IMG/VR virus record: IMGVR_UViG_3300046007_009781
Span: 1-64,000 of that record
DNA length: 64,000 nucleotides
Reading direction: 5' to 3' (one strand)
Source: a virus
Shown here: piece after piece, positions 1-64,000 of the stretch
Layout: each line of letters begins with the position of its first letter
How positions within the stretch are numbered: the first letter of the stretch is position 1
Notes under the pieces: model-generated
The model's database searches: none
Seen by the model: only the letters and a program-made list of their open reading frames with translations
Told to the model about the DNA's origin: nothing
Position numbers and translations under genes: made by a program

Positions 1-2
1 GG

Positions 3-1280
3 GCTACTAGCAGCGAAAAATCCAAGTCTAAACTGGCAGGCAGTCTCACTGAAAATACGGATCCGCGATTGGATGCATCAGTGCGTGAAAAACTAGTCAC
101 TGCCCGTATTGGTCTTCTTCTTAAAGCGCCGTTTTTCGGTAACTTGGCTACTCGGCTGAAGTTGGTTAATGGAGATTCTTGGTTGGGCACCGCGGCCACA
201 GACGGTCGTAACTTTTACTACAATACTGAATTTGTAAACAAGCTCAAACCGCGTGAGCTTGAATTCTTGTTTGGACACGAAGTTCTTCATAATGTCTACG
301 ACCATATTGGTCGGACTGGGGATTTTCGTGACCGCCGGCTGTTTAATTGTGCTGCAGATTACTGTGTAAACTCTGATCTGCTTGAACAAAAAATCGGTGA
401 ACGCATTAATCCTTGCTTGTATGATCCCAAATACAAAGGTTGGAGTGCAGAAGAAGTCTATGATGATCTCTACGACAAAGCAGAGAAAATCGATATCAAT
501 GATCTGCTGGAACAGATGTTGGACGAACATCTTGAAGGCGAAGGTAGTGAAGGTGAGAATGAGCAAGATGGCGACAAAGAAGGCAAAGGCCGGCCTCGGC
601 TGAGTGACGAAGAACGTCGTCAGATCAAAGACGAAATTCGTGAGGCATTGCTACAGTCTGCACAGGCCGTTGGTGCAGGTAACTTGCCATCTGGTGTTAA
701 GCGACTGATTAAGGATCTTACTAAGCCCGTAGTAAACTGGCGCGAACTGCTGCAACAACAAATCCAGTCTACAGTCAAAGATGACTTTAGCTGGATGCGT
801 CCCAACCGTCGAGGCTGGCACATGGATGCTGTCATGCCTGGCATGAAACCTGGTACGCAGATTGATGTATGCATTGCAATTGACACTTCGGGCAGTATCG
901 GCGAAGCAGACATCAAAGCATTTTTGAGTGAGATCAAAGGTATCATGGAAGCTTACGATGAGTATAAAATTCAAGTGTGGAGTTTCGACACAGAAATTTA
1001 CAATCATCAAACGTTCTCCAGTGACAACCTAGATGATATTAGCGGGTATGAACCTCAAGGTGGTGGTGGCACAGACTTTATGGCTAACTGGGAATACATG
1101 AAACAGAACAATATCGAACCCAAAAAGTTCATTATGTTTACTGATGGTATGCCCTATAATTCTTGGGGAGATCCTGACTACTGCGACACTGTATTCATTA
1201 TCAAAGGCAATCAAGATGCAGAACCGCCCTTTGGTGTGTGGGCAATCTACGAAAAAGCCAAGGAACTTGCTGGTGCGTAA
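3..1280 (+). CDS. VWA / putative metallopeptidase (DUF2201-type), 5' end outside window
   Basis: The frame is open from base 3 without a stop, and the TTG at 69 has no good ribosome site, so the true start probably lies before the window. Counting from base 69, the N-terminal half carries a zincin-like HEVLH (residues 70-74) as in the DUF2201_N putative metallopeptidases. An acidic, low-complexity linker (about 150-175) leads to a von Willebrand A domain with a metal-binding DTSGS (272-276). Such proteins usually pair with a MoxR-type AAA+ ATPase, which I would expect just upstream. Role is unknown; remodelling or proteolysis of a protein complex is the family-based guess. By eye its G+C is near one half, against about one third in the genes that follow, which suggests separate ancestry. 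The gene ends just before an intrinsic terminator. Confidence 0.85.
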   Translation, partial: ATSSEKSKSKLAGSLTENTDPRLDASVREKLVTARIGLLLKAPFFGNLATRLKLVNGDSWLGTAATDGRNFYYNTEFVNKLKPRELEFLFGHEVLHNVYDHIGRTGDFRDRRLFNCAADYCVNSDLLEQKIGERINPCLYDPKYKGWSAEEVYDDLYDKAEKIDINDLLEQMLDEHLEGEGSEGENEQDGDKEGKGRPRLSDEERRQIKDEIREALLQSAQAVGAGNLPSGVKRLIKDLTKPVVNWRELLQQQIQSTVKDDFSWMRPNRRGWHMDAVMPGMKPGTQIDVCIAIDTSGSIGEADIKAFLSEIKGIMEAYDEYKIQVWSFDTEIYNHQTFSSDNLDDISGYEPQGGGGTDFMANWEYMKQNNIEPKKFIMFTDGMPYNSWGDPDYCDTVFIIKGNQDAEPPFGVWAIYEKAKELAGA

Positions 1281-1300
1281 ATACTTTTAAGCTCGGAGTA

Positions 1301-1329
1301 AATGCCACCTTCGGGTGGCATTATTTTTA
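1301..1329 (+). terminator. Rho-independent terminator
   Basis: A perfect 9-bp stem (1301-1309 with 1314-1322) closes a TTCG tetraloop and runs into ATTTTT. It lies 20 bases after the VWA gene stop and before the ribosome site of the next gene, so it ends the upstream unit. It is the clearest intrinsic terminator in the window. Confidence 0.9.
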
Positions 1330-1342
1330 AGGGGAGTTTATA

Positions 1343-1651
1343 ATGAGCAATGAAAATGATAAGTTCCGACACAGCAAAAGGTTACATAAAGAAGAATCTG
1401 CTATTCAAAGACAAGTTGATATACTGAAACATTATGTAAGTGAAACCCATCCTCAACTAAAACAACCCCATAGATTAAGTAAAAAACACGGAATGAATTG
1501 TGGAAATCCTAGCTGTATTTTGTGTGCCAATCCTAGAAAAGTGTTTAAGGATTTAACTATTCAAGAAAAACGATTCAATCAAAACATCGACGACGATCAC
1601 GATCGACATAGCAACGGTGTAAAGAGAGACGATGAAAAAAATATACTATGA
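1343..1651 (+). CDS. Small conserved phage protein with Cys knuckle
   Basis: A 102-residue, highly charged, probably cytoplasmic protein. It starts at an ATG behind a GGGGAG ribosome site. Cys53, Cys58 and Cys61 form a C-x4-C-x2-C knuckle that could bind zinc with a nearby Cys or His. The segment after it (NPRKVFKDLTIQEKRF) resembles a conserved stretch in hypothetical proteins of T4-like phages. It overlaps the next gene by 20 bases, pointing to translational coupling. Function is not known; a nucleic-acid-binding or adaptor role is only a guess from the basic, Cys-containing sequence. Confidence 0.75.
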   Translation: MSNENDKFRHSKRLHKEESAIQRQVDILKHYVSETHPQLKQPHRLSKKHGMNCGNPSCILCANPRKVFKDLTIQEKRFNQNIDDDHDRHSNGVKRDDEKNIL

Positions 1652-2099
1652 AAAAATTGGTAAAAAATATATACCAGTAAAAGAGTACGACTCTGAATTT
1701 ATGGATGCGTATCCTAAAGGCAACCATTTAATCATGAGTTATCCAGGCGGTACAAGCCGTAGATTTCACATAGAACCAAACTATGCTGCAATGATCGCAG
1801 CAGGTCGTGTAGCCAAAGATGCAGTCTGTAAAGCAATAATAAAAGCATCTCAGCTGACGCCAGCTAAACAACCTCTTACAGAAAAACAAGTAAGAGCTTG
1901 GCAAAATTTGGCAGAAGCACTAGGGGATGATCTAGGCACACTTCATGCCCCTAGCGTTAACGATGCTGTTGATGCAGGCATCACTGCGATGATGTTAGAA
2001 GCAGAAAAACTTCTTAAACATGAAGCAGTAAAACAAGCGTTCGATTATTTTATTACATGCAGCAAATTGTGTGTAGAGGATGACGTTAATGATTATTGA
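1632..2099 (+). CDS. Conserved phage protein, unknown function
   Basis: 155 residues, starting at ATG 1632 inside the end of the previous gene, with a GAGAG ribosome site eight bases before. The N-terminal half holds YPGGTSRRFHIEP around residues 38-50, which looks like a conserved core. The C-terminal half is helical and rich in Ala, Leu and Lys. No transmembrane segment or catalytic motif is seen. Its last codons overlap a 37-residue membrane peptide frame. It resembles hypothetical proteins in the small-gene clusters of aquatic T4-like phages; the function is unknown. Confidence 0.75.
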   Translation: MKKIYYEKIGKKYIPVKEYDSEFMDAYPKGNHLIMSYPGGTSRRFHIEPNYAAMIAAGRVAKDAVCKAIIKASQLTPAKQPLTEKQVRAWQNLAEALGDDLGTLHAPSVNDAVDAGITAMMLEAEKLLKHEAVKQAFDYFITCSKLCVEDDVNDY

Positions 2100-2202
2100 T
2101 ATTCTTTGCATAGGTGTAGGTGTAGGTATTTTTGTTTACATTATAAATTTGTTTATTATTAAAACATTGGAGCTTATAGATGCTGAAACTTGGAGAGATT
2201 AA
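2089..2202 (+). CDS. Small single-pass membrane peptide (37 aa)
   Basis: ATG 2089 to TAA 2202 encodes 37 residues. Residues 2-24 are almost wholly hydrophobic (IIDILCIGVGVGIFVYIINL) and would form one membrane span, followed by a short charged tail ending in ETWRD. A GAGGATG-like ribosome site lies seven to ten bases upstream. It overlaps the previous gene by 11 bases and the next by 23, as in a compact phage operon. It could be a membrane anchor or small host-takeover peptide; no family is recognised. Chance ORFs of this size occur, so confidence is moderate. Confidence 0.5.
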   Translation: MIIDILCIGVGVGIFVYIINLFIIKTLELIDAETWRD

Positions 2203-2461
2203 TCCACTTAATGTTTTCAATTTGAGAAAATTAGCGCATTGCCCGCCACATTTTGCCAAAGTCACATTTGATGCTAAAGCCACGGATAAACTGTTCAGTG
2301 ATTGGATTTATGAAAATTTAGCAGGTAGATTTTGGTTTGGCGATGTCTATCTAAAGGCAGACAATCATATCACTATTCAAAAATGTGCGGCGTTTGAAGT
2401 ATTGTCTGAGGCCAGTTATTTTGCTTTAATACTAGATCAATTGAATCAACATAATTTTTAA
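2180..2461 (+). CDS. Conserved phage protein, unknown function
   Basis: 93 residues from ATG 2180, with a TGGAG ribosome site about seven bases upstream. The middle of the protein (SDWIYENLAGRFWFGDVYL, residues 40-58) and the PPHFAKVTFD stretch before it look like the conserved core of a hypothetical protein of T4-like phages. There is no signal peptide or membrane span. It begins inside the frame of the membrane peptide and is followed by a short 44-base gap with a hairpin. Function unknown. Confidence 0.75.
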   Translation: MLKLGEINPLNVFNLRKLAHCPPHFAKVTFDAKATDKLFSDWIYENLAGRFWFGDVYLKADNHITIQKCAAFEVLSEASYFALILDQLNQHNF

Positions 2462-2482
2462 TATATATCTATTAGATGTAAA

Positions 2483-2504
2483 TAATACGTACTTGGACGT
2501 ATTA
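2483..2504 (+). promoter_or_regulatory. Hairpin over the ribosome site of the next gene
   Basis: A perfect 8-bp inverted repeat (TAATACGT 2483-2490, ACGTATTA 2497-2504) encloses the six-base loop ACTTGG. The only Shine-Dalgarno-like GGA (2495-2497) sits at the loop and right arm, and the ATG follows at 2506. In RNA this would fold over the initiation region. That could be a translational operator or an RNA end; no regulator is identified. Confidence 0.4.
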
Positions 2505-2505
2505 T

Positions 2506-2706
2506 ATGACTACAGAAACAAATCAGCAAAAAGAAATACAAATCCCTGCACAAGAGCTTTTAACTGTACTAAGTTCTATACAATTAGCCAGCTCACGGGG
2601 TGCGTTCAGGCCAGAAGAATTCGTTGAGATCGGTCGAGCTTATCAACAGCTTTACTCTTTTCTAGTAGATCTCAATGTAATTTCAGCTCCTAACGCCAAA
2701 ACTTAA
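2506..2706 (+). CDS. Small conserved phage protein
   Basis: 66 residues from ATG 2506. The sequence is helical with a conserved-looking core (SIQLASSRGAFRPEEFVEIG, residues 24-43), similar to a small hypothetical protein found in many aquatic T4-like phages. No membrane segment or active-site motif. It is the first gene after the 2483-2504 hairpin and is followed within 12 bases by the next gene, so it is probably in the same transcript as the genes up to thymidylate synthase. Function unknown. Confidence 0.75.
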   Translation: MTTETNQQKEIQIPAQELLTVLSSIQLASSRGAFRPEEFVEIGRAYQQLYSFLVDLNVISAPNAKT

Positions 2707-2718
2707 TAAGGAATGACC

Positions 2719-3402
2719 ATGATAAAACATGTAGGCAAACACAATAGCAAAAAATGTGTTATTTTATTTAGAACAGTACCCAACGAAGAACATATGTGTT
2801 TGGTAATTTTTCCCGACACTTTACCCAGACACATTCACGACGACATAATGTCGGCACTGGAAAGTGAATCAGGTCAACAAGCTAAAGAATTCAGTGATTA
2901 CTTATTCAGATATACACTGTCAGACGGTAATAATGCACTAGCAACGTTACATAAAGAAGGAATGATTAAAAAAATTCCTACCAATCAAGTAATTGTTACC
3001 CCAAATGTAAAAAGCACTGTACGGTTAGATGAGCTCAATGAAATTTTAAACAAAATGGCCATGGGAGAAGAAGCAGTAAAAGAATTGGCTGATTTGGATA
3101 AAAATGCAGGATATACAGGAAAACGTCGCCCTCAAGAAAAAACTTTGGGAGAAGTACAAGCACCAAGAGAAAGTAGAAGTACTCCTGCACAAGTTGACAC
3201 AAATGTGAAATTAACAGACATTTTGTCAGATGAACAATTAGCTGCACAGCGATTAGCACAATCTCAAAAAATGGCAGCTGAAGCTAAAGCGTTATTGGCA
3301 GAAAGTGAGCGTTTGCAAAAAGAAGCACAAGCACTATTAGGTGTGACTGAAGAAAAAAATGGCCGACCAAAAACCAAAAAAGCCAAAGTCCAAGAAGCTT
3401 AA
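2719..3402 (+). CDS. Conserved phage protein with C-terminal coiled coil
   Basis: I place the start at ATG 2719 (227 residues), six bases after AAGGA at 2708-2712; the earlier in-frame ATG at 2713 lies directly against that site. The N-terminal half has a mixed fold with a VILFRTVPNEEHMCLVIFPD core, resembling hypothetical proteins of T4-like phages. A charged linker follows. From about residue 165 the sequence is Ala/Glu/Gln/Lys-rich (QRLAQSQKMAAEAKALLAES), typical of a coiled coil, and it ends in a basic tail. It overlaps the next gene by 44 bases. Function unknown; an oligomeric structural or adaptor role fits the coiled coil but is inference. Confidence 0.75.
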   Translation: MIKHVGKHNSKKCVILFRTVPNEEHMCLVIFPDTLPRHIHDDIMSALESESGQQAKEFSDYLFRYTLSDGNNALATLHKEGMIKKIPTNQVIVTPNVKSTVRLDELNEILNKMAMGEEAVKELADLDKNAGYTGKRRPQEKTLGEVQAPRESRSTPAQVDTNVKLTDILSDEQLAAQRLAQSQKMAAEAKALLAESERLQKEAQALLGVTEEKNGRPKTKKAKVQEA

Positions 3403-3694
3403 TTTAAGTTCGAAATCTGCATGGAGAAATATTCTAAAAGACGTTGATAAAAAAGAAGTGCCAGTACATGTTTTGGAAAGATTAGTTTTACATTTATTAG
3501 ACGGCACCGACGTTGAAATTAACATTAAAGAAATCCTGTCCAAAGGAATAGATCCAGAATTGGTGGAAACAGAAATTAATAAACGACTTGAAGATTTAGA
3601 TCAATACATAGAAAACGTAGATTTTTTTGTCGACATTGAATCTGTTGAAAAAACAATACAACCAGAAACAGATAAAATTTTAGCTAAACTATGA
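3359..3694 (+). CDS. Conserved phage protein, unknown function
   Basis: 111 residues from ATG 3359, inside the 3' end of the previous gene. A Lys-rich N-terminus (PKKPKSKK) precedes a core SAWRNILKDVDKKEVPVHVL and an acidic C-terminal half (LDGTDVEINIKEILSKGIDP) that resembles a small protein family of T4-like phages. No membrane span. Its stop overlaps the start of the DHFR gene (ATGA), so the two are translationally coupled. Role unknown. Confidence 0.75.
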   Translation: MADQKPKKPKSKKLNLSSKSAWRNILKDVDKKEVPVHVLERLVLHLLDGTDVEINIKEILSKGIDPELVETEINKRLEDLDQYIENVDFFVDIESVEKTIQPETDKILAKL

Positions 3695-4200
3695 TCAAGG
3701 CAATCTTTGCTGTAGATTATTGGGGAGGAATGGGGTTGGATGGTAGTTTACCATGGCCCCATCACCGTGAAGATCTACAATACTTTAAAGAACAAACAGA
3801 TAACAATATAGTAGTTATGGGCCGGCGTACATGGGACGATCCCAAGATGCCTAAACCATTACCCAATAGAACTACTTATGTTGTAACTAATCGTCCAATA
3901 AGAGGATACAATGTAACTTCTATTTCGGGAGATATTTCAAATCATCTTATTAACATTCAAAAAATATATCCTAAAAAGACAGTTTGGGTCATTGGTGGGC
4001 CCGAAATTCTTATGTCCGTAAAGGATAGAATAGACGAAGCGCACATTACTCATTTCAAAGGTCAATACAGAACTGATGTTCAAATTGATTTAAAGAAATT
4101 TCTTCAACTGTTTCGTGCTACAAGTGCCAAGCCCAGTACGGATAGATTGTGTAACTGGACCACATATAAAAACATTGACATTTTTAGAGCGTCAAATTAA
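3691..4200 (+). CDS. frd: Dihydrofolate reductase
   Basis: 169 residues, the usual length for bacterial and phage DHFR. It reduces dihydrofolate to tetrahydrofolate with NADPH, regenerating the cofactor oxidised by thymidylate synthase next door. Visible family features are the N-terminal AIFAVDYWGGMGLDG strand and loop, LPWPHHREDLQYF with the catalytic acid at Asp28, VMGRRTWDD for NADPH binding, and VWVIGGPEI in the C-terminal half. It starts by ATGA overlap with the gene before, and thyA follows after eight bases, the standard phage pairing for dTMP supply. Confidence 0.95.
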   Translation: MIKAIFAVDYWGGMGLDGSLPWPHHREDLQYFKEQTDNNIVVMGRRTWDDPKMPKPLPNRTTYVVTNRPIRGYNVTSISGDISNHLINIQKIYPKKTVWVIGGPEILMSVKDRIDEAHITHFKGQYRTDVQIDLKKFLQLFRATSAKPSTDRLCNWTTYKNIDIFRASN

Positions 4201-4208
4201 AATAGCAT

Positions 4209-5060
4209 ATGGAACAAGAATATCTCAACGCATTAAAATTTGTGCTGGAAAAAGGCACCATTAAACAAGATCGCACTGGTGTAGGCACTATCAGTTACTT
4301 TGGTCTACAACAACGATATGATCTTTCTAAAGGTTTTCCTGCCATTACAACTAAGAAGTTAGCTTGGCGTAGTGTGGTATCCGAATTATTATGGTTCATT
4401 GAGGGATCAAGAGACGAACGACGACTCAGAGAGATTCTACACGGCAATAAAGATTCGGAAAAGACTACTATCTGGACTGCAAATGCAGAAGCAGATTACT
4501 GGAAAAGTAAGGCTAAATTTAAAGGAGACTTGGGAAGGATTTACGGAGTACAATGGCGTAAATGGGAGTCTCCCAGATGGGGCAGTAATGTCGATCAATT
4601 GTCGACTCTAATTGAAAATATCAAACGTGATCCGCACGGACGAAGACATATATTAACAGCATGGAATCCAGGTGAATTAAAAGACATGGCCCTGCCACCG
4701 TGCCACGTACTAAGCCAATTTAATGTAACCGATGGCAAGTTGAGTTGCCAAATGTATCAGCGTTCATGTGATATGTTTTTAGGTGTACCTTTCAACATTG
4801 CATCCTACTCCCTTCTTACCCACATGATTGCGCAAGTGTGCGAATTAGATGTAGGTGAGTTTGTTCATGTGCTCGGGGACGCTCATATATACAGCAACCA
4901 TGTAGAGCAGGTAAAAGAACAATTGGAGCGTGAACCATTACCTGCTCCAACTTTGCGACTTAATCATAACATTAAAGATATCGACAAATTTACAATATCC
5001 GACATTGAATTAGTCGGGTATAAAAGCCATGCAGCTATTAAGGCTGAAATGGCTGTATGA
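4209..5060 (+). CDS. thyA: Thymidylate synthase (ThyA type)
   Basis: 283 residues. It methylates dUMP to dTMP using methylene-tetrahydrofolate. The catalytic Cys is Cys165 in PPCHVLSQF. QRSCDMFLGVPFNIASY (from about 184) carries the phosphate-binding Arg and the Asn (196) that marks dUMP rather than dCMP specificity, so this is an ordinary thymidylate synthase rather than a dCMP hydroxymethylase by that criterion. HVLGDAHIYSNHVEQ closes the family signature. It sits directly after DHFR and overlaps the next small gene by ATGA. Together with the dCMP deaminase at 9387-9824 it gives the phage its own dTMP route. Confidence 0.97.
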   Translation: MEQEYLNALKFVLEKGTIKQDRTGVGTISYFGLQQRYDLSKGFPAITTKKLAWRSVVSELLWFIEGSRDERRLREILHGNKDSEKTTIWTANAEADYWKSKAKFKGDLGRIYGVQWRKWESPRWGSNVDQLSTLIENIKRDPHGRRHILTAWNPGELKDMALPPCHVLSQFNVTDGKLSCQMYQRSCDMFLGVPFNIASYSLLTHMIAQVCELDVGEFVHVLGDAHIYSNHVEQVKEQLEREPLPAPTLRLNHNIKDIDKFTISDIELVGYKSHAAIKAEMAV

Positions 5061-5293
5061 AAATCTGTGTTCACAGTTTTAGACTAAGTGATGTAGAGGA
5101 TCCTGAACTGTATGCGGCAGAACCTATCTGGGATTGGCAACAAACAGAAAAGGGGCAATGGGTTATGGAAAACTGTACCGATAAACCAGTATTTTACACT
5201 AATCTAAATCCTAAATTTATGGGTTACGAAGTTAAAATCGTAGCTGATTTTACTGAAAAAAATTTAACTTATTTTAAATTGAGGTGGGGATGA
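5057..5293 (+). CDS. Small conserved phage protein
   Basis: 78 residues, coupled by ATGA overlap to thyA before it and to the epimerase after it. The sequence is rich in aromatic and acidic residues (PIWDWQQTEKGQWVMEN, residues 23-39). No membrane segment and no known catalytic motif. Small proteins of this kind are common near nucleotide genes in T4-like phages; I do not recognise a function. Confidence 0.7.
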   Translation: MKICVHSFRLSDVEDPELYAAEPIWDWQQTEKGQWVMENCTDKPVFYTNLNPKFMGYEVKIVADFTEKNLTYFKLRWG

Positions 5294-6261
5294 AATTTAT
5301 CGTAACCGGTGGTGCTGGATTTATCGGCCATAATGTTGTTAGTATTTTAGAATCTTGGGGTCATCAATGTTTGGTAATTGATAACTTCACTGATTATGGT
5401 TTTATCCCGCATGACGAGCTTTATTACTTGTTGACTGAGCGACATAAAAGAATTCGTTCAGAAATTGTATCCCTAGACCTAATGAACTTTGAGCAGATTA
5501 ATTTACTAATTGAAAAGCACAGGGATGCAGATGCAATAATTCATTTAGCAAGTTTTCCTAGACAAAAGATTGTAAGTCAAAATCCTGTAGTTGCTGCTAA
5601 TGTCATGGGGGCAGGATTAGTGAATTTAATTCAGGCAGCAAAAAAACAAAATATTGCTAAATTTGTTTATATCAGTAGTAGCATGGTGTACGGCGACTTT
5701 AATAATGATGTAACCGAAGACAGTATTTGTCGCCCTATAGGTCAATATGGTATCATGAAATATATGGGTGAATGGTTAGTTCAAGATGCTACCAGGCAAG
5801 GCTATTTCGATCATGTAATAATTAGACCCAGTGCAGTATACGGCGAATATGATGTAGAAGATCGTGTTGTAAGTAAATTCATGTTAGGGGCCATGCGGGG
5901 GCAAACACTTAAAGTAAAAGGTGCATCAGAAGTGTTAGACTTCACTTATGTTGAAGATACTGCGACTGGGATCGCATTAGCTGCCACTAAAGACATAGCT
6001 AACAATAAAATCTATAATATAACAAGAGCAGACACTAAACTATATACACTGTTAGAAGCAGCAGAAATAGCCGTTAAAATTGCTGGACGCGGGAACATAG
6101 AAGTAACAGACAAGGACACAGAATTTCCTAGTAGAGGACGTTTAAGCATAGATAGAGCAATTAAAGACTTAGGCTATTCCCCTAAAACCAATGTGGAACA
6201 AGGATTTCAAAAATATCATGACTGGTTTGCAAAAAGCAATTACTGGTCATCTTTATTATGA
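5290..6261 (+). CDS. NAD-dependent sugar epimerase/dehydratase
   Basis: Extended short-chain dehydrogenase family acting on nucleotide sugars. I choose ATG 5290 (323 residues), which makes the usual ATGA overlap and follows GAGGTGGGG; a GTG at 5284 is in frame but less likely. The Rossmann NAD site GGAGFIG is at residues 7-13. The catalytic set is the Ser run near 129-131 and Tyr153/Lys157 in QYGIMKYMGE. It resembles UDP-glucose 4-epimerases and dTDP-glucose 4,6-dehydratases, but substrate cannot be fixed. It overlaps the aminotransferase that follows, so the pair probably makes an amino or deoxy sugar for the modification cluster. Confidence 0.9.
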   Translation: MKFIVTGGAGFIGHNVVSILESWGHQCLVIDNFTDYGFIPHDELYYLLTERHKRIRSEIVSLDLMNFEQINLLIEKHRDADAIIHLASFPRQKIVSQNPVVAANVMGAGLVNLIQAAKKQNIAKFVYISSSMVYGDFNNDVTEDSICRPIGQYGIMKYMGEWLVQDATRQGYFDHVIIRPSAVYGEYDVEDRVVSKFMLGAMRGQTLKVKGASEVLDFTYVEDTATGIALAATKDIANNKIYNITRADTKLYTLLEAAEIAVKIAGRGNIEVTDKDTEFPSRGRLSIDRAIKDLGYSPKTNVEQGFQKYHDWFAKSNYWSSLL

Positions 6262-7349
6262 TAAAGTTTTTTGGTCTGGACAGACAGTATCAATCGCTGA
6301 AAGAAGAAATATTAGACACCACAGACCAAGTGCTTAAAACTGGTCTGGTGTTAGATGGTCCATATACTAAAAAATTTGAAACTGCAATTGCATTAAGAAC
6401 ACATAGAACTTATGCAATTGCTGTAAATAGTTGCACTCAAGCGTTAATATTTGCACAACAATGCAAAAATAATCAACGAAAAACACTGATTCCTAGCATA
6501 AGTTTCATTGCCACATTAAACAGTGTATTAATGACTGGCAATACCCCTGTATTTTGTGACACTGATGACCAAGGTCTAATAGATTTAGAATCTTTAGATA
6601 TGAATCTTAATGACGCAGGCATAGACACAGTAATGTATGTGAATCTATTTGGCAACGTAGTAGACTACGACAGATTTATTACCCAAACACAATTCTTTAA
6701 CAAAGACATATTTGTGATAGAAGATGCTGCTCAAAGTTTTGGGGCAAGCTATAAAGGCATTCCTAGTGGCAAATTAGGGACAGTTAGTTGTTTAAGCTTT
6801 GATCCTACAAAAAATTTACCCAACTATGGCTCAGGTGGTATGTTGTTGACTGATGATTATCAAATATACGATAAGTTACGCAATCTTAGAGATAACGGTA
6901 AGCATAGCCAACACGAATTACTGGGCACTAACAGTAAAATGAGTGAAACTGATTGCGCTAGTATGTTGGTAAAATTAAAATATTTCGATGGTTGGCAAAG
7001 ACGAAGGAAAGATATTACAGAATACTATACACGCGAACTTAACAATCTAGTAGAAACACCCACAGTAGAAGATAATGTTGACCATGCTTGGCACAAATAT
7101 GTAATTAAATTTTTTGCAAGAAATGCACTTAAAGAACATTTAGAAAAAAATAATATTGAAACTAAAATTCACTACACTCAACCGTTATTTGATTCTAATT
7201 TGGGATTCTCTTATGTTAATTCAGTAAAGCAGTTGTATAGGGAAAGTAGTAAATTTTGTATGAAATGTCTGAGTTTGCCGATTTATCCAGAACTCACAGA
7301 CATTGAAGTTGAAAAAATAGTAGAAACAATTAAAAGGTTTAATACTTAA
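6258..7349 (+). CDS. DegT/DnrJ/EryC1-family PLP sugar aminotransferase
   Basis: 363 residues. It transfers an amino group, usually from glutamate, to a keto nucleotide sugar. VIEDAAQSFGASYKG (from 153) holds the PLP-contacting Asp156 and Gln159, and FDPTKNLPNYGSGG (181-194) holds the internal-aldimine Lys185, as expected for this family. Length is normal. It starts inside the stop of the epimerase gene. Its 3' end overlaps by four bases the 3' end of a gene on the opposite strand, so this is a convergent junction with no terminator visible. With the epimerase it forms a likely two-step amino-sugar module. Confidence 0.92.
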   Translation: MIKFFGLDRQYQSLKEEILDTTDQVLKTGLVLDGPYTKKFETAIALRTHRTYAIAVNSCTQALIFAQQCKNNQRKTLIPSISFIATLNSVLMTGNTPVFCDTDDQGLIDLESLDMNLNDAGIDTVMYVNLFGNVVDYDRFITQTQFFNKDIFVIEDAAQSFGASYKGIPSGKLGTVSCLSFDPTKNLPNYGSGGMLLTDDYQIYDKLRNLRDNGKHSQHELLGTNSKMSETDCASMLVKLKYFDGWQRRRKDITEYYTRELNNLVETPTVEDNVDHAWHKYVIKFFARNALKEHLEKNNIETKIHYTQPLFDSNLGFSYVNSVKQLYRESSKFCMKCLSLPIYPELTDIEVEKIVETIKRFNT

Positions 7350-7756
7350 AATTTCTTTTTTGTAAGCAAAGTATTTCTTTTTTCATTTACGTTAAACGTC
7401 GGGTCTACTTTTTGTTTTTTCATTCCTGGAGGTTGATCTGGATCTAATGGGTCAATATCTGTTGTAGTCAGACCTGTTTTTTCTAAATCTTTTATGTATT
7501 TGTGTTCTTGTTCTTCACTACCAAAAGAAAAAATAGTGCTAGGAGGACCTTTTCCAAAATCGTGTTTGCCTAAACCTTTGAGATTACTTATATGTTGTCC
7601 TAACTTATACCAATCGTATACATCACTGACATCAACTCTTACTGTTCCTTTAGGCATAGTTGGTTTAAACTCTGGACCAGGCGGAGTTTCGTTTGGATGA
7701 TAATCTTCATCCTGAATTGTTTTTCTGTTTTCTTTTATAATTTCATTAATACGCAT
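7346..7756 (-). CDS. Conserved phage protein starting MRINEII, unknown function
   Basis: 136 residues. The N-terminus MRINEIIKE resembles the short leader-like start shared by several large-phage proteins, and PPGPEFKPTMPKGTVRVDV followed by SDVYDWYKLGQHISNLKGLG looks like the conserved core. It is Pro- and Lys-rich with no membrane span. It is the last gene of the long minus-strand run: its start lies right against the stop of the gene before, and its end overlaps the end of the aminotransferase. A virion-associated role is possible from the shared N-terminus in other phages; function is not known. Confidence 0.7.
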   Translation of the reverse strand: MRINEIIKENRKTIQDEDYHPNETPPGPEFKPTMPKGTVRVDVSDVYDWYKLGQHISNLKGLGKHDFGKGPPSTIFSFGSEEQEHKYIKDLEKTGLTTTDIDPLDPDQPPGMKKQKVDPTFNVNEKRNTLLTKKKF

Positions 7757-9394
7757 TCAGTATTTAGTTTTAAAGTAAATTTTAAGCCAGTCCCACTCGA
7801 AACTAAGTTTCAATTGATCATAATTGCCATGAACAGAATCATAGTACTCTATTGCATCTCTAGCACCTGCTAAACACCATTCTGCATAATTACCTTGTGC
7901 AATCGAACACCATTTTTTTAATCTTGACTCTGTTTCTATTGTTGGGGACCCTTGTTGAAAATGTTTTAATTTAAGTACCTCTCGAAAAGCGGTACGCCAT
8001 GTTGTCCAAGGATCTTGATTAAAATGTGCAGTGCCAGATATAATGGGTACTATTTCGTGTGCTTTACTCAGCGTGAAGTCTAACCCCGATTCTATAGTTT
8101 CTAATACTAGCCGTTTATTATAGGCTATCATAGCTTGATGGCCATATACTAAACCGTTAACTGGATTACGGGCATGAAAGATATAATGTTTAGGTTCTTG
8201 CCAGTAGTCAGGTTGCCAATCCCAATCAAAATTGGGGTCTACTTCTAGTTTAGCAAATACAGCAAAAAACCAATCTGTATGACTAGACTCAGCGGCAGTT
8301 TTATATGCCTGCATTCTACCATTAATATTCATTATACGTTGTACGTTTGTTCCTCGACAGTGATCTAAAAGATGATTATACCAACGATCGGCATCAGGTT
8401 CGCCATTGCTTATATACTTTACATCCAGCCCCGGAGATCTGGCAACTACCACATCGTAATTGTTAATGTAAGGATAATCATAAAGTTGGCTATCAAGATA
8501 ACGCTTGACATCTTTAGGCACTAAACAACTAGAATGGTCTGAAGTAAAAGGCACAATTTGTCTATCTTTTTCTCTCCACAAACATATTTCATCATTGAAT
8601 AAAGTTGTTGAGGTATTTTTATGATTAATAAACTTTACATAGGGCCATTTAAAATCATGTTTTTTTATGATTTCTACTAAATTATCTCCTGTGTAGTAGA
8701 TTGTGGGGCAATCGAAAGAAGGAACCCGTTGTTCATCATTATAGTGTATAACATTAAACCAATCTAATAGCTCAAGTTCATACATTTGTTTTCGAAACGA
8801 CTCAACATGAATATAGAATGTATTACCTCGACGGTTTCTTTCATGGGGGCTCCAGCTAAAGCAATGAATCATTTCAGACTGCCATTGACTAGGATGCCAT
8901 GTAAAATCAAAAAGTTCATAGTCACAGATACTGGCCGTAACCCAAATGTATTCGGTTGTGGCCATACTGATGATTCTTTTTAACACATCTAAGTGATTAT
9001 CTACATAACGTATTTTCTTAACATTGCCCCATTTTTCTTGAAGCATAGATAGTTGTGCAGCACTTTCTGGATTCATAAAATCCATATAGTATATAGGTAC
9101 AGAACTAGTTCTGGTTATCTGTTGATTGTGCCAGTGCCAAGCATGTTCCTTAGTTCCTGTTGGCACTAACAAAGTGCCCCCGTTCTGTTGCCATTGGCTG
9201 GGCCATACATGAGTATGATCTGCTTCCCAAGGTACAGGCTTATAACTAAAATCAAATTGACTGTAATCATTATGCCCGTTAATGAACCAAAAGTATTTTG
9301 TCCTACTTAGTTGATCCGCCTGTGATAGATTTTCAGCCGGGCTTTCAAAGGCAAACAGTTCGGGCTTAGGACCCGAATAAAAAACATCAAACAT
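7757..9394 (-). CDS. Glycosyltransferase-like protein with three internal repeats
   Basis: 545 residues, soluble and rich in Trp and Tyr. Three copies of a module of about 45 residues lie at roughly 34-78, 149-197 and 365-410; each has an aromatic strand, then FDF or FDW, P-x-x-W, and a Gly-containing strand. The C-terminal third (from about 360) matches the 306-residue GT-A-like protein at 23071-23991: ARNPVNGLVYGHQ corresponds to ARNIINGLMYGNG, and WTTWRTAFREVLK to FQAWRAGFREGVK. The paralog has an IDGD metal motif where this protein reads VFAKLEVD, so the metal site may be lost here. Its start lies within the stop region of the dCMP deaminase. A glycan-binding or non-catalytic partner role is inferred. 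Confidence 0.65.
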   Translation of the reverse strand: MFDVFYSGPKPELFAFESPAENLSQADQLSRTKYFWFINGHNDYSQFDFSYKPVPWEADHTHVWPSQWQQNGGTLLVPTGTKEHAWHWHNQQITRTSSVPIYYMDFMNPESAAQLSMLQEKWGNVKKIRYVDNHLDVLKRIISMATTEYIWVTASICDYELFDFTWHPSQWQSEMIHCFSWSPHERNRRGNTFYIHVESFRKQMYELELLDWFNVIHYNDEQRVPSFDCPTIYYTGDNLVEIIKKHDFKWPYVKFINHKNTSTTLFNDEICLWREKDRQIVPFTSDHSSCLVPKDVKRYLDSQLYDYPYINNYDVVVARSPGLDVKYISNGEPDADRWYNHLLDHCRGTNVQRIMNINGRMQAYKTAAESSHTDWFFAVFAKLEVDPNFDWDWQPDYWQEPKHYIFHARNPVNGLVYGHQAMIAYNKRLVLETIESGLDFTLSKAHEIVPIISGTAHFNQDPWTTWRTAFREVLKLKHFQQGSPTIETESRLKKWCSIAQGNYAEWCLAGARDAIEYYDSVHGNYDQLKLSFEWDWLKIYFKTKY

Positions 9395-9824
9395 CGACTT
9401 GTTCTACATCAACATTACATTTTTTTAAAAATTCAATACCATCAACACTGCGGTATTGCTCTCCATAAAATACTCTAGAAATACCTGCTCCGTAAATGCT
9501 TTTAGCACACTCCAAACAAGGAGAATGAGTGATAAACATAGTTGCACCAAGACCACCTTCATTACCTCTTGCTAACTTGTCTAGGGCATTTCGCTCAGCA
9601 TGTAGAACTTCAGGTTTAGTTTCTAAAAATCTTATTTCACCGTTAGGCCATCGTATTTCATCTTCACAATTATTGTCCCATCCAGACGGCATCCCATTGT
9701 ATCCGATGCTAATAATTCTGTCGTCTTTAACAACGATAGCACCAACATGTAAGCGTCGAGCAGTGCTACATTCAGCAAATGTCTTTGCTGTTTTCATGTA
9801 TGCATTAATTAATTTTGTTTTCAT
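9387..9824 (-). CDS. cd: dCMP deaminase
   Basis: 145 residues. It converts dCMP to dUMP, the substrate of the thymidylate synthase in this window. The zinc site is complete: HAE at 75-77 with the catalytic Glu77, and PCLEC with Cys103 and Cys106. The N-terminal segment (CSTARRLHVGAIVVKDDRII) is typical of the ComEB/dCMP-deaminase group. Length is close to the bacterial and phage enzymes. It overlaps genes on both sides within the modification operon and lies away from DHFR and ThyA, which is odd for a nucleotide enzyme and suggests it hitchhikes on this transcript. Confidence 0.93.
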   Translation of the reverse strand: MKTKLINAYMKTAKTFAECSTARRLHVGAIVVKDDRIISIGYNGMPSGWDNNCEDEIRWPNGEIRFLETKPEVLHAERNALDKLARGNEGGLGATMFITHSPCLECAKSIYGAGISRVFYGEQYRSVDGIEFLKKCNVDVEQVDV

Positions 9825-10512
9825 ATTTTTTTAACCAACTTGTTTCAGGCCAATTTGTTCCATTAGGGTTAAAGTTTTCGATTATGTCTTTATATAAAAT
9901 TAAATCTTTTTGAAAATACCTGTCAAATGCAAAATTTCTATATATATTATTTTTTAAATTTTGTTTCCATGTAAAGTCAAAATGTGTTTTAATTTTTTCA
10001 TAAATCAACTTTTCTTCATCATTACTGCTATTCTGATATGTTTGATCTAAACCGGATAAAAGTATTTGCCCTGAATGATTTAACAACATTGTAGTTAACT
10101 TGACCACCAGATCATTACTATAATAATCTATGGGTATCCAATCAATTTTGTAACAGTATTCCCCCAATGCACTATAATAACTTTCACTGTGAGAATCTAC
10201 AAATGGAATATCTAACATAACTTCAAAGATTTCCGGATTGTCTAAAATTTTTGGATGATTATGGTAAATGTAATGCGCTAGGCCTCTGTGTCTACGGTCA
10301 ATGGGATTTCGAATATGAGAAAATACTTTCCCATTCCAATTAATTTGATTTATGGGGATAGATTTCCAACCGTAGTTTTCTATTAAATTTAAATAAAAAA
10401 GACTGCTGGCGCACTTATAGGTTCGAATATATGTTATACTACCACAAGTAGCTGCTTGAAGGCCTTTATATTCAGATGTTATTGTTTGCAGAAAGTATGC
10501 AACATCGAACAT
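9805..10512 (-). CDS. Sulfotransferase-like protein (first of three)
   Basis: 235 residues. Sulfotransferases move the sulfuryl group of PAPS to a hydroxyl or amine. Residues 25-40 (SITYIRTYKCASSLFY) match the 5'-phosphosulfate-binding loop, and KVFSHIRNPIDRRHRG (62-77) matches the 3'-phosphate-binding element with Arg68. It is followed (3' side of its strand) by dCMP deaminase and preceded after one base by the APS kinase fusion that could make its donor. There is no signal peptide or membrane span. The C-terminal half is divergent, so the acceptor cannot be predicted. The family call is fairly safe; activity is inferred. Confidence 0.75.
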   Translation of the reverse strand: MFDVAYFLQTITSEYKGLQAATCGSITYIRTYKCASSLFYLNLIENYGWKSIPINQINWNGKVFSHIRNPIDRRHRGLAHYIYHNHPKILDNPEIFEVMLDIPFVDSHSESYYSALGEYCYKIDWIPIDYYSNDLVVKLTTMLLNHSGQILLSGLDQTYQNSSNDEEKLIYEKIKTHFDFTWKQNLKNNIYRNFAFDRYFQKDLILYKDIIENFNPNGTNWPETSWLKKYENKIN

Positions 10513-10513
10513 T

Positions 10514-11386
10514 TTACAGTAAACCTTGTTTTGTCATTTCTTCTCTAATTTTAGTACCACTTATACTTGTAATGCTTTCGTCAAATGTTTCTTGTTCTAT
10601 TTTGTATCCAACATCTCTGCCGTAGGTAATATTTACTATATTAGGAACAACTTGAATAGTATACTGTCCTTGATAGAAAGGATCAAGATCTCTTTTAATC
10701 AAGTTAGTAACTTGTTCAATAGCAAACGGATTACTACCTTGCCAACCTTGACAATCACGTATCATAATACAAACTTGTCCAGTTTTTGCAATAGCACGTT
10801 CAAATAGAGCGCGATGTCCTGCATGCCAAGGTTGCCAACGTCCTAGCATTTGAACTGTTTCTTTTTTCCAATCAAAAATAGGTCTACGTTTATTTTGTAA
10901 AATATGTTGCCCTACAAACGGTACCCATTTTTCTGCGTTTTGTTCGTTAATTCTGAAATCATATATTTCAGGGGCCACAAAAGCTTTGTTTGTATCTTCG
11001 TATCTCCCTTGATCAATTGTATCTATCCAAATCGTCCAATCGGCTTTGAAATTATGTCTCATTTCTGGTAAGGGGGCCACAAAGTCACAAATTACAAAAT
11101 CGCCTGAACATTCCAATGCAAACTGAAACATTCGTAAACTTTGTCTAATTCTACCTTCCTTAGTGAAATCCCAATCATTAAATTTCTTACGTATTTCATC
11201 TGCGTTAAACCAATTAACCTTTGCCTTCCATGCTTTAGGTAAATTTTCTAAATGTAGCATGTGTACTAAAGGCATATGAGAAATATCAGAATAGTTTTCT
11301 AAATAGTATTTTAATCTTTCAGCAAAATAAGTTTTTCCTGCACCAGGCAAACCCATTATCAAAATTCTTTTTGCATGTTGGTTCAT
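10514..11386 (-). CDS. APS-kinase-like / HxGH nucleotidyltransferase fusion
   Basis: 290 residues with two domains. Residues 8-160 look like adenylylsulfate kinase: Walker A GLPGAGKT (12-19), FNADEIRKKFNDWDF (60-74) and ICDFVAPLPEMR (99-110). APS kinase phosphorylates APS to PAPS. Residues 178-290 are a HxGH-type nucleotidyltransferase: LGRWQPWHAGH (181-191) and SISGTKIREEM (274-284). The second domain could be an ATP-sulfurylase-like activity feeding the kinase, or an NMN- or cytidylyl-type transferase; the motifs alone do not decide. An AAGGAG ribosome site precedes ATG 11386. The neighbouring sulfotransferase gene supports a PAPS-supply role. Confidence 0.78.
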   Translation of the reverse strand: MNQHAKRILIMGLPGAGKTYFAERLKYYLENYSDISHMPLVHMLHLENLPKAWKAKVNWFNADEIRKKFNDWDFTKEGRIRQSLRMFQFALECSGDFVICDFVAPLPEMRHNFKADWTIWIDTIDQGRYEDTNKAFVAPEIYDFRINEQNAEKWVPFVGQHILQNKRRPIFDWKKETVQMLGRWQPWHAGHRALFERAIAKTGQVCIMIRDCQGWQGSNPFAIEQVTNLIKRDLDPFYQGQYTIQVVPNIVNITYGRDVGYKIEQETFDESITSISGTKIREEMTKQGLL

Positions 11387-11416
11387 TTGTACTCCTTAAA
11401 TGGTTGAGTATATAGT

Positions 11417-12898
11417 TTAGGATAAAACTTTTAAACTATATAATTTTTCGAATCTATCTGCATCTAACCTATCATTGACCATAGGTTCACCCCGAATATT
11501 AAGACTTGTATTTAATAACATAGGACACCCTGTCAAAACAAACCACTTTTCCAATAGTTCTCGTAAGCCGGACCCGTCTTTGGGTACTGTTTGCACTCTG
11601 CTAGTATCGTCGATATGTACTATCGCAGGATATAAATCCGGCATTTTACATTTTGCTACAAATTGCATATAAGGACTGTTGGATGTTGGCATATCAAAAT
11701 AATCTGAGGCTAACTCCTCTAATATAACAGGCGCAAAAGGTCTAAACTGCTGTCTTTGTTTAATATTGTTCACTTGCATTTTGATATCTGTACCTCTGGG
11801 ATCTGCTAACAAACTGCGATTACCTAATGCTCTTGGGCCAAATTCAGCTCGACCATTTGCTACTCCTGCAATTTTATTTGTTAATAACTCATCCAATAAA
11901 TTGGAAACAGGATAAACTCCAGGTATGTTATGTCCCAAAAAAGCATTCTTCCAATTTAATTTTTTACCATATGCCAATGCAGCAGCACCTAAACTACTGC
12001 CTGCATCCCCGGGATTAGGCATTATCCAAACATCATTAAAATAATTAAACAGATTTGAATTAACAACACAGTTTAATGCAACTCCTCCCATGTATACTAA
12101 ATTTTCAGACCAATTAAAATTTCTGGCCCTACGCATTACATTGCAAACCAAATTTTCTATTAGTTGTTGAGCAGCTCCTGCAATATCCCAAACATGCCAA
12201 TCGTTCAATTGCTCAGTCTGATGCCCTATGTGAAAATTTTGTTTGAAATCTAAATCCCATTCATTTTCTATGAATAAATTTTTAAAACTATTCAAACGAT
12301 CTGTATTGCGGTTACCATAAGCACTCATGCCCATTAAGATGTATTCTTCATCTAAAGGTTTTAGACCCACTTGTTGTGTCATTGCGCTGTAAAATAATCC
12401 TATACTCTGAGGATATCGTTTAGACCATAATTTTTTATATACAGCACGATCATTAACATATTCTGCTGCCCATATACTAACTGTGTCCCATTCACCAATA
12501 GCATCGATTACTACTACAGTGGCATGATCAAAATTACTGGTTTGAAAACCTGCTGCGGCATGACTAAGATGATGCGAATAAGATTTTATACTTTTAGGAA
12601 GGACAATTTGATCTTTTAATTGTGCTTTTAGAATTTGTCGAACTGTTAATTTATCCCATTCGATTTTTTGTCCAGAATAAAAGTGTCTAGTTTGTTTTAA
12701 CACTGGATTTTCGTAATAGGCTATTGTATTAAATGGATAATAGGCTAAACAATCATTTATTATTCCATCACTTAGATTAGAGTCATGTTTAATTTTACTG
12801 TATCGTTCACTATGACCTGCAAAAAGAATTTCGCCGTGACAGTCAATGACCGACATGGCTGCGTCATGAAATCCGGCTGAAATTCCTAAAATATTCAT
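11417..12898 (-). CDS. NodU/CmcH-family carbamoyltransferase
   Basis: 493 residues. The family carries out O-carbamoylation from carbamoyl phosphate and ATP on sugars, antibiotics and Nod factors. The N-terminal Kae1-like domain has ISAGFHDAAMSV with His11, the metal-binding SHHLSHAAAG (His109, His110, His113) and GGVALNCVVN (271-280). The C-terminal domain has EFGPRALGNRSLLADPRG (352-369), which binds the carbamoyl donor. It is shorter than many bacterial members but keeps both domains. Its ATG overlaps the stop of a 33-residue gene, and the APS kinase fusion follows after 30 bases. The acceptor is unknown; a glycan or small molecule made by the same cluster is most likely. Confidence 0.92.
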   Translation of the reverse strand: MNILGISAGFHDAAMSVIDCHGEILFAGHSERYSKIKHDSNLSDGIINDCLAYYPFNTIAYYENPVLKQTRHFYSGQKIEWDKLTVRQILKAQLKDQIVLPKSIKSYSHHLSHAAAGFQTSNFDHATVVVIDAIGEWDTVSIWAAEYVNDRAVYKKLWSKRYPQSIGLFYSAMTQQVGLKPLDEEYILMGMSAYGNRNTDRLNSFKNLFIENEWDLDFKQNFHIGHQTEQLNDWHVWDIAGAAQQLIENLVCNVMRRARNFNWSENLVYMGGVALNCVVNSNLFNYFNDVWIMPNPGDAGSSLGAAALAYGKKLNWKNAFLGHNIPGVYPVSNLLDELLTNKIAGVANGRAEFGPRALGNRSLLADPRGTDIKMQVNNIKQRQQFRPFAPVILEELASDYFDMPTSNSPYMQFVAKCKMPDLYPAIVHIDDTSRVQTVPKDGSGLRELLEKWFVLTGCPMLLNTSLNIRGEPMVNDRLDADRFEKLYSLKVLS

Positions 12899-12996
12899 TT
12901 GTAAATAAAAGGATCACGCTTTCTCAGTTCCTTTAATTTTTTTCTGTAACTGATTTCTAGTTTAATTCTAAAATAAAGTTTTCTTAGCCAGCTCAT
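12895..12996 (-). CDS. Small basic peptide ending RDPFIYK (33 aa)
   Basis: ATG at 12996-12994 lies immediately after the stop of the gene before, and its TGA overlaps the ATG of the carbamoyltransferase, so it fills the gap exactly. The product is 33 residues, strongly basic and helical, with LKELRKRDPFIYK at the C-terminus. I have the impression of similar short peptides next to carbamoyltransferases in other aquatic phages, but cannot check it here. The perfect tiling on both sides is the main evidence for a real gene. Function unknown; it may serve translation coupling or bind the carbamoyltransferase. Confidence 0.6.
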   Translation of the reverse strand: MSWLRKLYFRIKLEISYRKKLKELRKRDPFIYK

Positions 12997-14088
12997 TTAA
13001 GATCCCGATTTATTGTTGTATTTACTACTGTAATCATATCCAGGTTTAAGTCTGTTGATCTGTTGTTGATAATAATCTTTGTCCGTCCAACTGTAATCAT
13101 AAACTGATTGTGCTTGTCCTGCTTGAATTTTATAAATGTCTAAATGATCCGACAATTTTTGCCAGATTGTTTCTACATTTACTGTTCCAAAACTTTTTTC
13201 TAAATCTACTTGCCCTACAGGATGATAACCAAAATTATACATCGTATTATCTAAGTCAAAACCATTACGTTGTAACCAAGGTCTGAACTTACGCATTTCG
13301 TCTGTATACCAAGGATGAAGTCCGTTATAACATACATCACGTGCCCATTCAATGTCAAATTCTCCACTGTAATATTTAAGATGTGTAATTGCTTCGCAAA
13401 CTACTTGATCGATATCTGCCCCGTTTTCATCTCGAAAAACTTCATATAATGTTTTACCAATTTGGCTCCAATGAAGATATACCTCACCTAATTTTCTGTC
13501 ATAATTAGATTCGTCAAATGATTGTTTTAAATTTTCGGGGTATTCATATCTAGTGGCATTTAGAAAAGTTGTAATCTGACTGGGTCTTATCCATTCAGGT
13601 GCTGTAACTTTTTTTCTTTGACTTAATATCAAGCTTTCAGCTTCGTGGCATAGATTGTTTAGTTGTCTTATTGCAAATTTAGTTTCATAATTTGCTTGAG
13701 CATAATAACTGCTTAACTTCCAAACTGTGCCTTGAAGATTTTCAAAATGATTATGAAGTTTGTTTAATAAATCTTGGTTGGGCTTTAAAGTTTGTGGATC
13801 TCTGAGATTGTTTATTTCAAATTCTTCAACAATTTGATATTCGTCTCGGAAATAAGAATTGATAACAGATTTGGCCCACGATAACTCTTTACAGATATAT
13901 TCTAAAGAACGGTGGCTGTCTGGAAATCCTAAAAAACAAAAATTTTTTTCTAAATACCGTGTTTGATTTAAAAGCTCTTGAAGAGCCGCATACCACAATT
14001 TTGCTATTGGTGTATCATATACTTTTATATAGTAAACAAGAAAATCATCTTTTCTTAAAGGGTTTCTTAATGTAACTTCAACATTCAA
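12997..14088 (-). CDS. Unknown phage protein beside radical-SAM genes
   Basis: 363 residues, mostly helical, rich in Tyr, Trp and Asn. A conserved-looking core is YLHWSQIGKTLYEVFRDENG (about 205-224), followed by CEAITHLKYYSGEFDIEWARD. No cysteine cluster, P-loop, signal peptide or membrane span. The start overlaps the end of the first radical-SAM gene by 11 bases, and the 33-residue gene begins at its stop, so it belongs to the same operon. It may be a substrate, chaperone or partner for the radical-SAM enzymes, but that rests on position alone. I do not recognise the family. Confidence 0.7.
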   Translation of the reverse strand: MNVEVTLRNPLRKDDFLVYYIKVYDTPIAKLWYAALQELLNQTRYLEKNFCFLGFPDSHRSLEYICKELSWAKSVINSYFRDEYQIVEEFEINNLRDPQTLKPNQDLLNKLHNHFENLQGTVWKLSSYYAQANYETKFAIRQLNNLCHEAESLILSQRKKVTAPEWIRPSQITTFLNATRYEYPENLKQSFDESNYDRKLGEVYLHWSQIGKTLYEVFRDENGADIDQVVCEAITHLKYYSGEFDIEWARDVCYNGLHPWYTDEMRKFRPWLQRNGFDLDNTMYNFGYHPVGQVDLEKSFGTVNVETIWQKLSDHLDIYKIQAGQAQSVYDYSWTDKDYYQQQINRLKPGYDYSSKYNNKSGS

Positions 14089-15379
14089 TTTGATTCCACC
14101 AATTTAAAATTTCAGGTCGTCGACTAATAATTTCCTCAAAAGTTATAGATTGAGTTCTAATAGTTTCAAGTTGTAATATTCTTCGTTTGCCCTTTTTTAA
14201 TCCCGATTCATAATCATCTGGCCATTGTTCTTGAAAAGTAGGTCTAGTTTTTAGCTGGACAAGCATGTCCCTCAGAGTCGTATTTGTCAAGATAGTATTA
14301 TTTAATTGTTCATCTATCCAAGAATGTAAAAGTTCTTTGGGTAGTGTCAAGGGAGACATGACTATGTCCGGGCTAAAACTAAAAATTACTTTGGCTAGAA
14401 TGTCTACCTTTTCTTGTTGTCCAAGTTGCTGAATATTAGTAATTTCGAACATTCCGGGCAAAGTGAGCGTAAAGTCAATTCGCATTTGACGTCTGTGACG
14501 TTGGATTCTAGTTCCTTGACGGAAGTTTTCAAGCCACGAATCGTAATTGAGACCTGTTCTAATATATTCTCCAATCGATCCTGTTCCGTCCAAACTTGCA
14601 CATATTTGCCAATCACGTAACCCAGTAAGAATATCATCATAAAGATCAACACCTTTATAACGAACTCTGCTGAGATTTGTATTATATCTTGCGTAAACAT
14701 TTGGACCATCCCCTAATTCAATTATTCGCTGCATATACCGCCAGTGCTGCTCATACATCAAAGGCTCACCGCCCACCCAATAAACTTCCTCCACTCGGTG
14801 TTCTTCTACTGCCTGAGCGAATTCTTGTTCAATTTGAGTTGTTTGAAATGATTCGATTTGCTGTTTTATCTCGGGAATCATCCATGAATTTTTTGGATCT
14901 GCCCAATTTATCATGTTGTGTTGTCTTTGCTCACTTTCCCATGAACTACTGAGCATATCGCCGCACATCCGGCATTTAAAATTACATAAATTGCTAAATC
15001 TGTAATCCCAGCTCACAGGTTTCATATCTGTGTAGCCGTCAAGGCGTGTTTTTTCCATCGCCTCATTATACTTATGCCCGAATAAACTATTAAAATAACT
15101 ACGGTAAACAGATGTATTCAAAAGTTTATCGTTACATACCTCGCACTCTGGCAGAGTTTCTCCCCGCATCATCCGTTGTCGAACAGAACGCATATGTTCA
15201 CCATTCCAGTGTTGGTCCAAAGTAATTGGTATATATTTTCCTGTACCATTACTAGTATCGATATATTGTTTAAAGTTTTGTGCAGGTTCACGGCTGGCAC
15301 AGCACATTCTGCGTTCAGTTTGTGGACTTAAATACGTATGAGTCCACGGAGCCATACATAAAGTGTCGGGTTTATTCAT
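14078..15379 (-). CDS. Radical SAM protein with N-terminal twitch domain (copy 1)
   Basis: 433 residues. Radical-SAM enzymes use a [4Fe-4S] cluster and SAM to make a 5'-deoxyadenosyl radical. The cluster motif is CNFKCRMC (Cys132, Cys136, Cys139), followed by the GGEP SAM-binding element near 204. Before the core lies a separate Cys set, Cys8, Cys26-Cys27, and Cys79-x2-Cys82, which fits an N-terminal twitch domain holding an auxiliary iron-sulfur cluster, as in the class named twitch domain-containing radical SAM proteins. CMAPWTH at the start is shared in form with copies 2 and 3. It overlaps the SGNH-like gene before it and the unknown gene after it. Substrate unknown. Confidence 0.88.
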   Translation of the reverse strand: MNKPDTLCMAPWTHTYLSPQTERRMCCASREPAQNFKQYIDTSNGTGKYIPITLDQHWNGEHMRSVRQRMMRGETLPECEVCNDKLLNTSVYRSYFNSLFGHKYNEAMEKTRLDGYTDMKPVSWDYRFSNLCNFKCRMCGDMLSSSWESEQRQHNMINWADPKNSWMIPEIKQQIESFQTTQIEQEFAQAVEEHRVEEVYWVGGEPLMYEQHWRYMQRIIELGDGPNVYARYNTNLSRVRYKGVDLYDDILTGLRDWQICASLDGTGSIGEYIRTGLNYDSWLENFRQGTRIQRHRRQMRIDFTLTLPGMFEITNIQQLGQQEKVDILAKVIFSFSPDIVMSPLTLPKELLHSWIDEQLNNTILTNTTLRDMLVQLKTRPTFQEQWPDDYESGLKKGKRRILQLETIRTQSITFEEIISRRPEILNWWNQIEC

Positions 15380-16022
15380 AAAAATTAGAAATTAAAAATT
15401 TCGAAATTTGCTGATGCTCTTGTTTGTTAGGATGTCTCCCTTGCAATAACCATCGCCCAGTAATTTTAGTCAAATTATCAATTTCTTCTGTCACAGTAAA
15501 TTCTTTAAGATCGATATTTTTACTGACACATAATTTTTGTATCAGTAACCTATAATTTTTAAATTTATTTTCTAAATTGTCAGTTAATAATTTGACCCTC
15601 AGAGTATTATAGTAGTTATAAACATCATTTAATTTCTCTTTCACATTGGACGTAATTTTAGCAAGTCTATGATTTTTAATAAATGGCATTTCGTCGATAT
15701 TATTATCTGTAAAAGCACCATAATTAAAATTAAATGTCCACGTCATGTTATTATTTTCCCATGCTTCTCTATGCAAAGATGTCCATCCGATTATACAATC
15801 AGTATAATCGTTTGTAGTTAGTGCATTGACGATTCGATGAAAAATCATTTCATTACTTGCCCCAGGATAGGCTATATTTACATAATCAGCTTGAAGATGA
15901 TCTGCAATAAATTTTCCATAACTGTTTTGAATGTTCTCTTGACTAAACCAATGATGAACTGTTTCTAATCCATGAGTTATACTACAGCCAGCTACTAATA
16001 ATTTTCTTTTCATATTATTCAT
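15372..16022 (-). CDS. SGNH/GDSL-hydrolase-like protein
   Basis: 216 residues. The N-terminus LLVAGCSITHG (8-18) resembles the block I nucleophile Ser of SGNH hydrolases. YPGASNEMIFHRI (about 53-65) fits the block II Gly and block III Asn region. GRHPNKQEHQQI near the C-terminus supplies a His in the position of the catalytic HP element, although the Asp expected three residues before the His is replaced by Gly-Arg. The family deacylates or esterifies sugars and lipids. It is set between radical-SAM copies 1 and 2 with 8-base overlaps on each side. Activity is plausible but the triad is incomplete by eye. Confidence 0.65.
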   Translation of the reverse strand: MNNMKRKLLVAGCSITHGLETVHHWFSQENIQNSYGKFIADHLQADYVNIAYPGASNEMIFHRIVNALTTNDYTDCIIGWTSLHREAWENNNMTWTFNFNYGAFTDNNIDEMPFIKNHRLAKITSNVKEKLNDVYNYYNTLRVKLLTDNLENKFKNYRLLIQKLCVSKNIDLKEFTVTEEIDNLTKITGRWLLQGRHPNKQEHQQISKFLISNFYE

Positions 16023-17232
16023 ATCCCATTGTTTTTGCTATCTCTGGATGAGTATCCATAAAATTTTGATTGCGATACTCATCAGTCTGTTTCATTCGTC
16101 TTAGAAATTCCTTACCATCGCTACCCGACCCGATTTCAATAAATGTAATTAAATTATCAATTTCTTTTTGATATCTGGTAGATTTCCAAAAAGTATTTTT
16201 TAACTTATTCAACACTAATTCCTTTGCGTCAAGCGTCATATACTGAACGCTCATATGATTAGGACTATGCAACATATTGAAATGAACACTGCCGAACGGT
16301 TTAGTACTAGCCCACTCTAATAGTTCATCCAGATAATATACGTTTTGAATATTGATAGTAAAACATAGTTGAGTAGTAATGTTAGGACAATCTATGTCTT
16401 TTGTAAAGTGCACCATGTCTATAATTTCATTGGCTCGATCCCATTTAGCTCCATAACGTTCATATTCAAATCTATCTGCTACATTATCAATGCTGAACGC
16501 TATATCTACACGACCAAATTGTTGCCAAACCATGGACCTCTCACCAAGTGGTTGAGTTGCATTAGTATTATAATGAATATCAATATTACGACTGTGCCCA
16601 GCTTCGGCAGCGTATTTTAGTAATTCCCAATGTTCTTCTATTAGCCATGGCTCACCGCCAGTAAATTCAAGATACTTAATGTTAGGTAACAAGGTTTTCA
16701 AATTGTCCCAAAATGCAGGACTTTCTTCAGGCCATTTTCCGTTCTTTAACCAAGTGTATGCTATGTGTTTTTTCTTATCTGCGTCCTTAGGCAAATAATC
16801 CATTTCTTCTGCAGCCCACTTACTGCTAGACCAGCTACCACATATACGGCATTTAAGATTACATATATTTCCTAACTTTAAATCTAAGAACCACAATTGA
16901 TCGGGCCGATCATTGCTCCAATCAACATTAGCATATAATTCTTTTAATCGTATACGACTGTTAATACGTTTACTAGTTCTGCCGGCAGCTTCTTCATTCC
17001 AACACAATTTACATGTAGAAGGTTTTTCTCCTGCCCGAAACTGCTGTCTGAGTTGCTGCATATATTTGCTTTTATATGCATCCTCCAGAGTTGAAGTTCT
17101 AAGATCTAATTTTATACCTTGTTCATCAGTAATTTCTTCCCTAGCCAAACAACAAGGTCGCATTGTGCCCATTGGACTAGTTTCTATACTAATCCAGGGC
17201 AATAAACAAATAGTAGCCGGTAATTGTTTCAT
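16015..17232 (-). CDS. Radical SAM protein with N-terminal twitch domain (copy 2)
   Basis: 405 residues. The radical-SAM cluster ligands are Cys124, Cys128 and Cys131 in GNICNLKCRICGSW. TGGEPW lies further on and binds SAM. The N-terminal auxiliary set is Cys9 (CLLPW), Cys27-Cys28 (RPCC) and Cys74-x2-Cys77 (CKLC), the same spacing logic as copy 1. The C-terminal third lacks a clear extra cysteine cluster. It shares an 8-base overlap with the SGNH-like gene downstream, and ATGA coupling with copy 3 upstream. By its PW start it belongs with copies 1 and 3 rather than 4 to 6. Confidence 0.88.
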   Translation of the reverse strand: MKQLPATICLLPWISIETSPMGTMRPCCLAREEITDEQGIKLDLRTSTLEDAYKSKYMQQLRQQFRAGEKPSTCKLCWNEEAAGRTSKRINSRIRLKELYANVDWSNDRPDQLWFLDLKLGNICNLKCRICGSWSSSKWAAEEMDYLPKDADKKKHIAYTWLKNGKWPEESPAFWDNLKTLLPNIKYLEFTGGEPWLIEEHWELLKYAAEAGHSRNIDIHYNTNATQPLGERSMVWQQFGRVDIAFSIDNVADRFEYERYGAKWDRANEIIDMVHFTKDIDCPNITTQLCFTINIQNVYYLDELLEWASTKPFGSVHFNMLHSPNHMSVQYMTLDAKELVLNKLKNTFWKSTRYQKEIDNLITFIEIGSGSDGKEFLRRMKQTDEYRNQNFMDTHPEIAKTMGYE

Positions 17233-18569
17233 AATGATTTAAACGGTTTCAGCTCAGAAAAAACTTCCCAAAAATTTTCCCCTCTGGCTTTATCTAAAGC
17301 ATAAAGTTCAACTTTGAACTTGGACCAATCTCTGGATTTATCATTATTAGATTTTATTAAATTAATAATACTTTCAAATCCTGTTGTTGCTCTTTTTAAA
17401 TTGTCTTGTGGTCTAAGCCATTCTAAATGATTTTCATAAGCAGGTATTAATATTTCGTCTTTAATAGATTGTGGAAATATGTCTACTCTATACCAGTCTG
17501 GTCCTAACAGAGGATTTACATTAAAATCTTTTGGTTTGACATATCCTAAGTCAACCCACTCTTTATGGAAATCTAATACATGTAAAACATTCATTGCACT
17601 AATGGTTGCAGCAATATAAAAATCAACATGTGGCACTTCTTTCATCATACGTTTTCTATTCTGTACAGTCTGTGCCCAGTCTGTGCCTTTACGTAGTAAT
17701 TCTGCTCTTGCACCACTGGCATCCAAACTTGCCCCAACACTGACATTTTTAAAATGTTTCCAATACTCGAATACATGTTTATCTTTGAAAGACAATTCGC
17801 TAAAATTAGTATTGTAATGAATACGAACATCTGTTTTGCCTAAATCTATTAATCTTTCTAGTAAGTAGTAGTGCTCCTTCATAATCAAAGGTTCACCACC
17901 AGCAAAATAAATTTGCTCTAAATAAGGTATATGGGGTTCCATTTGATCCATCATGTTTTCTTCATTGCCTGTTGTATATTCTATCCTGGCCATTGGGCGA
18001 CCTAACACGTCAGGAGCTTTTTTATACAATTTTACATGATCGTTATACCAATTGCTGCTAAAGATTGGTCCGCAAGTTCTGCATCTAAAATTGCAAAGAT
18101 TACTGAATCTTACATCCCAATACTTAAGTTGGAAAGTTTCATACTCACCATCTGCAGATGTCTTATCTACTTCATTGATGTAATGTCCATAATTTCTATT
18201 AGAGTCATTGCGCATACTAAAAAATCCGTTAGACTCTTGTTCATAACATTTAGTGCATTGTTTACTAGGTTTTTCTTCTAACATATTTTTTCGGACTTGA
18301 CGATACCCTTCTTGGTTCCATACTTCTTTCATTGTATTTTTTCTAAGATCGCCAACTGGGTGCCAGTAATCACCTAAACAACATGGATAGACCCGTCCAT
18401 CGGGGTAGGCATGCATATGTACCCACGGTAACATACAAAAATAATCGCTGCCCACAAGTTTAAATTTTTGTTCTTCTGTTAAACTTTCAAAATCAATGAA
18501 ATATGGAATTTTTGATTTATAGTCATATCCTTTTTTATAAAAACTTACAATTTTATTTTCTTCGCTCAT
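17229..18569 (-). CDS. Radical SAM protein with N-terminal twitch domain (copy 3)
   Basis: 446 residues, with about 35 extra N-terminal residues compared with copies 1 and 2. The auxiliary set is Cys45 (CMLPWVHMHAYPDG), Cys63-Cys64 and Cys105-x2-Cys108. The radical-SAM motif is SNLCNFRCRTCG with Cys159, Cys163 and Cys166, then AGGEPL. It is closest in form to copy 1: both have WDYRFSN or WDVRFSN right before the cluster and similar stretches such as NTN after it, which points to duplication. It is coupled by ATGA overlaps to the copies on both sides. Substrate unknown. Confidence 0.88.
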   Translation of the reverse strand: MSEENKIVSFYKKGYDYKSKIPYFIDFESLTEEQKFKLVGSDYFCMLPWVHMHAYPDGRVYPCCLGDYWHPVGDLRKNTMKEVWNQEGYRQVRKNMLEEKPSKQCTKCYEQESNGFFSMRNDSNRNYGHYINEVDKTSADGEYETFQLKYWDVRFSNLCNFRCRTCGPIFSSNWYNDHVKLYKKAPDVLGRPMARIEYTTGNEENMMDQMEPHIPYLEQIYFAGGEPLIMKEHYYLLERLIDLGKTDVRIHYNTNFSELSFKDKHVFEYWKHFKNVSVGASLDASGARAELLRKGTDWAQTVQNRKRMMKEVPHVDFYIAATISAMNVLHVLDFHKEWVDLGYVKPKDFNVNPLLGPDWYRVDIFPQSIKDEILIPAYENHLEWLRPQDNLKRATTGFESIINLIKSNNDKSRDWSKFKVELYALDKARGENFWEVFSELKPFKSL

Positions 18570-19912
18570 AACGTGTTATACCATTTCATTAAATTAGGGA
18601 AAGCCACTTCAAAGTTTTTTCCGCGGCGTATATCATACTGTTGATAAAATTTCTTAAAATCATGTCTCAATGATTTCAAATCAAACGCTTCACTGTGAGG
18701 AGTTTTTACTATGTCAAGATAATCTATTAATCGTGTTACATGAGCTAGTTCATGGCCATGCAAGTAATTATTGCCTTTATGTTTGTCTAACCATGTTGTC
18801 AAGTTGTTTTTATAATCTGTCCTTAAATTATCTGGCAATACTAATGGACTTTGGAAGCTAGGAAATCTTAAAATATTCAAAGTAAAATTGGGAAAATCTC
18901 TGCCATATTGTTTTTTAAAATCTACTAACAAATCTAAAAATTTAGGCAAGCTATCTAAACATAAAGCGTTCACAGTACACATAACATGCAAACCTCGTAG
19001 TTTTTTACTAGAAGACAATCTACGAACATTGTTTAACCATGCATCCCAATTTAAACCATCCCTAATATATTCAGCGTGAACACCAAAGCTTTCATTACTG
19101 GTGTATAGATCAAATTCTAACCCATCAACTGCAGTCAACAATCTGTCTATGTCAGTTTCAGGCCCTAAGTTACTGTTAATAGCCAATCTGGTTTGACTTT
19201 TTCCTCGATTTTGTTTAAACCAATCTAATAACTTCCAAGTCGAACCGCTCATTAATGGTTCTCCTCCTGTTATTCTTAATTCTTTAAGAGTACGGTGTAA
19301 GTCTGAATCCCACCAGTTAAAAAATGCTTCTACATAAGGATTTACTTCACCTAGTTTATAAAGTTGACTACTATCATGTGTATGAGTAAAATGATTTCTA
19401 CCGTCACTAATCAAATTTTGATAAGCACCATTCTTTTTAATATCATTAACCCACGTGGTGCTAAACGCAGGATTGCAATAACTACATGCAAATTGACAAG
19501 TTCTGTCAAATGCAATTTCCAAAGTTTGTAAATCCACATCTTGATCGCTTGGGGTTCGAAAGGCAATGTCTAAATCCGCTTCTGTGTAAATTTTTGTTTT
19601 ATAAACTCTATCACTTATAGAGTCTCTACCAATATCCTCAATCTTCCAACAATATTCGCAGCCCGAAGGACGTTGTCCTTGTTGCATCTGTTGTCTTTCT
19701 GTCTTTTTCTTAATGGTGTTGTGTAAAGCTTTGGGATTTTTTAAAACATCATTGATATCAACCTTATGAGGTAATGGATGATGACAACTTGTAGTCATGC
19801 CGCTACCTAACCAAATGGTAGCGTTATACCATTTGGCCGCACAAAAAGATTCTGACTTTATATCTATCACTCTTTTTTTATATTCTAAATCTGTTTCATA
19901 TTTCATATGCAT
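18566..19912 (-). CDS. Radical SAM protein with N-terminal twitch domain (copy 4)
   Basis: 448 residues. It belongs to a second subgroup that starts CAAKW rather than C-PW. The auxiliary set is Cys24, Cys43 (SCHHPLPHK) and Cys85-x2-Cys88 (CEYCW). The core motif is CQFACSYC (Cys139, Cys143, Cys146), then TGGEPL. It pairs with copy 6: both have S-C-x-H-P-x-x-H, a PxALHNT stretch, QRPxxCxYCW, and NPYVEAF before the GGEP element. A second in-frame ATG two codons downstream is an alternative start. It overlaps copy 5 by 10 bases and copy 3 by four. Substrate unknown. Confidence 0.88.
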   Translation of the reverse strand: MHMKYETDLEYKKRVIDIKSESFCAAKWYNATIWLGSGMTTSCHHPLPHKVDINDVLKNPKALHNTIKKKTERQQMQQGQRPSGCEYCWKIEDIGRDSISDRVYKTKIYTEADLDIAFRTPSDQDVDLQTLEIAFDRTCQFACSYCNPAFSTTWVNDIKKNGAYQNLISDGRNHFTHTHDSSQLYKLGEVNPYVEAFFNWWDSDLHRTLKELRITGGEPLMSGSTWKLLDWFKQNRGKSQTRLAINSNLGPETDIDRLLTAVDGLEFDLYTSNESFGVHAEYIRDGLNWDAWLNNVRRLSSSKKLRGLHVMCTVNALCLDSLPKFLDLLVDFKKQYGRDFPNFTLNILRFPSFQSPLVLPDNLRTDYKNNLTTWLDKHKGNNYLHGHELAHVTRLIDYLDIVKTPHSEAFDLKSLRHDFKKFYQQYDIRRGKNFEVAFPNLMKWYNTL

Positions 19913-21045
19913 AAAAGTTCTTTAATGTTGTTTGGCAAAGCAGAGGACCTTCTATGGTCCCATTCATCAATAAAATATTTAAACTGTTTATGATACCCAA
20001 CATTATATTGTTCCGACTGTAATGCAGAACACAACGACTCTAATCCAAATGTATAATCTTTATTTTGAATTTGACCAATAAATTCAATTATAGGCTTTCT
20101 CACTTCAGGAGACAACACAGCAAACGTTTGTATTTTTGGATACAAACAATTACTGATAGTTAATGCTATAACGCAATCACGCATTTCATTTCTAAGATCA
20201 GTTATATAATTATAAAAATTTTCAAAATCTAATACTGTTACGGCCGTCATTAAACTTGATATAGAAATTTTTTTTAACTTAGAATTTTTTAAATAATATT
20301 TCAAATTTTGAAAAAATTTTTCAAAATTTAATCCGTGTCTCACATATTCTGCAATAGTCTTGGTTGCATCAATACTTACATTAAGACTTATTAGAAATTT
20401 ATCTTCGTATGACAGCAATCTATCAATAGTACGGAAGTCTACCATAAAATTGCTTGTAAGTCGAACTTCTTTGACTTTTGCATTATCTAATATTTGCCAT
20501 AAACTTTTGTATAAAAAAGGTTCTCCGCCGATTACAGTTAATATTTCAGGACTTTCTTTTGCCAATAAATTAAAATTAGTTTCTCTATTAGATTTATTTT
20601 TTTCAAGAATTTCGTAATTGTATCTATCTGTAAAAATTGGATACATTTTATTACGAATATCCTTTTCCCATTCACTACTAAATTTAGGATTACAATATTG
20701 ACATTGTAAATTACAAGTATTACCTAAATTTATTTCTAAGTTCTTAATAGATTTATTTAAATTTTGATATTCCGAATACGACTCAAAATTAAAATCCTTC
20801 AGGTGCTCCATTCTCAGACTGAATTCATTGTTGTTTTCTACCTCCCAACAATACTTGCAAGAATCATCTTGTATATTGTTTAAAAGATTGAATTTTTGGT
20901 TATCTAAAACAGTCTTATAATCTTTTTCAAACAGTAAAGGTACTGCTTTACAACAACTATAGGCAAAATTGTAGGTACTATTTATAACTAATTCATCCCA
21001 TTTAGCTGGACAAAAAGTTTTAGATATATTACTTTGATCGGGCAT
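19903..21045 (-). CDS. Radical SAM protein with N-terminal twitch domain (copy 5)
   Basis: I start at ATG 21045 (380 residues); a GTG at 21054 would add three. This is the shortest copy. Counted from the GTG, the auxiliary set is Cys15 (FCPAKW), Cys34-Cys35 and Cys66-x2-Cys69 (CKYCW). The core motif is TCNLQCQYCNP with Cys114, Cys118 and Cys121, followed by IGGEPF. It shares the AKW start with copies 4 and 6 but has lost the SCxHPxxH segment and the long region before GGEP. Base composition is especially AT-rich. It overlaps the flanking copies. Substrate unknown. Confidence 0.86.
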   Translation of the reverse strand: MPDQSNISKTFCPAKWDELVINSTYNFAYSCCKAVPLLFEKDYKTVLDNQKFNLLNNIQDDSCKYCWEVENNNEFSLRMEHLKDFNFESYSEYQNLNKSIKNLEINLGNTCNLQCQYCNPKFSSEWEKDIRNKMYPIFTDRYNYEILEKNKSNRETNFNLLAKESPEILTVIGGEPFLYKSLWQILDNAKVKEVRLTSNFMVDFRTIDRLLSYEDKFLISLNVSIDATKTIAEYVRHGLNFEKFFQNLKYYLKNSKLKKISISSLMTAVTVLDFENFYNYITDLRNEMRDCVIALTISNCLYPKIQTFAVLSPEVRKPIIEFIGQIQNKDYTFGLESLCSALQSEQYNVGYHKQFKYFIDEWDHRRSSALPNNIKELLCI

Positions 21046-22420
21046 GATGTGCACATTCTAAATAATACTCTCTCATTTCCGGAAAAGTGACTACAAAATT
21101 TGTTTTTCTTCTAGTGTCATGTTCTTTAAAAAATTTGTAAAAATTTGCTTTTTGTTGATTAACATAAGTGGGATCTAATTTCTGCCCTTCTTTCATGTAA
21201 TCAATGACCCGTTGAAGACGCTGCAGTTCGTAATCCTTAAATCCTTTAAAAGGACGATTGCTAGTTTCTAATTTAGTCAACATAAAACTCCAAACTAGTT
21301 CAAGTTGATCAATATAGCTTTCGGGTAGTAGTTGTATATTTTGCCATTCTGGCTTTCGTAAAATCGGAGTGTCAAACCAGACACGTTGATAAGTTTTGCT
21401 ATATATTTCTCTAAGACCATGGATATTAGTTATTAAGTCGCCTACACTGGTAACGTTAAGATTGTTCATGGTTATAATAAAAGTCAAACTGCTTCGATTA
21501 GGAACTTCATTAAGAAATCGATTTACATTATTCCACAATCTTTCGAAATTTAAGCCAAAACGAATATATTCAGCACGATCAAACACACTGTCTAAACTAA
21601 CATACTGCATAAAATGTTCAATTTTTTTGTCGTCGTTGTCGCACAGTCTTTTGCAATAATCCAAATATTTTTCAAAAAGTTTAGGCTCTACACTGAAATT
21701 ACTGGTAACGTTTAAGTGTAATTTATGACTAGGATTAGCTAACACATAATCGAAAACTCGATACGTATTTGGATCCAATAAAGGTTCACCTCCGGTCATT
21801 CTAAAATGTTCTAACTCAGGATATAATTCAGGCCACCAACGCCAAAACGCTTCTACATAAGGGTTATACTCACGGGCAGGAATAGGACGACGATTGCCAG
21901 TAAAATGCTCTGGAGCATTATGAGGTACTAAGGTCGGATATGCACCATATCTAGACACTTCATCTGCCCAAGAACTACTAAACTGAGGGCTGCAATAACT
22001 ACATTTAAGATTACAAGCATGATTAAAATTAACTTCCACATAACTGGGCAAGACATCTTCATCTCCAGTACTGTTTTTAATAGTATCGAAATCTTTAGCT
22101 GCCCATGGTTCCCCGCTGCGATAATGTCTGTCGCTTAAGTTGCCTAAATCTTCCTGAGTCCAACAATAACTACACTCGGCAGGTCGTTGTTGCTGCAGCA
22201 TGATTTTACGCTGCTCTTTTTTGTAAGGTGTGTTGTGTAATGCACTGGGATTATCCTGCAATAGATCTGCGGGCACAGAATGTAAAGGAGGGTGATAACA
22301 ACTGTTGTTTAACCCGGTAGGTAAGTGAAAACTAACTTGCTTCCATTTAGCAAGACACAATGAATTGCCTAATTTTTGTTTAGCATCTTCTGCAGAACTT
22401 AAAAATACACTTTTACTCAT
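21029..22420 (-). CDS. Radical SAM protein with N-terminal twitch domain (copy 6)
   Basis: 463 residues, the longest copy. The auxiliary set is Cys22 (CLAKW), Cys41 (SCYHPPLH) and Cys83-x2-Cys86 (CSYCW). The core motif is HACNLKCSYCSP with Cys136, Cys140 and Cys143, then TGGEPLLDP. It is the closest relative of copy 4 along most of its length. The C-terminus ends in HDTRRKTNFVVTFPEMREYY, matching YDIRRGKNFEVAFPNLMKWY in copy 4, so both ends are conserved in the pair. It is the first radical-SAM gene of the run in transcription order and follows a sulfotransferase gene after 15 bases. Confidence 0.88.
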   Translation of the reverse strand: MSKSVFLSSAEDAKQKLGNSLCLAKWKQVSFHLPTGLNNSCYHPPLHSVPADLLQDNPSALHNTPYKKEQRKIMLQQQRPAECSYCWTQEDLGNLSDRHYRSGEPWAAKDFDTIKNSTGDEDVLPSYVEVNFNHACNLKCSYCSPQFSSSWADEVSRYGAYPTLVPHNAPEHFTGNRRPIPAREYNPYVEAFWRWWPELYPELEHFRMTGGEPLLDPNTYRVFDYVLANPSHKLHLNVTSNFSVEPKLFEKYLDYCKRLCDNDDKKIEHFMQYVSLDSVFDRAEYIRFGLNFERLWNNVNRFLNEVPNRSSLTFIITMNNLNVTSVGDLITNIHGLREIYSKTYQRVWFDTPILRKPEWQNIQLLPESYIDQLELVWSFMLTKLETSNRPFKGFKDYELQRLQRVIDYMKEGQKLDPTYVNQQKANFYKFFKEHDTRRKTNFVVTFPEMREYYLECAHHARSK

Positions 22421-22435
22421 AAGGTTAGATTGTAA

Positions 22436-23074
22436 TTAGATTTGAGGCAATTTGAAATTTGCTAATAACTTTTCTATTTCTTCTGCATTTGAAAAAATAT
22501 CATATAGTGTGATATTGGCATAATCATTTGGAGACCATTTTGTTACGCAATTTTCCGATGTTAAATACTTTAATTCATCGTAATCAATAACTTCATCGCA
22601 TTTAACAAAATAAGTGATCAATTGTTCAGATATCCAAGACTTAATTTTGTTGATATCATAATAAATTTTCTCAGTCTGACTGCTCATATAATTTAAATAG
22701 TCGCTGCTGGATGCTGAATTATGCTTGAACTTAAATGTTTCGTTTTGTTCAAAATTTTTCATCCAAAAGTACCAACTAATAAAATGATTTACTTTATTGG
22801 TTCTTGTAAGTTTTATCACATGCCAATCTGCAATCATCCAAGGATGTGCGACTAAATCAAATTTGGGATCTGTTGCATTAAGTATTGCTATTTGATATAC
22901 ATTTGCTATTTTACTGTGAATAACACGAAAATCTATGTCAGCTACTAACTCACCAACGAATCCACTTTTAGCAAAATCTACTTTTTCATTTATAAGACTG
23001 CTTAAAAAATGTGTGCCAGATCTGTAATAACTTACAATCAAAGTTCCTTTTTTATTTTTATCAAATAGTTTCAT
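22436..23074 (-). CDS. Sulfotransferase (second of three)
   Basis: 212 residues. The 5'-phosphosulfate loop is IVSYYRSGTHFLSSLI (13-28), close to the classical form. The 3'-phosphate element is HVIKLTRTNKVNHFISWYFW with Arg91 and Ser100 at the expected spacing. It should bind PAPS; the acceptor is unknown. No signal peptide, so it would act in the cytoplasm on a precursor or a small molecule. It overlaps the glycosyltransferase-like gene before it by four bases and leads directly into the six radical-SAM genes, which makes a shared pathway likely. Confidence 0.85.
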   Translation of the reverse strand: MKLFDKNKKGTLIVSYYRSGTHFLSSLINEKVDFAKSGFVGELVADIDFRVIHSKIANVYQIAILNATDPKFDLVAHPWMIADWHVIKLTRTNKVNHFISWYFWMKNFEQNETFKFKHNSASSSDYLNYMSSQTEKIYYDINKIKSWISEQLITYFVKCDEVIDYDELKYLTSENCVTKWSPNDYANITLYDIFSNAEEIEKLLANFKLPQI

Positions 23075-23991
23075 AGTTTGTTTTCTAGGATTTTCCTAAT
23101 ATCATTTTCAGTTACAGTTAATCCTACATTCACATGTGATGACTTATAATGATGTTTAAAAAATTTACTTTGTTCTGCATTTAATTCTACAATCGGCAAA
23201 CTTAATCTTAGTTTCAACTGCTCTGTTAATTCATTAGGCGGACAATGTTGAAAATTCTCCCAAAGTTTTTTCAACTTATCAAAATCTTGTACTTCGGTAT
23301 AATTCCAGTCAGTAAACATAGTCAGATATGTACCTAATCTGGCACCGTAAATGGCCCACTCACCGTTTTCTATATCCCTTCCCACTGATTGCCATATACA
23401 CAAATGATCATAATTCCTTTGATAGACACGTTGTTCAAACTCTGTTAAAGAAGGACGTTTTCCTCTGTCTAAACACATCTTAACGCCTTCTCTAAACCCA
23501 GCACGCCAAGCTTGAAAAGGAGTTGCATTAGGATAAGTTGTGCTATAACAGTCATGCATGGCCCAATATTTAGGATCAAAACAAAACTCAACTTGTGTTT
23601 CATCTCTGCCATCTGTTGCTTCATGAGTTCTCATATTGCGTACAAACTCTTTGGTCCAGCAACTTATTCCCCCATTACCATACATCAGACCATTGATAAT
23701 ATTTCTAGCTTTCCATCTAAACACACAATCCTTATTTTGTTCATTTAATTCTAATCTTAAATTAAAAAAATCTGGATCTGGCAGATTGTCCCCGTCAATA
23801 AGAATAAAACGATCTGTGTCACTGGCTTGCCCAGCTGCTTTGTGTGCAGCATCACTGCCCTTGATTCCGTCGACACGTTTAGCCCAAGGAACTAAATTTT
23901 GAATTTTAATCCAAAATTCTTCCCGTTTAGGTTCGTCGTAAGTTAAAAAAATACAGTCTAAGTCAGCTACGTCGATTACTTCTGTAGTCAT
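23071..23991 (-). CDS. GT-A-like glycosyltransferase with DxD motif
   Basis: 306 residues. RFILIDGDNLPDPDFF (61-76) contains DGD at 66-68, the metal and nucleotide-sugar motif of GT-A folds, after an N-terminal strand CIFLTYDEP. ARNIINGLMYGNGGI (95-109) and AWRAGFREGVKM (about 161-172) follow. These two stretches recur in the last third of the 545-residue protein at 7757-9394, which lacks the DGD. No membrane segment. The start overlaps the gene before it by 29 bases. It probably adds a sugar in the same pathway as the flanking sulfotransferase. Donor and acceptor are unknown. Confidence 0.72.
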   Translation of the reverse strand: MTTEVIDVADLDCIFLTYDEPKREEFWIKIQNLVPWAKRVDGIKGSDAAHKAAGQASDTDRFILIDGDNLPDPDFFNLRLELNEQNKDCVFRWKARNIINGLMYGNGGISCWTKEFVRNMRTHEATDGRDETQVEFCFDPKYWAMHDCYSTTYPNATPFQAWRAGFREGVKMCLDRGKRPSLTEFEQRVYQRNYDHLCIWQSVGRDIENGEWAIYGARLGTYLTMFTDWNYTEVQDFDKLKKLWENFQHCPPNELTEQLKLRLSLPIVELNAEQSKFFKHHYKSSHVNVGLTVTENDIRKILENKL

Positions 23992-24352
23992 AGTGTTCTA
24001 TGTTCTCGTATTCATCTTCTGTGGTTAATGGTAGGCTGGCATTATTTTTGACCACTGCAACACCTTTTTCACTTCTTATCAATCCAGGACGTACAAATCC
24101 CATATGTTGTGGAATAGGTTCAGGCTTACCATTTTCAATTCTATATCTGACATAATTTTTATGTATAGACTCATCTACGACTACAAAATTTCCGTCTTCA
24201 ATAGGATCAGATTTTTGATTAGTTGTTCTATAAATTATGCCTTCTTCATTATAATACAGTCTATATTCATATTCAATCTTTTTGGGCGGATCTAATAAAT
24301 CAAATGCTTTAATAAGTTCTAGTAAGGCAGGATCTTCTATATTGTTGTTCAT
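23963..24352 (-). CDS. Conserved phage protein, unknown function
   Basis: 129 residues with a predominantly beta core: YEYRLYYNEEGIIYRTT, then GNFVVVDESIHKNYVRYRIENG. This pattern resembles small hypothetical proteins of aquatic T4-like phages. No membrane span or catalytic motif. It overlaps its upstream neighbour by 44 bases and its downstream neighbour by 29, so it is embedded in the glycosyltransferase part of the operon. It may be a small partner of one of these enzymes; this is inference from position. Confidence 0.7.
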   Translation of the reverse strand: MNNNIEDPALLELIKAFDLLDPPKKIEYEYRLYYNEEGIIYRTTNQKSDPIEDGNFVVVDESIHKNYVRYRIENGKPEPIPQHMGFVRPGLIRSEKGVAVVKNNASLPLTTEDEYENIEHYDYRSNRRS

Positions 24353-25181
24353 AATGTTCTAACCTTTCATCAGTTATAAAACTCTTTTCATAATAGTGAA
24401 TCGGATCATATTGATTCAAGTTATGTATACGTATCATGTTTTCATCTTGTTCTACTGTAGTCATTTGTTGCCAGTCACCCATGTCTGACCAATTTTGTAT
24501 AGCTGACTTCATATGAACAAAATTGATAAATTGCAGACTAGGCAGTGTGCAGTTTTCCACTCCCAGTGTTTTTGCTGTAATTGCATAAAGTACATCAGTG
24601 CTAGGCACATTTTCTCTACAATTTTTTAAAATATTATTTTTCAAATAATCCCAATTATCTAATATTTGTTTTGCTGTATGAAAAAATTGATTGGCAAACT
24701 GACTAAATCTAAAATACATTAAACCATTGTACACATCCGGTAACTCATTATCATCAAAAAATTTTCTATATGTTCTTTTATCGGATAATTGTTGTCTATA
24801 ATTTTTACAACCCGTACTTAAAACAACATCTTTAAGTCTGAATGCAGTTAACCAATGGTCTATAGGTCTGGTCACTAACAAATCAGATTCTAATTTAATG
24901 GTTTCTTTAAAAGGAGTTAATGTAAATGCTTGACATTCGTTAGCAAATTTCCATTCCGAATTTTCATGGTTATAATCGTGTTCTAACTCTATTATGTAGT
25001 CAAACACTTCATGACATGAAGGTGTTAAACAAGCCGCAGTGGGTTTATCTACGATTACTGCATATTTCATTTGTCTATGAATAGATTTGAAATTACAGGC
25101 TTGTGCATATGCTAATCTCAAATAATCTGTGCTGCTGTTGTTTTGTGCAAACGTTAAAAAACCAACACCACTTTTATTCAT
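24309..25181 (-). CDS. GT8-like glycosyltransferase
   Basis: 290 residues. The N-terminus VGFLTFAQNNSSTDYLRLAY and MKYAVIVD (39-46) form a nucleotide-binding-like start. KETIKLESDLLVTRPIDHW (92-110) has ESD where GT-A enzymes carry DxD, and VYNGLMYFRFS further on matches the acceptor-side strand of GT8-type enzymes. The gene at 25174-26004 is its paralog, aligning through the N-terminal strand, the helix DYVKIA or DYLRLA and the acid motif. In the paralog the motif is the canonical DTD, while here the first Asp is Glu. It probably transfers sugar in the cytoplasm. Donor unknown. Confidence 0.7.
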   Translation of the reverse strand: MNKSGVGFLTFAQNNSSTDYLRLAYAQACNFKSIHRQMKYAVIVDKPTAACLTPSCHEVFDYIIELEHDYNHENSEWKFANECQAFTLTPFKETIKLESDLLVTRPIDHWLTAFRLKDVVLSTGCKNYRQQLSDKRTYRKFFDDNELPDVYNGLMYFRFSQFANQFFHTAKQILDNWDYLKNNILKNCRENVPSTDVLYAITAKTLGVENCTLPSLQFINFVHMKSAIQNWSDMGDWQQMTTVEQDENMIRIHNLNQYDPIHYYEKSFITDERLEHYEQQYRRSCLTRTY

Positions 25182-26004
25182 TGCAAACCTTGTCTACAAA
25201 GTTTATAAATTGTTCGGACAACAAATAATCTTTATCCATAATGTGTAAATCTTGTTTTGCTGTCACAATTGCGTTAGCATAATTTTTAATTACTAGTAAA
25301 GAATTTTCTATATTCAAAGATTTCACATCTTCCTTGATAGTTAACATAGGCCACGGTATACTTGTATGTTGATCTAACGCATATCCGTTTAAAATAATGT
25401 TAGCTATACTAAAAGAATGATCATTTCGATAGTTACTATCCCTCATTGAATAAAGAACTTTAAAGTAATTATAATTTTGTTGAATTCGTTTTACTAGGTC
25501 GAAGAATAATCTTGTCCGAACAGTTTTTCTGAAAAGAACGACTGTGGCCCATATCAAAGGCAAACTGGAAGGGCCCATTTCTTCATTACTGATGCCTTGT
25601 GGGGTTTGCATTTGATACATTAATTTATAATCAAATTGTTGATGAAACAGTTTTAAAAGTGAGCTGTCTAAAACTAGATAATCTGTGTCTAATAATAGTG
25701 TTTCGTCATAGGGGCTCAAATCCAGCACACTACATCTATCAAAATTACGCCATTCTACTAAATTATTTTTCTTATCTAATCTATAATTTCCCGATTTAGA
25801 ACTCACCCTAATGATATTGTCATATTCATACAAAGGCGTAGCATCGTTATCTGTTATTAATGTAATAGGAAGTTTGAGATGTTTACTTATTAGTCTACTA
25901 CTCAAATCTGCTATTTTAACATAATCAACTGTACTACTGTTAAACGCAAAAAGAACAACCCCTTTAGACTTTTCTAATTCGTTTGATTCTGTCATATTGA
26001 TCAT
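25174..26004 (-). CDS. GT8-like glycosyltransferase with DTD motif
   Basis: 276 residues from ATG 26004 (a second in-frame ATG lies three codons on). VVLFAFNSSTVDYVKIADLS (16-35), LPITLITDND (45-54) and ETLLLDTDYLVLDSSL (101-116, DTD at 106-108) fit a GT-A fold of the GT8 kind. SLPLIWATVVLFRKT lies where acceptor-side strands are expected. It overlaps the 105-residue gene before it by 41 bases and its paralog after it by eight. It is the first enzyme gene of the long minus-strand modification operon. Confidence 0.72.
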   Translation of the reverse strand: MINMTESNELEKSKGVVLFAFNSSTVDYVKIADLSSRLISKHLKLPITLITDNDATPLYEYDNIIRVSSKSGNYRLDKKNNLVEWRNFDRCSVLDLSPYDETLLLDTDYLVLDSSLLKLFHQQFDYKLMYQMQTPQGISNEEMGPSSLPLIWATVVLFRKTVRTRLFFDLVKRIQQNYNYFKVLYSMRDSNYRNDHSFSIANIILNGYALDQHTSIPWPMLTIKEDVKSLNIENSLLVIKNYANAIVTAKQDLHIMDKDYLLSEQFINFVDKVCNE

Positions 26005-26281
26005 GCCAAAGATTCATTTGTGCTTGGTAGTGGCGAATAGCTAAGGATAGAAATTCTTTTCTATTAATTTGAATAGGATTTTGATATGTGTCTTCTAAAA
26101 ATAAATCATCGTTGGGCCAAACTGACACAAATGAAATCAACTCAGGCGTAATTTTGAACAATCCATTATTATAAGGCAAATGTAAATCTGCTTGGATTTT
26201 TTCTCTAAGTAATCGTTTGTTGATTTGAAAATCGGTGGATTTTTTGATTTGATCCACAATTTCGGACATACTAGAATTCAT
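25964..26281 (-). CDS. Conserved phage protein heading the modification operon
   Basis: 105 residues. The N-terminal segment (IVDQIKKSTDFQINKRLLRE) is helical, and the middle LHLPYNNGLFKITPELISF looks like the conserved core of a small protein I associate with tail or fibre regions of aquatic T4-like phages. No membrane span. It is the first gene of the run that continues to 7346, and starts just inside a 57-base gap containing a sigma70-like promoter candidate. An internal ATG at codon 5 is an alternative start. Function unknown. Confidence 0.7.
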   Translation of the reverse strand: MNSSMSEIVDQIKKSTDFQINKRLLREKIQADLHLPYNNGLFKITPELISFVSVWPNDDLFLEDTYQNPIQINRKEFLSLAIRHYQAQMNLWHDQYDRIKRIRKV

Positions 26282-26294
26282 ACTAAAGGTACCT

Positions 26295-26323
26295 ATTGTA
26301 TATTACTATGTACCTTCTTTTAA
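26295..26323 (-). promoter_or_regulatory. Sigma70-like promoter candidate for the modification operon
   Basis: On the minus strand TTAAAA (26323-26318) and TACAAT (26300-26295) are spaced by 17 bases, giving four of six and five of six matches to the bacterial consensus. The start codon of the first operon gene is 14 bases past the -10 box, so the leader would be very short. Two inverted repeats share this gap: CTTTTAAC/GTTAAAAG (26317-26324, 26329-26336) and AAGGTAC/GTACCTT (26286-26292, 26310-26316). No ATAAATATT late box is present. AT-rich DNA gives chance matches, so this is tentative. Confidence 0.35.
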
Positions 26324-26338
26324 CTTGTGTTAAAAGTT

Positions 26339-27277
26339 TTATGCTATTGTGGCAGTGCCCCACGTATTAGACAAATACGAAGTTGACGGATATGTTACCG
26401 TAATAGTATAGTTTACAGTTACATTCATTGGATCACTGGTAGGACTAGGACCAGTTCCTGTGCTACCACTTACAGTCTGAAAATAAAGTGTAATCACGTT
26501 ACCATTTCCAGCATTGGATCCTGCAGTACCATTTGTTAATATTTGATAAAGAACTGAATCCCCAGTATAAGGATAGGTCTGTCCAGCGATGGAAACAAAC
26601 GTAGTATATCCTGTAGTTAAATTATAAAATCCAGAAGCAGTTACGTCAGTTACTGCTGCACCCCCTGTACCCGTTCTGGCTGCTGCATTTGTTGCACGTA
26701 TCGTTTTAGCATTAAAATTAGTGTTTGCTAGTGTCACAATGCTACCAGATCTGACAGTACCGTCATTATTTGTAACAGATGTAACGTCAAATGTTATTGT
26801 CCCGCCAGCATTCCAAAAATATCTACATTGATCTACACTAGCAAATGTTACTGTACGTGTGGCGGATCCTGTTGATGATGCGCCGCCTGCTGCACTTTGA
26901 CTGTAGCTACTACTAAATGTTGTTGTAGTACCTGTACCAGTGGTATTTACTCGATTAGTGAAAATGTCATTGATGTATCCAGACAATGTTGAAATAAATC
27001 GTATATTGTCTCCAGTTACCGGGGCAGTTAATCCAGTTCCAGCAGTACTAATACAATGTCTATATGCACTGTTCAAATTATTAATTAAGGTTGCCCATTG
27101 TGGTCCGGTGACCACACCTCCTGTGCTTACTTGACTAATTGCAGTTTGTCCCCATCCGCGATTATTGGTACCTGTGCTCCATACTCGATTTATAGTTCCA
27201 GATACGTCAGTTGGATTCCCGCCAACTAAACCATTGTAATCGGCTGCTTGAATTAGTCCACCTAGTGCATATGTCAT
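26339..27277 (-). CDS. Virion structural / tail fibre-associated protein
   Basis: 312 residues, starting MTYALGGLIQAADYNGLVGG. Composition is dominated by Thr, Ser, Gly, Asn and Ala with few charged residues, typical of extracellular phage fibre or head-decoration proteins. The N-terminal 110 residues look helical and may be the attachment part. The rest is beta-rich, with a run GTGTTTTFSSSYSQSAAGG and a C-terminus of repeated Thr-rich strands. It is the last gene of the tail fibre and baseplate run and follows the larger fibre gene by 16 bases. The exact virion position is not known. Confidence 0.7.
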   Translation of the reverse strand: MTYALGGLIQAADYNGLVGGNPTDVSGTINRVWSTGTNNRGWGQTAISQVSTGGVVTGPQWATLINNLNSAYRHCISTAGTGLTAPVTGDNIRFISTLSGYINDIFTNRVNTTGTGTTTTFSSSYSQSAAGGASSTGSATRTVTFASVDQCRYFWNAGGTITFDVTSVTNNDGTVRSGSIVTLANTNFNAKTIRATNAAARTGTGGAAVTDVTASGFYNLTTGYTTFVSIAGQTYPYTGDSVLYQILTNGTAGSNAGNGNVITLYFQTVSGSTGTGPSPTSDPMNVTVNYTITVTYPSTSYLSNTWGTATIA

Positions 27278-27293
27278 CGTGCTTTCCTATACA

Positions 27294-28919
27294 TTAACTA
27301 TTAAACTTAACAATAGCTAAAACTGTTCCAATATCGTCAGTTTGTTTAGATTCTAATGCTCGGCCGATTACATTAAACGCGGTTAGTTCATGTTTTTTAC
27401 CTGCTCTGGCCATTCCGTTACCTGCACTTACCAATCTGTCGCCTTTATTAATTTTCCCGATAACTTTAACCGGGACTCTACCACTGATAGCAACAGGTGG
27501 ATGAGTTTCATTGGTTCCAGCCATACCATTCATTAAGTAACCAGCATTGGTACTTACTACTCCAAATACATTTTCACTTAGTTCTTCGTTTTCTAAAGTA
27601 ACCTCTTCAACACCACCAATTGTTAAAACTGTACCCGGATCATAGTATGAATCTGCAACAAATCTTTCAGCTAAGTCACCGTAAAGTGCAGTGATAGCAC
27701 TACCAATTAGATAGTCACCTCTCACATTACCCACACATCTAATATTTCCTTGAACACTCATACCACCGCTGATTCTGACTGCACCTGATGTATTACTGGT
27801 TGCATTTTCTGTACCTGTAACAAATAAGTACCCAGCAGTGCTGATATTACCAGTACTTATTACTCGTCCCAATACTGTAATGTTGCCATTTGCCTGTATA
27901 CTGTTTGAAGTAAATAAGTTTCCTGTTAGACCTATACCACCTTGAACTCTTAAAGCACCCGAACTATTACTGGTTGCATCACTGCCTTGAGTAGTCTGAA
28001 TAAAACCCGAAGTAATAAACGCTCCCGAAGTGCTTAAGTTAGCAATTGTAGTTGATCCATATTCGCCGTTAATTGTGATTGCTGCAAAAGGCGTCCCACC
28101 AACGTTGGCAGAAATAGTAGTGTTGGCATTTAATACACTATTATAAAGCGTAGTTAAAGAACCGCTTTGACTTATAACAAAGTTATTTGCACTACCAATT
28201 TTAATTCCGCTTGGAGTAGATATTCTAATAACATCATTGAATACTGTTTCTTCGTCTGTTCTTGCATAATTTGCTGCGGCAACTGAACCCAAAGCAGATG
28301 CGTCTGTTGCTGTACCGACAAATTTAATATTTCCAACTGTGCTTAAATTATACCCAGGCTTTACAGTTGTAAATCCAGTAATTACACTTTGTGGGGTGTA
28401 TTCACTGTCTTTGCTTAAAATGCTTATCAATGTATCCTGCACATAAACGTTTACAGCCACATGATTATTAGTATCGCTGTCAACAATAGTACCAACAATA
28501 AATCCGCTTTGGCCTACATTACTAGTAAACGCTGGCCCAATTAACACCCAACTTGCACCATTATATACTTTTAATTGCTGTTCTCCGGTATCCCACCAAG
28601 CATTTCCGACTACTGGCGAAGATGGTTGCACTGTATTAGCAGTAATACTACCTAAAGTTCTCCAATCAGTGCCAGTTCTTACTTTTAAATTTCCACCCAA
28701 ACCTGAACTGTCCCACCATAATTGACCTTCTAAAGGAGTAGTAGGTGCAGTATCATTACTGAAATTTTCTAGCAGGTGTACTAAATCAGTGTTAAGAAAA
28801 GCACCGTAACCTGCATAATTTTTACCAACTAACGTTAATGGAGTAGAAGTACTGTTAACTGTACCATCTGCAATTGTAGTTAATAAATTACCGCTTGTTA
28901 AATTAATCGTATAGGCCAT
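27294..28919 (-). CDS. Tail fibre protein
   Basis: 541 residues. Residues 55-130 hold two copies of a phage tail repeat: TPLEGQLWWDSSGLGGNLKV and SSPVVGNAWWDTGEQQLKVY. The middle has repeated blocks of the form GALRVQGGIGLTGNLFTS and GAVRISGGMSVQGNIRC, the stacked-strand repeats of trimeric fibres. The C-terminal region GDLAERFVADSYYDPGTVL onwards is a compact domain seen at the ends of phage fibres. It would bind the host surface. A late-type promoter box lies 22 bases before the ATG. This is a natural acceptor for the modification system next door, but nothing proves it. Confidence 0.85.
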   Translation of the reverse strand: MAYTINLTSGNLLTTIADGTVNSTSTPLTLVGKNYAGYGAFLNTDLVHLLENFSNDTAPTTPLEGQLWWDSSGLGGNLKVRTGTDWRTLGSITANTVQPSSPVVGNAWWDTGEQQLKVYNGASWVLIGPAFTSNVGQSGFIVGTIVDSDTNNHVAVNVYVQDTLISILSKDSEYTPQSVITGFTTVKPGYNLSTVGNIKFVGTATDASALGSVAAANYARTDEETVFNDVIRISTPSGIKIGSANNFVISQSGSLTTLYNSVLNANTTISANVGGTPFAAITINGEYGSTTIANLSTSGAFITSGFIQTTQGSDATSNSSGALRVQGGIGLTGNLFTSNSIQANGNITVLGRVISTGNISTAGYLFVTGTENATSNTSGAVRISGGMSVQGNIRCVGNVRGDYLIGSAITALYGDLAERFVADSYYDPGTVLTIGGVEEVTLENEELSENVFGVVSTNAGYLMNGMAGTNETHPPVAISGRVPVKVIGKINKGDRLVSAGNGMARAGKKHELTAFNVIGRALESKQTDDIGTVLAIVKFNS

Positions 28920-28940
28920 TTGCTCGTTTATCCAAGTTTT

Positions 28941-28950
28941 TAATATTTAT
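28941..28950 (-). promoter_or_regulatory. Late promoter box (ATAAATATTA)
   Basis: Minus-strand GGATAAATATTAAAAACTTG contains ATAAATATTA at 28950-28941, about 22 bases before the tail fibre ATG. It resembles the T4 late promoter core TATAAATA recognised by gp55, whose homolog is encoded at 53690-54565. The same box with similar flanks (AAAAAC after it) recurs at 53591-53600. Confidence 0.6.
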
Positions 28951-28959
28951 CCTATAAAA

Positions 28960-29553
28960 TTACAAGTTTGTACTTAGGTTAGTCAAACTTTGAATTCTAA
29001 TTGTATAATCGATTTGAATTAATCTATTCAATGATTTTTGTACTGGGTGAAAAATTACATGTGTAAGCAATCTACCACTTTCATTAATTAACCCTAGTTC
29101 GTCAAAAACATATGTTCCACTCATCGTTGCACTATTATCAAATGCTTGCTGTCCCGAAGGTTCGGTGTAATCTAATAAACAACTGACAAAAATATCTGAA
29201 TAAATTGTGCCAGGAGTATGTCTAATTTCAATATAGTTACGTGCAGGGTCAGTATTTAATGCACTTGTGTTATCAACTACTTTGGAATACGTTTGATTAT
29301 ATAAGCTGGCACTTTGTCCAAAGGTGTTAGTTGGCAAATATGTGATTACTCCCGTAGTATCAACTGCAGTTGCTCCATTTCCAAATGCCATCAAATTTAT
29401 GAAACCTTCACCTTTATTTGCAATACTTAAAGCCAACGCTTCACTCATATTTTCATAATGAATGGCATTGTTTTTATCTACTAGAATTTGTCCAGTACTA
29501 GGATCCCAAATTTTAACATGTCCTTGAATCATTGTATTCTTTTTTTCAAACAT
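28960..29553 (-). CDS. Virion structural protein, fibre/baseplate region
   Basis: 197 residues from ATG 29553 behind GGACCGA; ATG at codon 8 (MIQGHVKIWDP) is an alternative. GHVKIWDPSTGQILVDKNNA near the start resembles ITDPESGQTILE in the 49-residue protein encoded just before it, so both may share a small beta motif. The rest is beta-rich and low in charge. It sits between the giant wedge protein and the tail fibre. Proteins of this sort join fibres to the baseplate in T4-like phages of aquatic bacteria, but the exact role here is inferred. Confidence 0.7.
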   Translation of the reverse strand: MFEKKNTMIQGHVKIWDPSTGQILVDKNNAIHYENMSEALALSIANKGEGFINLMAFGNGATAVDTTGVITYLPTNTFGQSASLYNQTYSKVVDNTSALNTDPARNYIEIRHTPGTIYSDIFVSCLLDYTEPSGQQAFDNSATMSGTYVFDELGLINESGRLLTHVIFHPVQKSLNRLIQIDYTIRIQSLTNLSTNL

Positions 29554-29563
29554 ATTCGGTCCA

Positions 29564-29713
29564 TTAATTTGTTGTTTCTAAGATTGTTTGACCAGATTCG
29601 GGATCTGTAATTTTAAGAAAATTTCTTATATACATACTAGAATAATCATCAGGTTTTTTTGGATTATCCGTTGGTTCAGACTGATCTTTAGTCTCATCTG
29701 TGGTATTTATCAT
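29564..29713 (-). CDS. Small structural-region protein (49 aa)
   Basis: ATG at 29713-29711 to TAA at 29566-29564. The N-terminal half is acidic and disordered-looking (TTDETKDQSEPTDNPKKPDD). The C-terminal half YIRNFLKITDPESGQTILET parallels the start of the next structural protein. GGACCGAATAC precedes the ATG, nearly the same initiation region as the next gene (GGACCGAAT before ATG 29553). It fills the gap between the giant protein and its neighbour. Small proteins with this KIxDP motif occur in fibre regions of aquatic T4-like phages. Confidence 0.65.
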   Translation of the reverse strand: MINTTDETKDQSEPTDNPKKPDDYSSMYIRNFLKITDPESGQTILETTN

Positions 29714-29745
29714 GTATTCGGTCCGATAAATCTTGTCATCTTATT

Positions 29746-29755
29746 TAATATTTAG
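29746..29755 (-). promoter_or_regulatory. Late promoter-like box (CTAAATATTA)
   Basis: CTAAATATTAAATAAG on the minus strand overlaps the stop codon of the giant structural gene and lies 33 bases before the ATG of the 49-residue gene. It differs from the box at 28941 by the first base. Part of it is fixed by coding sequence (Tyr-stop), so chance similarity is possible. Confidence 0.4.
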
Positions 29756-32700
29756 TAGGAGTTTAATAATCCCTGTTTTAAAAATTCTGCCTGTATAGTA
29801 TTGCTATTAAATAAACCACCGCCATTGGTTGCAGTAGATAAGTTAGGCGTGTACCATAAATTACTTCTAATATAGGCAGTATCAGCATTAAGATTTGCTG
29901 TATTCCCTGACGTTGAGATCACAGTTACATTTGATGAAATTTGATAGGACGCTGCATTGGCATAAAACCCAACGTTATTAATTACTGCAACATTTGTATT
30001 ACTTCTGATTCGGCTTACTCTGCCAACGTATCTACCATCATTTAGGAAAACATTTGATCCAATCGATAATTCAGAAGCAAAATAAGTTCCAGTGCCTACA
30101 ATAGTATTAGAAAATGCAGACACATTTATAGTTCCGTTTCCATTAATTCCAGGATACCAAATATAATTTTCGCTCTGAATCACTACTTGGTTTTGACTGC
30201 CATCATATACTATGTTGCCTGTGTAATGTGGTACCGCGCCTGTACCGTTAGTGCCTCTTCTAAGTTGACTTAAAGTGTTGGTAGTATTATCTTTAAAGTA
30301 ATAAACAATACGTTCACCATTAATAAACACAACACCCGGTTCGCCACCGGCACTTGCAGGTTCTTGTAATTTGCTTGCATCAGATACATATATGCTAGAA
30401 TCTGTTAACCCCAAATTAGCAGATAATGTAGTAGAAGCAGATTGATCTACTCTCAAATACGTGTAATTATCATTCATATCTTTGAATATTTTATAGGTCA
30501 TCAAAGGATATGGATTTTCACTAGATGGAGCATTAGTCAATTTCATTACTGCGGTGGCAATAATAGGTTCCAGGTTAGTTCCAACTACAATGACGTTTGG
30601 TGTAGTTATATAACCCAATCCAGGCTCTGACACTTCAAATGAAACTGCAGATCCATTAGAATCCAATAAAATTTGTGCTTGTGCATCTAGTGCTGCCCCG
30701 CCACCAGTAATTGTTACAAATACCTCAGCTGGATTATATCCTAAACCCACATTGGCAATTTGAATATAATCAACTGCTATACCGCTATTTGCTTGCCAGC
30801 TTATGAAAACATTAGAAGTGGGATCAGCCGCAATGGTATATACTGTCATTTCTAATGTATCATAAACTCTTCCAGGTATCAATTCTTCTGGAGCATGGCT
30901 AGCATATGGGCCAACATCATATAATGCTAAATCGGTAGTTGAAAATGACGAATTGCTTGTGTAGTCTTGTATTGTGTAATAAACTTGATTATTATAAGAA
31001 ACAAGATCGCCCTTTTGATAAGCTGTATTTGCTGTCCAATTTCTGAATGAGTCATATACATACGGGCCACCATCAACTATTATATCTTCAGGACGTATTC
31101 CTAAACTTGTGTCAGTGAAAGAACTTGTAATTTTGGCATCTAAAATCGCATCGCTTATCACATAAGTACCGTCACTGTCCAATTGAAACGGATCAAAAAT
31201 TACAGTGTCAAATCCAGATGTGTCAAACCCGCCACTGTCTGTATACAACGGTCCTTGTACTTGTACCCCGGGATAGTCTATTCCAGATTGTAGTAACGAA
31301 AATACTTTTGCAGGCTGTCCCAATTCTGGTTCATAATATGCTTGAATTCTATCATTGGCATTTAAAAATTTATCAACTGTGTAAATCGTTAGATTTCTGA
31401 GATTAAATGTAGCATCTGATATATAATTTGTAGAATTGACAATATAAGCAACACCGTTATAATTTACAATCTGCCCTTGATTATATGCAGTGTTAGGTTC
31501 CCAAGGTTTAACTGAAGTTCCATAAGTATATCTATCATACAACAGTACCATTTTCGCACTGCGCACTAGATCGTTTTTTAAATTTGCTCTGGCAGTTGCT
31601 CCTTGACCATTTCCGCCATCTATGATAACTGTAGGTGTAGAAAGATAATCCGATCCTTGATATAGTAAATCAATTCTACTTACTACACCATCAGTTATAT
31701 AAGCTTTCGCCACTGCATTATTGCCATTCGCACTGCCTGTAATTGTTACTACTGGCGGAATAGTATAGCCAGATCCACCGTCTACTATTTCTACGCTTGC
31801 TATATAATAACTTCTGTTAAATAACCAATCTCTATACTGTGGTAATTGCAAAGCGTTAGCATCTTCGATAAATTCACCGCTAGGACTACGACTTAACTTA
31901 AGAACTGGATCATAGTATGGAGGTACGTCAAAATCTCCCACATAACCATTCCAATTGTCATAGCCTAGATAATCTACAACGTATTCCCTTAGCGTAGTTC
32001 TATAAGGTTTAACTTCATTAATATACTGCTCATAAAAATTTTGATTTTCTTTGTTATAAATTTCAGGTTGTACTAGTCCTTTTATTTTTTGTATTGCAGT
32101 TATAAAACTAGTCTTAAATGCATAGTCTATGGTTTTTTGTTCTGTTAAGATATAGTTTATAGTTACAAAAAACAGTTCTACAAAGTTTGGATCTAATCGA
32201 TTAATAAAAATATTATTTTTTATAATATCTATTATTTCTCTAGTTTCCAAGCTTGGATTTTGATCAAAACGCCCAGTATCAAAATCATCTGCTCCAAATC
32301 CCATATTATTATTGGCTAGGTCCCATAAATTATCGGTGAATTCAATAGTACCGTTTTGTATAGCTACTGTTTCAACTTGATTTGGGAACACTTTGATAAT
32401 GAACCAATTACCTTGGCCATTATCTAATATTTTCACATAATCACCACTTTTCAGTCTCAAGTTAGATAATTCAGCAGCGTTGTTTATAATGTAATTTGGA
32501 GGTATGCTGATATCATAATTGCTTGCATACCAATCACGATACTGCCAATATTCGTTAATATTGTAACTTTGAACTCTAATTAGATTCCAAACGTTCTTGG
32601 GTCTATACGTGACAAAATTTTCTGTATTAAATTCACTGCCTGTCACAAAATCTTCTATCGCAATCCAGGCACGCTGTGAATAATAAACGTATGTACCTTT

Positions 32701-35700
32701 TGATATACTTAAATTAGGTTCCCAATCTATTACAGCACGATCCTTAATATAAATTGTCCATAGATTATCCACCGAACTGTCTGATTGCACCAATACTTTA
32801 TAACCGATCGGTTGCAATAATATATCCACGAATCCCAAGCTTTCAAGATTGTCAACAATTAAATCATACTCGCCAGAGTTAACAGGAGGTATAGGCTCCC
32901 CGCCACTTAACCCCGAAATATCAAAATTTTGACTTATGATATTATCTGACAAAATAGTATTCACATATTGGAAAATATTTTTTGCCGATTCATTTCTATT
33001 GATCACTAAACTCTGTCTTGGACGTATAGCAGTGCCATATCTTGTTTGTACAGGTAAAGTAGGATCTGGCACAGGGTTGCCAAATCTATCTACTCCGCTA
33101 ACGCTGTCAACTAACTTATTATAAATCGAGGTAGGTATATCTGCAGATTTAGAACCTTTTTCCGATATTAATGCGTATTCATTATGTATGACATTACTGT
33201 TCAAAATTGTTGCATAATCTAAATGAAAAATAGTGTCATCACTTATAGTTTCATTTACCAGATTGAATATTGCTAAACTGTCATCTCTCAATGCTGCATA
33301 ATATTTTATGCCACTGGATTTGGGATCTGCAATGTAACTTGCAATAGAAGAAACCGGTAATCCTCTGTTGTTAGATGAACTTTTTGTCACTGTGGTTTTA
33401 TTTTTTACCCAAAAGTAATATTTTACTGTTGTAAAATTACTAGTAGGATCAACATAAGTCACAGTCACATATGCTTCATTGTTTGGATATTTAGGTATAC
33501 CGTTTCCGCCATTGGCTACATATTGATTAGGAGGATATAAACTTTCTACCCATTCATATACATCTATTACGCTGCCAGGAAATAATCTTCCCCAGTTATT
33601 AGCTCTATACTCAATTGACCCCTGTTCATAGTCAATATATCTGACCGTACTTAAATCCCACCAAACTTGTCCAACTTGTTCATTTGACCAGAACAAAGTA
33701 TTGTTTTGACTTAAAGATGTCAATGATACATTATTATAAACTGCAGGATCATAATCTATTTTGTAATTGATTTCTTGCTCTGCCAAACCAAGAATTTTTC
33801 CTTTAGCAGGATCTATGTAATCTAAATTATAAGTAATTGTTTGATTTTTACTGCTGTAAATATAGCCTTTTAATAAACTGTCAATATCAACCTTAGGTTC
33901 TTGATTTCTGATTACATCCCAACCCAATAAACCTGCATTATTATCAAATTTGAAAACTCTACCAGTATTAAAGCCCTGACGTTTATTATGTTTACTACCA
34001 ACAATTAATTTTGTGTTGGTTATGTCTATTGCACTACCGAACTTATCATTTGTTTGTAAACTAGATCCAATTACGGTAGGTGTTAACTGTTGTATAAAGG
34101 TATAAATGCCAGGATATTGAATAGATTGTCTATTATCATCTAAGTAAGAAAATATCCACACAGCACCACTATCTGATTTATTTTCTTTAAATAAGGTACT
34201 TTCAGAATCAAATATAGTAATTAAATTTAACGATTTATCAAATGTTGTAGCTTCCAATGTTGCTGCACTGTCGCTGCCCACGGATAAAATATTACTGTTG
34301 GGGTTAATTTTTACTTGTTTACCAAAGTAATCGTACGATTTATTAGATGGATTATTAATTACCTCTACCTCAGTAAACACAGTTAGTCCCAAACTAGACA
34401 ATGCATTACCCTGACCTGGTAATACTTTCAATTTATCTGCAGCAATTACCGAGGAACTAGTTAATGACAAGTAACCATTAGTATTGGCTGCTACCACACC
34501 TGGTATATTGTAATTGTTTATTGTGTTTACAATATCAGTTAGTGTAGTGCCAGAAAAGTTAATTAAAAAATTGTTTATTCTAATACTATCGCCGCTTGTT
34601 ACACTTGGATTTTGTATAGTGCCTGATATATTTCCGTAAGCTTTTCCTTGGTTAATCAGTCTGTATACACTACCGTTAAACAAATTAACATTTGAATTAA
34701 ATGGTGCACCAACAAATACACTGCAACTATTAGTGCAAATTTCTACGGAATATCCAAATTCTTGCTTACTTTCTGGTATTGTCGAACTTCTTCGCTCAAC
34801 TAGATTAAAAATATTGGTTTCAATTGAAACAATTTTTCCTATTCCAGGAGGTGATAAAAACTGCACCACAGAAGGTCCAAATGATACCCAATCCTGATTA
34901 ATAATCTGCTCTGTATTATCAATGAATACTCTTGTGAACTCATTAATAGTAGATCTAATAGAAAAATTAATTTGATCTTCTGTTTGCACTAAAAAACTAT
35001 CAATAGATCTATCAAATACACTGATTTCACCGTTATTTGTATATGTAGTAGATTCTATTGTAAGATTAGATTTAGGGGATCCAATTACAATTTGATCTCC
35101 TGCCAAAGTGGTTGCCAGACTAAATCCAAATTTGCTTCCCGCATTTCCGGATAAAGTGGTGAAATATTTAAAACCTTTTTTCTGAGAAACGGTAATAGTG
35201 CCTACACTTGGTGGAGTATCAAATACAATTTCTGAGCCAGTTAAATCATAGTCTTTGTAAGGCACAAAAGTTTGAGCAGCAGATACTACTAAGATACTTT
35301 CTGGATCATCTGGTGTAAAATCTAACAGGTAATTAGAAGTTGTACCATCTGCTACAAAACTAGTATTTGCCGTTAATCGATTTCTATTATAAGCATAAAC
35401 ATAAACATCATCAGTATCAGGTGCACTGATATAAAGCCAATAATCGTCTTCACTAAGTGCAACACTATGTCCAAACTTTCCTTGACTTGCAGTATTAGGT
35501 CTTAATATCTGCGACTCTGAAATACTGCCAAATTCATCCTTAGAGTATACAAAACAGTATCCAATATTTCCATTGCTATCTGGTGCTCCAGCAATTACAA
35601 ACTGTTGTCCAGAGTCTACGCTTGCACCTAAACTGACTGTATCATTGGCAAAGCTAGTTAAAGTAAGATTTTCTACTAGATCATCTGCGTAATTAATTGC

Positions 35701-38700
35701 GTAATTGGTTATTGCTCCCACATTGCTATTATACCCGGGCATACCAGCAATAACAAATTTATTATCGTTTGTAATTTTTACAGCACTTCCAAATGCACTA
35801 TTATTGGCTAAAATAGATTTAGGTAACGCAACATCATATACCCAAGGATCAGACTTTTCAAATACTGCCCAATCGCGTGCAGTATTATATTGAGACACCC
35901 AAATTTTATCTTGATTCAACCATCCATTATTTGGTTTGACAGAATCTAAATCTATTTGCCTTTCAATTTTTAAGCTAACTAATTTGTGCAGAACCCCATT
36001 TTCGGAAATTGAACTAAATCCGGTTAGCGACGAAGACACACCTACAGTAAACTGTGTTAATCCATTTACGGCAATAACTTTATAAAATCCATTAAATCTA
36101 TCTAAATTTGTCATCATCACTGTGTCGTTTAACGATAATCCGTGTGATGTATCTGTAGTAACTAAAATACGTTGATTTAGAGCGTTTGAAAGACTGATTA
36201 TTTTTGCAGTAGATTCGTTAACTCTAAAAACATTCCATGTTTGACTGTAATCTTTAGCTACCCATATAATAGATCCTGTTCCTATATTGTTAAGATTGAT
36301 ATTCAAATTTTGAATATTATTAATATCGAAAATAGTATAGTCTACATCTTCAACATTAACATACCCTGCAGTTTGTATATCCCCTATATAATTACTGTCT
36401 ATATTTCTATTCAACAAAAATGGACTAGACCAAGGAATAGTTGTGCTCTTATATAACCCATTTTGATCTGTAAACAATGAACTATATATTACTGAACCAT
36501 TTGAATTTACTTGTAAACTAGTTGGATTACTTAAAGTATAATTTTCATATAAAACAATGTCTACTGACTGATTAGTATCTAAACTACCGTAACTACCTAC
36601 TCTAAACGCCCAATCTTCGTTAATTGTTACTGTAGTAGGTTGATTTCCAAAGGTAACATTACCTAAAGCATTGATGGATTTGAGTGTTCCTTTTTCTTTG
36701 ATAAATCCTTGATAAAACTTTACTTGACTAGAATCATTTAATCCCAAATCATTTAAATAATTTCTGTTCCTAAATCCAATTAGTCCCAATGAGTATTTGT
36801 CAAATTCACTTTCTAAATTAATCAAATCTGTATTATAGAAAGTTTCACCCACTTGAGCATTTTTAGCGAAGTTTTGTAATAATCCAGATTTTACTTTATT
36901 TTTATCTACAGGAATCCAAGATTTAAAATTAAATGTAGTAGATCCTGCTAAATTAGATCCTGCTGTATAGTAGAAATTTTTATATTCTACTAGATCACCT
37001 CGAAGATAATCTTTGTTCATTTGCCAAGGATCAACTTTTGGTGGGCCGTATATAAATCCGTTAGGATTTAATGTACCATTCCATTCGCCTGTTTTATAAC
37101 CTACAATTTTTAACCTATACTGTCTTTGCCCTGATACTGGATCATATATAATATCATTGAATTCAGTGCGATTGTTAAACAATAAAATATGTTCGTATTG
37201 AATTACATTTAATGAAATAAACCCAATTAAATCCTTAGTGCTTTTCAAATTAAGCCACAAGTAACCATTTTCTCTGTTAATGGTGTAAGCGTCAGAGCCT
37301 ATCATTTTGTAATTCTGATCAATTATTTTACTACCATTAACTTGATTAGTAATTTTATCTACTGTGGCTGTGTTGTTGAAAAAACTTAAGTAATTACTTG
37401 CAGGACTTAGTGTAATAACGCTGCCCGAAGACCAGCCTTGTTGAATCCAAAATAAAAATTCTTTTACACTCAGCGCCCAATTTTTAATCTCTCCGAGAGT
37501 TTCATCAAAAAATCCAAATCTAAATCCCTGCAACAACAAATATCTTTCATAGCCACTTATAATATTTGCTACTTGTTGAACTGTATTAATTTCAATACCA
37601 TAAGGAATGTCTAATTTAAAATTAGTAAATTCTGTGTAATAATCTGCTGCCCTGTCTAATACTTTGATAACATTTTTTTTACCAGTTGTAGCAGGGGGCA
37701 CGATAGTAAAAAATGGATTTTCTGCGTCGTACCCAGATAGCTTAAAACCATTTTCAGTTTTTTCAATTATCATTGCACTGTATCTAGCATTTAAAAACGG
37801 CACAGATTTGTGCAATGATAAATCAAAATCTTTGTCTGGAATAATAATATTTGTATTTGTACTAGAGGGACTATTTTGTTCTGCTAATATTTTTAAATAT
37901 TGTTTTCCGCTGAACCCTGCCATTCTGTAGGACAATTGTAAATTAAAATCTCTTACAAAATGTAAAAGCTGTGATTTATTTGCTGCACCTTGACTTATTA
38001 AATAATCCCCAATCCAATTAATATAACCTGTTGCTCGCAATAAAGTGCCAGACACTGTTTCCCCATTTAAGTCTACCGATGAAGGGGTAATTCTTTCATT
38101 GGTACCCTGTATTAGATACTGATCTAGTTCGACATTATATCTATACTTGTTTGTGTTAATTCCATATGAAAAATATTTGGCAGGCTTAATCAGTGCCATT
38201 GCTAATTGTAAAGCAAATGGATACTCACTGCTTTTTTTCCATGCAGTTTCAACAGGGCCCCATTGTCCTACTGTCCAACTTCTATCAAATGTATTTGCAT
38301 CAAAGTTATTAGTTAATATACCTAACGGTGGTAATAGAACACCGTTTTCATTTACTGGAATAAAATTTAAAAGATTGGGACGGGTAAATTTAATGTCTGT
38401 GCCTTGACGATCCCCTTGGGCAATATAACCATTTTGTAAATCTGTCCACAAAATTTTATTACCTGACGTGTAAGGAGCAGGGCCATAATAATCTTGCCAC
38501 CAGTCTGGTTCTTCACTGAACCCTAACATTTCCCATGGGGTTAAATGGGGTGTTTGACAATCATAATAGTATTGATAACAGGCTCTCCAAGATCCAGGGA
38601 GATTATCTCTATCAATTACGTCTAAACTACCAGAATAGTTATATGTAAACGGAGAATCATTTTGGTAGGTAGTGTTTTCTGTATAGTTAAAATTATTGAC

Positions 38701-41700
38701 CGCAGCCCATCTTAAATAAAATTTTCCCACCAACTGATTAAATTGTGTGTATGTAATCCCGGTATCTCTAAATTTTCCAGGGACACTTTCGTAAACATTT
38801 ACTAAGTATTCGCTGTAAGAAGTTTTAATGTTATTGTATATTCTCTTTTCTAATTCTAATAAGATTTGATCTCTTATGTCTCCGAACGTGGGAGTTAAAC
38901 TACCGTCATGGCCTCTTATAAAACTAGTAGGAGTAGAATAAGTGTAATCTATTATAATATCAGGAGTAAATTTAGGATATAGGCCTAATTTAGTAGGAGT
39001 TTCGGGAATCCAATTTCCGTCAGTGTTTTGATATTCTACAATTGTTAAAACATCATCTATAGCAAGGTCTACAGATTCGTTTATAATTACACCAGGACCA
39101 GTTGTTGCAAATACATAATCACGACCAAATAACAACTGACTGCCATTCAGATAAACTAATATAGCTAAATTATTAAGTTCAGTTGGATTGTAAATAGAAC
39201 TAATTTCGTAGGTTCGTTGTAATGTATTAAACACAGAGTAAGTAATAGTATTTTTACTGTCCCCGTAAGGCACCATACCACTGTAATACCACGGAAAAGT
39301 TTTATCTTTTATAGTATTAATCTTTTTAATAATTACATCTACTGCACTAACTGGATCAGATAAATTGTAATCTCTAATAGATTCAGCTAAATTTAAAAAT
39401 TTGTTTTTGAATCTTGTGTATTCTTGAGATGCATAAAATAAACTGCTATAAAAATCGAATGTTTCATTACACAGAAACATCATTGCATAACTCAAAGGAG
39501 CACTTTGTTCTAAAATTGTTCCAGGTTGGTTTTCTACATACAAATCTCTTAGATTACTATTGCCGGGGTAATTGCCCACAAAGCTTAAACTATTTTGTGC
39601 CAACTCCCCTATATGATTACGCATCTCACCTAGGGTAATTGAATTAACTTTAGCGTTTTGTGCATTTAAATTGAGGTTAACAGGAGCTTGATAAAATGCT
39701 AAATCACTAATTTGATCAGAATATACTAAGACATCAACTCTACTACCTTTAGTCATCTTTCCTGGTTTAATCAATAACTGTAATTTATTACCAGGTATAT
39801 TAAACAGTTGATAAGAATTAACATCTAATTTTTTGAAATTTATATAAACTAAAAAATTTGGTCTTGTAGTTGGAAGTAAGGGCTTAATATCTAAAAAGAA
39901 ATCATTATTAATGCCATCAAATGTAAATGCAAAATTTTGCATCTGACGCGATTCGCTGTTCGAATTGGTCCATGCATTAACATTAATAACACTAAGATCC
40001 TCTAAATTTTTATGTAAAAAACCTACATTAATATTTTTTCTATAATTTTTGTTATCTACTTTATATTCAAATATTTGATTATCGAAGTCATTGTAAAATT
40101 CAATGTCCCCAATATTATTAAAATTTCTATAGGATAAACTAAATCCTAATACTGGGTCAACTGCCCCTGTGCCGGTTTTATAACTAAAAATCTTTGTGCC
40201 AACAAAATTAGATTCATTGTTAATAATAGGGTATTTTGTAGTATCACTTAAACTTATATCATCATCGTCGAACACGTCAAACAGTGGCGGTTGATTGATT
40301 TCTGTTTTTTGTTGTGCAAATATCCAGTTGTTACCGTTATACCAATAAGTTTTTCCCTTATTATTCAATCCATTTAGTACACTGACAGAATAATTCTCAT
40401 CTACTATAGCATCATCTGCTTCTACTAGTTTTATTTTTTGACCAGTATCATCTATGTTTTCAAAATCAATGACATAAATTTTTCCTTTCGAAAGAGGATC
40501 TTGGTCTAAACTAAAAATAACTCTCATACCTTCAATCAGTTTAACACCATCAATATACATTCCTTCATATTGACCTTGCACATTTAAAAATGGATTTGTA
40601 AATTGAGTGTCAAATAAATCAACTGGCTGTTTACTTCTTCTGCCAAAATTAATCAGTTGTAAATCTGCATCAAATTCAATGATTGGTCTTTTAGCTCTAG
40701 AACCTTCATTATAATCTTGTTGAATGTTAGTGTAATATGCAGTAGCATCTAATACCCCTTTATGAAACCAACGATTTCTTCTAGTCCAAGGATTTAAATC
40801 TAAACTTGCTCTATTAATGACGATATAATCCGGAGTCGAAATAGATTCGTCAACGTCTAAAAAAGTGCTACCAAAATATCTCGGTCCAACTATGTATGGG
40901 TATGATTCAGTAATAAAATATGCATAAGTTCCATCTGGAAATTCTGGAGTAACACAATATCTGCCATTGTAGATATCTAAGTCTGTTACTGCAGAGGGGT
41001 CTATTAGAGTTTTGTGAACATAATCTTCAATGAATGAACCTGCTTCAAATCCAAACTGAATTTGTGTACCTTCTAAGTAGGTTACATTTCCATTTAATAA
41101 AACAGTAAAATCACCGCTGTAATCGTTTAGTCCAACTGCAGTTTTTAAAGCATTATTAATAATATACCTGTCAGGCACTGGCAAAGGCACACCATCAACT
41201 GTAACACTGGTAATTTTCATTCCAGGATTTAATCCATTAGTAGATGACACACTGATTAGCGGACTTGAAAGAATATCTGTTGTGACTGTAACTGTTACAT
41301 TGGCAGGCCTATAAATAGAATCAACATTATCACTGATAATATAACCACTTGTTAGTCGTTTAACGCCGCTAGTAGAATCTAATGCAGTTCTATACCCAAA
41401 AGGACCATATATAGGGTATCCATCTAATGCTATACCTATTAATTTACTGTGCCCGTCAGTGTTATTGTATCCATCACTGAACCCACTGATATTTGCCCAT
41501 GCATTTGCAGTTATAAAGTCGCCATTAGTGTAAGCATATTCACCGAAATCAAAAACATTGCCTCCATAAGCGTCCCTGCCATTAATATTAACTTTATTAG
41601 TATCGTAATGCCATTTAGCACTGTCCGCTGACGGAATATACGCACCATTACTTACACCTTTAATAGGTATACCTGGTAATGTCATGCCGATCGTAGCATT

Positions 41701-43356
41701 ACTTAAACTAATATCTTCATGGTCGCCTGGTTGATTTTTTCCTACTCTGAACGGTAATGTGTAAGTAAGATTTTGTTCTACAATATATCTACTATTAATA
41801 CTATTAGGAAAACTACCAACAGAAACATTAGGATATTGTGGGAAATCTGTTGAGGTTATTTTTAATTGATCTCTTGCAGAATTTAACGAAATTTTACTGT
41901 ATTGCGTAAAATAATTTGCTGGTTCAAAGGTAGTCAAAACACCTGCGTATCCAACAATTAGATCATTTACTGCAATTAGTCTTATTCCTGTACCAACACC
42001 TTCTACATAATATTCCTTATTACGATAAGATTCAGGTAAAACTTGTGCATTAAATTGTATTTTTAAACCGTTAGTAAATGTAACACCGTTTGGACTAACA
42101 TAGTTAGTTTTTCCTAATATCTCGGACGTAATATCAATAAAACTATTTGTAGAATCTATAATCCTTATTACACCATATTGATTTTCATCTTCACTGTCTT
42201 GATAATATAAAGTTTCCAACGGGGCAGTAATGACTGGGATTCTTATTAAGAAATTATCAATTGATGTATACCATTCAGTGTTGCCATATTCTATACCTGA
42301 CAAAACGATGACCTTGTTGTTAACAGGTATAGCACCATAATAAGCTAAGTTAATAATAAAATCATTACCCGACGGAGTTAACACAATGTTCCAAATACCA
42401 TATCTTTGAGCTGCTGGTACAGTTACATTATTAGCAGTCCAATCTGCGGTGTTATTAGTATATTCGCCGAAAATTAAAAATTTTCCGTTAAGGTTTGATA
42501 ACTGGCCATCAATTCCATTATACAGATTTTTAATTTGAGATAATAATTGACCTTGTAGATTTGCGTAAGTTAATGTGCTAACTAAATCCACAGTTTGCAC
42601 CACTGGCATGTTTATATAAAAATCTTGTGCAGTGCTGATAGGCACATTAAAGTAAATTGTGCCAAACTCTGTTCCGTTATTATCTACTCCAAGTATTTGT
42701 CTTGTACTTAAATTGGTTAACTCACTAATGCCCGATAACCCCGGTTCTGTTTGAATATAAAACTTTTTGCCAGGTTGATTAATTACAAATTGATAGTTAC
42801 CGCCGCGAGCTAAAGTGATATCAGGATTAGGAGTAGTGCCATACCCGCTTAGATTATAAACTCTTAACGCAGAATCCGGATAAATGTAAAATGTTCGTTC
42901 AAGCTGAGCTTCACCTGCAAACACAGGAACCGGACTGGGCCCGTTAGGTAACCAATAATATTGGCCGAAATTAATTAGGGTGTCTGCATTGATTCTCGGA
43001 TTATAACTATAAAAGTCACTTCGGAATAAATTATCTTGGTTTGATACGTTAGCTCCAAAATAATTAATTTTTTCTAGTAATTCTTGATAGGTAACCGCAT
43101 ATTCCAAATCACCGCTTATGGCATTTTTAACCACTACTGCTGGTTCAAGTTGATAGTCTGCTCTTAAATCCGTGGGTTCAGTAATGTATGTGGTTATGTT
43201 ATTAAATCCGGGAGCAAATTTTCTGCCTACATAACCATTGATTGCTAATAGATTTGGTTCTGTTACTAATTGATCCAGAGTAGCATTTAGAAATTTCTTA
43301 TTGGTTTCAGTTTGGAATACTGACGGTAAAAAATTAACAGTTTTAGTATTGGCCAT
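29752..43356 (-). CDS. Giant baseplate wedge / virion structural protein (4534 aa), gp7 position
   Basis: 4534 residues in one uninterrupted frame of 13.6 kb. It follows gp25 and gp6, where T4 has gene 7 (about 1030 residues), so a gp7-like wedge core with large additions is the likely role. Visible parts: a YHYH-like domain near residues 563-672 (LIGIALDGYPIYGPFGY); seven FG-GAP-like repeats between about 2515 and 3140 (for example FGYSVEICTNSCSVFVGAPF and FGSAIDITNTKLIVGS), consistent with a seven-bladed propeller; a helical conserved stretch VKPYRTTLREYVVDYLGYDN; and four GSGYTIPPVVTITG-like strands near the C-terminus. Asn, Thr, Tyr and Ser are common and Cys is rare. The surface-exposed additions may act in adsorption. 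The gp7 assignment is by position. Confidence 0.8.
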   Translation of the reverse strand: MANTKTVNFLPSVFQTETNKKFLNATLDQLVTEPNLLAINGYVGRKFAPGFNNITTYITEPTDLRADYQLEPAVVVKNAISGDLEYAVTYQELLEKINYFGANVSNQDNLFRSDFYSYNPRINADTLINFGQYYWLPNGPSPVPVFAGEAQLERTFYIYPDSALRVYNLSGYGTTPNPDITLARGGNYQFVINQPGKKFYIQTEPGLSGISELTNLSTRQILGVDNNGTEFGTIYFNVPISTAQDFYINMPVVQTVDLVSTLTYANLQGQLLSQIKNLYNGIDGQLSNLNGKFLIFGEYTNNTADWTANNVTVPAAQRYGIWNIVLTPSGNDFIINLAYYGAIPVNNKVIVLSGIEYGNTEWYTSIDNFLIRIPVITAPLETLYYQDSEDENQYGVIRIIDSTNSFIDITSEILGKTNYVSPNGVTFTNGLKIQFNAQVLPESYRNKEYYVEGVGTGIRLIAVNDLIVGYAGVLTTFEPANYFTQYSKISLNSARDQLKITSTDFPQYPNVSVGSFPNSINSRYIVEQNLTYTLPFRVGKNQPGDHEDISLSNATIGMTLPGIPIKGVSNGAYIPSADSAKWHYDTNKVNINGRDAYGGNVFDFGEYAYTNGDFITANAWANISGFSDGYNNTDGHSKLIGIALDGYPIYGPFGYRTALDSTSGVKRLTSGYIISDNVDSIYRPANVTVTVTTDILSSPLISVSSTNGLNPGMKITSVTVDGVPLPVPDRYIINNALKTAVGLNDYSGDFTVLLNGNVTYLEGTQIQFGFEAGSFIEDYVHKTLIDPSAVTDLDIYNGRYCVTPEFPDGTYAYFITESYPYIVGPRYFGSTFLDVDESISTPDYIVINRASLDLNPWTRRNRWFHKGVLDATAYYTNIQQDYNEGSRAKRPIIEFDADLQLINFGRRSKQPVDLFDTQFTNPFLNVQGQYEGMYIDGVKLIEGMRVIFSLDQDPLSKGKIYVIDFENIDDTGQKIKLVEADDAIVDENYSVSVLNGLNNKGKTYWYNGNNWIFAQQKTEINQPPLFDVFDDDDISLSDTTKYPIINNESNFVGTKIFSYKTGTGAVDPVLGFSLSYRNFNNIGDIEFYNDFDNQIFEYKVDNKNYRKNINVGFLHKNLEDLSVINVNAWTNSNSESRQMQNFAFTFDGINNDFFLDIKPLLPTTRPNFLVYINFKKLDVNSYQLFNIPGNKLQLLIKPGKMTKGSRVDVLVYSDQISDLAFYQAPVNLNLNAQNAKVNSITLGEMRNHIGELAQNSLSFVGNYPGNSNLRDLYVENQPGTILEQSAPLSYAMMFLCNETFDFYSSLFYASQEYTRFKNKFLNLAESIRDYNLSDPVSAVDVIIKKINTIKDKTFPWYYSGMVPYGDSKNTITYSVFNTLQRTYEISSIYNPTELNNLAILVYLNGSQLLFGRDYVFATTGPGVIINESVDLAIDDVLTIVEYQNTDGNWIPETPTKLGLYPKFTPDIIIDYTYSTPTSFIRGHDGSLTPTFGDIRDQILLELEKRIYNNIKTSYSEYLVNVYESVPGKFRDTGITYTQFNQLVGKFYLRWAAVNNFNYTENTTYQNDSPFTYNYSGSLDVIDRDNLPGSWRACYQYYYDCQTPHLTPWEMLGFSEEPDWWQDYYGPAPYTSGNKILWTDLQNGYIAQGDRQGTDIKFTRPNLLNFIPVNENGVLLPPLGILTNNFDANTFDRSWTVGQWGPVETAWKKSSEYPFALQLAMALIKPAKYFSYGINTNKYRYNVELDQYLIQGTNERITPSSVDLNGETVSGTLLRATGYINWIGDYLISQGAANKSQLLHFVRDFNLQLSYRMAGFSGKQYLKILAEQNSPSSTNTNIIIPDKDFDLSLHKSVPFLNARYSAMIIEKTENGFKLSGYDAENPFFTIVPPATTGKKNVIKVLDRAADYYTEFTNFKLDIPYGIEINTVQQVANIISGYERYLLLQGFRFGFFDETLGEIKNWALSVKEFLFWIQQGWSSGSVITLSPASNYLSFFNNTATVDKITNQVNGSKIIDQNYKMIGSDAYTINRENGYLWLNLKSTKDLIGFISLNVIQYEHILLFNNRTEFNDIIYDPVSGQRQYRLKIVGYKTGEWNGTLNPNGFIYGPPKVDPWQMNKDYLRGDLVEYKNFYYTAGSNLAGSTTFNFKSWIPVDKNKVKSGLLQNFAKNAQVGETFYNTDLINLESEFDKYSLGLIGFRNRNYLNDLGLNDSSQVKFYQGFIKEKGTLKSINALGNVTFGNQPTTVTINEDWAFRVGSYGSLDTNQSVDIVLYENYTLSNPTSLQVNSNGSVIYSSLFTDQNGLYKSTTIPWSSPFLLNRNIDSNYIGDIQTAGYVNVEDVDYTIFDINNIQNLNINLNNIGTGSIIWVAKDYSQTWNVFRVNESTAKIISLSNALNQRILVTTDTSHGLSLNDTVMMTNLDRFNGFYKVIAVNGLTQFTVGVSSSLTGFSSISENGVLHKLVSLKIERQIDLDSVKPNNGWLNQDKIWVSQYNTARDWAVFEKSDPWVYDVALPKSILANNSAFGSAVKITNDNKFVIAGMPGYNSNVGAITNYAINYADDLVENLTLTSFANDTVSLGASVDSGQQFVIAGAPDSNGNIGYCFVYSKDEFGSISESQILRPNTASQGKFGHSVALSEDDYWLYISAPDTDDVYVYAYNRNRLTANTSFVADGTTSNYLLDFTPDDPESILVVSAAQTFVPYKDYDLTGSEIVFDTPPSVGTITVSQKKGFKYFTTLSGNAGSKFGFSLATTLAGDQIVIGSPKSNLTIESTTYTNNGEISVFDRSIDSFLVQTEDQINFSIRSTINEFTRVFIDNTEQIINQDWVSFGPSVVQFLSPPGIGKIVSIETNIFNLVERRSSTIPESKQEFGYSVEICTNSCSVFVGAPFNSNVNLFNGSVYRLINQGKAYGNISGTIQNPSVTSGDSIRINNFLINFSGTTLTDIVNTINNYNIPGVVAANTNGYLSLTSSSVIAADKLKVLPGQGNALSSLGLTVFTEVEVINNPSNKSYDYFGKQVKINPNSNILSVGSDSAATLEATTFDKSLNLITIFDSESTLFKENKSDSGAVWIFSYLDDNRQSIQYPGIYTFIQQLTPTVIGSSLQTNDKFGSAIDITNTKLIVGSKHNKRQGFNTGRVFKFDNNAGLLGWDVIRNQEPKVDIDSLLKGYIYSSKNQTITYNLDYIDPAKGKILGLAEQEINYKIDYDPAVYNNVSLTSLSQNNTLFWSNEQVGQVWWDLSTVRYIDYEQGSIEYRANNWGRLFPGSVIDVYEWVESLYPPNQYVANGGNGIPKYPNNEAYVTVTYVDPTSNFTTVKYYFWVKNKTTVTKSSSNNRGLPVSSIASYIADPKSSGIKYYAALRDDSLAIFNLVNETISDDTIFHLDYATILNSNVIHNEYALISEKGSKSADIPTSIYNKLVDSVSGVDRFGNPVPDPTLPVQTRYGTAIRPRQSLVINRNESAKNIFQYVNTILSDNIISQNFDISGLSGGEPIPPVNSGEYDLIVDNLESLGFVDILLQPIGYKVLVQSDSSVDNLWTIYIKDRAVIDWEPNLSISKGTYVYYSQRAWIAIEDFVTGSEFNTENFVTYRPKNVWNLIRVQSYNINEYWQYRDWYASNYDISIPPNYIINNAAELSNLRLKSGDYVKILDNGQGNWFIIKVFPNQVETVAIQNGTIEFTDNLWDLANNNMGFGADDFDTGRFDQNPSLETREIIDIIKNNIFINRLDPNFVELFFVTINYILTEQKTIDYAFKTSFITAIQKIKGLVQPEIYNKENQNFYEQYINEVKPYRTTLREYVVDYLGYDNWNGYVGDFDVPPYYDPVLKLSRSPSGEFIEDANALQLPQYRDWLFNRSYYIASVEIVDGGSGYTIPPVVTITGSANGNNAVAKAYITDGVVSRIDLLYQGSDYLSTPTVIIDGGNGQGATARANLKNDLVRSAKMVLLYDRYTYGTSVKPWEPNTAYNQGQIVNYNGVAYIVNSTNYISDATFNLRNLTIYTVDKFLNANDRIQAYYEPELGQPAKVFSLLQSGIDYPGVQVQGPLYTDSGGFDTSGFDTVIFDPFQLDSDGTYVISDAILDAKITSSFTDTSLGIRPEDIIVDGGPYVYDSFRNWTANTAYQKGDLVSYNNQVYYTIQDYTSNSSFSTTDLALYDVGPYASHAPEELIPGRVYDTLEMTVYTIAADPTSNVFISWQANSGIAVDYIQIANVGLGYNPAEVFVTITGGGAALDAQAQILLDSNGSAVSFEVSEPGLGYITTPNVIVVGTNLEPIIATAVMKLTNAPSSENPYPLMTYKIFKDMNDNYTYLRVDQSASTTLSANLGLTDSSIYVSDASKLQEPASAGGEPGVVFINGERIVYYFKDNTTNTLSQLRRGTNGTGAVPHYTGNIVYDGSQNQVVIQSENYIWYPGINGNGTINVSAFSNTIVGTGTYFASELSIGSNVFLNDGRYVGRVSRIRSNTNVAVINNVGFYANAASYQISSNVTVISTSGNTANLNADTAYIRSNLWYTPNLSTATNGGGLFNSNTIQAEFLKQGLLNSY

Positions 43357-43365
43357 GTTATCTTA

Positions 43366-46300
43366 TCAAGTAATTATAGTATTTACCGAATTATTTTGAA
43401 GGTTCAATAAGGAAGCTGTAATCGATGGGATTACTTCGATATTTTCCACTGTGGCAGCACTGATTAAAATTTCATTTGGTTCTGAACTAATTTGCTGTAA
43501 TGAACCATATACTTGATTGGTGCTGTTAGGTATAATCAAAATACTGCTTATATTAGGAGCTAGCCCTTGCTGAATATAAGTAGCTAATTCTGTAAAATAA
43601 AACGTTTCACCGAAATCCCAATTACCTAAAGCAAAAAATGCATTGATATATGCTAATACTTGGCTACGTATTTCGCTGTCAGTTAGATTGATATTGGAAT
43701 TTTTTACTACCTTGAATGTTGCTTGTAGTTCTGGCAAGGCTTTATTTCCAAACAAAGGCTTAAATTTAGCAGGATTATAAATTAATGCATCACTCAATGC
43801 TTTATAATTTTCTAAGTCGCCAAAAGCTAATTTTAAAGTTTCTGGCGTTTCTTTTTCAGGCTCTTGAAGAGTGCCTGTTGTGTCAATAGCCCAAGCCCTA
43901 TAAGAGTTTTCATACTCCTTTGTTAAGATGTATAAATCTATTAAGTTACTTGGGCTAGGATCAATTCTTCTACTACCTGGAGCGTTATGTTTGTATTGAA
44001 AGTATAAAGTTTCTCGTCCTATTCTCACAAAATAATTTGTAACTGTAATTAAGTTTTTACTAGATCCAGTTTGAGAAATTTGATAGAATTGCTGATCTTT
44101 CCATGCATAAAAGACCTGCCCTATTTCGTAATTGTTAATATTGGCTATTATAGTAGATCTGATATCAAAAGTTACATTAATTGTTCCAGGAACAACTGGT
44201 ACATAGGTTACAAAATTGTTGTAACCTGCCACCGATTCAAAAAACACAAATTTTCTATTAAGTTGTGCCGAATCTACTGTTGTAATACTAATTGTAGGCA
44301 CTGTAGATAATTCATAATATAATTCTGCGGTAGAATCATAAAATATTTGGCCGTTTTGAAATAACTTAACATATTGTGTGTAAACTCTTGCCCCATTAAG
44401 TGTTGTCCATAACACTGAACTATCGATAACTGTTTTAATTGGCATTACAAGATTTTGGAAAATATCTGGATCATCAGGTACCCCATTATCATTTTGATCG
44501 CTATAAGTAATCAAAACTTTTCTAGCATCTACGTATCCGTCACTTTCTACTACCTGATCATAAACAAACCAAAGATAATTTTCTGGCAGCGGTTGCCCTG
44601 TGTTAGCATTACCGTTTATTCTCAAGACATTAATACTATCGTTTACTGTAAATCCTGTAACTGGATCATAAATTTTATTTTGATTTTCAAAATAGAACTT
44701 TGTTTCCCTCACACTCTCAAAAACAAAATTGATACCCCTTGCTTGAACTGTATAGGTTGCACTGCTTACAGTAAATGCTAATAGCCAACTAGAGTCTTTT
44801 GATTGTCCAGTAGTGTCCCCTTGAAACTCTAAACTAAAAGGTGCAGTAAGATTTAAATCAACAGGATCAATAATCTCCCATGATTTAGTAGCCTGATCAT
44901 ATCTTAAACCAAAATTCAAATAATTTTGAATATTGTTTATTAATTTAATTTTAAAATCTCTGGTAAAACTATTGTTGTAAGCAGGAAATACATTTATAGC
45001 AGTAGCCGCTGTAGGAATATTTTCGCTTAGTGTAATTGGCCCTTGTCCGTTAGACAATACTCCTTGATTGCCGGACCCTACTAATTTTACCACTGTAGCA
45101 TATAATAATAGTTGGCCATTTTGAGGCACTAAACCATTGGAAGGTAATGAAACTATTTCATTAGCTGAATTAAAATATTTGCCATCTCCCGGACTAAAAA
45201 TTATTACACTTCCTTCAGTTATATAATTGTTTGGAGGTGCTACTCCTGTTCCCACTGCAACTTGATTTCCAAAATATCCAGTAGATGAATTCGATCCCAC
45301 CGTGATTCTGTTCCAAGATAAATTTAAATTAAATCTTGTAAAGTTTTCATAATAATAATGTAGTATTGGTTTATCTCTAACCAAAGGTAATACTTGATTT
45401 TCAATGACTCTATTGATGTCTGAGGTTGTGTTAAATGTAAAGGTAAAACTAGATAGTGTATCCTCTTTATATACTATCCCATCTTCTGCAAATATATTAG
45501 TACTGCTATATTTTCCAGTAGTATCTAATACATCTAAAAATCTACTGACACCACTGCTGGTACGATTGACTGCTTTTACTTTACTAATTGAACTGTAATT
45601 ACTGTAAGGAAAAGTATTGTAATCCTCACCATTAATCATCCTATTTTGACTATAGTAAAGTTGAGGTGCTTTTGTTTTAATTTCAGTTATACTTTCACGA
45701 GCAATAGCATTTGCCACAGTGTACTTTAAGCTTGCCACAACAGTTAATGTTTCTAATCTGCCAGACTTACTGATATAAGGAATGTTTAAAGTAATATTAC
45801 TCATTTCGTCTGGAGTGATTGTATAACTCAGCCCTATGCTTGATCGAAAGTAAGTTCTGAAACTACCTACTGGAATTTCTGCAAACGTTCCGTCACCGAA
45901 AACTAAATCAATTTGATCACCTGCTCTGGAATTTACTTGAAAACTTTTTTTAGCTGCGTTATTATTATAGATAATGTTAGTTCCTACTACTGCAGGTATT
46001 TTCTCCCATTCGTCAATAATAACTCCGAAATTGTTAATTTGATAAAGCCAGACGTCAGTGTTGTTAATATTGTCAACATTAACTGCCGCTAAATTATTGG
46101 GTATACTTTCATTAAATGCAAATTCTTGATTTTGCAAATTACCTTGTTTAAAATAAAAGAAAAATCCTGTATTATTACTAGAATTTCCTAAATTATCATT
46201 TTTATAAATGATATTTAAAGGAACTCCAGGGCCAGGACTAGCCTCATAAATGTAGTCTGTGTCAATGCTGGTTCCACTTACTGCTTCAAACTGCAGTGCA

Positions 46301-46923
46301 GATCCATCTACAAGAGTCGAAAACGGTATTACAGGCAAAGCATTAGACGGTAAATTTACATTATATTCGGCATTAAGTACACCGTTAATATTTTTACTGT
46401 TAGCAGGTTTTCCTACCTGTTGATTTCTAGGTAAACAAGAATTTAAGATCGTAATAAATTGTTCATACCAATTTAAATTGGTTGCGTCATTCCATTTAAC
46501 AATTAAATTAGTTAAGTCTATTCCGTTGCTATCTTTTAATCGTTCAGTGGTTTGCACACTGTCAAATTTTATAAAACCATTAGCAGTTTGATTTCTTTTT
46601 GGATTATAACTTATCAATCTTGCCAATTTTAAAACACTGTCACGGCGTTCTGCAGTATCTATAAAATTTTCTCTGGCATTTAGATCCGTTCTAAATGCCA
46701 AACTTTGCCCTAAAAATGCAATTAAATCAATTAGTGCAATGTATTCGCTGGATTCTATATAATCATTAAAATTTTCTGGATAATAGACTTTGATGTAGTC
46801 TATCATTGCTTTCCTTAAAGTTTGAAAATCATAACTTTGAAAGTCTGCATTTCTGAAACTTTCATAGATTTTTGTCCAGTCTTGGTTGACTAATAAACTG
46901 TTTTGTCTGGTTATTCCGGGCAT
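43366..46923 (-). CDS. 6: Baseplate wedge protein gp6
   Basis: 1185 residues against about 660 in T4 gp6. Gp6 forms the ring of iris-like wedges that drives sheath contraction. The N-terminal region is typical: RKAMIDYIKVYYPENFNDY (42-60), SSEYIALIDLIAFLGQSLAF (63-82) and RRDSVLKLARLISYNPKRN. The C-terminal region includes GNWDFGETFYFTELATYIQQ, matching the conserved C-terminal part of gp6/J-like proteins. The extra middle is beta-rich and may be inserted domains. It lies between gp25 and the giant gene, the T4 order. A late-type box is 16 bases before the ATG. Confidence 0.92.
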   Translation of the reverse strand: MPGITRQNSLLVNQDWTKIYESFRNADFQSYDFQTLRKAMIDYIKVYYPENFNDYIESSEYIALIDLIAFLGQSLAFRTDLNARENFIDTAERRDSVLKLARLISYNPKRNQTANGFIKFDSVQTTERLKDSNGIDLTNLIVKWNDATNLNWYEQFITILNSCLPRNQQVGKPANSKNINGVLNAEYNVNLPSNALPVIPFSTLVDGSALQFEAVSGTSIDTDYIYEASPGPGVPLNIIYKNDNLGNSSNNTGFFFYFKQGNLQNQEFAFNESIPNNLAAVNVDNINNTDVWLYQINNFGVIIDEWEKIPAVVGTNIIYNNNAAKKSFQVNSRAGDQIDLVFGDGTFAEIPVGSFRTYFRSSIGLSYTITPDEMSNITLNIPYISKSGRLETLTVVASLKYTVANAIARESITEIKTKAPQLYYSQNRMINGEDYNTFPYSNYSSISKVKAVNRTSSGVSRFLDVLDTTGKYSSTNIFAEDGIVYKEDTLSSFTFTFNTTSDINRVIENQVLPLVRDKPILHYYYENFTRFNLNLSWNRITVGSNSSTGYFGNQVAVGTGVAPPNNYITEGSVIIFSPGDGKYFNSANEIVSLPSNGLVPQNGQLLLYATVVKLVGSGNQGVLSNGQGPITLSENIPTAATAINVFPAYNNSFTRDFKIKLINNIQNYLNFGLRYDQATKSWEIIDPVDLNLTAPFSLEFQGDTTGQSKDSSWLLAFTVSSATYTVQARGINFVFESVRETKFYFENQNKIYDPVTGFTVNDSINVLRINGNANTGQPLPENYLWFVYDQVVESDGYVDARKVLITYSDQNDNGVPDDPDIFQNLVMPIKTVIDSSVLWTTLNGARVYTQYVKLFQNGQIFYDSTAELYYELSTVPTISITTVDSAQLNRKFVFFESVAGYNNFVTYVPVVPGTINVTFDIRSTIIANINNYEIGQVFYAWKDQQFYQISQTGSSKNLITVTNYFVRIGRETLYFQYKHNAPGSRRIDPSPSNLIDLYILTKEYENSYRAWAIDTTGTLQEPEKETPETLKLAFGDLENYKALSDALIYNPAKFKPLFGNKALPELQATFKVVKNSNINLTDSEIRSQVLAYINAFFALGNWDFGETFYFTELATYIQQGLAPNISSILIIPNSTNQVYGSLQQISSEPNEILISAATVENIEVIPSITASLLNLQNNSVNTIIT
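43376..43385 (-). promoter_or_regulatory. Late promoter-like box (TAAATACTAT)
   Basis: CGGTAAATACTATAATTAC on the minus strand lies 20 bases before the ATG of the giant gene and overlaps the last codons of gp6. T4 late promoters often read TATAAATACTATT; only the TAAATACTAT part matches here, and part of it is coding sequence for gp6. It is the weakest of the late-box candidates. Confidence 0.3.
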
Positions 46924-46938
46924 CGCTATCTCTTTTTT

Positions 46939-46948
46939 TATATTTATG
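46939..46948 (-). promoter_or_regulatory. Late promoter box (CATAAATATA)
   Basis: CCCATAAATATAAAAAAAGAG on the minus strand places CATAAATATA 16 bases before the gp6 ATG, with GAGA as ribosome site between. It lies in the noncoding gap between gp25 and gp6, so it is not constrained by coding. Match to the ATAAATA core is exact. Confidence 0.55.
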
Positions 46949-46968
46949 GGTTACATAAACTGATAGTA

Positions 46969-47346
46969 TTATAGTAACAATGGTTGTTTAGTATTAGATT
47001 GATCAAATTTGGCAATGATTGTGCCTATTTGATTTGATGAAATATAGATTAATTCTATTTCAAGTTGAATCCCTCGATCAAATTGCGTCACTAATACATT
47101 TTTTGCCGCTATTCTGGGATCGTTAGAAATAATTTTTTTTACGTCTTGAATTATAGTGTTTTTTGTTTCGTCAGACAATGGTTCAAATAACATATCCCAA
47201 ATAATTGTTCCAAATTCAGGATTCATTAGTTTTTCACCTTTACGTATAGCAAAATGATTTTGAAGATCACGTTTGACCAAATCAAAATCTGTAAGTCTAT
47301 ATTTTTTTGGACTGTCTACTGTGCTAAAACCGTTATACATGGCCAT
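46969..47346 (-). CDS. 25: Baseplate wedge protein gp25
   Basis: 125 residues, close to the 132 of T4 gp25. Gp25 is the small wedge protein that links gp6 and the sheath start; related proteins occur in type VI secretion and R-pyocins. The family core is visible: LVKRDLQNHFAIRKGEKLMN, then PEFGTIIWDMLFEPLSDETK, and a C-terminal strand VLVTQFDRGIQLEIELIYI. A second ATG at codon 3 is possible. It lies two bases after gp5 and before gp6, as in other phages. Confidence 0.93.
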   Translation of the reverse strand: MAMYNGFSTVDSPKKYRLTDFDLVKRDLQNHFAIRKGEKLMNPEFGTIIWDMLFEPLSDETKNTIIQDVKKIISNDPRIAAKNVLVTQFDRGIQLEIELIYISSNQIGTIIAKFDQSNTKQPLLL

Positions 47347-47348
47347 GG

Positions 47349-49481
47349 TTATAATCCTAATTTACTTTTGTTACTTTGTTCGATAATAGGAGCTTGTGTT
47401 ACACTATATTTTGACGAATTGTAAGCATCTATGATTTTCGGATCTACTGCGTTACCTTTTGTGACCCATTGATATACTGTTTCGGGACTAGAATATTTTG
47501 CTGCACCCACTAACCCGGCTGCGTCTTCAGCTGTAGTTGTTGTGGTAATTAGTCCCAGTCCTTCTAATTTGGCATAAGTGTCCCTAGTGGTATCATACAT
47601 TGTTCTTTCTTGCACAGCAGGACTACTTAAAAAATTATCAAGACCATTAATTCCGTTTTTGCCTATCCAATTATTGGGATTTTCTAAAGCTTCTTTTGTT
47701 TGTGGAGTTCCTTCTATTAGGTATCCTTGGTTTATAAGATCCTGACTAGATAATCCATATTTTCCTACCAGTCCTTGGTCATTTACAGTATCATAATTAT
47801 TATTAGAAGAATTGTACCCGTACTGAGCAAACAATCCTTGTACTTCTGCATTAGACAAACTACCTATTCCAGCAACAGGTGTGGGCTGAGCAATAAATTC
47901 ACCCACTGGAGCAGGATCGTTTATTGTGAAAGATTCCGCCTGTTTTGTGCCAACATCTTTAATATTTACAGGAGGACTAATAGGTTGTCCATTAATATCT
48001 GTAGTCAATGCTGATTGAATATCAACTTGATTTTGTGCTGCAGCAGCAATATTGCCTCTAATATAAGGTTCATGTGTAGGTACTACTCTACAAATAGACT
48101 GAATTTTATCTGGGTAAGCTTCCCATCTATTATCATTGATTACTGCATCAGGCAAATTAAATTCTTTAATTTTTTGTGGAGCATTTACAGACCCGCCACC
48201 TCCCTCACCATTTAAAGCAATTTTAGAGCCATTCAACAACATGGCTCCACTGGATTTAAGTTGCATAGATCCACCAGACTGAATGCTTGTTGCACTTTGT
48301 CCTTTTATTTGAGTTTGCTTTCCATATAAGTTTAGCAGTGTGTCTGCTCTGGCTTGAATTACTTGCGCCTGAATTTTTACACTAGCTTCTGCATTAATAC
48401 TAAAATTGCCGCCTGCATTAAAATTTATGCTGCGATCACTATGCATCTCTATATTACCTTGTGTTCTTACAGCAAAATCTCTTGCTCCATATACTAACAC
48501 ATCTCCCTCTGCACTTAATTCAATCCAGGCAGTACCATTACTGTTACTGACATAAATTAAATTTTCACTGTCACTCATTAATATTTGATTGCCGCCGGCA
48601 GTGCGCAATCTAACTAAGTTATTTTTACCGTAAATATCGCCGTCATCTAAAACTAAAGTGTGCCCACCTACTCTAGTTGTAACCTTAAAATCTGCTGGGT
48701 TAAAATCTCCTGACAGTAATTTTGATCGTAACGATGGATCATTTGCCGGATCTTGATTTAACCACGGTCGCCCAGGAGTGCTGAAACCAAATACTGTACT
48801 GATAGGATCACGTTGACTGCTGCTACTAATTGCTCCTCTTACTTGATCGCTGATTAGTCCAGTTTTAATTAGATTAATTGTTTGAGGTACATGTAAAGGT
48901 TTTAAAACACTTGGAATATATTTTTCTTTATAAGTTCCTGCAAAATTATCGTTGGCCTCTGCAACTGGATAACTCAATGATCTGTCTAACAATCCTTGTA
49001 GATTAGATTCTTCTATACTTAAAGGATCAATTTGATCTATGGATACACAACCTATTGCAGGTATCATGTGTTTAGTTACACTGTTATTAACACACGCGAA
49101 CCAATATCCTTCTAAATTTCCTGAAATAAAACAACACAAAACTTGACTGCCTACATCAGGAGGTGTCATGTAAAATCCATAGCTTTGAATACTTTTAGAA
49201 AAAGTATTAGATCCTTCATAAGTCTGGGCGTATTCTGATCCACTGCCCTGGGTGCTGCCCATATAAGGACTAGCATAATTTACTAGTCTCCAGTTAGTTT
49301 GATCATCTGGATCCGCACCACCTTCTTGAGGAATATAAACCCAAAATCTACCCGATCTAGTATTTGTATCGTATTGTTTTATTATTCCAATATAAATTCC
49401 CGACATTTCTGGAAATTCAGATTTAGATCTTTCAGTGAAATCTTGATTTTTACTGCCTTGATATGGTTTAATAATTGACAT
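47349..49481 (-). CDS. 5: Baseplate hub / central spike protein, gp5-like
   Basis: 710 residues. The N-terminal domain (IYIGIIKQYDTNTRSGRFWV, 29-48) is the OB-fold common to gp5 and VgrG. The middle from about 275 has VGGHTLVLDDGD, RLRTAGGNQILMSDSEN and many short repeats such as GNIEMHSDRSINFNAGGNFS, building the triple-stranded beta-helix needle. I see no T4-type lysozyme motif. Instead the C-terminus (about 545-690) carries a helical module with WIGKNGINGLDNFLSSPAVQ, followed by a TYAKLEGLGLI stretch. It may still act on the envelope, but that is not shown. Gene order before gp25 supports the call. Confidence 0.85.
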   Translation of the reverse strand: MSIIKPYQGSKNQDFTERSKSEFPEMSGIYIGIIKQYDTNTRSGRFWVYIPQEGGADPDDQTNWRLVNYASPYMGSTQGSGSEYAQTYEGSNTFSKSIQSYGFYMTPPDVGSQVLCCFISGNLEGYWFACVNNSVTKHMIPAIGCVSIDQIDPLSIEESNLQGLLDRSLSYPVAEANDNFAGTYKEKYIPSVLKPLHVPQTINLIKTGLISDQVRGAISSSSQRDPISTVFGFSTPGRPWLNQDPANDPSLRSKLLSGDFNPADFKVTTRVGGHTLVLDDGDIYGKNNLVRLRTAGGNQILMSDSENLIYVSNSNGTAWIELSAEGDVLVYGARDFAVRTQGNIEMHSDRSINFNAGGNFSINAEASVKIQAQVIQARADTLLNLYGKQTQIKGQSATSIQSGGSMQLKSSGAMLLNGSKIALNGEGGGGSVNAPQKIKEFNLPDAVINDNRWEAYPDKIQSICRVVPTHEPYIRGNIAAAAQNQVDIQSALTTDINGQPISPPVNIKDVGTKQAESFTINDPAPVGEFIAQPTPVAGIGSLSNAEVQGLFAQYGYNSSNNNYDTVNDQGLVGKYGLSSQDLINQGYLIEGTPQTKEALENPNNWIGKNGINGLDNFLSSPAVQERTMYDTTRDTYAKLEGLGLITTTTTAEDAAGLVGAAKYSSPETVYQWVTKGNAVDPKIIDAYNSSKYSVTQAPIIEQSNKSKLGL

Positions 49482-49494
49482 ACATTATCCTAGT

Positions 49495-52353
49495 TTAAAA
49501 ATCAAATCCAATATCTAGATTATTAATATCACCTAAATCTAGTTGTTCTAAATCACTGAGCACAGAAACATTAATATCCCCCAAATTTAATTCTGCTTCA
49601 GTCCATGTTGCCGGTAAATCAGAAGGTAATGATGCAGCTAGATTTTCAGAGAACGCTTGACCTAATGCGGCATCTTCTGCGTCAAAAACATTTGGATCAA
49701 CTTTTACTGCGGTTAAATTATTGAACAAGTCCTTGCCTGCTCTACCAATTGCGTCTATCCCTTTCCCGACTGCGGCAGATACTGCTTTGCCTATTGCTTG
49801 GTTTAAAACCTGCTGACCTATTTGACCTATTAGGCTGGCAGATTGAACTAACCCCGCTGCTTGATTTACTGTACTTTGTAATGCAGATTGAACATTTTGT
49901 ATTTGCCCCGAACGTAGTGCCGCAAGATTAACACTGGGTCCGGCATATCTTATACTTTGTATTCTTGCTGTAGGTGTAAGTTGACTTTGTGCTATGGAAT
50001 CTATTCTCTGGTATATAGAAGGAATTTCTTTTCCGTCTTGATCATAAAATAGTTTTACAAGATTCAATACTTGAGTGAACATGCCTTTTTGAAAAACATT
50101 TTCCACTGTAATAACTTTGTAGACTCCGCTAAATTCGCTATATCTATATTTGTCTGTTTTCAAAGCGAGTCCTATAGATTCGTCATAGTCAACCGGCGAT
50201 TCAAAATTTAGAAATATATAAAGTTCACTACCGTCCATATATAAACTGGATCCCGCATCAGCTGATATAAATTGTTGATTATATGTTTTAGCAGTTTGAT
50301 AATAAAACAAATCATCCTGTTTGATAAAATGTGGATCACCTAATATTTTAAGATCCACTGTAATCATATCACCTTTGGCAGGTATCATTAAGTTGCGCTG
50401 AATATCGCCTGCAACTGCAGAGTCCTGTAATACTCCACCTCTACCTCGGCCTGCAGTTTTGGGACTATCATTAACAAATGCCAATTGTACAGGATTAGGG
50501 TTTTTATTGACTGATTCCTCTTTGTTAATACTGACACCAAATTGACGTTCCGGTATATCTACATCTGGATTAGAAGAAGGATTATTCAAACCCACGCCGG
50601 TTTGTACATATCTATCTTTATTACGTGCCATACTTAATTCAGTAATAGCTAACAAATTGAAATCCAGACTCAAATCTAATATATCATTATTTTTTCCTGT
50701 AAAAATATAATCATATTTTTTTACATATCCAGGTACTTTGCCTCGTGGGGCATAAGGATGTTTATTAGATACTTTAAATTTTTTCACATAAAATACAATG
50801 TCGTATGCATATCTGTTTTGTTTTTGATCAAAACTTTTTATTTTCATACTGGGAGTAATTTTGAACCATTGCAACCAACTGTCAGTGGGATTAGCACCAT
50901 TTTGTATACCTGCTAATTTTTCTGGATCCTTGATTTGATTTCCAATATAATCGCTATTACGCACTGCCCAATCTAATAATTTATCTATGGTCATGCCTGC
51001 AGGAATGTTTATTGTTGCCCCGTCGTATGTTAACTGTCCTTTTCTTTGATTGTCTTGATTATTCTGCCCTTGAATACTGGCACGTTGAGCACTAGTACTC
51101 GACCCGCTTACGGGAACGCTGGCAATATTTACAGGATTTTTCATTAGTTTGGCATTGCCTATTTCGGGATCAAATTCAACTCTTACTGTGCTAAGTTCAC
51201 CTATCAATCCGTCGCCTTTTAATTTTCTATAATATTCATTAATTGCGTCGCAATAACCAGTTATACCTAAAATATTAAATTGACTAGTTAATTGTCTTTT
51301 GTATATTTCAATTTGCTTTGCATAGTAGTCGTATTCTTCTCTAGATAGTTCGGGCACTGTATCTAAAATATTTTGATTCTGCGATATTTGTTTACTGATC
51401 AAATCTCTTTGACTTAACAGTTCTTCAACACTTAAAGAGTCAGGTGCGACAGATGAACCGCTAAACATGTCTTTGACTAAACTACCGGTAATAGTTGTTG
51501 CAATAGGCAAAGCTGCATAAAGTTGATTAAATGCCTGATGATTATATGGTACTGCAGTAATTTGATATTCAGTTCCTCTATTAGACACCTTGGTTTTAAT
51601 TTCAACTAAACGAATAGGAATATACTTAGACATTCCCGAAATGGGGCCCACTAAATTAGATTCCGCAGCATTAAAATTATTAAATTCACCATTTTTAGAT
51701 CCAAAGAAATCTATTTGTAATAGATATGGCATTTGAATATAAGAATTAGCACCCGGTTCAATTCTATTCACTGCTTCAATCAATCTGTTTATAAAAGTAA
51801 AGCCATTGGGTTCTACAATTGTAAAACTACATTCTATTAGATTACTGTTTCTATTGCGAGAAGTTGTTGTAATATAAGTTTTCATTCTGAAATTATCAAA
51901 ATAAAAATCTTCTTTGAATGATGGATCTCTATTAAAAAACTGATTAAACCTGCCTGCGCTGACCACTAAAACATTTTGTGGTATATAGGTTTTATCTGGT
52001 GCTAAACTGCCCACTAACTGATTAAAATTTTCTGTTCCTAGTAAATGTAAACTTAGATTGTAAGTGTAACTTTCATAATCATGTAATGGATTAGTGATAG
52101 GACGTTGTTCATATGAATTTACAACATTAGTGGATGTAGTTGTTGTATTGGTTCGAAATTCAGGAAATTCTTCTTTAAATGCTTGTGAAATTAAATTTGT
52201 TTCGTTGCCTGAAAAATCTGTCCAAGCTTGTGGGCCACTGCCAATTTCAGATAAAGCTTGATCACTTGAAGGAATAGATTTTATTGCTGCCAGATCTTGT
52301 GGTGTTAATGGTTGAACTGTTGTCGCAGTTTGATTATATAATTCTGGATCCAT
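49495..52353 (-). CDS. Baseplate hub-type structural protein (gp27-like role proposed)
   Basis: 952 residues. The first 100 are low complexity and the last 150 are Ala/Gln-rich helical (VQSALQSTVNQAAGLVQSAS), perhaps reaching toward the tube. The middle has hub-like stretches: FTFINRLIEAVNRI near 180-193, MTIDKLLDWAVRNSDYIGNQ, LDLSLDFNLLAITELSMARN, and VENVFQKGMFTQVLNLVKLF near 765, the last typical of tail hub proteins of the gp27/VgrG kind. It stands between gp53 and the gp5-like spike, where a spike adaptor is expected. The precise T4 counterpart is uncertain. Confidence 0.65.
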   Translation of the reverse strand: MDPELYNQTATTVQPLTPQDLAAIKSIPSSDQALSEIGSGPQAWTDFSGNETNLISQAFKEEFPEFRTNTTTTSTNVVNSYEQRPITNPLHDYESYTYNLSLHLLGTENFNQLVGSLAPDKTYIPQNVLVVSAGRFNQFFNRDPSFKEDFYFDNFRMKTYITTTSRNRNSNLIECSFTIVEPNGFTFINRLIEAVNRIEPGANSYIQMPYLLQIDFFGSKNGEFNNFNAAESNLVGPISGMSKYIPIRLVEIKTKVSNRGTEYQITAVPYNHQAFNQLYAALPIATTITGSLVKDMFSGSSVAPDSLSVEELLSQRDLISKQISQNQNILDTVPELSREEYDYYAKQIEIYKRQLTSQFNILGITGYCDAINEYYRKLKGDGLIGELSTVRVEFDPEIGNAKLMKNPVNIASVPVSGSSTSAQRASIQGQNNQDNQRKGQLTYDGATINIPAGMTIDKLLDWAVRNSDYIGNQIKDPEKLAGIQNGANPTDSWLQWFKITPSMKIKSFDQKQNRYAYDIVFYVKKFKVSNKHPYAPRGKVPGYVKKYDYIFTGKNNDILDLSLDFNLLAITELSMARNKDRYVQTGVGLNNPSSNPDVDIPERQFGVSINKEESVNKNPNPVQLAFVNDSPKTAGRGRGGVLQDSAVAGDIQRNLMIPAKGDMITVDLKILGDPHFIKQDDLFYYQTAKTYNQQFISADAGSSLYMDGSELYIFLNFESPVDYDESIGLALKTDKYRYSEFSGVYKVITVENVFQKGMFTQVLNLVKLFYDQDGKEIPSIYQRIDSIAQSQLTPTARIQSIRYAGPSVNLAALRSGQIQNVQSALQSTVNQAAGLVQSASLIGQIGQQVLNQAIGKAVSAAVGKGIDAIGRAGKDLFNNLTAVKVDPNVFDAEDAALGQAFSENLAASLPSDLPATWTEAELNLGDINVSVLSDLEQLDLGDINNLDIGFDF

Positions 52354-52354
52354 A

Positions 52355-52654
52355 TTAAATTAAATTGTTTATTGTAGTTTTTTTGGGTATATAGATCCGT
52401 ATCCCAGGTCGCATGTCAAATATTGGGTCTTTAATTGTGTTAGGATTTCTTAAAGCAAACACCCACCAAAAATTAGAATTACCATATAAATCATATGCTA
52501 ACAAATCAGGTCTAAATTGATAAGTTTTATTAATAGTCATTACCACGTCATCGGCCAATTTTGGAATTTGAGGAAACTTAGCTACATCCAAAAAACCTGC
52601 AGTAAATCCTGTTTTAGAATAAAGACTAGATCTGTCATAACTTACTGTGGCCAT
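52355..52654 (-). CDS. 53: Baseplate wedge protein gp53
   Basis: 99 residues against about 196 in T4, as in many aquatic T4-like phages. RPDLLAYDLYGNSNFWWVFA (48-67), then LRNPNTIKDPIFDMRPG and a final strand IRIYIPKK, is the gp53/LysM-like core. Gp53 clamps gp6 and gp25 in the wedge. Its ATG overlaps the stop of the preceding gene by one base (TAATG), so the two are coupled. Confidence 0.88.
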   Translation of the reverse strand: MATVSYDRSSLYSKTGFTAGFLDVAKFPQIPKLADDVVMTINKTYQFRPDLLAYDLYGNSNFWWVFALRNPNTIKDPIFDMRPGIRIYIPKKTTINNLI

Positions 52655-53574
52655 TATAGGAACCCTCCAATTGGGCTATTACCATTTTCTATTAGATCAC
52701 CATTTGCAAATTTTTGTAGAGTAAAGTTGTCTGCAATGTTTTTCCTACTGTATACAGGTTGTAGACTGATAGTCATTTCACAATGAGCAGGCAATGCTAC
52801 GAAACTGCTAGGTGAACTTACTGGCACAGGCTCTGACGGAAGTGCCAAACTAGCAAACAGTCTATCAAAAGAACCCCCTGCTACTCCTAAAGGAACTTGA
52901 ATGTAATCTACGTCCTTGGGCATAGTCTGTTCAAAGGCTGTGACTACGCAAGGTACATTAGGCAAATATGCTGCGCCAAATCCATTTAAAAAAACTAAAG
53001 GCGGCGGAGTTCCTGCGAATACATCGTTTCCAAAAAACATTTTTGTACAGGTTCTAAAAAACTGTATTACAGCCATCATGTATTTGCCTTCTACTACGTT
53101 TTGAGCTGTAAAATCTGCACTTATTCTAATAGCTCCCACTTCACTGTTTTCGTAAAAATAACTATTGTAGTTGCTATGTGTTAAGCTTTGTGAATTATAC
53201 TTTGCAGAATGACTTAGTGTGATTTGGGGAGTATAGGGAAATATAACTCCGTTAGTTTGACTTAAAGGAAATAAAAGTGAATTATTAGGATTATTATAAA
53301 AATATTGTGCTGTAAATCTAGCCATGCTAATCCTTACCCGCCAGTCTGTCTCCGAGGGGATCACTGTGCCATCTGCCACATTAAAATTAAATCCTAAAAC
53401 CTTTCCAGCTACATCTGTGATTAAACTGTTTCCGCCCGGCGATAAGCCTGCATTTCTGAGTCTATCTATCGACCCAGGCACCGCAGCTTGATAAGCAGTG
53501 GGCGTGGCAGAAACATAACTTTGAGCAGAGCTATCAGACTGATAATTACTTGTATTGTAGCTGGTATTAGACAT
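52654..53574 (-). CDS. Baseplate-tail tube junction protein (gp48/gp54-like)
   Basis: 306 residues. The first 35 are Ser/Thr/Tyr-rich and probably flexible. From about 80, WRVRISMARFTAQYFYNNP, then GVIFPYTPQITLSHSAKYNS and IRISADFTAQNVVEGKYMMA form a tube-like beta-barrel pattern as in the T4 tail tube initiators gp48 and gp54. VPCVVTAFEQTMPKDVDYI fits the C-terminal half. It is the first gene of the baseplate run, with a late-type box 17 bases before its ATG, and is coupled to gp53. Whether it replaces gp48, gp54 or both cannot be told. Confidence 0.75.
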   Translation of the reverse strand: MSNTSYNTSNYQSDSSAQSYVSATPTAYQAAVPGSIDRLRNAGLSPGGNSLITDVAGKVLGFNFNVADGTVIPSETDWRVRISMARFTAQYFYNNPNNSLLFPLSQTNGVIFPYTPQITLSHSAKYNSQSLTHSNYNSYFYENSEVGAIRISADFTAQNVVEGKYMMAVIQFFRTCTKMFFGNDVFAGTPPPLVFLNGFGAAYLPNVPCVVTAFEQTMPKDVDYIQVPLGVAGGSFDRLFASLALPSEPVPVSSPSSFVALPAHCEMTISLQPVYSRKNIADNFTLQKFANGDLIENGNSPIGGFL

Positions 53575-53590
53575 TAGTAGATCCGTTTTT

Positions 53591-53600
53591 AATATTTATT
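53591..53600 (-). promoter_or_regulatory. Late promoter box (AATAAATATT)
   Basis: GCAATAAATATTAAAAACGGAT on the minus strand puts AATAAATATT 17 bases before the first baseplate gene. It lies in the short divergent gap opposite the gp55 promoter and is noncoding. With its AAAAAC trailer it is nearly identical to the box upstream of the tail fibre at 28941-28950. Confidence 0.65.
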
Positions 53601-53631
53601 GCGGAAAAAATAGTACTATATTACTCGTCCA

Positions 53632-53660
53632 TTGACTTTGTCTGCGTTTTTTGTTATTAT
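53632..53660 (+). promoter_or_regulatory. Sigma70-type promoter for the gp55 unit
   Basis: TTGACT at 53632-53637 and TATTAT at 53655-53660 are separated by exactly 17 bases, each with five of six matches to the host consensus. Transcription would start near 53667. The unit then reads gp55, sulfotransferase, gp47, gp46 and the radical-SAM/SDR gene. This fits an early or middle unit made by host-type polymerase, divergent from the late baseplate promoter. Confidence 0.65.
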
Positions 53661-53689
53661 TCAGTTACTTGTGCCCGAGGAGAATAAAA

Positions 53690-54565
53690 ATTAAACACAA
53701 TTACTTAAACAATAAGGATATATTAAAAGAAATACATAAAAGTAAAAATTCATATTGTTCTTATGTGGACGAAGATGCAAAAGATTACGATTTAATTCTG
53801 CCAGACGTTAGCAAAATCAATAAGAAAAACATTCTGGAAGGAAGAAAAGCAAGGGCAGAAAGACTGTCTAAATTGGCTTTTGATCAAGCAGTGCTTGAAA
53901 CAGGTGAAAAACAAAAACTAGAAAATTTCGAAATTAAGTATACCAAAATTCCCGCAACTGATGTAGTTTTTCGAGTAATGACTTGGGATCATGTACCAAT
54001 TGATGATGTAAAAACACAAAAAGCCAAAGACGCTGCCAGAGAACTAATCGAAGAAGATGAAACTGCACTTACCGAATATGATTTTGAAGATCCTAAACAT
54101 AACAAATATGTTAAAGTAAATTTTCCGCCGTTTTTTCATTATAGAATTGATGATAAAGGTAATCCATATATAGTTGGCAAAAGCCATTGGAAAGGACCTA
54201 TTGATTCTGGACATTTTAGTAAAGATCATGGCACAATGACTTCAAAGTTGGCCTTGATGTTTATGAAATTATGTGAACGCTATGCTACCAGAAGTAACTG
54301 GCGCGGATATACTTACAACGACGAAATGCGTAGCCAAGCACTGCTACAGCTCAGTCAAATTGGTTTACAATTCGACGAAAGCAAAAGTCAAAATCCATTT
54401 GCTTATTATACTGCTGCTATCACTAACAGCTTTACTAGAGTATTAAACATAGAGAAACGTAACCAAAATTTACGTGACGATATTCTAGAAATGAATAATT
54501 TAAATCCAAGTTATACCCGACAAGGTATGACCGGAACCTATAAAAGTTATGACTCCGACGACTAA
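53690..54565 (+). CDS. 55: Late transcription sigma factor, gp55-like
   Basis: Gp55 directs host RNA polymerase to late promoters. The diagnostic region is SNWRGYTYNDEMRSQALLQL, then FDESKSQNPFAYYTAAITNS and FTRVLNIEKRNQNLRDDIL, a sigma region 2-like part shared with T4 gp55 (185 residues). Here about 100 extra residues precede it. No ATG or GTG is suitable. A TTG at 53651 overlaps the -10 box and cannot be in the transcript predicted from the promoter. GAGGAG at 53677-53682 lies seven bases before ATT 53690, so I propose an ATT start (291 residues); TTG 53669 is the alternative but precedes the ribosome site. The 3' end overlaps the next gene by 17 bases. Confidence 0.85.
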   Translation: MKHNYLNNKDILKEIHKSKNSYCSYVDEDAKDYDLILPDVSKINKKNILEGRKARAERLSKLAFDQAVLETGEKQKLENFEIKYTKIPATDVVFRVMTWDHVPIDDVKTQKAKDAARELIEEDETALTEYDFEDPKHNKYVKVNFPPFFHYRIDDKGNPYIVGKSHWKGPIDSGHFSKDHGTMTSKLALMFMKLCERYATRSNWRGYTYNDEMRSQALLQLSQIGLQFDESKSQNPFAYYTAAITNSFTRVLNIEKRNQNLRDDILEMNNLNPSYTRQGMTGTYKSYDSDD

Positions 54566-55463
54566 ATTTGTATTCACTCAAGATGTTGAAGGGGAAAGAA
54601 CATGGTTAGCTAGTCAGTACCCTGACCATGAAATATTAGAAACTATACACAGTGGCAAATGGTTTATCGACTATCCGATATCTAAAAAAAATTATCTATT
54701 AGAAGTTGCTTACAGTGACGAATTTCACAATCTTGATTGGTCAACTGTTCCTGGACAAAAAATAAAAAGTGTATATTCCTCTAACGTGACTGATATTTTT
54801 TACGGAAATCACTGGCTTGATTCTGACAGTTTTATAAATCGATCAAATTTTTCTTGCGTGAAAAAAAGTAACAAATTTTTAGTTTTAAATATACCCAGAT
54901 CAGGAACTGCATTTTGCGAAAGTATTTTGTCAAAAAAATTAGAAAAATTTGCTGTTCATCAATCGGTGGCTGATACCGAAACATCTATTAAATTAGCAGA
55001 AACCATTAAGCACCACAAACTTTCCATTTTTTTACCTTATAGAAAAGATTTGTGGGGATGGTTCACAAGTTTTTGTTTTATGAAAAATTACATCTTTCAT
55101 TGGAATACATTTAATCCCAGTGAACATAATAAAAAAATCTTTGTTACTGAACAAGATTTCGCAAATGCGGAAAATTTGTTAATTTCAACATGGAATTTTT
55201 GGTGTAATTTAAAATGTTTTATCCCCGACCTGGACTGCTATCTATTAGAATTTAGCAATATGATAAACAAATATAGTCATTTAACAGGTCATAAAGAAAT
55301 ACCTTATAACAAAAAAGAGTTAATTATAAACTATGGTGAATTAAAAACTTGCTACGAACAGGAATATCAAAAACGATGGGAAGCATTGACAAATAAAGGT
55401 ATAGCTCATTTGACTAACATGCACTGCAAAACTGACTTGGATGATCTTGACTTATCCAAATAA
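54549..55463 (+). CDS. Sulfotransferase-like protein (third of three)
   Basis: 304 residues. LVLNIPRSGTAFCESIL (111-127) is a good 5'-phosphosulfate loop, and FLPYRKDLWGWFTSFCF (161-177) resembles the 3'-phosphate element with Arg165 and Ser174. A region of about 100 residues precedes the loop. It overlaps gp55 by 17 bases and is followed after 17 bases by gp47, so a modification enzyme is embedded in a unit of core replication and transcription genes. Its sequence differs from the other two sulfotransferases, suggesting separate acquisition. Substrate unknown. Confidence 0.72.
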   Translation: MTPTTKFVFTQDVEGERTWLASQYPDHEILETIHSGKWFIDYPISKKNYLLEVAYSDEFHNLDWSTVPGQKIKSVYSSNVTDIFYGNHWLDSDSFINRSNFSCVKKSNKFLVLNIPRSGTAFCESILSKKLEKFAVHQSVADTETSIKLAETIKHHKLSIFLPYRKDLWGWFTSFCFMKNYIFHWNTFNPSEHNKKIFVTEQDFANAENLLISTWNFWCNLKCFIPDLDCYLLEFSNMINKYSHLTGHKEIPYNKKELIINYGELKTCYEQEYQKRWEALTNKGIAHLTNMHCKTDLDDLDLSK

Positions 55464-55480
55464 TAGTATAAAATATAAAG

Positions 55481-56497
55481 ATGCAAAATCTATTTAAAAA
55501 AGCAGCATTGTTCACTGATATTCATTTTGGTCTAAAGTCAAACAGTCAACTTCATAATGAAGACTGTTTGAATTTTATTAAATGGGCCACTACCAAAGCT
55601 AGAGAGCAAGGATGCGAAACAGCCTTTTTCTTGGGCGATTGGCATAACAACCGTGCCAGTATCAACATTGTTACTCTGAATTATAGTCTAAGAGCATTGG
55701 AGCATTTAAATGCAAATTTTGATCGACTTTTCTTTATTCCTGGGAACCATGATTTGTATTATCGGGATAAACGTGATATCCAAAGTGTGGAATGGGCACG
55801 GCACCTCCCTAATGTCAAAATCGTCAACGATTGGTTTAGCAGCGGCGATGTTGTTATTGCTCCTTGGCTGGTGGGGGATGATCACAAACGTATTCCAAAA
55901 TTAAAAGGCCGGTATATGTTTGGGCATTTTGAACTACCGCATTTTTATATGAATGCCATGGTACAGATGCCCGATCATGGTGAACTAAAAAGAGAAACGT
56001 TCGATCATTTCGATCATGTATTTACTGGGCACTTTCATAAAAGACAGACATACAAAAATATTACATATATAGGTAATTGCTTCCCGCATAATTATGCAGA
56101 TGCCGCCGATGATGATCGCGGGCTATGTATTTTAGAATGGGGTAAAGATCCTGTTTATCATGCATGGCCAGATCAACCTACTTATAGAGTATTGGGGCTT
56201 GGTGCTATTTTAAATCATGCAGACAGTATTCTTAAACCGGGCATGCATGTCCGAGTTAATATCGACATTAATATCAGTTACGAAGAAGCCACTTTTATTA
56301 AAGAAACATTTATTCAATCACATAAACTTCGTGAAATAACTCTTATACCACAAAAAAATATTGATGTATCCAATTATGAAATACAAGGCAATATAGAATT
56401 TGAAAGTGTCGATAAAATAGTAACTAATCAATTGACTAGTATAAGCAGTGACCACTATAATAATAACCTCCTACTGGAAATTTACCGCAACTTATAA
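55481..56497 (+). CDS. 47: Recombination nuclease subunit gp47 (SbcD/Mre11-like)
   Basis: 338 residues, matching T4 gp47. It is the calcineurin-like phosphoesterase of the gp46/gp47 nuclease that resects DNA ends for recombination-dependent replication. Metal-binding motifs are in order: FTDIHFG (Asp13, His15), LGDWHNNR (Asp53, His55), PGNHD (His90), and GHFHKRQ near 186. The gene overlaps gp46 by one base (TAATG), giving equal expression. A TTGACT and TAAAAT pair with 16-base spacing lies just before the ATG but would give a leaderless message, so I do not call it. Confidence 0.95.
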   Translation: MQNLFKKAALFTDIHFGLKSNSQLHNEDCLNFIKWATTKAREQGCETAFFLGDWHNNRASINIVTLNYSLRALEHLNANFDRLFFIPGNHDLYYRDKRDIQSVEWARHLPNVKIVNDWFSSGDVVIAPWLVGDDHKRIPKLKGRYMFGHFELPHFYMNAMVQMPDHGELKRETFDHFDHVFTGHFHKRQTYKNITYIGNCFPHNYADAADDDRGLCILEWGKDPVYHAWPDQPTYRVLGLGAILNHADSILKPGMHVRVNIDINISYEEATFIKETFIQSHKLREITLIPQKNIDVSNYEIQGNIEFESVDKIVTNQLTSISSDHYNNNLLLEIYRNL

Positions 56498-58269
56498 TGA
56501 TTACAATAAAGAATTTATCAGTAAAAAATTTTATGAGTGTAGGTAATGCTACACAGGCCATCAATTTTAATCGAAATGATTTAACTCTTGTGCTGGGCGA
56601 AAACTTAGACTTGGGAGGAGATGATAGTGGTGCACGTAATGGCACAGGTAAAACCACTATTATAAATGCTTTAAGTTATGCATTTTATGGACAAGCATTA
56701 ACAAACATTAAAAAAGATAATTTAATCAATAAAACTAACGGAAAACACATGTTAGTTACTATTGATTTTGAAGTAGAAAATCAAAAATATAGAATAGAGC
56801 GTGGAAGAAAACCCAACGTTCTTAAATTTTTTATAAATGATAGTGAACTTGAAACCAAAGATGATAACAGTCAGGGCGACAGCCGAGAAACTCAACACGA
56901 AATAGAAAGACTGTTACAAATGAGTCACGATATGTTCAAACATGTCGTTGCACTTAATACGTACACTGAACCATTTTTAAATCTCAAAGCAAATGATCAA
57001 AGATTAATCATTGAGCAATTGTTAGGTATTACTTTACTAAGTGAAAAATCTGAAGCATTAAAAGAACAAATTAAAATCACTAAAGATTCTATTCAACAAG
57101 AAGAATTCAGAATCAAAGCAGTTCAAGATGCCAATAAACGAATACAAGATCAAATCGACAGTTTGACTAGAAGACAAACTTTATGGCAACAAAAAAAGAA
57201 CAAAGATGTTGCAGATTTACAGGCAGCATACAATCAACTGGCCGAATTGGATATCGAAGCCGAATTATCTGCTCATCAAAAATTATCCGAACACAAAACG
57301 AAATCACAAAAAATTAATGAACTTAAAAAGTTAATTAAACAATGTGAAACTGATGAGATCAAAGAATTAAAACTAATAGAACAACTTAAAAAAGAAATTG
57401 ATAGTTTAAAAAATCATACTTGCCATACTTGTGGTCAAGGATTTCACGATGCTCGTCAGGAAAACTTGTTAAAAGAAAAACAACAATTACTTCAAGAAAC
57501 TGCACTACAGGCATTAGCAACTAATACTCAATATATAGAAAACACAGGTGCATTGGCTGCTCTTGGAGAATTAGAATCGCAGCCTGTGACATTTTACACC
57601 AGCGAAGCTGATGCCTTCGAGCATCGTGTAAGCATGGCTACAGTATTAACTCAACTTACAGCTAAACAAGTAGAAGAAGATCCTTACAGTGATCAAATCA
57701 AGGACATGCAGTCACATGCGTTAGTTGATGTTACGTATGATACGATAAATGAACTAACTAATCTAAAGGACCACCAAGAATTTTTGCTAAAATTACTAAC
57801 TAACAAAGACAGTTTTATTAGAAAAAAAATAATTGATCAAAACTTGAATCACCTAAATGCTAGACTAAGTTATTATCTAGATAAAATTGGATTGCCACAT
57901 ACTGTTAAGTTTATGAATGATTTGACTGTCAGCATAGAAGAACTAGGTCGAGAGTTAGATTTCGATAATCTAAGCCGGGGAGAAAGAAACAGACTTATAT
58001 TAAGTTTGAGCTGGGCGTTTAGAGATGTATGGGAAAGTCTGTATAATAAAATTAATTTACTGTTTATAGATGAGTTAGTAGATAGTGGAATGGATAGCTC
58101 GGGTGTCGAAAACAGTCTTGCAATTTTGAAAAAAATGAGTAGGGAAGGTAACAGAAGTGTTTGGTTAGTAAGTCATAAAGACGAATTAGCCGGCAGAGTC
58201 AATAATATTTTAACAGTAATTAAAGAGAATGGATTCACAAGTTATAACACTGATGTAGATGTGGTGTAA
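56497..58269 (+). CDS. 46: Recombination nuclease subunit gp46 (SbcC/Rad50-like)
   Basis: 590 residues against about 560 in T4. The ATPase partner of gp47. Walker A is GARNGTGKTT (45-54). Two coiled-coil arms flank a zinc hook CHTC (Cys309, Cys312). The ABC signature is LSRGERNRLILSLSWAF (492-508) and Walker B LLFIDELVDSG (521-531), followed by SHKDEL in the switch region. All catalytic elements are intact. It starts at the stop of gp47, and the next gene begins one base after its stop. Confidence 0.96.
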   Translation: MITIKNLSVKNFMSVGNATQAINFNRNDLTLVLGENLDLGGDDSGARNGTGKTTIINALSYAFYGQALTNIKKDNLINKTNGKHMLVTIDFEVENQKYRIERGRKPNVLKFFINDSELETKDDNSQGDSRETQHEIERLLQMSHDMFKHVVALNTYTEPFLNLKANDQRLIIEQLLGITLLSEKSEALKEQIKITKDSIQQEEFRIKAVQDANKRIQDQIDSLTRRQTLWQQKKNKDVADLQAAYNQLAELDIEAELSAHQKLSEHKTKSQKINELKKLIKQCETDEIKELKLIEQLKKEIDSLKNHTCHTCGQGFHDARQENLLKEKQQLLQETALQALATNTQYIENTGALAALGELESQPVTFYTSEADAFEHRVSMATVLTQLTAKQVEEDPYSDQIKDMQSHALVDVTYDTINELTNLKDHQEFLLKLLTNKDSFIRKKIIDQNLNHLNARLSYYLDKIGLPHTVKFMNDLTVSIEELGRELDFDNLSRGERNRLILSLSWAFRDVWESLYNKINLLFIDELVDSGMDSSGVENSLAILKKMSREGNRSVWLVSHKDELAGRVNNILTVIKENGFTSYNTDVDVV

Positions 58270-58270
58270 A

Positions 58271-59977
58271 ATGAAATTTGGTTTAGACTACATATCAGAA
58301 TATCAAATTGAACTTACGACATACTGTAATGCTGCTTGTCCTCAATGTCCTAGAAATATTAATGGAGGGAAGATAAATCCTCACTTGAAATTAGAACATC
58401 TTTCAAGAAACATTATAGATAAAACATTTCCTGCTTTATTATGTAATAAATTGTCACAGATTTTCTTTTGCGGAAGTTACGGAGATCCCGTAATGCATCC
58501 AGATTTTTTGGATATATTATGGGACTTTAGACAGAAAGCACCAAAGCTTTGGTTATATACACATACAAATGGCAGTGTACAAAATAAAGATTATTGGAAA
58601 GAAGTTGCGTATATTTTAAATGGATTCGGTCAAGTCGATTTCAATATTGACGGGCTAGCAGATACTAATTCTGTGTATAGAAGAAATACAGATTTTAATA
58701 AAATCATCGACAATGCCACGGCTTTTATAAGTGCAGGTGGCCGTGCAGTTTGGAATTTTATTGTTTTTGAACATAATCAGCATCAACTTGAAGAAGCAAG
58801 AGCTTTAAGCAAACAACTAGGTTTTACCAATTTTACTTTTCGAAACACGGGAAGATTTTTAAATCATAAAACTATGGACACATTCACAGAATGGCCCGTA
58901 CTAGATCGTCAAGGTACAAAAATTTATAGTATAAAACCAACAACATCCATGTACAGAAACAAAAGTATTGAAAGATTGCCTGAGTTAAAAAAAGAATTTT
59001 CGGACATGAAAGAATATTTTAGGACCGTAGAAATAAATTGCGATAGCTTGCATAATAAAAGAGTGGCTATAAATGCTCACGGTTTAGTCTTGCCGTGTAA
59101 TATGTTAAATCATAATCTATACGACGCTAGATTTTATGATGATACAATTATGCCCTGTAGTAACGAATTAAGTACGGTTAATGGTTCAAATCAAGTAAAA
59201 GATTTTATCAATAAACATGACCCTAGTAGCTTAAACATATATAATAACTCACTTGAAAATGTATTCAAAAGTGCATTTTGGACTCAGTTAACAGAAAGCT
59301 GGCAGAAAAATACATTTCCAGAAAGACTTTTTGAATGTGCAATGACTTGTGGGAAACAGTTCACTAAAGTTTGGGATCAAACAAAAATGACTACAAAATA
59401 TTTGGTAACAGGTGGCAACCGAGGTTTAGGTTTAGCTTTGGTAAAACATACCAACGGTAAAAGCATTAGTAGGTCAGATAATTTTGATATTACAAAAGAT
59501 GTTGAAAAAATTGTATCTTTAAGCTTAGAATATGATGTCTTTATAAACAATGCATTTGATGGTCCTCCTCACGAAGATTGGGCAAACTTCGCACAAGTAA
59601 ATTTATATATGGCTCTATATGATGCATGGTCTAAACATAATAAAAAAGGGTGGATAGTTAATATAGGCAGTGTAGGAGAAAAACATATTGTTTCACCCGA
59701 ACCAAGATTTGAGACTTATCGAATAAGTAAAGCTGCATTAGCCCATGCTAGCAAACAAGGCACCCAAGCATTTAAAATGAATAAGGTTCCATTTAAAACC
59801 ACTTTGATTACATTGGACAGATTAGACACAGAATTAACTAGAAGTAGACCGAACTATACGAATAATGCAATTAGTCTGCTGGACATTGCAAAATTCCTAG
59901 ATTATGGTGCAAGTATTCATTCTAATACTGTAATAGAAGAAATAGTATTTTATTGCAATTTCGACTTTAAGGCATAA
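58271..59977 (+). CDS. Radical SAM (SPASM-like) / short-chain dehydrogenase fusion
   Basis: 568 residues from ATG 58271, one base after the gp46 stop; an ATG at 58259 in the same frame would add four. The N-terminal domain (to about 370) is radical SAM: TYCNAACPQC gives the three cluster Cys, CGSYGDP replaces GGEP, and later Cys residues including GLVLPCN and CAMTCGK suit a SPASM-type auxiliary cluster. The C-terminal 190 residues are a classical SDR: LVTGGNRGLG for NAD(P), NNAFDG for NNAG, a Ser in NIGSVGE, and YRISK with the catalytic Tyr and Lys. I know of no described enzyme with this pairing. It might oxidise by radical chemistry and reduce by hydride in one pathway. The frame is continuous across the junction. 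Confidence 0.85.
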   Translation: MKFGLDYISEYQIELTTYCNAACPQCPRNINGGKINPHLKLEHLSRNIIDKTFPALLCNKLSQIFFCGSYGDPVMHPDFLDILWDFRQKAPKLWLYTHTNGSVQNKDYWKEVAYILNGFGQVDFNIDGLADTNSVYRRNTDFNKIIDNATAFISAGGRAVWNFIVFEHNQHQLEEARALSKQLGFTNFTFRNTGRFLNHKTMDTFTEWPVLDRQGTKIYSIKPTTSMYRNKSIERLPELKKEFSDMKEYFRTVEINCDSLHNKRVAINAHGLVLPCNMLNHNLYDARFYDDTIMPCSNELSTVNGSNQVKDFINKHDPSSLNIYNNSLENVFKSAFWTQLTESWQKNTFPERLFECAMTCGKQFTKVWDQTKMTTKYLVTGGNRGLGLALVKHTNGKSISRSDNFDITKDVEKIVSLSLEYDVFINNAFDGPPHEDWANFAQVNLYMALYDAWSKHNKKGWIVNIGSVGEKHIVSPEPRFETYRISKAALAHASKQGTQAFKMNKVPFKTTLITLDRLDTELTRSRPNYTNNAISLLDIAKFLDYGASIHSNTVIEEIVFYCNFDFKA

Positions 59978-60440
59978 CTATTAAGGCACATATAAAATTA
60001 ACAACTCATGACTTGGCTGTTCGAAAACTCTGCAATTGAAACCTTACCGGAAGATTGTGTAGGATTCGTATACCAAATTACTAATCTCATAACAAATCGA
60101 AAATACATAGGCAAAAAACTCTCAAAATTTAGCAAAACTCAAATTAAAACAGTAAAATTAAAAAACGGAAATAAACGCAAAAAGAAAATTCGCTCAAAAA
60201 TCGATAGTGATTGGAGAGATTATTATGGTAGTAGTCCCGAACTTCTTAAAGATATAGAAACTTTAGGCAAAGAAAATTTTAAACGAGAAATACTTTTTTA
60301 CTGTAAATCTAAGGCAGAATGCAGTTATATCGAAGCAAGAGAACAATTCTCTAGACGAGTGTTAGAATCTTCAGATTATTATAACGGCATTATTAACTGT
60401 CGCATTCATGGCTCCCACATTTTAAACAAACTTTAAGGCA
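59964..60440. repeat. 11-bp direct repeats flanking the GIY-YIG gene
   Basis: ACTTTAAGGCA occurs at 59964-59974 (the end of the radical-SAM/SDR gene) and again at 60430-60440 (the end of the GIY-YIG gene), so it brackets that gene. Further copies of TTAAGGCA lie at 59981-59988 and 60604-60611. The spacing could mark an insertion of the GIY-YIG gene or a duplication of a gene-end segment. Both 11-bp copies include a stop codon or its neighbourhood. Confidence 0.5.
60008..60436 (+). CDS. GIY-YIG nuclease-like protein
   Basis: 142 residues. GFVYQITN (19-26) and RKYIGKKL (31-38) are the two strands of a GIY-YIG domain, with VYQ in place of GIY. A basic insert (KLKNGNKRKKKIRSKI) and DWRDYYGSSPELLKDIETLG follow. 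KAECSYIEAREQFSRRVL supplies the Glu expected for metal binding. There is no separate DNA-binding domain, and similar stand-alone proteins are widespread in T4-like phages with no proven homing activity. It is the last gene of the plus-strand unit and is bracketed by short direct repeats. Confidence 0.8.
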   Translation: MTWLFENSAIETLPEDCVGFVYQITNLITNRKYIGKKLSKFSKTQIKTVKLKNGNKRKKKIRSKIDSDWRDYYGSSPELLKDIETLGKENFKREILFYCKSKAECSYIEAREQFSRRVLESSDYYNGIINCRIHGSHILNKL

Positions 60441-60602
60441 AAATCAGGCAGTAAAGGCTAGCACAGGCCAATTTCGTGTGCTCTATACCTGGACTTTTGA
60501 TCACAGGGATGGAAGTCTTGCCGCGCCAGCAAGCACTCAATCACTATCCTTTACAGGACGAAGATCGCAAAATGCCGCGGTTTGATTGTTTGAACAGGTT
60601 AA
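60437..60602. other. Noncoding, GC-rich first half of the structured gap
   Basis: No credible gene on either strand. By eye G+C is about one half, above the neighbours. It begins TTTAAGGCAAAA and soon has GGCTAGCA, the same order as the second half. Small perfect stems are GCACA/TGTGC (60461-60465, 60477-60481), GACTT/AAGTC (60492-60496, 60513-60517) and CTTGC/GCAAG (60517-60521, 60529-60533). It looks like a weaker, diverged copy of the element at 60603-60858. Confidence 0.45.
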
Positions 60603-60858
60603 TTTAAGGCAAAAAGACGTTGCAGTGATGTGACACGTATTGTGAGTAGGCTAGCATCTACACTCAATACCGCCGTTGTTATAAAGACTGGGATGGAGGT
60701 ACCGGACAACCGCCTCTGTGAAATACCCTAATGCTAGTGGCTGTGCTACTCGGATGAAGCTAACTTTGCCCTGTACGGGCAAAGAGTGACTGATTAATCT
60801 GGATGAAATTACGTCGCTTGAGCGTATGCGATAAGCGACAGATGTGCGCAGCACATCT
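60603..60858 (+). ncRNA. Candidate structured RNA (strand uncertain)
   Basis: About 250 GC-rich bases without a coding frame, set between convergent genes. Successive stems are: GTATTG.../...CAATAC with a GGCTAGCAT apex (60637-60649, 60658-60670); AGTGGC/GCTACT (60736-60741, 60745-60750); CTTTGCCC/GGGCAAAG (60764-60771, 60777-60784); GTCGCTT/AAGCGAC (60813-60819, 60833-60839); AGATGTGC/GCACATCT (60840-60847, 60851-60858). GCTAGCAT and ATGCTAG (60731-60737) may also pair over a distance. It matches no tRNA, tmRNA or hammerhead pattern that I can see. No U-run follows the stems, so they are not simple terminators. The last stem ends at the stop codon of the minus-strand gene. Confidence 0.45.
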
Positions 60859-61076
60859 TAAAAGAATGGCATACGTGTTTCGTTTGTTACTTCGATGTTT
60901 TCTTCTATTATTTTTTCGATTAGTTGTCGATCATGAAACCCCAATTCAAACATTTCATTCAATGAAATACCTCCCCGCATGTACCAACAAAGTTTGAATA
61001 TGTGTTTTTTTAAGGCTTTTGAATCCCGTTCCATTGAATCTAAATAATCAACTACTTCGTCATAATTTAGATTCAA
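60858..61076 (-). CDS. Small conserved tail-cluster protein
   Basis: 72 residues from a TTG at 61076, five bases after the gp26-type stop; ATG at codon 15 (61034) is the alternative (58 residues). The C-terminal part HIFKLCWYMRGGISLNEMFE, with a final TRMPFF, resembles a short protein found beside tail genes in many T4-like phages, perhaps a tail assembly helper. No membrane span. The first 25 codons contain two competing inverted repeats that cover the start, so translation may be controlled by RNA folding and coupled to the gene before. Confidence 0.65.
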   Translation of the reverse strand: MNLNYDEVVDYLDSMERDSKALKKHIFKLCWYMRGGISLNEMFELGFHDRQLIEKIIEENIEVTNETRMPFF

Positions 61077-61084
61077 AAGCCTTA
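61011..61084 (-). promoter_or_regulatory. Two mutually exclusive hairpins over a start codon
   Basis: A perfect 15-bp inverted repeat joins 61011-61025 (TAAGGCTTTTGAATC) with 61070-61084 (GATTCAAAAGCCTTA). A second perfect 12-bp repeat joins 61034-61045 (TTGAATCTAAAT) with 61065-61076 (ATTTAGATTCAA). Both need bases 61070-61076, which include the TTG start, so only one can form at a time. The outer one also covers the stop codon of the gp26-type gene. This geometry suits translational coupling or a fold switch. Confidence 0.5.
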
Positions 61085-61930
61085 GACGAAAAAATTTGAC
61101 ATTTCAAAAACTAATGGACTTGTAAATTCTTTCCCGCAATCTTTATGCTCACACGTTAAAGGGATATTTTTTAAGGGACTTTGCTCCGCAATACTTTCTA
61201 ATTTGTTTCTAATAGATTCCCAAATTTTCTTGTTGCAATTTCTTAGAAATTCATCTATAAATTCTTTGTTTTGTACTAAGGTGCCGTCATTGGTTTTTAT
61301 AGCAGTTATACTTGAGCTTACAGTTTGGATAGTTAATTCAAGCATCTGCTTTAAGATAGCATCAACTTGATGAAGTTTTTCCATCTCGGGTATCTTTTGA
61401 TCATCGATTACTTTTAAGAGCTTTTGACTTTCAAATTTTTGAATATTAACATAATTCAACTGTTTGAAATTCTGTGGTTGTAGGAATAATTCGAGATCTT
61501 CAATGATTAATGATTCATCGAATTTTGGATCATATAGTTGATCTTGCAAAATTTGTAAATTTAAAGTGTTTTCGTTTTTTCTCTTACAGTGCGGGCATAC
61601 AGTGACAAAATCCATGGCATTACCGTATGTGGCTCTACGTATACCAATCAATAAATAATCCAAATCTACTACTGGAACAGCCCACGCATTTTTAATATTT
61701 GGCACACAACTATGAATTAAATCAACTGTGGTTTGTCCGCTTAATAATGCATCCGGACTCTGCATGGATAATTCATCCTTTGCAGTCATTGAATAGACAG
61801 GTAACTCTTTAGTAATAGGCATATCAATCGAACCTTGAACATACCATTGTCCTTTACTGGGAAGTTTAATATAAAGTTGAGGTTGTCTAAAATATTTTAC
61901 AAGAGGATTAGAATTATTGCTTTGACTCAT
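61082..61930 (-). CDS. 26: Baseplate hub protein, gp26-like (T4_baseplate family)
   Basis: 282 residues against about 208 in T4 gp26. YIKLPSKGQWYVQGSIDMPI (20-39), then VYSMTAKDELSMQSPDALLS and AVPVVDLDYLLIGIRRATYG are the family core. Cys112-x2-Cys115 (VCPHCKRKNE) and a C-terminal CEHKDCGKEF make two zinc-binding-like pairs, like those in many homologs. It helps assemble the central hub. It is divergent from the tape-measure gene, 55 bases apart, with a late-type box for the latter in the gap. It is coupled to the small protein after it. Confidence 0.85.
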   Translation of the reverse strand: MSQSNNSNPLVKYFRQPQLYIKLPSKGQWYVQGSIDMPITKELPVYSMTAKDELSMQSPDALLSGQTTVDLIHSCVPNIKNAWAVPVVDLDYLLIGIRRATYGNAMDFVTVCPHCKRKNENTLNLQILQDQLYDPKFDESLIIEDLELFLQPQNFKQLNYVNIQKFESQKLLKVIDDQKIPEMEKLHQVDAILKQMLELTIQTVSSSITAIKTNDGTLVQNKEFIDEFLRNCNKKIWESIRNKLESIAEQSPLKNIPLTCEHKDCGKEFTSPLVFEMSNFFV

Positions 61931-61941
61931 ATATTTTTCCG

Positions 61942-61950
61942 ATAAATATT
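61942..61950 (+). promoter_or_regulatory. Late promoter box (ATAAATATT)
   Basis: CCGATAAATATTTTATATTTAA on the plus strand gives ATAAATATT 35 bases before the tape-measure ATG, in the noncoding divergent gap. The reverse strand of the same gap has AAATATTTAT but no properly oriented box for the gp26-type gene. It supports a shared late signal on both strands. Confidence 0.6.
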
Positions 61951-61985
61951 TTATATTTAATGGATAGTAAAAAAGGTACTAAAAA

Positions 61986-64000
61986 ATGGCAGATCCAATT
62001 GATCCAGGTCGTCTCAGTGATGTGCAGAGAGAAATAGCTGCTTTACTGTCCGGTGGAGCTGCTCTTTTAAGGGAATCTGTTGATGAAGCCGTCAACAGTG
62101 TAAGACGTTTAGCTGGTAATTTTGCTGCTGGTCAGACAGCTACTGAAGCATTCAATAACACAATCAAAGATAGTTTAGGTCAATATGCTCTTTTGGCTTT
62201 CAGATTAAGTTCTGTTAACAGCAGTGTATATGGAACTTTTGAAGCATTTACTTCCGTTATACCTGCGATTGAAGCGACCAAATCTGCATTTGATAAAATT
62301 TCAAAATTGAGCAGTGGTATATTAAACATATTACCACTGGGCCCACTTAAAGCTGCTACTACCAAATCACTAACATTATTTTCAGCTGGATTGGATTTTG
62401 CCATTGAAGCAACTAAATTTCAACTAGAAGCGGCTCAAAAAGTAGTTAATTCTTATTTAGAAATTACTAAAGCAGGTGCTAATTTTGGCGGCAGTATTAC
62501 AGATTTCGCAGCACTAGCACGGGAAACTAATACTCCTATGTTAATGCTGTCTAAAACTGTCAAAGCAAATATAGAAAATCTTACTGCATTGGGTGGAAGT
62601 ATTCAAGGTGCTACTTTCTTGTTATACCCTAGTATGACTAAACTTTTTTATTCTACAGAAAAATTAGATACCCAAGTACTTGCTATGTACGGGAGTTTCG
62701 AAGATTTAGTAGAAGGGGTTACAGATTATTACAGCTTATTAGCTAAAACTGGAGTAGTAATTGATCAAAATTTGATAGACGAAAAACAAAAAACTGGAGC
62801 AGTTCAAGAATATCTTATTCGTCAAAAAGAATTAAGTTCTCTTACTGGCAAATCTTCCAAAGCTTTGGCTGAAGCAGAAGCTAAAAGACGTACAGAATTG
62901 GATTATTCTTTAAGATTAAGTAGATTAACTAACAAAGAAGCTGCAGATAATGCCAGAGCAGGTATAGAAATTATAACAAAAATATTTGGTCAAGAAGCAG
63001 GTGATGTTGCAAAAGAATTTTTTGCAACTGGCGGCGACGTTTATAGCGAAGCAGGAAGAAAATTCGCCGCAATGGCACCAGATGCATTCAGAAGTATTCA
63101 AGAAGTAATGGGTAAAATTGACACTGATAGAACAACATTTGAGTCGGGGGTGGGTGCATTTTTTAAAGCAAATGCTCCTGCATTTATTGCTAATGCGAAA
63201 GCAGGGGAGGAATTATATAGCCTTAATAGAGCAGCAAACAATGAATTGTTAAAAACTATGGGTTCAGTAAATGCCAGTATAGTTGCAAACAGTGGGACAT
63301 TAACTAGATTAGATGAGGCTTTTGCAAAAATTTCTCAAGCAAGGCAACAAGGCCAAGCTGATAAACCGGATGCAACAATTGGGGCAGAAAGCCAAGCTTT
63401 TGTCAATAGTTTGCGTGAAGGTATGCGACGCCAAAGCCAATTAGATACACAAGTCATGAAACATATGAGTGATTTAGATAAAATTACGTTGACTTTTTAT
63501 GAGTTACAAAATCAATTAATTAATTTTCAAGGTGAAATGTTTGGCAATATAAGAGAAATAATAGGTGGGATAAATATTGCAGCTGGTGATTTTGAAAATT
63601 TTGCGCAAAGATTGGGTGAACATATTTCTCAAGTATTAAGTAGATATTCTAGATCCCCCGCAGCAGGCCCAGAAGGTTCTCCGCCCCCTGGATCCCAACC
63701 TCCACCAACCTCACCACCTAACCCTGCACAACCACCTGAGCCCCCTAAACCCTCAGTAGGAACACCTGCTGCAGTTGCGGGTCAACCTGGATTTGCTGAG
63801 GGTGGTATTACAACAGGTCCTAGTTTAGCGGGAGAAGCAGGTCCTGAGGCAGTAATACCATTAGCCAAAGGTGATGTGCCTCTCAAAATAGATTGGACAC
63901 CTTTAGTTAATATAATGCATGATCAAGTAAGTATTTCGAATGAAATTAGAACTTTATTAGCTGATACAAAAAATATACAAGAAGATATATTAGAAGCTAC
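61986..64000 (+). CDS. Tail tape measure protein (3' end outside window)
   Basis: Open from ATG 61986 to the window end, 671 codons without a stop. AAAAGG at 61971-61976 is the ribosome site. The N-terminal 550 residues are long Ala-, Lys- and Glu-rich helices, as in proteins that set tail length inside the tube. A Pro-rich hinge follows at about 63650-63770. GGITTGPSLAGEAGPEAVIP (63801-63860) is the short glycine and proline motif found in many tape-measure proteins. In T4 this role belongs to gp29. It is alone on its strand beside minus-strand baseplate genes. Confidence 0.88.
   Translation, partial: MADPIDPGRLSDVQREIAALLSGGAALLRESVDEAVNSVRRLAGNFAAGQTATEAFNNTIKDSLGQYALLAFRLSSVNSSVYGTFEAFTSVIPAIEATKSAFDKISKLSSGILNILPLGPLKAATTKSLTLFSAGLDFAIEATKFQLEAAQKVVNSYLEITKAGANFGGSITDFAALARETNTPMLMLSKTVKANIENLTALGGSIQGATFLLYPSMTKLFYSTEKLDTQVLAMYGSFEDLVEGVTDYYSLLAKTGVVIDQNLIDEKQKTGAVQEYLIRQKELSSLTGKSSKALAEAEAKRRTELDYSLRLSRLTNKEAADNARAGIEIITKIFGQEAGDVAKEFFATGGDVYSEAGRKFAAMAPDAFRSIQEVMGKIDTDRTTFESGVGAFFKANAPAFIANAKAGEELYSLNRAANNELLKTMGSVNASIVANSGTLTRLDEAFAKISQARQQGQADKPDATIGAESQAFVNSLREGMRRQSQLDTQVMKHMSDLDKITLTFYELQNQLINFQGEMFGNIREIIGGINIAAGDFENFAQRLGEHISQVLSRYSRSPAAGPEGSPPPGSQPPPTSPPNPAQPPEPPKPSVGTPAAVAGQPGFAEGGITTGPSLAGEAGPEAVIPLAKGDVPLKIDWTPLVNIMHDQVSISNEIRTLLADTKNIQEDILEA

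Follow-up and report, generated by a model that had tools for sequence, protein, structure and literature searches.

An ordered operon of N-twitch radical-SAM genes in aquatic phages, with relatives in Bdellovibrionota and a possible role in sugar modification

The window, the stretch of DNA analyzed here, is 64,000 nt long (IMGVR_UViG_3300046007_009781, positions 1 to 64,000). Its ORF list contains six minus-strand radical-SAM genes at 14078-22420, c1 to c6, where the sequence-only reading had placed them, and the features of the region are collected in Table 1. In the alignment of the six proteins, CX3CX2C and GGEP are invariant, and the N-terminal cysteines are present in 6/6. The genes had been described as overlapping and in tandem. 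They do form part of an overlapping operon, but they are not strictly tandem, since a 216-aa ORF without a Pfam or NCBIfam family splits c1 from c2.

Table 1. Genes and elements of the window, in order of position.
Feature	Position	Strand	Remarks
W11, 545 aa	7757-9394	-	glycosyltransferase-like by reading; no family match
dCMP-deaminase-like protein	9387-9824	-	by reading; at operon end
235-aa protein	9805-10512	-	sulfotransferase-like by reading; no family match
Kinase fused to nucleotidyltransferase-like domain	10514-11386	-	APS_kinase 21.2 vs cut-off 21.1 bits; CTP_transf_like below cut-off
Carbamoyltransferase, NodU/CmcH-type	11417-12898	-	Pfam PF16861 + PF02543, phrog_1601
W16, 363 aa	12997-14088	-	no PDB fold match; directly after c1
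c1	14078-15379	-	core N-twitch radical SAM, PW type; most conserved copy; NF033640 296 bits
216-aa ORF between c1 and c2	15372-16022	-	variable gene; SGNH-like by reading
c2	16015-17232	-	core N-twitch radical SAM, PW type; NF033640 333 bits
c3	17229-18569	-	core N-twitch radical SAM, PW type; NF033640 401 bits
c4	18566-19912	-	core N-twitch radical SAM, AKW type; NF033640 291 bits
c5	19903-21054	-	accessory N-twitch radical SAM; NF033640 175.5 bits
c6	21029-22420	-	N-twitch radical SAM, AKW type; first core radical SAM of operon; NF033640 320 bits
Variable gene	22436-23074	-	sulfotransferase-like by reading; no family match
GT25	23071-23991	-	glycosyltransferase-like; invariant DGDN motif; 62-74% identity across phages
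W26, 129 aa	23963-24352	-	small operon gene; no family match
GT27	24309-25181	-	glycosyltransferase-like; ESDLL motif
GT28	25174-26004	-	glycosyltransferase-like; DTDYLV motif
W29, 105 aa	25964-26281	-	first gene of operon; conserved sigma-70 promoter across phages
Sigma-70-type promoter region of operon	26295-26333	-	window copy 9/12
Perfect 8-bp inverted repeat	26317-26336	-	between W30 and W29
W30, putative tail-fibre gene	26339-27277	-	separate unit upstream of operon; no family match
W31, tail-fibre-like gene	27294-28919	-	PHROG virion-structural + tail-fibre matches
T4-type late promoter ATAAATA of W31	28944-28950	-	
gp55-like late sigma factor	53651-54565	+	phrog_12791, E 5e-76

All six proteins pass the curated NCBIfam cut-off of 170 bits for NF033640, N_Twi_rSAM (E = 1e-51 to 1e-120), c5 only just, in agreement with the earlier assignment to the twitch-domain radical-SAM family. 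No NCBIfam equivalog of known metabolism was above cut-off for any of them. At the N-terminus, c1, c2, c3, and c5 have C..CC..CxxC, and c4 and c6 have C..C-x-H..CxxC, where the His is invariant in 39 c6/c4 sequences, bacterial ones included. The pairwise identity among the copies is only 18-28%, showing that they are old paralogues, and their alignment was too divergent to be used as a genome query. Across diverse phages, c1 is 68-81% identical. For c6, the relatives in viruses number at least 184, and the 80 listed show 66-100% identity. Only 25 loci were found for c5, at 28-51% identity with one identical copy aside, and c5 is an accessory gene outside the conserved core.

The N-terminal twitch of the sequence-only reading is supported. 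Positions 34-105 of the c3 family match the twitch part of BtrN (E = 0.002), the nearest twitch domain with a solved structure. Pfam SPASM is matched above cut-off at the N-termini of c2 and c3 and just below it at that of c1, and the AF2 model of c6 is confident (pLDDT 92.8), with best PDB folds that are mostly radical-SAM enzymes. Together with the conserved cysteines, these results would suit a twitch with a predicted second Fe-S cluster. BtrN is an aminocyclitol dehydrogenase, and the matching part is in its C-terminal half but N-terminal in the c3 family.

The carriers of these genes are many uncultured bacterial viruses of lakes and seas, with no near DNA match among cultured phages. The order c6>c4>c3>c2>c1 is seen in 87/87 distinct viral loci, with W16 following c1 in 81/87, and the carbamoyltransferase usually comes after W16. 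The idea of the sequence-only reading that each copy may act on a different position of one product would be in keeping with such strict co-conservation and order. Among 50 loci with W16, 49 contain c1, 42 contain W11, and 48 contain the carbamoyltransferase, which is thus a neighbor of the array in other phages, as had been suggested. Nearly all operon genes overlap or stand at most 10 bp apart (e.g., GT27 in 96/96 and c2 in 109/109), and the genes from W29 to at least the carbamoyltransferase are one operon with the radical-SAM array at its core. In related phages, glycosyltransferase-like, SGNH, sulfotransferase, and sugar-nucleotide genes stand between those of the module, and the insertions include GDP-mannose dehydratase, UDP-sugar dehydrogenase, GHMP kinase, hexapeptide transferase, Stf0 sulfotransferase, and GDSL genes. 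Two or more membrane-like segments are found in only 4/361 inserted ORFs, and the cluster ORFs of the window have none. The heavy cost of so many Fe-S enzymes for a phage, also raised by the earlier reading, is partly answered by the finding that, among 13 records searched, 6 have an A-type Fe-S carrier gene of their own.

GT25, GT27, and GT28 are putative glycosyltransferases, recognized only from motifs. None of the three has a Pfam or PHROG match, and a comparison of glycosyltransferase profiles with the PDB gave no convincing match for GT25 or GT28. The AF2 model of W16 has a pLDDT of 91.5, and there is no PDB match to W16 by sequence or by fold. Its relatives in BFVD are all uncharacterised phage proteins, and the idea that it is a known enzyme was dropped. 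W16 has a conserved H/E motif (LHxHFE, CHExE), from which metal binding is predicted. No W16 was found in cultured phages.

Of 85 phages, 67% have a sigma-70 site (TTGACA-16/18-TATAAT) of at least 10/12 ahead of W29, compared with 4% in shuffles, and the window's own copy is weak. Terminator-like hairpins are present in 65/82 related gaps between W30 and W29, the window's hairpin also being weak. The late promoter ATAAATA precedes W31 in 69/87 phages, with 0 occurrences before GT28, GT27, GT25, c6, c4, c3, c2, c1, W16, and the carbamoyltransferase. Because of the sigma-70 site before W29, the late promoter at the tail fibre, and the late sigma factor encoded within the window itself, transcription appears to be of the host type and separate from the tail operon. 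The operon is probably transcribed by host RNA polymerase, early in infection. A sigma-70-like site alone is no proof of early expression. Late co-transcription with the tail fibres was first suggested by the ATAAATA scan and was dropped because of the hairpins and the sigma-70 signal that precede W29.

In the tree, the two subgroups noticed in the sequence, PW (c1-c3) and AKW (c4-c6), are separated with a support of 100/99.9. Each of c1, c2, c3, c4, and c6 is placed with a relative of its own from Bdellovibrionota chromosomes, e.g., c4 with Bdellovibrionota c4, and c2 is the sister of L182 c2 (support 100/99). The c5 clade has no bacterial member. The sequence-only reading had proposed local duplication, but a single phage clade formed in this way is ruled out by the AU test (p = 8e-47). 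The genes are best read as a module that was imported and is shared with Bdellovibrionota, and not as an expansion within phages. In the Bdellovibrionota island G051, the radical-SAM genes are accompanied by GDSL, NTP-transferase, and choline-kinase/APH-like genes. W16 is present in 13/192 Bdellovibrionota genomes, and 13/13 of these also have an N-twitch radical-SAM gene (p = 2e-8, confounded by ancestry). The neighbors of W16 in bacteria are not conserved.

The sequences show the protein family, how the operon is built and ordered, its promoter class at sequence level, where the copies come from, and which genes accompany them; from these we infer the chemistry, the substrate, the timing in infection, and the site of product action. 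We tentatively favor, at somewhat less than an even chance, a soluble cytosolic pathway that modifies a sugar or glycan early and is probably aimed at the surface of the infected cell. The operon, read early by host RNA polymerase, would give enzymes that build or remodel a complex sugar. In turn, c6, c4, c3, c2, and c1 would perform radical reactions on one sugar or sugar-carrying substrate, with oxidation, deoxygenation, epimerisation, or carbon-bond changes as candidate steps. The glycosyltransferases would attach the sugar, and the carbamoyl-, sulfo-, and acyl-transfer gene products would decorate it. The product would most likely be located on an envelope glycan of the infected cell, and competing phages could then find their receptors masked. 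We counted for this pathway the fixed order, the overlaps, the inserted sugar genes, the soluble products, the promoter pattern, the Vibrio phage K566, island G051, and BtrN. We counted against it the motif-only glycosyltransferases, the peptide bias of SPASM/twitch enzymes, the weak promoter and hairpin of the window, and the direct contact of the operon with tail-fibre genes, which would suit a virion target too. More doubtful is a five-enzyme radical-SAM assembly line, common to aquatic phages and Bdellovibrionota, that would make a new sugar, or a new linkage of sugar to protein, and that would have W16 as its new-fold partner.

Could the target be the virion itself? The glycosyltransferases and radical-SAM enzymes would then glycosylate the tail-fibre proteins W30/W31 or alter them chemically within the cytosol, and this would change receptor binding or shield the fibre. 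In diverse phages, the operon keeps its place directly downstream of the tail-fibre genes, and all of its products are soluble. In bacterium G219, the W16 relative adjoins the gene for a secreted S74 fibre protein, and S74 genes are commoner in Bdellovibrionota with an N-twitch radical-SAM gene (41/54) than in those without (54/138). However, the operon is set apart from the late tail-fibre unit by its own sigma-70 promoter and the hairpins, conservation is far higher in c1, c4, and c6 (64-81%) than in W30 (29-48%), and an N-twitch radical-SAM gene occurs in only 1/15 Bdellovibrionota genomes with at least 10 S74 genes. We consider a virion target unlikely. Fibre modification in the bacteria was rejected; the S74 enrichment is real, but fibre-rich genomes lack these genes, and genome size and ancestry confound the comparison. 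SPASM/twitch radical-SAM enzymes more often modify peptides, and an RiPP-like maturation, in which the radical-SAM enzymes make a modified peptide or protein and the glycosyltransferases add sugar, seems to us quite improbable. The best fold matches for c6 include SuiB, SkfB, and anSME, which are SPASM/twitch enzymes, and in several bacterial relatives there is a fused TPR array, a module that binds peptides. Nevertheless, Viperin, DesII, BlsE, and AprD4, with nucleotide, sugar, and antibiotic substrates, fit the c6 fold about equally well, and the overlapping genes leave little room for a precursor gene, the only small ORFs being W29 and W26, both without a precursor-like match. A C-terminal SPASM/twitch and an RRE are expected of RiPP maturases; the SPASM match is N-terminal here, and a general Pfam search of the array gave no RRE match.

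DNA hypermodification, in which the carbamoyltransferase and glycosyltransferases would act on hydroxymethyl-cytosine and the radical-SAM enzymes would alter the adduct, is very improbable. In one phage, 5-hydroxymethylcytosine is modified by a carbamoyltransferase of the same Pfam type (PMC8670742), there is a dCMP-deaminase-like gene at the operon end, and host-type expression would fit. However, the window and 9 related phages have dUMP-type thymidylate synthases, which keep Asn 177 (E. coli numbering) and PPCH, with Asp at this position in none of them, and 9/18 records have no thymidylate-synthase homologue. The bacterial relatives are chromosomal, and there was no Tet_JBP match in 18 records, in a search whose control gave none either. 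Finally, the genes could be auxiliary metabolic genes that redirect the Fe-S or central metabolism of the host, with no single dedicated product. This has been suggested for a marine T4-like genome that contains 12 radical-SAM genes (PMC5332604), and the A-type carriers are in line with it. The lack of an equivalog of known metabolism argues against it, and the fixed order, overlap, and sugar-gene company speak for one pathway, so that we regard it as scarcely credible.

If the assembly-line reading is true, one module would link phage takeover of the host with the surface biology of Bdellovibrio-like bacteria. That five oxygen-sensitive Fe-S enzymes keep the same order across very diverse phages implies a single valuable product for which fewer steps would not suffice. 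If the product of the favored glycan pathway remodels the surface of the infected cell, the pathway would be an unusually elaborate one of viral origin. In many of these phages an Fe-S carrier gene is present as well, which would account for an Fe-S supply of their own. Since the operon offers a defined gene set and order, a promoter-bearing first gene, and bacterial counterparts, N_Twi_rSAM chemistry would be testable through one operon.

T4-like aquatic phages with many radical-SAM genes and glycosyltransferases near tail fibres have been described, as TARA_ERS488813_N000010 (PMC5332604) and as pelagimyophage host-recognition clusters (PMC7029224). The clusters resemble the present locus in their tail fibres, glycosyltransferases (by motif only here), and radical-SAM genes. 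The available parts of these papers give counts, or cassettes and a variable region, without an ordered core, bacterial counterpart, promoter class, or W16, and a description of the ordered operon was not found in the literature as far as it was accessible. In PMC7029224, the action of the glycosyltransferase-rich radical-SAM cassettes on LPS is only assumed, and freshwater SAR11 myophages are without radical-SAM genes. The 5hmC phage system (PMC8670742) has the same carbamoyltransferase Pfam domains, but the phages here are without its dCMP-hydroxymethylase-type thymidylate synthase. In the Vibrio jumbo phages K566/K567, four N-twitch radical-SAM genes alternate with GT8 glycosyltransferases; however, these copies are very distant (about 23-25% identity) and in another order, and W16 and the carbamoyltransferase are absent from that stretch. 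N_Twi_rSAM, to which all six proteins belong by its cut-off, is itself a family without an assigned reaction, and here several of its diverged members form an ordered set in one operon.

All six radical-SAM ORFs of the sequence-only reading are present, and all are members of the twitch domain-containing radical SAM family NF033640 (N_Twi_rSAM). The array of copies c1–c6 lies on the minus strand between the W31/W30 block on one side and, on the other, W16 (a 363-aa protein after c1), a carbamoyltransferase, and more genes to about position 7346. The window, from an IMG/VR record of 67,399 bases, reads as a T4-like phage by its PHROGs matches to baseplate wedge and hub proteins, an SbcCD-like nuclease, and a late sigma factor. 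The seventh radical-SAM protein has two distant relatives in an island of the Bdellovibrionota genome G051 (L278:4259-5542 and 7169-8419).

Features of the window outside the radical-SAM array
Feature	Position	Strand
W30, putative tail-fibre block	26339-27277	-
W31, putative tail-fibre block	27294-28919	-
Giant tail-region protein, one ORF of 4534 codons	29752-43356	
gp55-like late sigma factor	53651-54565	
Seventh radical-SAM protein, fused to short-chain dehydrogenase	58259-59977	

The best PDB folds for the c6 model (pLDDT 92.8) were viperin, SuiB, SkfB, anSME, BlsE, NifB, and DesII, with TM-scores of about 0.3–0.36 by query length, so c6 is matched in its radical-SAM part only. N-terminal residues 34–105 of the c3 family match the twitch part of BtrN. 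The W16 model (pLDDT 91.5) had no match in the PDB, and its ten phage relatives in BFVD are all uncharacterised.

Operon loci were found with c3, c5, c6, and W16 as queries, on viral contigs that may be fragments. The c3 search gave 37 viral loci, that with W16 gave 50, and that with c6 at least 184 viral relatives. In 34 viral contigs picked for carrying c3 or c6, there are 5 to 14 N_Twi_rSAM genes per contig. Among 50,697 deposited phages, the family was seen only as distant members in Vibrio phages K566 and K567 and in one single-cell contig. Array-bearing phage records G004, G005, G010, G018, G019, and G024 have genes for A-type Fe-S carriers, one or two per record.

The order c6, c4, c3, c2, c1 is kept in 87/87 distinct loci, a count conditional on the presence of all five core copies, with loci distinct by protein sequence and related phages still partly dependent samples. 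W16 follows c1 in 81 of these, and 62 have a carbamoyltransferase in the fetched stretch, one of the neighbours of the array for which the sequence-only reading had proposed to check other phages; c5 is extra to the core set. Additional genes sit between the core copies, yet the operon is tight, with most genes overlapping a neighbour. The inserted genes include dehydratases and dehydrogenases of sugar-nucleotide type, GHMP kinase, hexapeptide transferase, Stf0 sulfotransferase, AMP-binding and B12-type radical-SAM enzymes, and GDSL or DUF6071 genes (SGNH-like by reading); many others have no family assignment. At L063:15497-17266, as in a few phages, a B12-binding radical-SAM gene lies between core genes. 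Family names without Pfam support are motif readings, as for a 345-aa family in 88 loci that looks like a glycosyltransferase. Membrane segments are almost absent among the operon genes, which therefore include neither a flippase nor a polymerase.

The proposed split of c1–c3 from c4–c6 holds in a careful 44-row tree (support 100/99.9). Local duplication within phages, also proposed, would make the phage copies a single clade, and a constraint grouping all phage rows was rejected (p-AU 8e-47). Instead, phage c6 and c2 each group with their Bacteriovoracaceae counterparts (both 100/99), and phage c4 and c1 are nested among Bdellovibrionota and one Flavobacterium-labelled contig, as is c3 with weaker support (81/89). 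Because the c1 and c4 branches nest within bacterial ones, the tree suggests capture by phages from such bacteria, a direction that we infer with the root not fixed. A Bacteriovoracaceae contig (L182) carries consecutive c4, c1, c2, c3, c2, c6, and c4, with a carbamoyltransferase relative further upstream, and the G051 genes are chromosomal, since they are flanked by BipA/Dus and YceG. N_Twi_rSAM matches at E ≤ 1e-50 occur in 54 of 192 sampled Bdellovibrionota.

A 7.6-kb contig labelled Flavobacterium (L180), which may be misbinned phage or another bacterium, has c4, c3, c1, and c2 relatives in an order different from the phage array. The Elusimicrobia MAG bin-0981 (G038; L183-L195) has at least 72 N_Twi_rSAM matches, many of which are the C-terminal part of long proteins with TPR repeats, arranged in tandem. 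In the Bdellovibrionota genome G219 (L288:8392-10587), a W16 relative starts beside a secreted fibre protein whose C-terminus is of the S74 chaperone type.

The window is strongly depleted in the T4 late motif ATAAATA (9 observed vs about 46 expected); 4 of the 9 are a short distance upstream of a gene start, and in three cases the gene is structural. The motif precedes W31 in 69 of 87 phages. By simple consensus count, a sigma-70 site of at least 10/12 precedes W29, the first operon gene, in 67% of 85 phages vs 4% in shuffled copies, a signal first noticed in the same data later scored; the figure is 0–4% for most other tested genes and 13% for W16. A hairpin and then a T-run are found in 65 of 82 W30–W29 gaps vs 16% in shuffles, and many of the hairpins enclose the -10 box. 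L010, L049, and their relatives have in this gap a compact element, a terminator-like stem around the operon promoter's -10 box, so that terminator and promoter (or an operator) occupy the same bases. The window's own promoter (9/12) and hairpin (-4.7 kcal/mol) are weak, with a perfect 8-bp inverted repeat at the same place. Its sigma-70-like sites of 10–11/12 include those of thymidylate synthase and the SbcCD-like pair; one structural gene also has 10/12. From these signals, we read operon transcription as host-type and probably early, and as separate from the late tail unit.

We propose that the phage would express a soluble pathway early in infection. Its five conserved radical-SAM enzymes may act one after another on a single sugar or sugar-carrying substrate, and glycosyltransferases together with carbamoyl-, sulfo-, and acyl-group transferases would complete the product. 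Enzymes tracking a changing protein substrate are the alternative to a constant small product; the latter is favoured because c1, c4, c6, and GT25 (a glycosyltransferase-like operon gene) are conserved more strongly (60–81%) than W30 (29–48%). For the target, the type of promoter and the existence of bacterial counterparts tip the choice slightly toward a host-surface glycan over the virion.

Our literature search, mostly without subscription journals and bioRxiv, found no description of the ordered set, its bacterial counterpart, the promoter, or W16. The report by Nishimura and others (PMC5332604) describes 12 radical-SAM genes, plus an Fe-S carrier, in a marine genome of T4-like type, and takes this as auxiliary metabolism. 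A pelagimyophage study (PMC7029224) describes a host-recognition cluster with radical-SAM cassettes and many GT8 genes, for which O-chain modification was suggested.
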